From Bacilli bacterium (lineage in GTDB: Bacteria; Bacillota; Bacilli; Paenibacillales; KCTC-25726), in contig DASVDB010000082.1 in NCBI GenBank assembly GCA_036381315.1, positions 1 through 32,463 of the forward strand: a DNA stretch of 32,463 bases. Direction: 5' to 3'. The notes under the pieces are model-generated. The model was not told where the DNA came from. It saw nothing but the letters and a program-made list of their open reading frames with translations, and ran no database searches. This document shows positions 1-32,463 of this stretch, in pieces. Made by a program: the position numbers and the translations under genes. Every line of letters begins with the position of its first letter. Position 1 is the stretch's first letter.

Positions 1-586
1 TCATCCGGTAATTGAGCGTGCTGATCAAAATAACCGTAACAAACACGTCAAGGAAGATCCCCACATCGACCAGGAACGGCATGCCGTTGGCGGTTGACAG
101 GGCGAACAGAAACAGCCCGTTTTCCATGACAATCAGCCCGACGCCCTGCATAATCGCTTTTTTATGTGTGATCATGTCGAACAAACCGATCAGGAGCATC
201 GATATGGATCCCGGCAAATAGCTTTTGCCAAGCTCCGTCATCACACCATTGAAATGCCCGGTTATCGCGTAGCTGAAGACGACAATACCCGCCGCCGCCA
301 AAATGGAAGTTTCCCTGCCGATGAATTTCTCCGTTTCCCTTTTAACGTTCATCCGCCGCATCGTACGATCCAAAATGTATGGAATCAAAGCGGCTTTCAC
401 AAGCAAAGAAAGCGCGGCAATCACATACAGCTCGGCGGCACCGGTCCGCATGGCAAGCGAAAGGCTGGCGGCGGCCAAAAGCAGCGATTGCAAGGACAAG
501 ATTTTAATGGCGGACATGATCGATTTCAACCACACCAGCACGATCGTGCTGACAACCATGAGCGCCGAAAGCGCGGTCAGAATCAT
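1..586 (-). CDS. hyfE: Hydrogenase-4 component E-like membrane subunit (partial, 3' end outside window)
   Basis: The 195 visible codons encode a very hydrophobic protein with about six membrane segments. Pattern and gene order match HyfE, a small membrane subunit related to the NuoK side of complex I that forms part of the membrane arm of group 4 hydrogenases and Ehr complexes. The ATG at 584-586 follows GAGAGGTG at a good distance. HyfE proteins are usually about 215 aa, so only the last ~20 residues are missing beyond the left edge. It is third in a minus-strand operon after hyfB and hyfC, 47 nt downstream of hyfC. The usual next genes (hyfF, hyfG, hyfI) would lie off the left edge, so the catalytic subunit cannot be judged here. 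Identification is by recognition of hydrophobic pattern and context. Confidence 0.8.
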   Translation of the reverse strand, partial: MILTALSALMVVSTIVLVWLKSIMSAIKILSLQSLLLAAASLSLAMRTGAAELYVIAALSLLVKAALIPYILDRTMRRMNVKRETEKFIGRETSILAAAGIVVFSYAITGHFNGVMTELGKSYLPGSISMLLIGLFDMITHKKAIMQGVGLIVMENGLFLFALSTANGMPFLVDVGIFLDVFVTVILISTLNYRM

Positions 587-633
587 AAGTCACCTCTCGG
601 GACGCGCGGCAAAAACTTTTTTTCCGCACTGTT

Positions 634-1569
634 TTAAAGTAAAAATTCCGTAACAAGCGCAAATAGCGAGAGCAGGAATGCGGCCGCCAAATACCGGGGA
701 ACTTTGAACAAACGCATTTTGGCATATGACATCTCGACGCTCGCGAGTAATATTCCAACGCCGACCATTTTCAAAAGCAGCAAGACGAGCCCCAAAAGCC
801 ACGGCCCGAGCCCCGGTTCAGTGGCGACGCCCCATGGGAAACACAAATCGGCAAAGAGGGCGAACAGGATGATTTGTTTGAGCGACGAGCCCCAGACGAG
901 CAGGGCAAGTTGTTTGCCGGAATATTCAAGCAGCGTTCCTTCGTGAATCATGGTCAACTCAAGATGGGTATCCGGATTGTCGACCGGCACGCGCCCCGTT
1001 TCAGTGACAAGCAGCATGACAAACGCGAGAATCATCATAAAATACGCCGGTGTAATGTGCTGCCCGCCGGTTGCAAGATACTTGACCATTGCCGACAAAT
1101 TCAAGGTTTGCGCAGGGATCGCCATGACCAGCACGGTGATGAATAAAACCGGTTCGGCCAACATGGAGATGAACATATCGCGGCTGGACCCCATCGCCCC
1201 AAACGAACTGCCGGTATCAACGCCGGACATGGCCAGAAAAAACCGCGCGAGCGCAAACAAATACACGACAAGCACGAAATCTCCGGTAAAAGAGAGCAAC
1301 GCATGGTCCGACACGACCGGAATGAGCGCCGTAACCGCCAGTGTCGCGCCGAATACGACATAAGGAGTGGCGGTAAAAATCCAGGAGGCTTCTTTGGAGA
1401 CCACCGCGTCTTTGCGCATGAATTTGCGCAAATCATAATAGGTTTGCATAATGGCGGGGCCTTTGCGCCCTTGCAGCAGCGCTTTTGTTTTTTTGATCAC
1501 GCCTGTTAAAATGGGTGCAAACAACACCAGCAACACAATTTGCGCCGTTTGCAGCAGAATCGTTTCCAC
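634..1569 (-). CDS. hyfC: Hydrogenase-4 component C / NuoH-like membrane subunit
   Basis: This 311-aa protein belongs to the complex I subunit 1 family (HyfC/HycD/NuoH), the membrane anchor joining the ion-pumping arm to the peripheral catalytic module. It has about eight hydrophobic segments. The conserved cytoplasmic loop near residues 33-50, with the RKGPAIMQTYYDLRK motif typical of the family, is present. A second conserved loop holds GRVPVDNPDTHLELTMIHEG, matching the quinone-site-region loop of NuoH-type proteins. The start is GTG at 1567-1569, with an AGGTGA ribosome site that overlaps the hyfB stop codon. Only 7 nt separate the two genes, so translation is probably coupled. Length is normal for HyfC. 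Whether the complex is a true NiFe hydrogenase or an Ehr complex is not decided by this gene. Confidence 0.88.
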   Translation of the reverse strand: METILLQTAQIVLLVLFAPILTGVIKKTKALLQGRKGPAIMQTYYDLRKFMRKDAVVSKEASWIFTATPYVVFGATLAVTALIPVVSDHALLSFTGDFVLVVYLFALARFFLAMSGVDTGSSFGAMGSSRDMFISMLAEPVLFITVLVMAIPAQTLNLSAMVKYLATGGQHITPAYFMMILAFVMLLVTETGRVPVDNPDTHLELTMIHEGTLLEYSGKQLALLVWGSSLKQIILFALFADLCFPWGVATEPGLGPWLLGLVLLLLKMVGVGILLASVEMSYAKMRLFKVPRYLAAAFLLSLFALVTEFLL

Positions 1570-1576
1570 CGGCTTC

Positions 1577-3604
1577 TCACCTCATGGTAAAGAAAAGTAC
1601 GATGACCAATGTCGCGAACAAATAGACGAGATAGCTTTGTACTTGTCCGTTTTGAATTTTTCGGAAAATGCGGGCCCCGGCGACGAGCAAATGCATGACC
1701 GGTCTGTACGCGAATTCCTCGACAACCAGCGGAATGCGGCTGATATAGGTGTATCCGCGGATAAAGTACGGGCTTTTCGGATTGCGGTCGACAATCAGGC
1801 GCCGCGACGGTTTTAACAGAAACCGCGACGCCACGCGCACCGGCTTGCTATAACCGCTTGCCGTGTAAGTCATGCGCGGCTCGAGTGTATTGGTGCAAGC
1901 CCATGTGTCGACGCTCGTCGTTTTTGTTTTTCCGCCGATGATTCGGGCGATCAGCCAAGCGATACCGCTACAAACGATGAGTACGGCCGCAATTGTTCCC
2001 ATTGCGGCTTTGCTGCTTCCGCTCGCCATAAAGAGCGGGCTGAACAAATTCGGCGCAAGCGCATCGGCCCCCGTCAGCGCTTGAATGGATGAACGAACCG
2101 CGCCGAACGCGGCAAACGGGAACACGCCGAGCATCAGACAAACCGCCGTCGCCAGGGCCATCCCCGTTCGCATTGTGAGCGGCGCTTCGCAGGCTTCTTC
2201 CGCGGCTTCCGAGCGGGGCAGCGCCAAAAAGCTTGTGGCGAAGGCGCGCACAAACAGCATCGCGACAAGCGCTCCGGTGATTGCCAACACCGCGACCGCC
2301 AAAATGCCGAGCATGTGCAAGCCGATATTCGTTCCCGAAAAGCCTAACGCAAACATGCTTTGAAACAGCATCCATTCGCCGACAAATCCGTTCAGCGGCG
2401 GCAAAGCGGCGATGGACAGCGAGCCGAACAGGACAAACAACGCGGTCTGCGGCATGCGCCTGATTAATCCGCCCAGCAAGTTCATATTTTTTGTATGCGT
2501 TACGGAAAGCACGGCGCCGGCTCCCATGAACAGCAGGCTTTTGAAAAAGGCATGGTTCATCGCATGGATGAGCGCGGCCATTAATGCCAGCGCCGCCGGC
2601 ACAGGCTGGCGCAAACTGCAGAAGATCAGCGCAGTTCCGATACCCATGAACATCAAGCCGATATTCTCAATGCTGCTGTAAGCCAGCATCCGCTTCATGT
2701 CGATGTCGTTCAGCGCGTGCAGGACGCCAAACAAAGCGGAAACGGCGCCAAGCGTAAGCGCGACAATTCCCCACCATACAGGGCCCGCATGCAAAAACTG
2801 GACCACCACCAAAAGAAAGCCGTAGATGGCCGTCTTGATCATCACTCCGGACATTAGCGCGGAGATATGGCTCGGCGCCGCCGGGTGCGCCCTGGGCAGC
2901 CAAATATGCAAGGGAACAAGCCCCGCTTTGGTGCCGAAACCGATGAACGCAAAGATAAACACCCATGATTTTGCCACAATCGGCATGTTTGCCGCATTCA
3001 TGCGCGCAAAATCAAAGCTTCCGGTGTAATGCTGCAACAGAAAGAAAGCGATCATCAAAAACGCGGTGCCGATATGCGTCATGACGACGTAGACGAAACC
3101 GGCCTTTTGCGCTTCGTCTTGTTCATGTTCGTACATAACAAGAAAATAAGACACGATCGACATCGTCTCCCAGGCCAGCAAGAACGTAAAGACATTTCCG
3201 GATAGCACCACCCAGGCCATCGCCATTAAAAACAAGAGCGTACCGGCATTCAGGAGCGCGAGCGATTTGCGGCCGCGATATTCGGCAGCGTAGCCGATGG
3301 CGTAAATCGAAACCAGCAAGCCGATTGCTCCCGTCATAAAAAGAAAAAACGCGGCAAATGCCGACTGCCGGACGACGATATCGGTGAATGTGAATGCGCC
3401 GTGAAACAATACGGCTTGTCCCGGTTTTGCCGAAAACCCGATGATCGCACCGGCCATCAGCGCCACATTTCCAAGCAGCGCGCAAACATGCGCAAGCCAA
3501 TCGCTTAGTTTGGGGATTCTGGCAAAAAGCAGCGCAGACGCCGCGCCCCCGGCAAACAAGCCGAGCGCTCCCAACAAGATCAACCAACGATATGATTCAG
3601 CCAA
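1577..3604 (-). CDS. hyfB: Hydrogenase-4 component B / antiporter-like membrane subunit
   Basis: A 675-aa polytopic protein of the NuoL/MrpA/HyfB family, which drives proton or sodium translocation in complex-I-like enzymes. Hydrophobic helices run through almost the whole chain. Family ion-path residues are visible: a membrane Glu in LLAWETMS (E146), a Lys in GFGTKAGLVPLHIWLP (K226), His in PSHISALMSG (H246) and a second Lys (K257). The C-terminal ~150 residues form the longer hydrophilic plus helical tail usual for HyfB. The start used is TTG at 3602-3604, because no in-frame ATG lies upstream and the hydrophobic N-terminus begins directly after it; the ribosome site is weak (GGGGC), so the start is less certain than the stop. 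It is the first gene of the minus-strand hyf operon, about 75 nt downstream of a sigma-A promoter. Confidence 0.88.
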   Translation of the reverse strand: MAESYRWLILLGALGLFAGGAASALLFARIPKLSDWLAHVCALLGNVALMAGAIIGFSAKPGQAVLFHGAFTFTDIVVRQSAFAAFFLFMTGAIGLLVSIYAIGYAAEYRGRKSLALLNAGTLLFLMAMAWVVLSGNVFTFLLAWETMSIVSYFLVMYEHEQDEAQKAGFVYVVMTHIGTAFLMIAFFLLQHYTGSFDFARMNAANMPIVAKSWVFIFAFIGFGTKAGLVPLHIWLPRAHPAAPSHISALMSGVMIKTAIYGFLLVVVQFLHAGPVWWGIVALTLGAVSALFGVLHALNDIDMKRMLAYSSIENIGLMFMGIGTALIFCSLRQPVPAALALMAALIHAMNHAFFKSLLFMGAGAVLSVTHTKNMNLLGGLIRRMPQTALFVLFGSLSIAALPPLNGFVGEWMLFQSMFALGFSGTNIGLHMLGILAVAVLAITGALVAMLFVRAFATSFLALPRSEAAEEACEAPLTMRTGMALATAVCLMLGVFPFAAFGAVRSSIQALTGADALAPNLFSPLFMASGSSKAAMGTIAAVLIVCSGIAWLIARIIGGKTKTTSVDTWACTNTLEPRMTYTASGYSKPVRVASRFLLKPSRRLIVDRNPKSPYFIRGYTYISRIPLVVEEFAYRPVMHLLVAGARIFRKIQNGQVQSYLVYLFATLVIVLFFTMR

Positions 3605-3680
3605 ATCCGTTAGCCCCGTTTCCGCTTCATATCAATATCTAAATAATCAAATATACAAAAATATAAGAGCACAACAAACA

Positions 3681-3709
3681 ATACTATTACGATGTTCGTG
3701 TTTCGTCAA
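3681..3709 (-). promoter_or_regulatory. Sigma-A-type promoter of the hyfB-C-E operon
   Basis: Read on the minus strand, TTGACG (3709-3704) and TAGTAT (3686-3681) are separated by exactly 17 nt. The -35 matches five of six consensus bases and the -10 four of six. It lies in an AT-rich stretch between the motB terminator and hyfB, leaving a leader of about 70 nt. No operator-like dyad was seen next to it. Confidence 0.6.
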
Positions 3710-3780
3710 CGACATTTTGGCGAAAATGGGAAAATAAAAATTTTTGCCGCATTTCGGTTTGAAACCGGCTTCTCCCCATG

Positions 3781-3842
3781 AAAAAACTCCCCTTTGTGCA
3801 GTCCCGAATTTTTGTTGTTTCAGGTGTCTGCTCAAAGGGGAG
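3781..3842 (-). terminator. Long rho-independent terminator of motAB
   Basis: On the minus strand, CTCCCCTTTG (3842-3833) pairs perfectly with CAAAGGGGAG (3796-3787). Inside, GCAG pairs with CTGC and CCTGAA with TTCGGG (one G-U), closing a 10-nt loop. The hairpin has about 20 base pairs in three blocks with small internal bulges and is followed directly by TTTTTT (3786-3781). It begins about 45 nt after the motB stop and insulates the hyf operon from motAB transcription. Confidence 0.88.
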
Positions 3843-3886
3843 CATATCATTTCGCCTATGCGGTCTTTGGTGCGAATTTGGCTTTT

Positions 3887-4717
3887 TTACGGAGTGTTTC
3901 CGGATTGGCTCCGGTTGAATTCTTCCAGATCGATATCGGCTTGCACGGCGCGGACGATCGCGACTTCCACGCGCCTGTTTTTGGCCCTGCCTTCCGCGGT
4001 ATCGTTGCTGGCCACCGGGCGGTATTCGCCATAGCCGATTGCGCTGAACCGCTCAGGGGACAATTTTTTGTCGCTAAGCAATATTTTCATAAAGTTGAGC
4101 GCGCGTTTTGCGCTTAATTCCCAGTTGGACGGAAACTCCGCGGTGTGGATCGGCACATTGTCCGTGTGGCCGGAAACGACAACTTCATATTGCGGGTATT
4201 GCTCCAGCATGGACGCTATCGTGAGCGCCAGTTTTTTGGCTTCGTCTTTCACGGTGGCGCTGGCCGGGGCAAACAACGCGTTGTCGCTGATTTTCAAAAC
4301 CAATTGGTGGCTGTTTAATTCGGTTTTCAGTTCGGCTGTCAAGCCGTTTTCGGTTATGTACTTGTCAATTTGCGCTTTTAATTTCTCAAGGTCCTGTGTT
4401 TCTTTGATAAATTGCTCCATTTGTTGCCGGGTAAGGCTTGTCTGCAGCCTGCGTTGCGTTACGTCTTCGTTGGAACGGTCTTTCGTGGACAGGCTGTTGC
4501 CGACCGGAACGAGCGTCGATTTTTCGAAAATCCCGCTGCCTCCGGAAAGTACGGAATTAAACGCGACCATCATTTCCTCAAATTTGTTGACGTCGGTTTT
4601 GCTTGAAGCAAAAAGCACAATAAACATCGCCAGCAAGAGCGTCAATAGGTCGGAATACGGAATCAGCCACGTTTCATTGGCAGGTTCGTCGTCATGCGCT
4701 CTGCGTTTCTTTCTCAC
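3887..4717 (-). CDS. motB: Flagellar motor stator protein MotB
   Basis: MotB forms the stator with MotA, conducts ions and anchors the complex to peptidoglycan. A single N-terminal membrane helix starts at TWLIPYSDLLTLLLAMF and carries the essential Asp (D23 from the start chosen here). The C-terminal half is an OmpA/MotB peptidoglycan-binding domain with SGHTDNVP and the NRRVEV motif. The sequence around the helix is closer to B. subtilis MotB (proton type) than to MotS, so a proton motor is likely, by inference. The start is taken as GTG at 4715-4717, because AGGAGG lies 9 nt before it and the resulting basic N-terminus matches B. subtilis MotB. An upstream in-frame ATG at 4742-4744 would add nine residues. 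The gene overlaps motA by 26 nt. Confidence 0.93.
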   Translation of the reverse strand: MRKKRRAHDDEPANETWLIPYSDLLTLLLAMFIVLFASSKTDVNKFEEMMVAFNSVLSGGSGIFEKSTLVPVGNSLSTKDRSNEDVTQRRLQTSLTRQQMEQFIKETQDLEKLKAQIDKYITENGLTAELKTELNSHQLVLKISDNALFAPASATVKDEAKKLALTIASMLEQYPQYEVVVSGHTDNVPIHTAEFPSNWELSAKRALNFMKILLSDKKLSPERFSAIGYGEYRPVASNDTAEGRAKNRRVEVAIVRAVQADIDLEEFNRSQSGNTP

Positions 4718-5501
4718 TGGCTTTTTCCTCCTTTTCCTGCTCATAACGCTCCGTCGGAGTTAAGAATACGGACAATTTCTGGTTGATGGCGATGGTGGAT
4801 ACGCCGGATTGGATGGAAAGAAGCCCCTCGATCATCATCATTCTGATTTCCACTTCTTTGCTCGAGATTCGCTTTAATTTGTTGGAAATCGGATGCCATA
4901 GCACATAGCCGGTGAAAATTCCAAGCAAAGTGGCAACGAACGCGGCGGCAATGGAGTGCGCCAACACATCCATATCGGACATATGGCTAAGGGCGGCGAT
5001 CAAGCCGACAACGGCGCCAAGCACCCCGAGGGTAGGCGCATACATGCCCGCCTGGGAAAAAATAAGCGCTCCCGCTTTATGCCGTTCTTCCATTGCGGAT
5101 ATTTCCTCCATCAGCACATCGCGGACGAAATCCTGGTCATTGCCGTCAATGATCATGCGCATGCCGTTGCGCAAAAAGGCGTCGTCAATTTCCTCCACTT
5201 TGCTTTCCAGCGCCAGCAGCCCTTCCCGCCGGGTAATCGTCGCCCACTCCATGAACAGTCTGATCAGATCTTTTTTCGGCGGCAATTTCGGTTTGGAAAA
5301 AATAATTTTCACCAGTTTCGGAAACTTCTTCATTTCCGACATTGGGAAACCCATAAACAGCGAAGCCGCGGTTCCGATAATGATGATAATCCATGCGGCG
5401 GGCACTTCCAGCACAAACAAGGGATTGGCGCCTTTCAAGTACATGCCAACCACAACGGCAAAAAACCCTAGTATGATTCCGATCAACGTAGATTTTTCCA
5501 C
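4692..5501 (-). CDS. motA: Flagellar motor stator protein MotA
   Basis: MotA is the other stator subunit; its cytoplasmic loop pushes on the rotor protein FliG. The 269-aa protein shows the family layout: two N-terminal membrane helices, a cytoplasmic loop with charged residues (RREGLLALE, DDAFLRNGMRM), then two helices including YAPTLGVLGAVVGLIAALSH and FTGYVLWHPISNKLKR. All of these closely resemble B. subtilis MotA. The start is taken as GTG at 5499-5501, giving MEKSTLIGIIL, which aligns with MDKTSLIGIIL of B. subtilis; GGGGTG lies 6 nt upstream. An earlier GTG at 5508-5510 lies inside that ribosome site and is unlikely. The C-terminus is a charged Glu/Lys-rich tail whose coding sequence overlaps motB. 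No other flagellar gene lies nearby. Confidence 0.94.
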   Translation of the reverse strand: MEKSTLIGIILGFFAVVVGMYLKGANPLFVLEVPAAWIIIIIGTAASLFMGFPMSEMKKFPKLVKIIFSKPKLPPKKDLIRLFMEWATITRREGLLALESKVEEIDDAFLRNGMRMIIDGNDQDFVRDVLMEEISAMEERHKAGALIFSQAGMYAPTLGVLGAVVGLIAALSHMSDMDVLAHSIAAAFVATLLGIFTGYVLWHPISNKLKRISSKEVEIRMMMIEGLLSIQSGVSTIAINQKLSVFLTPTERYEQEKEEKASEKETQSA

Positions 5502-5603
5502 AAGAAACACCCCATTATCTGTATCTGCGGCTAAATGCGACGGCGCTCGACAATAACAGCAATTTTTTTCATTATACTATGGATAAACATACCATACTAT
5601 TAT

Positions 5604-5631
5604 TTATCGTTTTCTTGGCGCAATTTGTTTA
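5604..5631 (-). promoter_or_regulatory. Candidate sigma-D (motility) promoter of motAB
   Basis: On the minus strand, TAAA (5631-5628), a 16-nt spacer and AACGATAA (5611-5604) resemble the flagellar sigma-D consensus TAAA-N14-16-GCCGATAA, with six of eight -10 bases matching. The motA start is about 100 nt downstream. A separate TATAAT (5576-5571, minus) without a good -35 lies closer to the gene and may be an alternative sigma-A start. Confidence 0.42.
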
Positions 5632-5721
5632 GCGGGAAATAATCCTGGCCGCCGCCGCATAACCTTATTTTAATGAAAAAACTTGTAAAGCCGGGCAGAA
5701 TGACAAATGATGAACAGGGTA

Positions 5722-5730
5722 TGGTATAAT
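5722..5730 (+). promoter_or_regulatory. Extended -10 promoter of the alpha/beta hydrolase gene
   Basis: TGGTATAAT is a perfect extended -10 element. No good -35 is present (TGACAA at 5701-5706 with an 18-nt spacer is the best). Transcription would start near 5737, so an ATG at 5729 that overlaps the -10 box cannot be the start of the hydrolase. Confidence 0.68.
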
Positions 5731-5788
5731 GACGGTAAATCGCCGAAAGTTCGGCAAACCCTTGATAGGGATAGACGAGGTGCATGAA

Positions 5789-6649
5789 GTGGAGTATTCC
5801 GAGTGTAGCTGGAAATCAGCTGATGGCACTTCTTTGTTCACACGGCTATGGTACCCTGACGGAGTTATAAAAAGCGCGGTTTGCATCGTCCACGGCTTGG
5901 GGGAGCATAGCGGACGCTTTGCCCATGTTGCGGAAAGCTTTGGGCGCGAAGGCATCGCAGTGGCTGCTTTTGATTTGCGCGGACATGGTAAGTCGGACGG
6001 CAAACGCGGACACACCCCATCATTTTCCGCCTTGCTGGACGATATCGGCTCCGCGCTGCGGCAATTTGCGCAATTGTTTCCGGATGTCCCGCTTTTTTTA
6101 TACGGGCACAGCATGGGCGGCAATTTGGTTCTCAATTATGTGCTGCGCCGCAAACCGGAATTGGCCGGGGTTATTTCCAGCGCGCCGTGGCTTAAACTCG
6201 CCTTTGAGCCGCCAAAGATCAAGGTGCGATTCGGGCGGGTTGTGGATCGGCTGTGGCCTTCTTTTTCACAGTCCAACGGCCTTAAATCGAAAGCACTTTC
6301 CCGCAGCGCGGACATTGTCGACGAATATGAAGCGGACGGACTTGTGCATGACCGGATTACCGCACGCTTGTATTTTTCCTTGCGGGATGCCGGCGCATGG
6401 GCAATTGAACATGCCGCGGACATCCGCATTCCCGTTTTGATTATGCACGGCAGCGGCGATCAAATTACATCCTGCGCGGCCAGCGAACGGTTTGCCGAAA
6501 AAGCGAAGGAATTCAGCACTTTGATGATTTGGAAAGGCTTCTTTCACGAGTTGCACAACGATCCGTTCGGCGGCGAGGTTATCGATTATATGGCCAGCTG
6601 GATGAAAATGACGGCGGGCCAAACCCAAGTAAGCAAAATACAAGTTTAA
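5789..6649 (+). CDS. Alpha/beta hydrolase, monoglyceride lipase/lysophospholipase family
   Basis: A cytoplasmic serine hydrolase of the Hydrolase_4 type, expected to cleave monoacylglycerols, lysophospholipids or similar esters. Numbered from the start chosen here (286 aa), it shows the oxyanion-hole motif HGLGEHSGR, the FDLRGHGKSDGKRG loop, the nucleophile elbow GHSMGG (S108), the acid in HGSGDQITS (D224) and the base in GFFHELHND (H253), all in family order and spacing. The start is GTG at 5789-5791, with GAGGTG six bases upstream, giving MEYSECSWKSADGT, a usual N-terminus for the family. An in-frame ATG at 5729 is rejected because it overlaps the promoter -10. No signal peptide is present. 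The gene is monocistronic, divergent from motAB, and ends at its own terminator. The substrate cannot be told from sequence. Confidence 0.9.
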   Translation: MEYSECSWKSADGTSLFTRLWYPDGVIKSAVCIVHGLGEHSGRFAHVAESFGREGIAVAAFDLRGHGKSDGKRGHTPSFSALLDDIGSALRQFAQLFPDVPLFLYGHSMGGNLVLNYVLRRKPELAGVISSAPWLKLAFEPPKIKVRFGRVVDRLWPSFSQSNGLKSKALSRSADIVDEYEADGLVHDRITARLYFSLRDAGAWAIEHAADIRIPVLIMHGSGDQITSCAASERFAEKAKEFSTLMIWKGFFHELHNDPFGGEVIDYMASWMKMTAGQTQVSKIQV

Positions 6650-6650
6650 A

Positions 6651-6688
6651 AAAGTCCCGCCTTTAAAGTTAAAGGCCGGGGCTTTTTT
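6651..6688 (+). terminator. Rho-independent terminator of the hydrolase gene
   Basis: AAGTCCCG-CCTTTAA pairs with TTAAAGGCCGGGGCTT, with one bulged G and one G-U pair, around a very short loop, followed by a T run (6683-6688). It begins immediately after the stop codon at 6647-6649. Confidence 0.88.
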
Positions 6689-6771
6689 CTGCATGGTTTT
6701 TGTTTCCGGGCGCCGGGTCTAACCTGACGCTATTAGGCGGTCGGCTTCCAGCGCCTGCTCTCCGCCAGCGC

Positions 6772-6954
6772 TAACGGACGCAGCAGAGGCTATTCGCCGA
6801 AAAAAGGTTGGGCAAAAATTTTAACGGTCGCCACAGCGGCTATTCGCCATTTTTTTGTCTGATTACCGTATAAAATGCCAAGATAAGCGCACCTACGCCC
6901 GTTAAACTTGAAAACCGGGCGTAAAACCCAAAATAGCCTCTGTCACGCCCGTTA
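6772..6954. repeat. Cluster of degenerate 27-bp intergenic repeats
   Basis: Copy A (6772-6798) reads TAACGGACGCAGCAGAGGCT then ATTCGCC. Copy B (6822-6848) matches it at 23 of 27 positions. Copy C (6928-6954) is inverted and matches A at about 19 of 27, including CAGAGGCTATT in one block. A fourth, inverted copy (6878-6904) shares TAACGG and little else. TACGCCCG (6894-6901) and CGGGCGTA (6916-6923) form a perfect 8-bp inverted repeat within the cluster. The 770-nt gap from 6650 to 7419 holds this cluster, two hairpins and a promoter, but no gene I can support. Confidence 0.6.
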
Positions 6955-7153
6955 GATCTGAAAGCCCCCTACCATAACCGTTAAAGGCCGCATGTCAGCC
7001 AGCTAACAAGGCCGCTATCCGGCAAACCGCCGTGATTTTGCGGACGCTGGAAGCAAAGCTGTAACACCATTTTTTCGACAAAAGGCAAGAAGAACCCAAC
7101 GATCTGATTTTTGCGTTTGCTGGAACCCGCTGGCAGCGGCGAGCGGCGGCGTA

Positions 7154-7175
7154 AGAACCGGGGCGGGTTCTTTTT
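7154..7175 (+). terminator. Orphan terminator-like hairpin
   Basis: AGAACC, a 6-nt loop and GGTTCT are followed by a T run ending at 7175. An alternative longer pairing uses GAACCCGC (7123-7130) with GCGGGTTC (7163-7170), so two mutually exclusive hairpins share the same 3' arm. The preceding gene already has its own terminator at 6651-6688, so what this one stops is unknown. Confidence 0.42.
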
Positions 7176-7271
7176 GATTTGCGCATGCACATGTCTGAAA
7201 TCGGTTACAAAAGCCGAAAAGACGATACCGAATCGGGAAATTGTGTCCTTCCGGGATGGAAAAACGTCGCC

Positions 7272-7299
7272 TATAATGGAAGACACCTTTTATAAAAGG
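7272..7299 (+). promoter_or_regulatory. -10 box and adjacent 14-bp palindrome upstream of the GH66-GH15 operon
   Basis: A perfect TATAAT lies at 7272-7277, but no -35 is recognisable 16-18 nt upstream, as expected for an activator-dependent promoter. The palindrome CCTTTTATAAAAGG (7286-7299) sits where transcription would begin and could be an operator. The leader to the first gene is about 135 nt and contains a 24-codon frame (7326-7400) with a poor ribosome site. Confidence 0.45.
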
Positions 7300-7419
7300 G
7301 GACGTTCGTCGCCTGGCGGTCCTGTATGCATTCCATCCAAACTACCAAGGAAGTGATCGCCTTCACTAAAGCAACATTGCCGAACGTACATGCGGTTTAA
7401 CTCATGAAGAAAGGGGCTG

Positions 7420-10335
7420 ATGGCATTGAGAAGCAGGAAAACATCCGTTTCGCCGCTGCTGGTCATGGTGTTTGTGCTCGTCTGCCTTTTCGGGGGCACT
7501 GTCCCCGGAGTGGTGAATAAGGTACGCGCGGAAGGGACAGGATCGGTCGACAAAGTGTACACGGACAAAGCGCGCTACAATCCCGGCAACAACGTGACCA
7601 TCACCGCGCAGTTAACCAACCGTTCCGGGTCGAACTGGAGCGGCAACGCGGCGCTAACGATCTCCCACCTTGATACTCACATCTATACAACCACTAAAGC
7701 GGTCAGCGTGCCGGCTGGCCAAACGGTAAAAATCACGTTTGAGTGGACGGCGCCTCCCATCGATTTTCAAGGTTATTTCGTTAAGGTCGACTGCGGCACG
7801 TTCGGCTACGGCACCACGGCTATCGACGTTTCCTCCGACTTCGCCAAGTATCCACGCTACGGGTACCTTTCCGTTTTTTCGAGGACCGAAACGTCCGAGC
7901 AGAGCGCGGCCAAAGTCAATCAACTGGCGCAGGATTACCATCTTAATGCCCTGCAGTACTATGACTGGATGTGGCGGCACGACACGCTGTTTCAACGCAC
8001 CGGAGGCACTGTAAATGCCACATGGCAGGATCTGTTCAACAGGACGATCTCCTGGCAGACGATCCAAAACCTCATCTCCGCCACGCATAATCAGAACATG
8101 GTTGCCATGGCATACGCGATGGTCTATGCGGCTCGGGAAAATTACAGCAACTTCGGGATCAGTCCGACTTGGGGCTTGTACCAGGACGCTTCCCATGCGA
8201 GCCAGCTCAACGTGGATTTTGGCAACGGGTCGACGTACCTTTGGATGTTTGATCCGGCAAACGTAAGCTGGCAGTTCTACATCCAGCAGCAATATATAGA
8301 CGCCGTCAATACGGCCGGGTTCGACGGGATCCACGTCGATCAAATGGGCGAACGGGACAACGTGTACACGTTTGGCGGCAGTCCAGTCGATTTGTCCACG
8401 CGGTTCTCACCATTCCTGAACGCGGCCAAGACGACGTTGACGAACAACAACCCCGCGAAAAACCGGCTTACCTTCAACATCGTGGACGGAACCGTGAACG
8501 GCTGGGCTGCGAACGATGTCAGCACGAACGCCAATACGGACTTTAATTACAGCGAAATCTGGTACAAATCGAACAGCTACCTTCAACTCAAAAATTATAT
8601 CGACAGCCTCCGCGCAAACAGCGGCAACAAGGCGGTCGTACTAGCCGCCTACATGGACTATGGCGAGAACATCGGTCCGCGATACGAGGCGGAAAGCGCA
8701 TCCCGAACGAACGTCGGCGTCAACACAAACCACCCTGGCTATTCAGGCACCGGCTTCGTCGACCAATTCGATTCCGTGGGCGACGCCGTCACTTTTTCGA
8801 TCACCGCGCCGGAACAAGGGCATTATTCGCTTGTGTTCGCCTACGGAAACAACACCGGCAACATGGCTACGCGCAATATTTACGTCGACGGCAGCTTGGT
8901 TCAATCGATCGGATTTTACAATCAGCCCGACTGGAACACGTGGGCTCACGACGCGTGGCTCCAGGTGAGCCTGACCGCCGGCGCGCATACAGTCAAGGTG
9001 GCCTACGACAGCGGCAACATTGGGGCGATCAACCTGGACAGCTTGACGCTCGGCACGTTTGAAGACGCGTCGGTCCGGCTCGCCGACGCTGTGATGGCGG
9101 CCAGTGGCGCAACGCACATCGAGCTAGGCGACGACAATCAGATGCTGGCCCACGAATATTATCCGAACCGTAGCAAGAGTATGCGCAGTTCGCTAATCAA
9201 TGCGATGAAAAATCATTACACTTTCATTACCGCCTATGAGAACCTGTTGTTTGACGGCGATGTACTGAATAGCGACTCCGGCAACCAGTTCGCGCAAATC
9301 GCCGGCGAGACGGTGAGCGGGGACGGAACGGGCAATACGATCTGGACGATCGACAAGCGGACGCCCGACTACGACATCATCCATCTGATCAATCTGAAGG
9401 GCAACGACGACCAGTGGCGCAACAGCGCAGTCCAGCCACCGACGCTCAGCAATCTCGCCACCAAAATTTACATCGGCTCGAATGAGTCGGTCAGCCGCGT
9501 CTACGTAGCTTCTCCAGACATCGGAGGCGGGCAGACGAACGAATTATCTTTTACCACCGGATCGGATAGCAATGGCAACTATGTGTCGTTCACCGTCCCC
9601 TTGCTTCAGTACTGGGACATGATTTATATGAAACGGACGTTTACCGCTCCGGCCAACAACCAATATGAAGCGGAAGCGGCCATCAGGACGGGCGTTACGG
9701 TGAACACGAATCATGAGGGCTATTCGGGTACCGGCTTCGTGGACGGCTTCGCAAACAGCGGTAAAGGCGTTTCGTTCGTTGTGCAGGCGGCGATGGACGA
9801 TGATTATTCGCTTCGCTTCCGTTACGCCAACGGCGGATCGATGGCGACGCGTGACGTATTCCTAGACGGCGTTTACGCCGGAACAGTCCAATTTCCGGCG
9901 ACCGCGAACTGGGATACCTGGAACGACGGAGAGCTGACCGTTCACATGAAACCGGGCCTTCACACGATCGTCATATGGGATAACGCTTCTAACACCGGGG
10001 CGATCAATCTGGACAGGTTGAACGTCGACAAGACATACATTTGGCAGTTTGACCGCAAGATTACGTCCGTCCCCGCGGGATACCGCATTACGGTTCGAAA
10101 CGGTGAATTCGGCTGGATACATTGGGGCGTCAACAATTGGCAGAACGTGACGGACACGCCGATGTACAGTAACGGTTCTTCTGACGTCAATCACCGGTAT
10201 GAAACTTCCATCGGTCCGTTTACGACGGGCACAACAGTCAATTTCACGTATTTGTGGGACGACAACGGCAACGGCATCATGGAAACGGGCACGGACCGAT
10301 GGGAAGGCACGGATTTCTCTATCAGCGTAAATTAA
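7420..10335 (+). CDS. Secreted GH66 cycloisomaltooligosaccharide glucanotransferase-like enzyme with two CBM35 modules
   Basis: A 971-aa secreted enzyme acting on dextran. Modules in order: signal peptide (1-~37, ending VRA-EG), Ig-like beta domain (~40-125), first part of the GH66 barrel (~135-420), an inserted CBM35 (~420-548), rest of the barrel and beta domain (~548-740), a second CBM35 (~748-869) and a C-terminal ~100-residue beta domain I cannot name. The likely nucleophile is D307 in GFDGIHVDQMG and the acid/base E379 in NYSEIW; the 72-residue spacing fits GH66. A CBM35 inserted in the barrel marks cycloisomaltooligosaccharide glucanotransferases rather than plain dextranases, so formation of cyclic alpha-1,6-glucans is favoured but unproven. 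The start ATG follows AAGGGG. The next gene is 22 nt downstream in the same operon. Confidence 0.9.
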   Translation: MALRSRKTSVSPLLVMVFVLVCLFGGTVPGVVNKVRAEGTGSVDKVYTDKARYNPGNNVTITAQLTNRSGSNWSGNAALTISHLDTHIYTTTKAVSVPAGQTVKITFEWTAPPIDFQGYFVKVDCGTFGYGTTAIDVSSDFAKYPRYGYLSVFSRTETSEQSAAKVNQLAQDYHLNALQYYDWMWRHDTLFQRTGGTVNATWQDLFNRTISWQTIQNLISATHNQNMVAMAYAMVYAARENYSNFGISPTWGLYQDASHASQLNVDFGNGSTYLWMFDPANVSWQFYIQQQYIDAVNTAGFDGIHVDQMGERDNVYTFGGSPVDLSTRFSPFLNAAKTTLTNNNPAKNRLTFNIVDGTVNGWAANDVSTNANTDFNYSEIWYKSNSYLQLKNYIDSLRANSGNKAVVLAAYMDYGENIGPRYEAESASRTNVGVNTNHPGYSGTGFVDQFDSVGDAVTFSITAPEQGHYSLVFAYGNNTGNMATRNIYVDGSLVQSIGFYNQPDWNTWAHDAWLQVSLTAGAHTVKVAYDSGNIGAINLDSLTLGTFEDASVRLADAVMAASGATHIELGDDNQMLAHEYYPNRSKSMRSSLINAMKNHYTFITAYENLLFDGDVLNSDSGNQFAQIAGETVSGDGTGNTIWTIDKRTPDYDIIHLINLKGNDDQWRNSAVQPPTLSNLATKIYIGSNESVSRVYVASPDIGGGQTNELSFTTGSDSNGNYVSFTVPLLQYWDMIYMKRTFTAPANNQYEAEAAIRTGVTVNTNHEGYSGTGFVDGFANSGKGVSFVVQAAMDDDYSLRFRYANGGSMATRDVFLDGVYAGTVQFPATANWDTWNDGELTVHMKPGLHTIVIWDNASNTGAINLDRLNVDKTYIWQFDRKITSVPAGYRITVRNGEFGWIHWGVNNWQNVTDTPMYSNGSSDVNHRYETSIGPFTTGTTVNFTYLWDDNGNGIMETGTDRWEGTDFSISVN

Positions 10336-10357
10336 CGCCCAAAAGGAGGGACAGGCC

Positions 10358-13117
10358 TTGAAAAAACGGAAATGGTGGAAACGCGGAGGATGTGCGACCT
10401 TCGCGATGCTGCTGATTTTGTCGTCCACTCGGCTGGCCGCCCCGGCCTATGCGGGATCGTCGACTTTGCCGACGACCCAGTCGGTCACCAGCCTGTATAT
10501 GTCTAACTGGTCAGATCAGATGAACGTCTGGATGGCCAGCAAGCTGGCGCAAACGGACACCGGTACGTACGGGCCGAGAATCGCGGAGATGCGAATCAGC
10601 AAAGATTTCAACACGAACCAGATCAAGGACTATTCCGGCTTTTTCCGCGACGAGACGCATACAGTCAAATACGACCAGATCCACAACTTCAACTCGCAAG
10701 CGTATTATGACGACGGAGGCGTTTTGCGCACCCAGTATCTGGATTACAGCGGCTCGAACATGCCGGTGACCGTGACCAAAGATTACGCCATGGTGCCAAA
10801 TCGGGGGATTACTGTAGCCACCTACACTTTCACGAATAACAGTACAAGCCCGATCAACTACAATCTGCTGGAACAAATCCACGTCAACAATAAGACTCTC
10901 GGCAGCACGAACAAACTCATCAGCGGTTATTATGATAGCGTGCGTAACACGCTGTTCGTCGACATGAGCAACTCTGGACAATATTACGTGGCGCTTACTG
11001 CGCTGCAGCCTATGACCGGCTATCAGGTGGCTAACGATGCGGTGTCCGATACGAGCCAAAACAACTGTGCTGCTTGGTACACCTTCGACCAAAACGGCAC
11101 GGTGAAAAACAACGCCAGCGAAACCGCCCCAGACATCAGCATCGCTTTCCAAAAATCGTTTACGATTCCGGCTAACGACTCGGTGACGCTGTCCTTTGTC
11201 GCGACGGTTCGCGATACGCTCGCCCACGCGCAGAGCGCTGTCGACACGGCGCGAGGGCAAACGGCGTCATACTGGTTCGCGCAAACCCAGAACGCATACG
11301 CCAACTGGCTTGCCAGCGGAAAGTCCGTCAGTTTCGCCGACGACGGCATCAACAAGGCGTACAAACGGGCGCTTATCACGATCAAAAATGCGATCCAACC
11401 GGTATCGGGCGCCATCCCTGCGACAACGAACCCGTTCGCTTATGGTTACAAAGTGTGGATCCGGGACAGCGCCGTCACGGCGATGATTCTTGATCAGGCC
11501 GGGTTCCACAGCGAAGCAGAAAAATATTTTTATTGGCTGAAAGACAGGCAATCAACCGACGGCAGCTTCAAAACGACGTTCAACTTGTGGGACAGCAGCT
11601 ATGTGCCGTTCGTCGAGCCGGAAAACGATGCGGTCGGCATTTATTTGATCGCCGCGTATCTCCATTACAAGCTGACAGGAAGTTCGACGTTCCTGAACGA
11701 CTTCTGGACGAGCTACAAAAAGGCAGCCGATTTCATCTATAACTACATCGGCACGGATCCCTACGGCTTCGGCCCTGCCGACGCCAGCATCTGGGAGGAG
11801 CAGGTTGAGTACAACATCTTCACGCAATCCTTGTACGCAACCGGGCTGGATGCCGCGCAATACATGGCGCGCGCCAAAGGCTTGCCCGCGTTGGCGGACA
11901 ACTACAACGGCGTCGCCAGCCAAATTCGTACCAGCATCAACCGCAACGACACCTGGAACCCGAAAGGGAACTGGAACGCGGCAAGCGGCTACTTCAATCG
12001 GGCCGTAACGACAAGCGGCGGGGCGAACGCGCTCATCGACGCTTCGTCTATGGCGGCTGTCGTGTACGGTACCATCGATGCCGCTTCTTCCCGGGCCGCC
12101 AGCCAGGCTGCCGTCATTATCAGCCATCTGCAGCACGACGGCTACGGCATTGCGCGTTATTCCGGCGATATATTCTATTACACATCGCCTTATAGCCCGG
12201 CCGGCAACGAAGCGCTGAGCGACGAACCTTCGTGGCCGCAGATGACTGCATACTTGGCGCTGTATTCCATTTACAGAGGGGACTTAACGAATGCATTGAA
12301 CGAATTGACGTGGATGGTATCGCGAACGGGAGTCGGCTATATGATGCCGGGTGAGGCAGTTTCCCGCGTGACGCTCAAGCCGCTGCCCAGCACGATGGTA
12401 GAACCGGTGACGGCCGCGTGGTTCGTTTTGACTGCGCTTGCCTATGAGGGACAAGCGGACATTCGTGTCATTTCTCCTCAGGCCAATGTTGGCGCATACA
12501 AGACGATTTCCGTCACGACGAACGTTGCTTCGGATCTGCCGCAATATAGTGACGTTCCGTATTACGTCAGCAATAAAGCGAGCGTGTCCGGCTCGGGCGA
12601 CACGGACATCCTGCAGGTGCATGTCAGCAACGATGCGAACAACCTGTATATCCGAATCAAAAATAAAAGCGGCAGCTTACCCGCATTCAACGAGACTCCC
12701 AGATTCGGCATGCTCGTGTACGCTGAAGATTTTAAACATGGGGCGGCAGCTTCTTCCGACACCGCAATGTACGGGTCGACGCTTGACCATGCGGCGCAAT
12801 ATATGGTCGGCCGATGGAGCGACAGCAACAACTATGCGATGTTCAAGTTTGTCGGCGGCGCATGGACGTTCGATCATTTTATCACCGGTGTCATCGCGCC
12901 ACAGTGGGATCCCGCCTCGGGAAACATCGAGATGGTCATTCCGCTATCTGAGTTGTCCAGCACCGGTTTCGTCACCGACGGCGACTATAGCAACCTGAAT
13001 GTGGTGCTCGTGCGGCAAAACCCGGCGACGCTGGCTTGGTCGGAGGATGACATGCAGGCGCTGCATGTTCGCAAAATGGCAAGCGGAGAAATGTGGTTCT
13101 ACGGCAACGTGCAATAA
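10358..13117 (+). CDS. Secreted GH15 glucodextranase/glucoamylase-like enzyme
   Basis: A 919-aa secreted glycosidase that should release glucose from non-reducing ends of alpha-1,6-glucans. It has a signal peptide (cleavage likely AYA-GS near residue 33), an N-terminal beta-sandwich (~35-290), an (alpha/alpha)6 GH15 barrel (~310-695) and a C-terminal beta domain (~705-919) resembling the DOMON-like domain of glucodextranases. The general acid is expected at E480 in the WEEQ motif and the general base at E666 in MMPGEAVSR; the WIRDSA substrate-site motif is present near residue 367. Start is TTG at 10358-10360, with AAGGAGGG 7 nt upstream. It follows the GH66 gene by 22 nt and ends at a strong terminator. 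Dextran specificity is inferred from the neighbours and the C-terminal domain; a general glucoamylase is the alternative. Confidence 0.88.
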   Translation: MKKRKWWKRGGCATFAMLLILSSTRLAAPAYAGSSTLPTTQSVTSLYMSNWSDQMNVWMASKLAQTDTGTYGPRIAEMRISKDFNTNQIKDYSGFFRDETHTVKYDQIHNFNSQAYYDDGGVLRTQYLDYSGSNMPVTVTKDYAMVPNRGITVATYTFTNNSTSPINYNLLEQIHVNNKTLGSTNKLISGYYDSVRNTLFVDMSNSGQYYVALTALQPMTGYQVANDAVSDTSQNNCAAWYTFDQNGTVKNNASETAPDISIAFQKSFTIPANDSVTLSFVATVRDTLAHAQSAVDTARGQTASYWFAQTQNAYANWLASGKSVSFADDGINKAYKRALITIKNAIQPVSGAIPATTNPFAYGYKVWIRDSAVTAMILDQAGFHSEAEKYFYWLKDRQSTDGSFKTTFNLWDSSYVPFVEPENDAVGIYLIAAYLHYKLTGSSTFLNDFWTSYKKAADFIYNYIGTDPYGFGPADASIWEEQVEYNIFTQSLYATGLDAAQYMARAKGLPALADNYNGVASQIRTSINRNDTWNPKGNWNAASGYFNRAVTTSGGANALIDASSMAAVVYGTIDAASSRAASQAAVIISHLQHDGYGIARYSGDIFYYTSPYSPAGNEALSDEPSWPQMTAYLALYSIYRGDLTNALNELTWMVSRTGVGYMMPGEAVSRVTLKPLPSTMVEPVTAAWFVLTALAYEGQADIRVISPQANVGAYKTISVTTNVASDLPQYSDVPYYVSNKASVSGSGDTDILQVHVSNDANNLYIRIKNKSGSLPAFNETPRFGMLVYAEDFKHGAAASSDTAMYGSTLDHAAQYMVGRWSDSNNYAMFKFVGGAWTFDHFITGVIAPQWDPASGNIEMVIPLSELSSTGFVTDGDYSNLNVVLVRQNPATLAWSEDDMQALHVRKMASGEMWFYGNVQ

Positions 13118-13127
13118 AGAGGGCTCA

Positions 13128-13157
13128 TGGGACGGCTTTGTAGCCGTCCCATTTTTT
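13128..13157 (+). terminator. Rho-independent terminator of the GH66-GH15 operon
   Basis: TGGGACGGCT (13128-13137) pairs perfectly with AGCCGTCCCA (13142-13151) around TTGT, followed by TTTTTT. It starts 10 nt after the GH15 stop codon and separates the secreted enzymes from the transport operon. The gap to 13349 holds no gene; a CATAAT at 13305-13310 is the only -10-like element seen before the next operon and lacks a clear -35. Confidence 0.93.
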
Positions 13158-13349
13158 CTGCGCCGCCGGGGATGTCGCTTTTTTTCCGGGAAACCGGATG
13201 ATCGCGGACCGCTTCTTTTTCATCTTTCGCCAAGAACGGGCAAATGCCGAATTTCGTGCACCAAAACGGAAAAGAGAGAAATGTCGCCGGCGGTTTCCGG
13301 ACCTCATAATAAAAGTGCAACCAATTTCGTTAAATGAGGGGGAAGTCCG

Positions 13350-14690
13350 GTGAAACTTGCATATGCGACAGCAAAAGGGTTCGTGGCAATTGTACTGGCC
13401 GCCATGTTATTGTCGGCATGCGGATCAAATTCGGATCAGGGAGCGGCTTCGGGCGGCGCGTCCCCGAGCGCGGCGCCGTCAGCGAGCCCGAGCGATTCGG
13501 CATCAGCCGAGCCGGTCACGGTCGAATTTTGGCACGCTTACGGCGAAGGGGAAGAGAAGGTACTGCTCGAGCAGGTCATTCCGAAGTTTGAGGCGTCGAA
13601 CCCGGGCATCAAAATCCATGCGACGCGCATGCCGACCGAAAATCTGGATCAGCAAGTGCTCACGGCTGTAGCGGGCGGGACACCGCCCGACATCATGCGG
13701 ATGGACAACACCTGGGTGCCCAATATGGCGAAGCAGGGGGCGCTGCAGGAAATAGACGGGTTCCCGAACGCGCAGGACATTTTGAACCAATCTTTTAAAG
13801 GTACCGCCGATACGAACCTGTACAACGGCCATTACTACGGGGTGCCGCTGGATACGAACACGCGCGTGGCGATTTACAATCAGGAACTGCTGCAAAAGGC
13901 CGGAGGTTCGGAGCCTCCGAAAACGATGGACGATCTGGCCAATCTCGCCCGTAGCATCAAATCGAAAGGCAAATATTACGGCATCACGATCGGCGGCACG
14001 AACGTTTGGGATTTCTCAGCCTTTTTCTGGACACTCGGCGGTCAATATACCGATCCAACGTACACGAAAGCGACCGGCTATCTGAACTCAGACGCCAGCG
14101 TCAAAGCGCTGGAGACGATTTACGGATGGTATAAGGAAGGACTACTCGCACCTCCGATCCTGGGCGGACAGCCGGGAACATGGGAAGGCTTGCGCGGCGA
14201 CCAGGGTAAGCCGGCATCTTACATGATGATTACGGACGGTCCGTGGTTCTTCTCGCTGATCGGCGACCAGGACACCAAAGGCAAAATGCTTCCCGCCCTG
14301 ATCCCGGCGGGGCCCGACGGGCAAAGCCACTCCGTCGTCGGCGGCGAAGACCTGGTCATCTTCAACGGAGCGAAACATGCGCAGGAAGCCTGGAAGTTTG
14401 CGCAGTTCATGACCTCGACGGAAATCCAGTTGCTGATGGTCAAACAAACCGGCCAAATTCCGACGAACACCGAGGCGGCGCAGTCGCCGGAACTCAAGGA
14501 CATTTGGTATTTGCAGCCGTACATCGATCAGCTCAAGACCGCATATACGCGAACGCCCAGTCCAAACGCGAACAAAATCAACGATGCAATCGCCGCCGCC
14601 TTCGAGTCGGTATTCCGCAACAAAGCGACACCGAAGGACGCGCTGGACAAAGCGGCCCAGCAGGTGGACAGCTTCCTGAACGAAAAATAA
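13350..14690 (+). CDS. ABC transporter sugar-binding lipoprotein
   Basis: A 446-aa family 1 extracellular solute-binding protein, the receptor of the sugar importer encoded by the next two genes. The signal peptide ends in the lipobox LLSAC, so the mature protein would be lipid-anchored at C24. A low-complexity Ser/Ala/Pro/Gly linker follows (residues ~30-50), then the two-lobed binding fold beginning VTVEFWHAYGEGEEK. Motifs IMRMDNTWVPNMAKQGAL and YYGVPLDTN are typical of maltose/multiple-sugar binders. Start is GTG at 13350-13352, with AGGGGG 7 nt upstream. It heads an operon with two permeases and a cytoplasmic GH66, so its ligand is probably isomaltooligosaccharides or their cyclic forms (inference). 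It is clearly paralogous to the binding protein at 21841-23133. Confidence 0.92.
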   Translation: MKLAYATAKGFVAIVLAAMLLSACGSNSDQGAASGGASPSAAPSASPSDSASAEPVTVEFWHAYGEGEEKVLLEQVIPKFEASNPGIKIHATRMPTENLDQQVLTAVAGGTPPDIMRMDNTWVPNMAKQGALQEIDGFPNAQDILNQSFKGTADTNLYNGHYYGVPLDTNTRVAIYNQELLQKAGGSEPPKTMDDLANLARSIKSKGKYYGITIGGTNVWDFSAFFWTLGGQYTDPTYTKATGYLNSDASVKALETIYGWYKEGLLAPPILGGQPGTWEGLRGDQGKPASYMMITDGPWFFSLIGDQDTKGKMLPALIPAGPDGQSHSVVGGEDLVIFNGAKHAQEAWKFAQFMTSTEIQLLMVKQTGQIPTNTEAAQSPELKDIWYLQPYIDQLKTAYTRTPSPNANKINDAIAAAFESVFRNKATPKDALDKAAQQVDSFLNEK

Positions 14691-14707
14691 ACGCCGGAAG
14701 GGCATGG

Positions 14708-14736
14708 CGGCAGTCGGACGATTGGGCCGGCTGCCG
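14708..14736 (+). other. Intercistronic stem-loop between binding-protein and permease genes
   Basis: CGGCAGTCGG (14708-14717) pairs with CCGGCTGCCG (14727-14736) with one G-U pair; the loop is 9 nt. It is followed by TTCCTTTCC, not a T run, so it is more likely a transcript-stabilising or partial-termination element than a full stop. Such hairpins often keep binding-protein mRNA more abundant than permease mRNA. Confidence 0.5.
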
Positions 14737-14771
14737 TTCCTTTCCGCGTACCGAAAAGGATCGAATGTCAC

Positions 14772-15668
14772 ATGCCAAAAGCGCTGAAGCAGTATGTCCA
14801 GGTGGCTCCCTTTCTGCTCGTCGGATTGGTGCTGACACTTGCTTTCGTCCTGTATCCGATGGTGAAGGGGATGTACATCAGTTTCTTTCACTATAATGTC
14901 ATCAAGCCGGACACGAGCACGTCCGTCGGATTCGCCAACTACGCCCACGTGTTCCGGGACCCGAAAAACGGCATCGCGCTGCGCAACTCCCTGCTCATGG
15001 TGCTGGTGACCGTACCGGGGCAATGGCTATGCGGCATGTTGCTTGCTCTGCTGATCAACTTGCGGACGGTGCGCGTCAAGGTGTTCTGGCGGCTTATCTA
15101 CTACGTGCCAGTCATCAGCTCCTGGATCGTCGTGTCGTATTTATTCCAGTTTTTATTTGCCGACGGGAACGAAGGCCTGGTCAACTATTTTCTCGTTGAC
15201 GTTCTGCATGTGCTGCGGGAGCCGATCGGCTGGCTGCAACATACATGGTCCGCCAATTTGGTCGTGTGGATCGTCAGCATCTGGAAAGGCGCAGGCTGGG
15301 TCATGGTGCTTTATCTGGCGGCGCTGCAGTCAATTCCGGCCGCTCTTTACGAGGCCGCGGAAATCGACGGCGCGAAAGGCATAAGGGCGTTCCTGTCCAT
15401 CACCTTGCCGCTCATGCGTCCCGTCACCGCCTACGTCATCATCAATCTGATCAACGGTGCGGTACAGGCGTTTATCCAGGTATACGCGATTACGCAGGGC
15501 GGTCCGCTGGACACCACGCAACTGCTCAACACTTACCTGTACAAACAGGCGTTTCAGTATTTCGATTTTGGCTATGCCTCTGCCATCAGCGTTTGCCTCG
15601 GGGCACTGATTTTCGTCCTGACGTATGCGCAACAACGCACGATCGGCAGGGACCGGATCGAATATTAA
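14772..15668 (+). CDS. ABC sugar transporter permease, MalF/UgpA type
   Basis: This 298-aa protein has six predicted membrane helices and the cytoplasmic EAA loop (EAAEIDGAKGIRAFLSITLP, ~residues 196-215) that docks onto the ATPase. It forms the import channel with the permease encoded 12 nt downstream. Start ATG 14772 is preceded by AAAGGA at 11 nt. No ATP-binding subunit is encoded nearby. Firmicute importers of this CUT1 type usually share a general ATPase such as MsmX encoded elsewhere, which I infer here. Substrate is assigned from the operon (alpha-1,6-gluco-oligosaccharides), not from the permease sequence. Confidence 0.92.
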   Translation: MPKALKQYVQVAPFLLVGLVLTLAFVLYPMVKGMYISFFHYNVIKPDTSTSVGFANYAHVFRDPKNGIALRNSLLMVLVTVPGQWLCGMLLALLINLRTVRVKVFWRLIYYVPVISSWIVVSYLFQFLFADGNEGLVNYFLVDVLHVLREPIGWLQHTWSANLVVWIVSIWKGAGWVMVLYLAALQSIPAALYEAAEIDGAKGIRAFLSITLPLMRPVTAYVIINLINGAVQAFIQVYAITQGGPLDTTQLLNTYLYKQAFQYFDFGYASAISVCLGALIFVLTYAQQRTIGRDRIEY

Positions 15669-15680
15669 GGAGCTGACGCC

Positions 15681-16508
15681 ATGAAAATCGTCAAAACATG
15701 GATTGTTCATCTGTTGCTTTTTCTCGGTATTTTTCTCGTGATCGGACCGTTTGTGTACATGGTGCTGACGTCGCTGACGGTGGACAACTTCAGCCTGCCG
15801 AGCCCGCAGAAGCTGCTGCACGATACAAAGACGCTGCAAAACTTCGCGCAGGCCTGGGGCAAAAACCATTTTCAGCTCTATTTCCGCAACAGCTTATTTG
15901 TGACGGCGTGCACGATGCTGTTCTCGCTTACTTTGTCCGCGAGCATGGCGTACGCTTTTGCGCGCTTCGAATTCCCGGGAAAAGAACTGCTGTTCCGGCT
16001 GTTTCTGTTCACGCTGTTCGTGCCGGGGTTTCTCAACATCATTCCGCAGTTCACGATTCTGAAAAGCCTCCGGCTGGTAGACAACTACGCCGGGCTCATC
16101 TTGCTGTACGTCGGTTCGGGACTGGTTGGCAGCACCTTCTTTTTGCGCGGTTTTTTCGAACGGATTCCCCGGGAGTTGGAGGAATCGATCTTGATCGACG
16201 GCGGAAGCCGGTTCACCATTTTCCGCGTCATCTACATCCCGCTTTCGCTGCCGGCGATTGGCACGCTGGCGATCTTCTCGTTTCAGGGGACGTGGGATGA
16301 GTTCGTTGTGGCGTTAACGGTCATGAAATCGGAAATTCACCGCACCTTGCCGATCGCGCTGCAACTATTCCGGGGACAGTACGCCTCCTATTACGGATTG
16401 TTTTTCGCCGCGTCGATCATCGCGCTCATACCGACGATCATCGTGTTTTTCGTGTTCCAAAAGCAGTTCGTACAGGCGAACCTTTCGGACGGCAGCGTCA
16501 AAAGTTAG
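15681..16508 (+). CDS. ABC sugar transporter permease, MalG/UgpE type
   Basis: A 275-aa second permease subunit with six hydrophobic helices and a recognisable EAA loop (ELEESILIDGGSRFTIFRVI, ~residues 170-190), with the usual Gly of the motif inside DGGS. It pairs with the MalF-like permease immediately upstream. The start ATG has AAGGAG about 8 nt before it, overlapping the end of the upstream gene. The next gene, a cytoplasmic GH66, begins 24 nt downstream, so import and first intracellular cleavage are co-transcribed. Confidence 0.92.
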   Translation: MKIVKTWIVHLLLFLGIFLVIGPFVYMVLTSLTVDNFSLPSPQKLLHDTKTLQNFAQAWGKNHFQLYFRNSLFVTACTMLFSLTLSASMAYAFARFEFPGKELLFRLFLFTLFVPGFLNIIPQFTILKSLRLVDNYAGLILLYVGSGLVGSTFFLRGFFERIPRELEESILIDGGSRFTIFRVIYIPLSLPAIGTLAIFSFQGTWDEFVVALTVMKSEIHRTLPIALQLFRGQYASYYGLFFAASIIALIPTIIVFFVFQKQFVQANLSDGSVKS

Positions 16509-16532
16509 CATCGAGATACGGAGGGTTAGAGT

Positions 16533-18302
16533 ATGGACAAAAACATGCGGATTGCGGCTTCCGCGCTGGCGGTCGAATTGACGCCGGACAAGGCGCAATA
16601 CCGTCCAGGCGAGCCGGCCGTCATCCGGGTCGAAGCGAAGTTTGATGCGGAACGGCTGCCGTTTCGCTGGTCGGTGTGCGAGTTACACCGGATCTTGCTG
16701 GAAGGGGAAGGCGAGCTGCGCAAGGAACGGGACGGCGTCCTTGCGGCGGAACTTCGCATTCCCGCCTTCGATAAAGCTTCGGGCGCTTACGGGGTGTTCG
16801 TTTCAGTTGGCGACGAGGGAAACGGCGGCGTTCAGGTAAGCGCGGAAACCGCCTACGATGTCGCCGCCCATTGGCGCGAGGCGCCCCGCTACGGCTTTCT
16901 GAGCGATTTCCCGCCGGATGACCGGGACGATGGGGACGTGGCGTTCCTGAACCGACACCATCTGAACGTCGTTCAGTTTTACGACTGGATGTATCGGCAC
17001 GACCGGCTGCTCACGGATGAGGAACCGTTCACCGATCCGCTAGGGCGAACGGTGTCGCTGGATGTCGTGCGGCGCAAAATCGCGGCGCTGAAAGCCAGGG
17101 GCATCGCTTCCCTGGCCTACGCGGCGGTGTATGCCAGCCTGCCGGATTACGCCCGGGCGCATCCGGAGCAGGTGCTGTACCAGAATGACGGCGTTCCCTA
17201 CCGGTTGGGCAACTTCTTTTATATTATGGACATTTCCCCGGGCTCCGCATGGACCGAGCACATCACCGACCAGTTTGCGGCAGCGGTCGCGTGGGGGTTT
17301 GACGGGCTGCACCTGGATCAGTACGGATTTCCAAAACAGGCGATCCGCAAAACGGACGGCGGCGCCGAAGTCGTCCGGCTGAAGGAACTGTATCCTGCGA
17401 TCATCAACCGGAGCCGGGAAAAGACGCCGGACGCCGGCCTCATTTTCAACAACGTCGGCTCCTATCCGCTGCACACGACCGCCGCTGCGGCACAGGACGC
17501 CTTGTACATCGAAGTTTGGGATCCGGTGACAAGGCTGTACGATCTCTATGCACTCGTCCGGCGGGCCCGGGCTTTGACGGCGAAGCCGGTCATTCTCGCC
17601 GCGTATCTTCCGGCGTTTCACCCGGAGCGTCCCGTTGATCCGGAGGCGGCCGAGGCGGGCGCGACGGTTGCCATGGCGGCTATTTTCGCCTCGGGCGCGT
17701 ACCATCTGCTGCTCGGCGAACGTGGCGGCGTGCTCGCCGATCCGTATTATCCGAAGTACGGCACCGCTTCGCCCGCTTTTCAACGGCGATTGACCGCTTA
17801 TTATGACTTTATCGTCCTGTATCGCGATTTGCTGTTCGACCCGACAATCGACGACTGGACGGAGTCGTTCACGGGCGGCATCAACAATGAACTGGTTTTC
17901 CGCAAGGAAGGGGTGGCGTTTTCGACCGACGCGCGATTGGGAACGATATGGACGCTGGCCAGGGAGAAACCCGGGTTTCAGGTCATCCATCTGCTGAATT
18001 TGATCGGGCTGGACAACGACGTCTGGCACGCGCCGAAAGCGCAACCGCCGCAGCCACTCGAAGAGATCGTGATCGAACTGGAAGTCGTGGAGGATATCGA
18101 GGGGGTGTATGCGGCCACACCGGACGGCGGCTCGATCCGGCCGCAGCCGCTCGCATATGAATGGATACCGACCGAATGGTCCGGCCGGAAAATCCGCTTC
18201 ATTTTGCCGAAACTTGATTATTGGTCGGTCGTCTACGTGAAGAGCCGCGCTGGCGTCCCGGCCGGCACGTTCGATCCGGCCGTTTATCCGGGGAAACGGT
18301 AA
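16533..18302 (+). CDS. Cytoplasmic GH66 dextranase-like glycosidase
   Basis: A 589-aa GH66 enzyme with no signal peptide (MDKNMRIAASALAVEL) and no CBM35 insertion. It has an N-terminal Ig-like domain (~10-115), the GH66 barrel (~120-470) and a C-terminal beta domain. D262 in GFDGLHLDQYG is the expected nucleophile and E327 in LYIEVW the acid/base. It shares RYGFLSDF, QFYDWMYRHD and AAYLPAF-type blocks with the secreted GH66 at 7420-10335 (there RYGYLSVF, QYYDWMWRHD, AAYMDY). Its position directly behind the importer says it cuts imported isomaltooligosaccharides or opens imported cyclic ones; that role is inferred. The start ATG follows GGAGGG. No alpha-1,6-glucosidase to finish the job lies in this window. 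A GC-rich hairpin without a T run follows the stop. Confidence 0.88.
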   Translation: MDKNMRIAASALAVELTPDKAQYRPGEPAVIRVEAKFDAERLPFRWSVCELHRILLEGEGELRKERDGVLAAELRIPAFDKASGAYGVFVSVGDEGNGGVQVSAETAYDVAAHWREAPRYGFLSDFPPDDRDDGDVAFLNRHHLNVVQFYDWMYRHDRLLTDEEPFTDPLGRTVSLDVVRRKIAALKARGIASLAYAAVYASLPDYARAHPEQVLYQNDGVPYRLGNFFYIMDISPGSAWTEHITDQFAAAVAWGFDGLHLDQYGFPKQAIRKTDGGAEVVRLKELYPAIINRSREKTPDAGLIFNNVGSYPLHTTAAAAQDALYIEVWDPVTRLYDLYALVRRARALTAKPVILAAYLPAFHPERPVDPEAAEAGATVAMAAIFASGAYHLLLGERGGVLADPYYPKYGTASPAFQRRLTAYYDFIVLYRDLLFDPTIDDWTESFTGGINNELVFRKEGVAFSTDARLGTIWTLAREKPGFQVIHLLNLIGLDNDVWHAPKAQPPQPLEEIVIELEVVEDIEGVYAATPDGGSIRPQPLAYEWIPTEWSGRKIRFILPKLDYWSVVYVKSRAGVPAGTFDPAVYPGKR

Positions 18303-18370
18303 TCCCGCCGCCTGCGCGCACCGCAGCCGCCATGCGCATGTGCGGGCGGGTACCGTTTCGCGTGTTGCTG

Positions 18371-18379
18371 TGCTATACT
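18371..18379 (+). promoter_or_regulatory. Extended -10 promoter of the two-component operon
   Basis: TGCTATACT is an extended -10 (TG-n-TATACT) with no recognisable -35. It lies about 40 nt before the kinase start and gives the sensor genes a promoter separate from the transport operon. The GC-rich inverted repeat between 18304 and 18350 (CCCGCC with GGCGGG, inner TGCGC with GCGCA) may end upstream transcripts. Confidence 0.55.
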
Positions 18380-18417
18380 AGGAAAAATAAAGCGCATTCA
18401 TTCTATTCCGAACGGCT

Positions 18418-20247
18418 GTGAGCGACATGATCAAGTGGCTGAAGGAGCTGCTGTTCGAGCGCGTTTCCACCAAGCTGATCGCGATGGTGCTGCTGCTCAT
18501 TTTTCTGTCTGCAACGTTCATCAGCACAATGTATTTCGGCTCTTCCGTGTCCATCATCGGCAATCACGTCAGGGTTTCCGCCAAACAGGGAGCGAAGCAG
18601 ACGGCCGATTATCTTTCCCTGATGCTGACGGTCGGGACGGACATGGGGCAGCAAATTTTCCGCAACAGCCGTTTGCAGGAGGCGCTGTACGAAGAGCAGC
18701 AGGGCCATTTGACTGTGGATCAGACGTTTGAAATGAAAGATTCAATCGGCCAGACGCTCAACAATACGATTTACGCCAGCTCGTTCATCCGCAGCATCTA
18801 CATTCTGAAAGAGAAGGGCAAAAGCTGGGGGAGCGGGCTGTTCAACCCCTCGAAAGTGAAGCGCTACACGCTTTCAAGCCATTCGTGGTACAGCGACGTC
18901 GTGAGCAACCACGCCAACGAGTTGTGGCTGCCGCTCAATTACGATCCGTTCAGCGGAGGCGGGGACAACACCGAACTGGTGCTCAGCCTCGTCGACGCGT
19001 TCCGTGATTTGCGGACGAAGAAGACGGAAGGCGTCATCGTCATCAATCTGGACGGACAGCTGATTTTGGATGCCGTGCAGCGGTTCAAGCTTGGCGAAAC
19101 GGGAAAATGGTTCGTTGTGAACGGGGACGGTGTCATCATGATCGATCCGGACCCGGCAAAGTGGGGCACCCGGTTGCAGGAAGCGGCGCTTGCGTCCTAC
19201 ATTTTGCCACAAAAAGAGGAGGAACTGGAATTTCAGACGAAGCTGAAAGGAGAGGAGGTTTACGTCGTCTCCGTCAAGATGGGAAACGGCTGGAAACTTG
19301 TCGGGCAAGTCCCGGTTCGGGAAATTATCGGGGATATCCAGTCGCTGCAGCGGAAAATCACTCGTTACACAATTTTGTTTCTGCTCGTCGCGCTGCTGGT
19401 CGGCTTGCTTTTTTCCATGCGGATTACAAGACCGTTAAAAGAGTTGACCCGGCAGATGCGGGAAATTGAGAAAAACAACTTCAAGGCCCGCTTTCGCGTC
19501 CGGTCGCGGGATGAAATCGGGCGGCTCGGGTTGCGCTTTAACCAGATGGCTGCCCAGATCGAAGCGCTCATCCGCGAAGTCGATGAAGCCGGCGCGCGCA
19601 AGCGGGAAGCGGAAATTCGCGCGCTGCGTCACCAGATCAATCCTCATTTTTTGTACAATACCTTGTCCACTATTCGCTGGATGATCAAGTTGGGCAATCA
19701 GGACGGCGCTTACAAGGGGATCGCCGCTCTCGTCGAGCTGATGGAAGCGAGCATGGGTAAGGACGGCATTTTCAGCACGGTCCGCCAGGAACTGGCGTTG
19801 CTGGAGAAATATATGGCCATCCAGCAGTTCCGCTACGGTTCGGGCTTGCAGCTCGAAATCGAGAAGGATGACCGGCTGCTCGATTTTCCGATTCCGCGGA
19901 TGTTGCTTCAGCCGCTGGTTGAAAACGCGATTTTTCACGGGCTTGCGCCTCGCAATGAAGGGGGAACCATCCGCATTCGCATCGGCCGGACGGAGCGTCC
20001 GTCCGCGGTTGTGCTGTCCGTTTCGGACGACGGCGTCGGGATGGATCCGGCGCAGTCCGCTTCGCTGCTGTCTGCCGACGCCGATTCGAAAGCGGGCATG
20101 TTCGGCATCGGCCTAAAGCATGTGCACGAAACGCTTCAGTTGTATTACGGACCCGGCAGCGGCGTGCAGATCGAAAGTGAGCCCGGCCGGGGAACGACCG
20201 TCTCATTAACCTTGGTTCTCAAGGGGGATGCGCCTTATGGGATATAA
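18418..20247 (+). CDS. Sensor histidine kinase, YesM family
   Basis: A 609-aa membrane kinase that senses an extracellular signal and phosphorylates the adjacent AraC-type regulator. Order: membrane helix (~20-45), extracellular sensor (~46-315, Cache-like by position), second helix (~318-340), HAMP (RITRPLKELTRQMREIE onward, ~340-395), His_kinase domain with H410 in HQINPHFLYNTL, and an ATPase domain with N-box QPLVENAIFHGL, G1 SDDGVGMD and G2 GIGLKHVHETL. The start is uncertain: GTG at 18418 or ATG at 18427; neither has a strong ribosome site. The stop overlaps the regulator start by 11 nt. With the binding lipoprotein two genes downstream, it could form a three-part sugar-sensing system. 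YesM-type kinases with a neighbouring importer usually control that importer. Confidence 0.93.
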   Translation: MSDMIKWLKELLFERVSTKLIAMVLLLIFLSATFISTMYFGSSVSIIGNHVRVSAKQGAKQTADYLSLMLTVGTDMGQQIFRNSRLQEALYEEQQGHLTVDQTFEMKDSIGQTLNNTIYASSFIRSIYILKEKGKSWGSGLFNPSKVKRYTLSSHSWYSDVVSNHANELWLPLNYDPFSGGGDNTELVLSLVDAFRDLRTKKTEGVIVINLDGQLILDAVQRFKLGETGKWFVVNGDGVIMIDPDPAKWGTRLQEAALASYILPQKEEELEFQTKLKGEEVYVVSVKMGNGWKLVGQVPVREIIGDIQSLQRKITRYTILFLLVALLVGLLFSMRITRPLKELTRQMREIEKNNFKARFRVRSRDEIGRLGLRFNQMAAQIEALIREVDEAGARKREAEIRALRHQINPHFLYNTLSTIRWMIKLGNQDGAYKGIAALVELMEASMGKDGIFSTVRQELALLEKYMAIQQFRYGSGLQLEIEKDDRLLDFPIPRMLLQPLVENAIFHGLAPRNEGGTIRIRIGRTERPSAVVLSVSDDGVGMDPAQSASLLSADADSKAGMFGIGLKHVHETLQLYYGPGSGVQIESEPGRGTTVSLTLVLKGDAPYGI

Positions 20248-21844
20248 AGCGTTGATCGTCGACGACGAACCGATTATTCGGCATGGCCTGGCTTCCTGCG
20301 TCGATTGGGCGGGAATGGATCTCGAACTCGTGGGCGAAGCGGGCAACGGAGAATCCGCGCTGGACATTGTCCGGGAGCGGGAAGTGGATATTCTGATCAC
20401 CGACATCAAAATGCCGAAGATGGACGGGCTGGAGTTCATCCGCCGCGGCAAGCAGTGTCGGCCCCATTTGAAGGCGATTCTTATCAGCAGTTACAGCGAT
20501 TTTGAATACGCGCGCCAGGCGGTTCAGCTCGGTGTTGTCGTGGACTATTTGCTCAAGCCGACGATGGAGCCGGAAGATTTGATTCGCTTGCTGGACGAAT
20601 GCCGCCACCGGCTGGACGAGGAACTGACGCTGGAAGAGCAGTCGCTGCAATATGCGCAGGAGCAGGAGCGGAAAAAGAGGCAGGGCGCTGGGACGGAAAT
20701 CAAAAAGCTGCTCTCCGGGCAGCCGGCTGATGTAAACCGGATTGGCGAAGTGATGAGCCCGCCGTTCGTGCTGTCCGTTTGGCGGCTGGAGCCGGCACGG
20801 GAGGAGAGGAAGCCGTCCGACATCGAGCGAATCTCGCAAATGGAACGAACAGCCGAGGCGCTGACGCAGCTTTTTCCCGGTGGGGCGGTGTGCGTCACCA
20901 AGGAGGACGAACTGGTGATGTTGCTGCCGGATCCGGCCGGAACGGCCGCACGCGCCATCCGGGACAGTCACGGCACGCTGCTGGCGCAAGGTGTCCGGTT
21001 TACGGTCGGCATCAGCCCGTCGTTTCATCGGCCCGACCGCCTCACGGACGCCTACGGCTGGGCGGAGAACGCCTTCGTTCACGCGTTTTTCCGCGGCGGC
21101 GGCCGGTGCTACGACGGTGAAATCAAGCGCGCCGCGGAGCGGGAGATGCCGCAGGATGGGCCGGGGCGCGAGGAGGACGCCGCAGCCATCCGCGACCGTT
21201 TTTCGCGCGGGCTGGCTGATCTTGATCGGGAAGGGTGCGAGATTGCGCTCTGCCGGTTGTTCGACCTGTGGCGTTCGGGGGCGTACACGCCCGACGAAAT
21301 CCGCAAACAGGCCGGCGATTTGCTGATCATACTGGAGCCCGGGCCATTCTATTTGAAGGCGGAAGAGAAACTGCAGCGGCTGATGGCGGAAAACGAGAAA
21401 GTGCGTCGCGCGTTCACCTTGGATGAAATCTGTCGGTTGGTGCTGGCGCATTTCCGCAGCAGTTGGGAAGTACATGCCCTCTCCCCCTTTCCCAAGGATA
21501 CGGGTGGACAGCACGCGGTGCAAGCCGCGATTGCGTATATTCAGGAACATTATCGGGGGGATCTTTCGCTGCAGGAAGTGGCGGATCATGTCCACATGAG
21601 CAAAAATTACTTCAGCGAGCAGTTCAAACGGCGGACGGGAATGGGCTTCGTTGATTTCGTCATCCGCTTGCGTATCCAATACGCCCGGCATTTGCTGGAA
21701 ACGACGACGCTCAAAATCTACGATATCGGCAGCCACTGCGGATTCAACAGCCCAAAGCATTTCCTGAAGCTGTTCAAAAGAGAGGCAGGCTGCACGCCCG
21801 CCGAATACCGCTACCGGATTCAAAGCAAGGGGGAAGCGCGATGA
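20237..21844 (+). CDS. Response regulator, YesN/AraC family
   Basis: A receiver domain (~1-120) with acidic pocket IVDDEP, phospho-acceptor D56 in LITDIKMPKMDG and conserved Lys in YLLKP is followed by a ~280-residue middle region with a glutamate-rich helical stretch. The C-terminal AraC-type double helix-turn-helix (~430-530) includes LSLQEVADHVHMSKNYFSEQ and IYDIGSHCGFNSPKHF. It should activate the island's promoters, which have good -10 but poor -35 boxes. The start is taken as ATG 20237 because AAGGGGG (20221-20227) is 9 nt upstream; an ATG at 20228 directly abuts that site. The gene overlaps the kinase at its start and, through an ATGA overlap, the binding-protein gene at its end, so the three are translationally coupled. 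Confidence 0.93.
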   Translation: MGYKALIVDDEPIIRHGLASCVDWAGMDLELVGEAGNGESALDIVREREVDILITDIKMPKMDGLEFIRRGKQCRPHLKAILISSYSDFEYARQAVQLGVVVDYLLKPTMEPEDLIRLLDECRHRLDEELTLEEQSLQYAQEQERKKRQGAGTEIKKLLSGQPADVNRIGEVMSPPFVLSVWRLEPAREERKPSDIERISQMERTAEALTQLFPGGAVCVTKEDELVMLLPDPAGTAARAIRDSHGTLLAQGVRFTVGISPSFHRPDRLTDAYGWAENAFVHAFFRGGGRCYDGEIKRAAEREMPQDGPGREEDAAAIRDRFSRGLADLDREGCEIALCRLFDLWRSGAYTPDEIRKQAGDLLIILEPGPFYLKAEEKLQRLMAENEKVRRAFTLDEICRLVLAHFRSSWEVHALSPFPKDTGGQHAVQAAIAYIQEHYRGDLSLQEVADHVHMSKNYFSEQFKRRTGMGFVDFVIRLRIQYARHLLETTTLKIYDIGSHCGFNSPKHFLKLFKREAGCTPAEYRYRIQSKGEAR

Positions 21845-23133
21845 ACAGGGCGGTCCGGTTCGCGGCGCTGGCCGTTGCGGCGGTTTTGCCGGTTCTGCTG
21901 GCGGCGTGTTCGTCTTATGATTTGGTGGAGGAGCCGAACGCGTCCGCTGGCGATCCCGCGGCAAGCGCCAGGGTGACCCTCGAATTCTGGCACACGTTCA
22001 GCGATGTGGAGACGAAGGTGTTTGAAACTAACGTGTTGCCGATGTTCGAGAAAGAGCATCCAGACATCGCCGTTCATGCGGTACGGCAAAATTACACCGC
22101 GCAACTGAACGACAACATTGTGGCGGCAGTGGCCGACAACAAGCAACCCGACGTGATGCGGATGGACATCATTTGGGTGCCGCAGTTCGCCCGCAGCGGC
22201 GCGCTGACCGATCTGTCGGAGATGCCGGATTTCGCGGATTACAAGCAGCGCTTTACAGGCTCGCTCATCCAGACGAACCTGTACGACGGAAAATATTACG
22301 GAATCCCACTTGACGCGACGACGATGGTGCCGATCTATAACAAGCGCTTGTTGCAGAAGGCCGGTTTGGCCAAAACGCCCCGGACGTTCGACGAACTCGT
22401 TGCGGCTGCGCAGCGGTTGAAGGCGCAGGACCCTGGCCTTTACGGCATCAGCATCTGCTGCTCCAGTTCATGGGGGATGCTTCCGTATTTCCGGACGCTC
22501 GGCGGCGAGTTGCTGAGCCCTTCTCTGACGAAAGCGACCGGGTATCTGGACAGTCCGCAAAGCATACAGGCCATGACGAAGCTCAAAACGTGGTTCGACC
22601 AGGGGATCCTGAGCCCGACCGTCGTCGGCGGGGAGCCGGGCGGCTGGGACGGGCTGTTCGACCGGAAAATCTTGATGATCGACGAAGCGCACTGGTTTTT
22701 CACCGCGAACAACAACGCCGAGCACGGGCAAGATTTGCAGGATGTGGTGACCGGGCTGTTCCCGTCCGACGTCCGGGAAGGCACGTCGATCATCGGCGGG
22801 GAAAACCTCGTGCTGTTCAAAGGTTCCAAGCATCCGAAGGAAGCGTGGATGTTCATGAAATTCATGGTGTCGGAGCCTGTGCAGAAAGCGCTTGCCGATA
22901 CCGGGCTTATCCCATCGATTCGGGATTTCGACCGCAACAGGCTCAAGCCGGTGTTCCGCATCTATCTGGACCAGTTGCAGCATGCCGAGCCGAGGCCGCC
23001 GGTGCCGCAGTGGAACGAGGTGGACGACGCGTTTTCCCGGATGGTCACGCGGATTTTGTTGAACGAGAAGCCGGTAGAAATCGCGCTCAAAGAGACGGCT
23101 GCGCAAATCGACGCCATTCTGGCTTCGCCTTAA
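21841..23133 (+). CDS. Orphan sugar-binding lipoprotein in the two-component operon
   Basis: A 430-aa family 1 solute-binding lipoprotein with signal peptide and lipobox LLAAC (C23). It aligns throughout with the binding protein at 13350-14690: VTLEFWHTF, DVMRMDIIWVPQFARSGALT, YYGIPLDATT, IYNKRLLQKAG and SIIGGENLVLFKGSKHPKEA all have counterparts there. It has no permeases of its own. Its ATG overlaps the regulator stop (ATGA). Two roles fit: a ligand receptor for the kinase's extracellular domain, or an alternative receptor feeding the upstream permeases. The coupling to the kinase and regulator favours sensing (inference). A terminator at 23373-23399 ends the operon. Confidence 0.9.
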   Translation: MNRAVRFAALAVAAVLPVLLAACSSYDLVEEPNASAGDPAASARVTLEFWHTFSDVETKVFETNVLPMFEKEHPDIAVHAVRQNYTAQLNDNIVAAVADNKQPDVMRMDIIWVPQFARSGALTDLSEMPDFADYKQRFTGSLIQTNLYDGKYYGIPLDATTMVPIYNKRLLQKAGLAKTPRTFDELVAAAQRLKAQDPGLYGISICCSSSWGMLPYFRTLGGELLSPSLTKATGYLDSPQSIQAMTKLKTWFDQGILSPTVVGGEPGGWDGLFDRKILMIDEAHWFFTANNNAEHGQDLQDVVTGLFPSDVREGTSIIGGENLVLFKGSKHPKEAWMFMKFMVSEPVQKALADTGLIPSIRDFDRNRLKPVFRIYLDQLQHAEPRPPVPQWNEVDDAFSRMVTRILLNEKPVEIALKETAAQIDAILASP

Positions 23134-23143
23134 GTTTGGTATC

Positions 23144-23311
23144 ATGGGGGACGTCTGGATCGAGGAACTGAAGGATAAATATTGGGGCGCTACGCACAAT
23201 TGTTTTGCTTACGCCATCGGCGAGCAGGACCGGTGGCAGAAAGCGTCGGGGCGCTTTGTCCACCCGAAGCGGATGAGGCGCAGCAGTTTCAGGCCTGGAT
23301 CGCCGATCTGA
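23144..23311 (+). pseudogene. Remnant of a YigZ/IMPACT-family gene
   Basis: The reading frame from ATG 23144 contains DVWIEELKDKYWGATHNC then FAYAIGEQDRWQKAS. This matches the conserved core of YigZ/YvyE proteins, where a helix ending in WxATHNCxAY-IGE is followed by DDGEPSGTAG. The similarity stops at about 23247, exactly before the GEPSGTAG motif, and the frame ends at 23311. A different frame (23251-23343, ending TAA 23341) also looks protein-like but I cannot name it. About 35 of ~210 residues remain, so the gene is dead. From 23312 to 23663 there is a terminator, a 7-bp hairpin (23414-23433) and a promoter, but no gene. Confidence 0.65.
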
Positions 23312-23372
23312 CGCAAGGGCAGGCGGTGCCAGCGCCGGGCTAAGGAAAAGTTTAGGATCACCGAATGAAAAG

Positions 23373-23399
23373 CTGGTGCGCGAGGACACCGGTTTTTTT
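23373..23399 (+). terminator. Rho-independent terminator at the right end of the glucan island
   Basis: CTGGTG (23373-23378) pairs with CACCGG (23387-23392) with one G-U pair, followed by seven T (23393-23399). It would end transcripts from the kinase-regulator-binding-protein operon. Confidence 0.72.
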
Positions 23400-23565
23400 A
23401 ATCCGTGCGGAAGGGCGACCATCGGCGGTCGCCGCCCGCCGTCCGCTAGCCCCGCATGATTTTGACGATATATTCCCTTTGTCACGGACAACGCTCATGC
23501 GCGGACAACCCCTAATGAAAGCGACACTGACGCGAACTCTTCCAAGTTTAATTATAGAGAAAAAA

Positions 23566-23574
23566 TGATATAAT
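23566..23574 (+). promoter_or_regulatory. Extended -10 promoter of the wall-precursor operon
   Basis: TGATATAAT is a perfect extended -10 in an AT-rich stretch with a poor -35 (TTTAAT near 23547). The leader to the first start codon is about 82 nt. Confidence 0.62.
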
Positions 23575-23663
23575 GTGTTATGATTTGTAGAGAAACAACC
23601 AGGCATGGGACTACAGCGACAAGGGTTTTCAAGGTTAATAGAAGAAATGAGTGATTGATTGGA

Positions 23664-24848
23664 ATGAAGAACAAGGCGGTCATTTTAGGCACGAATTATT
23701 ACATCGGGCTAAGCGCGATTCGCTGTTTGGGCGTTCACGGCATTCACACGGTGGCGGTTGATTATTCGGCGGATAATACGTATGGCGCAAAGTCCAGGTA
23801 TTGTTCCGAACAACTCATTTCACCGCATTATAAGGTAGACCCGCAAGGATATGTCGCGTTTTTAATCGATTATGCGAAAAAACAAGATGAACCGCCCGTA
23901 TTGATTCCCTGTCATGATTTTTACGTTGAAATTATTGACGAGCATTTGGATGAATTGAAAGAGCATTTTCTCATTCCGCAAACCGAAAAAGGCCTGTATA
24001 CCAAGCTCATGAATAAGGAAACGCTGCACCGCCTGGCGGTGGAACACGGCGTCGCCGTTCCGGAAACGGTCAGGGTGCATGAAGAGAACCTGTTTGAAAA
24101 AGTGGAAAGCATCATCAAATTTCCGTGCATTGTCAAACCCGTCGACTCGCCAGCGTTCATGGCAAAATTCCGCAGAAAATTGTTCAAGGTGCATAACCTC
24201 ACCGAGCTGAAAGAAGCTTTGGAGAAGGCGAAAAACGCCGGCCTGGAAGTCGTTGTGCAGCGGATAATTCCCGGCTTCGACGATCATATGTATACGTTTG
24301 ACGCCTATTTGAACCAGGACGCCAAGGTGACGCATTGGGCCACATGCCAAAAATATCGCCAGTATCCGATCAATTTCGGCGCGTCCGTCTACACGGGACA
24401 AAAATTGGTGCCGGAATTGTATGATATCGGCGCCGCATTTTTCGAGGCGATCAAATACAAAGGCTTTGCGGAAATCGAGTTCAAAAAGGACGCGGAAACA
24501 GGAAAGTTCTATCTGATTGAAGTCAATGTGCGGCTTACGAATTTTAATCACCTGTTATATAAGATCGGCCTGAATATTCCTTATATCACCTATCAGGAAT
24601 TAACCGGACAAGCGGTCGAACCGAAAGCGATCACGTGGGATACGCGGCGGGTTTTTTGGTATGCGTATGAGGATTTGTTTGCCATCCGCGATTATTTGAA
24701 AACCGGGCAGCTTACAATAGGAAACGTACTGGCCTCGTTTTTCAAGCCAAAGGCGTTTGCCATTTGGGACTTACGCGACTTGCGGCCGGCGTTTTCCTTC
24801 GCGGGCATGATTGCACAGAAAGCGCTGCGGAAAGCCTTGAAAAAATAA
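23664..24848 (+). CDS. ATP-grasp ligase, D-aspartate ligase (AslA)-like
   Basis: A 394-aa ATP-grasp enzyme of the carboxylate-amine ligase type. The N-terminal domain opens with AVILGTNYYIGLSAIRCLG; the stretch LIPCHDFYVEIIDEHLDELK and the following LMNKETLHRLAVEHGVAVP resemble the corresponding region of enterococcal/lactococcal D-aspartate ligases. The ATP-binding Lys is in FPCIVKPVDSP, and the metal-binding C-terminal motif is EIEFKKD followed by LIEVNVRLTN. AslA adds D-Asp to the side-chain amine of a peptidoglycan precursor. That function fits the racemase, MurE-like and asparagine synthetase genes downstream, but is an inference. The start is ATG 23664; an in-frame TTG at 23655 is less likely and the ribosome site is weak. 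No membrane segment or signal peptide. Confidence 0.75.
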   Translation: MKNKAVILGTNYYIGLSAIRCLGVHGIHTVAVDYSADNTYGAKSRYCSEQLISPHYKVDPQGYVAFLIDYAKKQDEPPVLIPCHDFYVEIIDEHLDELKEHFLIPQTEKGLYTKLMNKETLHRLAVEHGVAVPETVRVHEENLFEKVESIIKFPCIVKPVDSPAFMAKFRRKLFKVHNLTELKEALEKAKNAGLEVVVQRIIPGFDDHMYTFDAYLNQDAKVTHWATCQKYRQYPINFGASVYTGQKLVPELYDIGAAFFEAIKYKGFAEIEFKKDAETGKFYLIEVNVRLTNFNHLLYKIGLNIPYITYQELTGQAVEPKAITWDTRRVFWYAYEDLFAIRDYLKTGQLTIGNVLASFFKPKAFAIWDLRDLRPAFSFAGMIAQKALRKALKK

Positions 24849-24887
24849 CGCCGTCACGCTGAACAAATTTGGACTGGGGCTGACTTT

Positions 24888-26372
24888 ATGCGTTTATCCT
24901 CGATTGTGGACAATCTGGAGTTTGTTTTGCTGCAAGGAAATCTGAATCGGGACGTAGCCTCCATTGCCTTCGACTCGCGGGAAGCGGTCAAGGACGGCCT
25001 GTTTGTGGCCATCACGGGCTTTAAGACGGACGGACACAACTATATTGAAAAAGCGCTGGAATTGGGCGCGGGTACGATTGTCGTGGAAAAAGACGTTGTC
25101 GCACCGGACGGCGTAACGATATTAAAATTCGCCGACACGCGCGACGCGTTGGCTGGCATCGCGGCCAATTTTTACGGCCGCCCGACCGAGCGGCTGAACT
25201 TGATCGGCATTACGGGCACGAATGGCAAAACCTCGACATCGTATTTCATTCGCTCCATTTTTCAACAGGCGCAGAAATCGATGGGGATGATCGGCACCAT
25301 CGGTACGGTTATCAACCAAAAGGTGGTCAAAAACAGCAACACGACTCCCGAGTCGCTCCATTTGCAGCGCATTTTTGCCGAGATGGTCGCGGCCAAACTC
25401 GATCACTGCGTCATGGAAGTGTCCTCGCATGCGCTCAGCTTGAAACGCGTCGCTTACTGCAACTTTAACACGGGCATTTTTACGAATCTGACGCCGGATC
25501 ATTTGGAATTGCATCATAGCATGGAGGAGTATTTTCAGGCAAAAGCGCAATTATTCGCCATGACAAAAGACTGCAACATCATCAATATTGACGATGAATA
25601 CGGACGAAGGTTGGCGCTTGCCGGCAAAAATCGCGACGCCAAACTCATCACCTACGGGGTCGAAAACTTTGCCGATATTTACGCTGCGGATATTCACTAT
25701 GACGCCGATTCAACCGCGTATACCGCGCATACCCCGATCGGCAGCGTGCCGATCAAAGTCAATTTGCCGGGCATTATTTATGTTTATAATAGCCTCGCGG
25801 CGGTTGCCTGCGCTTACAGCAACGGCATCAAGTTGGCGGATATCCAGGCGGGCATCGGCAATGTGCAATCGATTCAAGGCAGGCACGAAGTCATCTACCA
25901 GGATGACGATTACAAAGTCATTGTCGATTTTGCCCATACGGAAGACGGCCTGGAGAAGCTTTTAACGTCTTTGCGGCCGTTTACCGCGGGGAGAATCATT
26001 CTGGTGTTCGGCGTATATGTTGCGGCCGCAGGCGCGGAGGGCAGGGAAAAACGCCGGGCAATGGGCAAAGTGGCGGCCAAACATGCCGATATAGCGATTG
26101 TGACATCCGACAATCCGAAAGAGCAGGATCCGGTTATGATTATAAACGAGATTGTCGAAGCGATCGAAGAAGAGAACGGCCAATATAAAGCGTTTATCGA
26201 CCGTAGGGAGGCGATCCGGCATGCGATTCACATTTGCCGCAAGGGCGATTGTGTGTTGCTTGCCGGCAAAGGGCATGAAACTTCGCAAATCATCGGGAAG
26301 CGGGAAATTCCGTTTAACGAAAGAGAAATTGTCCTTGAATGTCTGAAAGCGGAAAAACAAATCGCGATCTAG
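24888..26372 (+). CDS. MurE-like UDP-N-acetylmuramyl-peptide ligase with altered substrate motifs
   Basis: A 494-aa Mur ligase that would add an amino acid to a UDP-MurNAc-dipeptide. The N-terminal UDP-binding domain, P-loop GTNGKT (110-115), carbamylated-Lys position K219 in YFQAKAQLF, and the C-terminal LLAGKGHETSQ motif are all present, so catalysis should be intact. Two motifs differ from meso-DAP enzymes. The usual GCGGDRD block reads VFGVYVAAAGAEGREKR, and DNPR reads DNPK (408-411). In E. coli MurE, arginines of exactly these two motifs contact meso-DAP, so this enzyme may prefer another amino acid such as L-Lys. It could be a second MurE beside one in the division cluster. It lies 39 nt after the ATP-grasp gene and 29 nt before the asparagine synthetase gene. 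Confidence 0.88.
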   Translation: MRLSSIVDNLEFVLLQGNLNRDVASIAFDSREAVKDGLFVAITGFKTDGHNYIEKALELGAGTIVVEKDVVAPDGVTILKFADTRDALAGIAANFYGRPTERLNLIGITGTNGKTSTSYFIRSIFQQAQKSMGMIGTIGTVINQKVVKNSNTTPESLHLQRIFAEMVAAKLDHCVMEVSSHALSLKRVAYCNFNTGIFTNLTPDHLELHHSMEEYFQAKAQLFAMTKDCNIINIDDEYGRRLALAGKNRDAKLITYGVENFADIYAADIHYDADSTAYTAHTPIGSVPIKVNLPGIIYVYNSLAAVACAYSNGIKLADIQAGIGNVQSIQGRHEVIYQDDDYKVIVDFAHTEDGLEKLLTSLRPFTAGRIILVFGVYVAAAGAEGREKRRAMGKVAAKHADIAIVTSDNPKEQDPVMIINEIVEAIEEENGQYKAFIDRREAIRHAIHICRKGDCVLLAGKGHETSQIIGKREIPFNEREIVLECLKAEKQIAI

Positions 26373-26401
26373 CTGATGCGGCGCAATGAAAGGTGATAAC
26401 T

Positions 26402-28246
26402 GTGTGCGGTTTCGTCGGTTTTGCAAACACGAACGCGGCTGTAGATAAAGAAAAGACAATCCAGGATATGATGAACACAATCGTGCACCGGGGACCGGAC
26501 AGCGGCGGTGTGTACGCGGACGAACAGGTGACTTTGGGGTTTCGCCGCCTGATGATTATCGACCTGTCGCAAGAAGCAAGCCAGCCGATGTATAACGAAG
26601 ACAAAAGCTGCGTGCTTGTTTTTAACGGGGAAATCTACAACTTTAAGGAACTGCGGGAAGAACTGCGCGCCAAGGGGCACCGGTTCGCCAGCAACACGGA
26701 CAGCGAAGTGCTCATCCACGGATACGAAGAATACGGCGTGCAATTATTGCGGAAACTCCGGGGGATGTTTGCCTTTGCCATTTGGGACAGGAAAAACGAA
26801 TCACTGTTTTTGGCGCGGGATTTTTTCGGCATCAAACCACTATACTACACGCAACATACAACCGACAACTGCTTCATCTTCGGTTCGGAAATCAAATCGT
26901 TCCTCAAGCACCCGGCATTTAAAAAAGAGCTGAACAAAGACGCGCTGAAACCGTATCTCACGTTCCAATATTCCGTTCTCGACGAAACGTTTTTTAAAGG
27001 CGTGTACAAGCTCAAACCCGGTCACTACATGCTGTACAAAAATGGCGCCGCCACGATCGAGCCGTACTGGGACGTTAATATGGAAGCGCGTGAAAACAGC
27101 CTGGAATATTACCGGGAAAAGATCAAAGCGACCATGGAAGAGTCCGTCCGCTACCATCAAATCAGCGACGTCAAGGTAGGCTCTTTCTTGTCCGGCGGAA
27201 TCGATTCGAGCTATGTCACAACGCTGTTGCGGCCGGATAAGACGTTTTCCGTCGGGTTTCAAGACCATGAAGGCATCTTTAACGAAACGAATTTGGCGAA
27301 AGATCTCTCCGATATTTTGCATATCGAAAACTATAAAAGGCTGATTGACGCCGACGATTGCTTTAACGCGCTGCCGACGATTCAATACCACATGGATGAG
27401 CCGCACTCCAACCTTTCCGCCGTGCCTTTGTACTTTTTGGCGGAGATGGCGAGCAAGCATGTGACGGTCGTGTTGTCCGGGGAGGGCGCGGATGAAATTT
27501 TCGGCGGTTATGACTGGTATCGCAGCACGCCGCTGATGGACAAATATGAAAAAGTGCCGTTTGCCATCCGCCGCGCCGTTTCACTTCTCTGCCGGAGACT
27601 GCCGCAAAACCGCATCGTTTCCTTCCTGGTAAAAGGCGGGCAAAAGGTCGAGGAAAAATTCATCGGCCAGGCAAAAGTATTTTCCGAACAAGACGCGAAC
27701 GCGGTGCTGCAGGAAGAATACCGGCACGGGCCGTCGGTAGCCAGCATTTTGCGGGAAGCCTATGCGAAGGTGCAAGGCAAAGACGACGTAACGAAGATGC
27801 AGTATATCGATCTAAAATTCTGGCTGCCGGGCGATATTTTGCTGAAAGCCGACAAAATGAGCATGGCGCATTCGCTGGAGTTGCGGGTGCCTTTTCTCGA
27901 TAAAGTCGTCATGGCATTGGCTGCGCAAATACCGGCCAAGCTGCGCGTGAACAAGAGCGCCACCAAGTATGCGTTAAGAGCCGCCGCCAAAGAAGTATTG
28001 CCGGAAGAATGGGCGAACCGGAAAAAGGTCGGCTTCCCGGTTCCCATAAGATACTGGTTGCGCGAGCAAAAGTACTATGATATCGTAAAACAAACATTTG
28101 CATCCGACATCGCCGGACAATTTTTCGTTCGCGACAAACTGCTCGCATACTTGCAGGAACATTTCACCGGGAAAAAAAATCACGCCCGTTACATTTGGAC
28201 CGTGTATGTATTTCTGGTATGGTATAAAAAGTTTTTCGCAGATTGA
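26402..28246 (+). CDS. Glutamine-hydrolysing asparagine synthetase, AsnB/AsnH type
   Basis: A two-domain amidotransferase that takes ammonia from glutamine and amidates an aspartate carboxyl. The start is set at GTG 26402, because the next codon is Cys, the catalytic nucleophile exposed after Met removal (VCGFVGF); AAGGTGA lies just upstream. An in-frame GTG at 26393 would bury that Cys. The glutaminase domain spans ~1-215 (IVHRGPDSGG, FNGEIYN). The synthetase domain begins near residue 235 with the pyrophosphatase loop SGGIDSS (264-270) and contains LSGEGADEIFGGYDWY and LPGDILLKADKMSMAHSLE. At 614 aa it is normal for AsnB. In Lactococcus, AsnH of this family amidates peptidoglycan D-Asp; with a racemase and a D-Asp-ligase-like gene beside it, that role is favoured over free asparagine synthesis. 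Confidence 0.93.
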   Translation: MCGFVGFANTNAAVDKEKTIQDMMNTIVHRGPDSGGVYADEQVTLGFRRLMIIDLSQEASQPMYNEDKSCVLVFNGEIYNFKELREELRAKGHRFASNTDSEVLIHGYEEYGVQLLRKLRGMFAFAIWDRKNESLFLARDFFGIKPLYYTQHTTDNCFIFGSEIKSFLKHPAFKKELNKDALKPYLTFQYSVLDETFFKGVYKLKPGHYMLYKNGAATIEPYWDVNMEARENSLEYYREKIKATMEESVRYHQISDVKVGSFLSGGIDSSYVTTLLRPDKTFSVGFQDHEGIFNETNLAKDLSDILHIENYKRLIDADDCFNALPTIQYHMDEPHSNLSAVPLYFLAEMASKHVTVVLSGEGADEIFGGYDWYRSTPLMDKYEKVPFAIRRAVSLLCRRLPQNRIVSFLVKGGQKVEEKFIGQAKVFSEQDANAVLQEEYRHGPSVASILREAYAKVQGKDDVTKMQYIDLKFWLPGDILLKADKMSMAHSLELRVPFLDKVVMALAAQIPAKLRVNKSATKYALRAAAKEVLPEEWANRKKVGFPVPIRYWLREQKYYDIVKQTFASDIAGQFFVRDKLLAYLQEHFTGKKNHARYIWTVYVFLVWYKKFFAD

Positions 28247-28290
28247 TAGAAAGCTTGCGTAAAAATAATCTGATTAAAGTGGGTCGTGCT

Positions 28291-29025
28291 ATGTCTGGAA
28301 AAAGCTTGGGTGTTCTTGGAGGAATGGGGCCGAAGGCGACCGCCGTATTTTTTGACCGTATCGTTGAACATACGGAAGCCGGCAAAGACCAGGATCATAT
28401 TGATATGGTGATCGTCAACCATGCGACGCTTCCCGACCGGACGACGGTGATTGCAAAACAGCGGGGCGAAGTGTTTTTGGAAGCGATCCGCAAGGACATT
28501 CGCCTGCTGGAGTTGGCGGGAGTGGGCAATATCGCCATCCCGTGCAATACTTCGCATTATTTCTTTGAGCAATTGCAGGGCATGACCAAAATCAACATAA
28601 TCAATATGGCCAAAGAGACGGCAAGCGAAATTCGCCGAGTTTACGGCCCGGGCGCAAAAGTTGGCATCCTGGCGACCACCGGCACAATCAAGAGCGGCGT
28701 GTACCAAAACGTGTGCGAGGAATTCGCGCTTACTCCGCACATCCCGGATGAACTTGTCCAGCAAAAGGTGATGAAAATCATCTACGATGATGTAAAAAGC
28801 GGCGTAAACGCCGATGCGGCCGCGTTCGCGGCGATTATTCGGGAACTCGTGGAACGCGCCCGTTGCGCATGTGTCATCATTGCCTGCACGGAACTTTCCT
28901 GCATCAAGCTGCGGGACGATATTAGCAAGTATTGCGTGGATGCAATGGATGTTCTCGTGCGAAGATCGATCGAATTGTCCGGCAAAAAGGTGAAAAAAAC
29001 TGACGGGAAAGAGGGATGCCGATGA
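28291..29025 (+). CDS. racD: Aspartate racemase family protein
   Basis: A PLP-independent Asp/Glu-racemase-superfamily enzyme interconverting L- and D-aspartate. From ATG 28291 (MSGKSLGVLGGMGPKAT) it is 244 aa. The two catalytic cysteines are C85 in IPCNTSHYF and C199 in ACTELSCI; GGMGP near the N-terminus and NHATLPDRT are typical of aspartate racemases. An open frame extends upstream into the end of asnB, but ATG 28291 gives the family's normal N-terminus and has GTGGG upstream. It would supply D-Asp to the ATP-grasp ligase in the same operon. The stop overlaps the start of the next small gene (ATGA). The racD symbol follows the lactococcal gene of the same proposed role; amino-acid specificity was not tested. 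Confidence 0.87.
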   Translation: MSGKSLGVLGGMGPKATAVFFDRIVEHTEAGKDQDHIDMVIVNHATLPDRTTVIAKQRGEVFLEAIRKDIRLLELAGVGNIAIPCNTSHYFFEQLQGMTKINIINMAKETASEIRRVYGPGAKVGILATTGTIKSGVYQNVCEEFALTPHIPDELVQQKVMKIIYDDVKSGVNADAAAFAAIIRELVERARCACVIIACTELSCIKLRDDISKYCVDAMDVLVRRSIELSGKKVKKTDGKEGCR

Positions 29026-29234
29026 CGCCACATGAGGAAGCGGCGTTTGCGAAATTTTTGGCCGATTCCTTTCAGGATGGTACAAGCATTCGCGAGTTGC
29101 GTTTGTCCGAAGAGGAGAAGCAATTTATCTTAAAAACGTATCCGCGGTCACGCGTGCGTCCGTTTTCCACGGATGAATACGCCGACGGCAAAACATGGTA
29201 TCAAGTCAGCCTGTCAGCTTCTTCGCAGGCATAA
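29022..29234 (+). CDS. 70-aa protein of unknown function, translationally coupled to the racemase gene
   Basis: I do not recognise this protein. It starts at ATG 29022, overlapping the racemase stop as ATGA, with GAGGG 6 nt upstream; an ATG at 29016 is too close to that ribosome site. It has 70 residues, no signal peptide and no membrane segment. It is acidic and probably helical in the first half (HEEAAFAKFLADSF, LSEEEKQFILKTYP), then has a short basic and aromatic part (SRVRPFSTDEYADGKTWYQV). It is the last gene of the operon, 17 nt before a strong terminator, and its conserved-looking coupling suggests it is real. A small regulator or partner of the upstream enzymes is possible but unsupported. 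Confidence 0.7.
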   Translation: MTPHEEAAFAKFLADSFQDGTSIRELRLSEEEKQFILKTYPRSRVRPFSTDEYADGKTWYQVSLSASSQA

Positions 29235-29250
29235 ATGCTACAGCGCCGCG

Positions 29251-29287
29251 ATGCCTGTACCTTGTCAAGGGTACGGGCATTTTTTTT
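29251..29287 (+). terminator. Rho-independent terminator of the wall-precursor operon
   Basis: ATGCCTGTACC (29251-29261) pairs with GGTACGGGCAT (29270-29280), 11 bp with one G-U pair, followed by a T run (29280-29287). It lies 17 nt after the 70-aa protein gene. Confidence 0.92.
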
Positions 29288-29431
29288 GCGCAATGTTGCG
29301 AATTGGGATATTTTCGCTTATGATGTGCAACATCTTTGTGCAATTATGCGTTTCAAATAATAGGATAGAGAAAAAGGTTTTCCATTTACGCAAAACGAAG
29401 CCGCAACAGGTTATTTCGAAATTGGCCGGCG

Positions 29432-29460
29432 TTGCGTTTGCGATGGGATTGCCGTATACT
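29432..29460 (+). promoter_or_regulatory. Sigma-A promoter of the lipoteichoic acid synthase gene
   Basis: TTGCGT (29432-29437) and TATACT (29455-29460) are exactly 17 nt apart. The -35 matches four of six bases and the -10 five of six. The leader is about 60 nt and ends with GGGGAGGA before the ATG. Confidence 0.6.
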
Positions 29461-29525
29461 TTCGCAGACGAGATCCGAAGCGAAATATAGATAAGCTTCG
29501 GGAAAATTGGGGAGGAACATACGAA

Positions 29526-31586
29526 ATGAATACCGTTTTCAGGTTGCTGCGAAGTTCGTGGTCGCGAAGCTGGTTTCTGTTGCTTGCGGCATTGTTGATT
29601 TGGGCGAAAACATTTGTTGTGCAACGATTCGTGTTTTCATTGCCGATCGACTCCATGTTTCAGGAATGGATCAACTTCATCTCGCCGCTCAGTTCGGTTT
29701 TGCTCTTCCTCTGGCTTGCCCTCTTGTTCAGCCGCAAGCGTAAAAATCTGGCAATCATCATGGTGAGCTTGCTCACCTCGTTCGTGCTTTACGCCAATAT
29801 CCTTTTTTACCGCTTTTATAATGATTTTCTGACATTGCCGGTGTTGTTCCAAACAAGTAACGCCAGCACATTGGGCAACAGTCTGTTTGCCCTGATGAAG
29901 CCGCTGGATGTGTTTCTTTTTCTGGATGTTGTGGTCTTAAGCGCCATTGTGGCGTTTGCCAAAATCCCGCGCGTCAATATCGGGCGGTCGGGGATGACGG
30001 CGCTGCTTGTAATTTCCGTTTCCCTGTTTTTCGTGAATTTGAGCATGGCGGAAATCGTGCGCCCCGAACTTTTGAGCAGAACGTTTGATCGCGGCATCAT
30101 GGTTAAAAGCATTGGCACTTACAACTACCACATCTATGATTTCATCCAAAATTCCAAAACGCGCTCGCAGCGCGCCTTTGCCAAAGGATCCAATCTGCTT
30201 GACGTCGAGCAGTATGTAAAGCAAAGGGAACCGGGATCGCCCGTTTTAAACCCGCAGCAAAAAAAGGATGACCTGTTCGGCATTGCCAAAGGGAAAAATG
30301 TCGTGCTGATTTCGCTAGAGTCGACGCAAAATTTTGTGATCAATCAGACGGAACAGGGATATGAAATTACGCCGTTTTTAAACAGTCTGATCAAGGACAG
30401 CTTCTATTTTGACCATACGTACCATCAAACGGGACAAGGAAAAACTTCCGACGCCGAATTCATTATGGACAATTCCTTGTTCGGCTTGCCAAGCGGCGCG
30501 GTTTATTTTACGCATGCAACGAATACTTACAATTCAACTCCGAAAATTTTAAAAGAATACGGCTATTATTCGGCGGCGTTTCATGCCAACGACAAAACGT
30601 TTTGGAACAGGTCCAACATGTACCCGAATCTCGGTTACGACAAATTCTTTTCCAAAGAGTATTACACGGTAACGGAGGAAAATTCGATCGGTTGGGGCTT
30701 GAAGGATATCGACTTTTTTAACCAGGCGGTCGACCTGTTGAAAAAAGAAGTGCCGCAGCCGTTCTATGCGAAGTTTATTACGCTGACCAACCATTACACG
30801 TTTGAATTGGATGAACAGGATCGGATGATTCCGCAGTACAATTCGGGCGACAAAACGGTTGACCGGTACTTTACGACGGTTCGCTACGAGGACGAAGCGC
30901 TGAAAACATTTTTCGAAAAAATGAAACAGGAAGGATTGTACGACAATACGATCTTTATTCTGTACGGCGATCATTACGGCATCTCCAGCAATCATAACAA
31001 GGCGATGAGCAAATATTTGCAGCGCCCGATTACGCCATACGAATATATCGATTTGCAGCGGGTTCCCTTGATCATTCACATCCCGGGGGTAAAAGGCAAA
31101 ACCATCTCGACGCCGGTAGGGCAAATCGATCTGCGCCCGACGCTTTTGTACCTGCTGGGCATTACCGGGGAAAACGAACTGGATTTCGGCCAGAACCTGT
31201 TCGACTTGCCGCCCGATCATTTGGTCGTGCTGCGGGATGGCAGCTTTGTCACGAAAGATTACGTTTATACATCCAACACGTGCTACAAACGCGGGGACTG
31301 GGGACAAGAAATCGACCCGCAAGCATGCGAGCCGTATTTGCAAAAGGCGGAAGATGAGTTGGCGAATTCGGATAAGATCATTTATGGCGACCTGATGCGT
31401 TTCCAAGACGATTTGGCGAAAATGCAACAGGAAAAAGCCAATTTCACGCCCGTGCCGGCGAGCAGCCCAAATGGCGGCAAAACATATGAAATAGAAGGCG
31501 ACGATATGGATCGTTGGCTTACTCCGCGGCCTTCCGCAACACCGCCGGCTGCTCAAGGCGGCGGCGCTGCGCCTGCCGGAAATTAG
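29526..31586 (+). CDS. ltaS: Lipoteichoic acid synthase (LtaS-type phosphoglycerol transferase)
   Basis: A 686-aa polytopic membrane enzyme that polymerises glycerol phosphate from phosphatidylglycerol onto a lipid anchor outside the cell. Five hydrophobic helices (~15-215) precede the extracellular sulfatase-fold domain. Its metal and catalytic residues are visible in LtaS order: E265 in ISLEST, nucleophile T307 in QTGQGKTSDAEF, H423 in LTNHYTF, and D482/H483 in YGDHYGIS. The C-terminal ~50 residues form a Pro/Ala/Gly-rich tail ending APAGN. The start ATG has GGGGAGGA about 9 nt upstream. Monocistronic, with its own promoter; its stop overlaps the stop of a convergent acetyltransferase gene. 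Related paralogues act as LTA primase or in sporulation, so the exact role among LtaS-like proteins is open. Confidence 0.92.
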   Translation: MNTVFRLLRSSWSRSWFLLLAALLIWAKTFVVQRFVFSLPIDSMFQEWINFISPLSSVLLFLWLALLFSRKRKNLAIIMVSLLTSFVLYANILFYRFYNDFLTLPVLFQTSNASTLGNSLFALMKPLDVFLFLDVVVLSAIVAFAKIPRVNIGRSGMTALLVISVSLFFVNLSMAEIVRPELLSRTFDRGIMVKSIGTYNYHIYDFIQNSKTRSQRAFAKGSNLLDVEQYVKQREPGSPVLNPQQKKDDLFGIAKGKNVVLISLESTQNFVINQTEQGYEITPFLNSLIKDSFYFDHTYHQTGQGKTSDAEFIMDNSLFGLPSGAVYFTHATNTYNSTPKILKEYGYYSAAFHANDKTFWNRSNMYPNLGYDKFFSKEYYTVTEENSIGWGLKDIDFFNQAVDLLKKEVPQPFYAKFITLTNHYTFELDEQDRMIPQYNSGDKTVDRYFTTVRYEDEALKTFFEKMKQEGLYDNTIFILYGDHYGISSNHNKAMSKYLQRPITPYEYIDLQRVPLIIHIPGVKGKTISTPVGQIDLRPTLLYLLGITGENELDFGQNLFDLPPDHLVVLRDGSFVTKDYVYTSNTCYKRGDWGQEIDPQACEPYLQKAEDELANSDKIIYGDLMRFQDDLAKMQQEKANFTPVPASSPNGGKTYEIEGDDMDRWLTPRPSATPPAAQGGGAAPAGN

Positions 31587-32056
31587 CCCCGGTACACCAT
31601 ACAGTGAACGAGCGCCGGACCCAACGGCGTCATTCGCTCGTATTGCTGCTCAAGGACGAATCCGCATTTTTCATACACGCGGATTGCCCGCTCGTTCCAG
31701 GGAAGCACCTCCAGATCGATTTGATCTGCGGGTGCTTTTCGTTTGTGCGCCTCCGCCAGGATGGCGCGCACGAAGCTTGCGCCCAATCCTTTGCCGCACA
31801 GATCGGGGCGCATGCCAAGCCCGAGTCTCAACCAACCCGCAAGCGGGAAAAATTGCGCAAAACCGCACAACTCGCGGTGTTCATTGACAACTGCGCAATA
31901 TTGCGATTTTCTGATGCGCGGATCGGCAAGTTCGCGGTTTTCCGCCGCGAGCGTTTCCCAGGGGGAGAACGAATAGATGTCGTAAGGCGGTTCGTAGCTC
32001 CAGGAGCAGATTGTTTTCGCCGCTTCTTCCGTCATGGCCGCAAGCTGGAAATCCAT
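31583..32056 (-). CDS. GNAT-family N-acetyltransferase
   Basis: A 157-aa acetyl-CoA-dependent acetyltransferase. The acetyl-CoA binding core is LGLGMRPDLCGKGLGASFVR (~residues 77-96), containing the R-x-x-G-x-G/A-type loop as CGKGLG, followed by ILAEAHKR. The C-terminal motif ERAIRVYEKCGF is typical of the fold. The N-terminal PPYDIYSF is common in a subgroup of small GNATs from Bacillales whose substrates are unknown. On the minus strand AAAGGG lies upstream of the ATG at 32054-32056, at about 12 nt. The stop overlaps the lipoteichoic acid synthase stop by 4 nt with no terminator between them, so transcripts from the two convergent genes may run into each other. Confidence 0.88.
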   Translation of the reverse strand: MDFQLAAMTEEAAKTICSWSYEPPYDIYSFSPWETLAAENRELADPRIRKSQYCAVVNEHRELCGFAQFFPLAGWLRLGLGMRPDLCGKGLGASFVRAILAEAHKRKAPADQIDLEVLPWNERAIRVYEKCGFVLEQQYERMTPLGPALVHCMVYRG

Positions 32057-32129
32057 CTTTCGTCAGACCCTTTCACCTGTTGGATATTGGATATTGAATG
32101 TTGGATGTGCCTTTGGCGCACAATCGTTG

Positions 32130-32138
32130 TGGTATAAT
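32130..32138 (+). promoter_or_regulatory. Extended -10 promoter upstream of the sulfurtransferase gene
   Basis: TGGTATAAT is a perfect extended -10 with no good -35. The transcript would start near 32145, giving a leader of about 160 nt that contains a short frame with a good ribosome site. Confidence 0.62.
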
Positions 32139-32159
32139 GGAAACATATTTAGGAGCGCG

Positions 32160-32249
32160 ATGCAACAGACGATCGGGATTCGGGCAGTCTTAACCGTCGG
32201 TCGAGGGCCGACAAGACAGACGATCCGGGCCTGCGATCCTGACCTGTGA
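32160..32249 (+). CDS. Candidate 29-codon leader peptide
   Basis: An ATG at 32160 has AGGAG 4 nt upstream and opens a 29-codon frame (MQQTIGIRAVLTVGRG, ending IRACDPDL) just after the promoter. The frame and the following bases contain a direct repeat GATCCGGGCC (32223-32232 region and again near 32249-32258) and a GTCGG/CCGAC inverted repeat. It has no known relatives that I can name. Arrangement resembles a translated leader, but it could be a chance frame. Confidence 0.3.
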   Translation: MQQTIGIRAVLTVGRGPTRQTIRACDPDL

Positions 32250-32303
32250 TCCGGGCCGACGATTTCGCGTTCTGCCAGAAAGGCTTCAGGAGGAGAAAAT
32301 TCG

Positions 32304-32463
32304 ATGCAAAATGTGGTCCCAATCGCGTGGCTGGCGGCCAAATTGGCCAGTGATGACGACAAGCCGGTTATTGTCGACTGCCGTTTCGATCTGGCCGATC
32401 CCGCGGCGGGGAAAGCGGCTTACGATGACGGGCATATTCCCGGAGCCGTCTATATGCATCTGG
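32304..32463 (+). CDS. Rhodanese-type sulfurtransferase (partial, runs off right edge)
   Basis: The first 53 codons are visible. ATG 32304 follows AGGAGGAG at a good distance. The protein opens MQNVVPIAWLAAKLASDD, then VIVDCRFDLADP and DGHIPGAVYMHL, which is the N-terminal rhodanese domain pattern of tandem-domain thiosulfate/3-mercaptopyruvate sulfurtransferases (SseA/YnjE-like). The active-site Cys is expected in the second domain, outside the window. No signal peptide is seen. Such enzymes move sulfane sulfur from thiosulfate or mercaptopyruvate to a thiol acceptor. Confidence 0.82.
   Translation, partial: MQNVVPIAWLAAKLASDDDKPVIVDCRFDLADPAAGKAAYDDGHIPGAVYMHL

Follow-up and report, generated by a model that had tools for sequence, protein, structure and literature searches.

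Five tightly packed genes on the + strand of the window (the whole stretch of 32,463 nucleotides that was analysed) encode an ATP-grasp ligase, a MurE-like ligase, an asparagine synthetase, an aspartate racemase and a small protein. On balance, this operon would appear to be a self-contained pathway in the cytoplasm that leads to a second peptidoglycan precursor, one which carries D-Asp or D-Asn on a residue other than DAP. The first-pass annotation had proposed a D-Asp or D-Asn branch; the evidence shifts the reading from a DAP wall that bears D-Asp towards an alternative precursor whose third residue is not DAP and which carries D-Asp or D-Asn.

For the substrates, the order of steps, the product and the conditions of its use we infer the following. 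The racemase would convert L-Asp to D-Asp, and the MurE-like ligase would extend UDP-MurNAc-L-Ala-D-Glu by a diamino acid that is not meso-DAP, most likely L-ornithine or L-lysine. The ATP-grasp ligase would activate D-Asp and couple it to the side-chain amine of this third residue, and the asparagine synthetase could then convert the D-Asp to D-Asn by amidation. Completion as a cross-link of the A4 type (diamino acid-D-Asp/D-Asn) would fall to MurF, MraY and the usual enzymes, and the canonical meso-DAP route would be retained alongside to serve the main wall or the spore cortex.

Structure and distribution of the operon

The features of the operon are:

23569-23574, + strand: possible -10 box TATAAT (letters read directly; poor -35; unproven)
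23664-24848, + strand: ATP-grasp amino-acid ligase, candidate D-aspartate ligase (Dala_Dala_lig_C match)
24888-26372, + strand: MurE-like ligase, class A (DNPK, not DNPR; GGDRD arginine gone)
26402-28246, + strand: glutamine-dependent asparagine synthetase family amidotransferase (TIGR01536, above cut-off; GATase and Asn_synthase domains)
28291-29025, + strand: aspartate racemase family enzyme (Asp/Glu racemase; ATG at 28291; TIGR00035)
29022-29234, + strand: small ORF, start overlapping the racemase stop (ATGA)
29250-29288, + strand: intrinsic terminator (14-pair stem, 4-base loop, T run)

All four enzyme genes of the first-pass annotation were found in place, on one strand and closely packed; the conserved small ORF had been missed. 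The open frame of the ATP-grasp gene begins with TTG at 23655, and the conserved ATG at 23664 is probably the true start. For the asparagine synthetase, whose frame is open from 26393, a start at GTG 26402 yields the N-terminal sequence MCGF with the catalytic Cys. Of the one promoter and one terminator described earlier, the terminator is borne out by its 14-pair hairpin, whereas the promoter, with its poor -35, is no more than plausible: a promoter scan did not list the TATAAT box and gave just a weaker alternative nearby. An Rfam scan of the window showed no RNA element. The operon is flanked by a sugar-ABC/two-component locus on the 5' side and a lipoteichoic acid synthase-like gene on the 3' side, neither of which is a steady neighbour in relatives. 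Elsewhere in the window, positions 7420-18302 encode an ABC set for sugar uptake together with a GH15-like enzyme and two GH66 enzymes, which probably make up a locus for dextran or cycloisomaltooligosaccharides. A short frame at 23135-23308, which may be the remnant of a gene, resembles UPF0029 (YigZ/YvyE) at E 0.001, short of the Pfam cut-off.

Orthologues of the ATP-grasp ligase with 66–75% identity turned up in the same order, where 22 of 395 genomes have one, and in many named Bacillota. The best 80 of 207 matches covered Paenibacillus, Cohnella, Chengkuizengella, Bacillus, Cytobacillus, Virgibacillus, Oceanobacillus, Halobacillus, Ornithinibacillus and clostridial MAGs. The operon is not peculiar to the strain, orthologous loci being found in many spore-forming Bacillota; a survey found its gene order kept across dozens of named genomes as well as in relatives from the same order, and for this reason the operon is real and not due to chance. 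Its distribution is patchy within the order and fixed within Halobacillus. A MurE-like gene accompanies the ATP-grasp gene in at least 83 of 86 loci; near the ATP-grasp gene of these loci were found the racemase (72 loci), AsnB (35), a secreted SpaA-C39 peptidase (27) and the small gene (28). Ligase and MurE form a stable core, and the racemase, the amidotransferase and the secreted C39 peptidase come and go.

A product specific to spores, in germ cell wall, cortex or coat, would agree with the presence of SpoIVA in all 14 carriers tested, the window genome among them. We consider this improbable, since the mother-cell and late sporulation promoter patterns searched (sigma E, G and K) were not enriched upstream of 83 loci, and a spore-only role is left without support. 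The sigma F pattern gave two matches there, where none was expected, which is too few to count, and the upstream regions of Paenibacillus loci, inspected by eye, contain a vegetative-type TTGTAA-17-TAAAAT. Orn-D-Asp, moreover, is a vegetative wall type.

The MurE-like and ATP-grasp ligases

The operon MurE has three Mur ligase domains, the P-loop, the carbamylated Lys and the UDP-MurNAc-dipeptide motifs, and it lacks the features of a meso-DAP-specific MurE, i.e., DNPR and the GGDRD arginine. The earlier designation as a MurE paralogue understated the difference, since with the meso-DAP motifs lost the enzyme probably performs a step which replaces DAP. Two classes were distinguished. In class A, which includes the window protein, DNPK and FGVY...KR occur in all members, GKGHE is retained and the GGDRD arginine is lost throughout; the Lys at the position of the DAP-binding Arg could still read a distal carboxylate. 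Class B has lost all three DAP motifs and contains YAIRG(E/S)RG, KDxV and GCQGMD instead. TTPES and SSxAL...R, which mark the site for the UDP-MurNAc-dipeptide, are kept in both classes. When the classes are mapped onto the ATP-grasp tree, one takes the place of the other 3–6 times; for instance, Paucisalibacillus (class A) groups with Ornithinibacillus (class B) at full support. Since two dissimilar classes swap beside one conserved ATP-grasp ligase, it is suggested that they do the same job and feed the same partner. The operon MurE probably provides, as third residue, a diamino acid different from DAP, to which the ATP-grasp ligase would add D-Asp.

A canonical MurE (GGDRD, DNPR, GKGHE) was also found in the window genome and in 22 of 22 named genomes tested, and DapF in all 10 genomes tested; the window genome and the carriers keep both, in agreement with the meso-DAP host that had been presumed. 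Their retention would also suit an operon which decorates the standard meso-DAP precursor: the MurE-like protein would then be one more ligase for DAP (or LL-DAP), and D-Asp would be placed on the free amine of DAP by the ATP-grasp enzyme. For this speak further the GKGHE and the nearly complete DNPR of class A, together with a score of the window protein above an NCBIfam DAP-ligase cut-off. We regard decoration as unlikely, however, since no class A member has the GGDRD arginine, class B has none of the DAP motifs and yet exchanges with class A, and the host would have no need for a second identical enzyme.

Somewhat less likely again is a D-Asp-containing product outside the wall, either a soluble peptide or a storage polymer. 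The pair of ATP-grasp and Mur ligases recalls cyanophycin synthetase, which joins the two domains and to which a weak match was seen, and no peptidoglycan gene is among the steady neighbours of the operon; but the MurE-like proteins score as MurE with the dipeptide-site signatures intact, and the fixed presence in Halobacillus and the secreted C39 peptidase in operons of relatives fit a wall. A secreted peptide, named as a possible product in the first-pass annotation, is less likely, and a non-DAP precursor of peptidoglycan remains the preferred reading.

The model of the ATP-grasp ligase (pLDDT 93) is that of a full ATP-grasp enzyme, and its ATP and metal residues (E272, E286, N288, K158) are invariant in 32 sequences. 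Fold, residues and a genetic link to an aspartate racemase are shared with AslA/Aslfm, and the AslA (Aslfm)-RacD-AsnH pathway of Lactococcus and Enterococcus comprises the same activities: a racemase, an ATP-grasp D-Asp ligase and amidation by an asparagine synthetase. In L. lactis, racD adjoins aslA, as AslA-like genes adjoin racD and/or asnB in other Bacilli; the Lactococcus genes had been called scattered, which is partly wrong, as aslA and racD share one operon (PMC4155827). In contrast to that pathway, the window operon brings its own MurE, and it occurs in spore-formers that have a meso-DAP MurE as well. The window ligase is about 26–29% identical to AslA-like ligases over some 240–300 residues, and the ATP-grasp profile also detects AslA-type ligases linked to racD or asnB at E 1e-26 to 1e-29. 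In a tree with long branches, where the AslA-like set was recognised by racD and/or asnB neighbours in other Bacilli and contains no named AslA sequence, the clade of racD-linked AslA-like ligases excludes the window enzyme, which falls into its own clade with 97–98% support. Because of this position it is not filed as AslA and, by this tree, is no AslA orthologue; it probably works like AslA. A search for solved structures related to an AslA-type ligase found none.

PylC, an ATP-grasp enzyme of pyrrolysine biosynthesis, couples D-ornithine to the side-chain amine of L-lysine. The type of reaction is the same, and PylC is one of the fold neighbours of the ligase model (Z 24, rmsd 3.0, 14% identity). 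Its acceptor is a free amino acid, however, its pathway is archaeal, and many other ATP-grasp folds score equally, and the likeness was dropped as a claim of membership. In several genomes of the same order (L130, L131, L132), a further copy of the ATP-grasp gene shares about 57% identity with that of the operon, and Robertmurraya massiliosenegalensis (L082:10010-11197) has a solitary orthologue beside arsenic-resistance-like genes, with neither MurE nor racemase.

Racemase, amidotransferase and accessory proteins

The closest solved structure to the racemase is the aspartate racemase of Pyrococcus horikoshii, 1jfl. The alignment retains both catalytic Cys, the Arg of PDRT and the Lys of VK(S/A)G, i.e., the set of residues that characterizes aspartate racemases; in the P. 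horikoshii enzyme, the aligned Arg and Lys presumably bind the side-chain carboxylate. PDRT and CTE were present in 72 of 72 operon racemases, and the first Cys occurred as PCNT or PCMT in those read. From these residues it appears likely that the operon racemase makes D-Asp. Racemization of cysteate, with D-cysteate leading to a sulfonated compound, is very improbable: the enzyme barely passes the NCBIfam cut-off for the cysteate racemase CuyB (192.7 vs 190 bits), but TIGR00035 scores higher, an aspartate racemase is the closest among solved structures, sulfonate genes were not seen nearby and the asparagine synthetase points to Asp. The CuyB match was judged to be a side match.

The amidotransferase has the N-terminal catalytic Cys and the glutaminase and synthetase domains of AsnB/AsnH, and orthologues with 74–75% identity occur in the operons of relatives. 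From its linkage to the other genes, it likely amidates the D-Asp branch. AsnB is optional: some genomes have it inside the operon, others have it at a separate site, and the rest lack it. An operon-type AsnB outside the operon was found in Ornithinibacillus bavariensis, O. californiensis, Paucisalibacillus, Virgibacillus oceani and 9 of 22 Halobacillus genomes. Absence of AsnB failed as the cause of unamidated D-Asp in Halobacillus, in view of these nine genomes; amidation of D-Asp is also incomplete in one known system.

In 27 operon loci (e.g., L022:12282-13349) the gene directly after AsnB encodes an exported SpaA plus C39-type peptidase. In Virgibacillus oceani (L170:5427-6467), AsnB and peptidase lie apart from the operon and adjoin a MurE of the DDLN type. 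The small protein contains an invariant RELRLS motif and is conserved, its gene closing the operon in 28 loci; its model has a pLDDT of 86, and searches gave neither a Pfam family nor a matching fold. Homologues (e.g., L066:16985-17305 and L080:13664-13960) often have a coiled-coil-like C-terminal tail, which the window copy lacks.

Cell walls of the carriers

Halobacillus has on record a wall of the L-Orn-D-Asp type (A4beta), the type also given for Ornithinibacillus. The operon ligase was present in 22 of 22 Halobacillus genomes and in 1 of 22 other genomes of the same family, a strong difference, yet one which represents one lineage and not many independent events. In 5 of 6 Halobacillus and 2 of 2 Ornithinibacillus genomes, the operon enzyme was the only such ligase at E 1e-10; H. 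dabanensis had one additional, weaker match. This is telling, because AslA-like enzymes pass that threshold easily. The association with these two genera supports the reading of a D-Asp branch, with optional amidation, on an independent footing. Halobacillus walls have been recorded as not containing meso-DAP, except in H. campisalis (PMC10868198).

The Halobacillus and Ornithinibacillus operons have the same core as that of the window, with a ligase 66–71% identical to the window enzyme and universal in Halobacillus. Their MurE, in contrast, belongs to class B (YAIRG, KDxV, GCQGMD), and the Halobacillus racemase is about 33–36% identical to that of the window. In Ornithinibacillus bavariensis, whose name recalls the ornithine in its wall, the MurE-like genes found number just two: a canonical MurE with DNPR and the class B gene of the operon. 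Class B, as the only non-canonical MurE of this species, is by elimination a candidate ornithine ligase, and we infer a similar step for class A. Carriers in Paenibacillus, Cohnella and Virgibacillus have walls described as meso-DAP, and for this reason the product of the operon there would be minor, conditional or different. A precedent for two MurE activities in one spore-former is Lysinibacillus sphaericus with its dual wall, Lys-D-Asp in vegetative cells and meso-DAP in the cortex.

A wider interpretation is tentative: the operon could be a patchily distributed, probably horizontally shared cassette of wall chemistry, which provides a second, D-Asn-branched peptidoglycan with another third residue in meso-DAP spore-formers, and the main wall in Halobacillus. 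Wall type is an old taxonomic character, for which, to our knowledge, few genes have been assigned outside lactic acid bacteria and staphylococci; for the L-Orn-D-Asp wall we know of no gene assignment, and the papers searched gave none either. If the proposed route is right, the operon would name candidate genes for this wall and a family of D-Asp ligases unlike AslA, and the cassette, if true, would provide the genetic basis of the Orn-D-Asp wall type and make that ligase family a new one. A hidden or conditional non-DAP peptidoglycan would then be predicted for Paenibacillus, Cohnella, Bacillus and Clostridia, missed by routine DAP tests, with a bearing on wall recognition by lysozyme, endolysins and immune receptors.

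Halobacillus genomes contain three to five or more MurE-like ligases each (L164-L178, L182, covering Halobacillus, Ornithinibacillus and Virgibacillus), including the DDLN type. The latter was rejected as the Halobacillus ornithine ligase, being absent in O. bavariensis and H. locisalis (motifs were read in some genomes only). A further Halobacillus type has HPG, is without KGHE and adjoins a metal-transport P-type ATPase-like gene. Chengkuizengella axinellae (L179:7654-11181) has, outside its operon and adjoining a further AsnB-like gene, a second MurE with intact DAP motifs.
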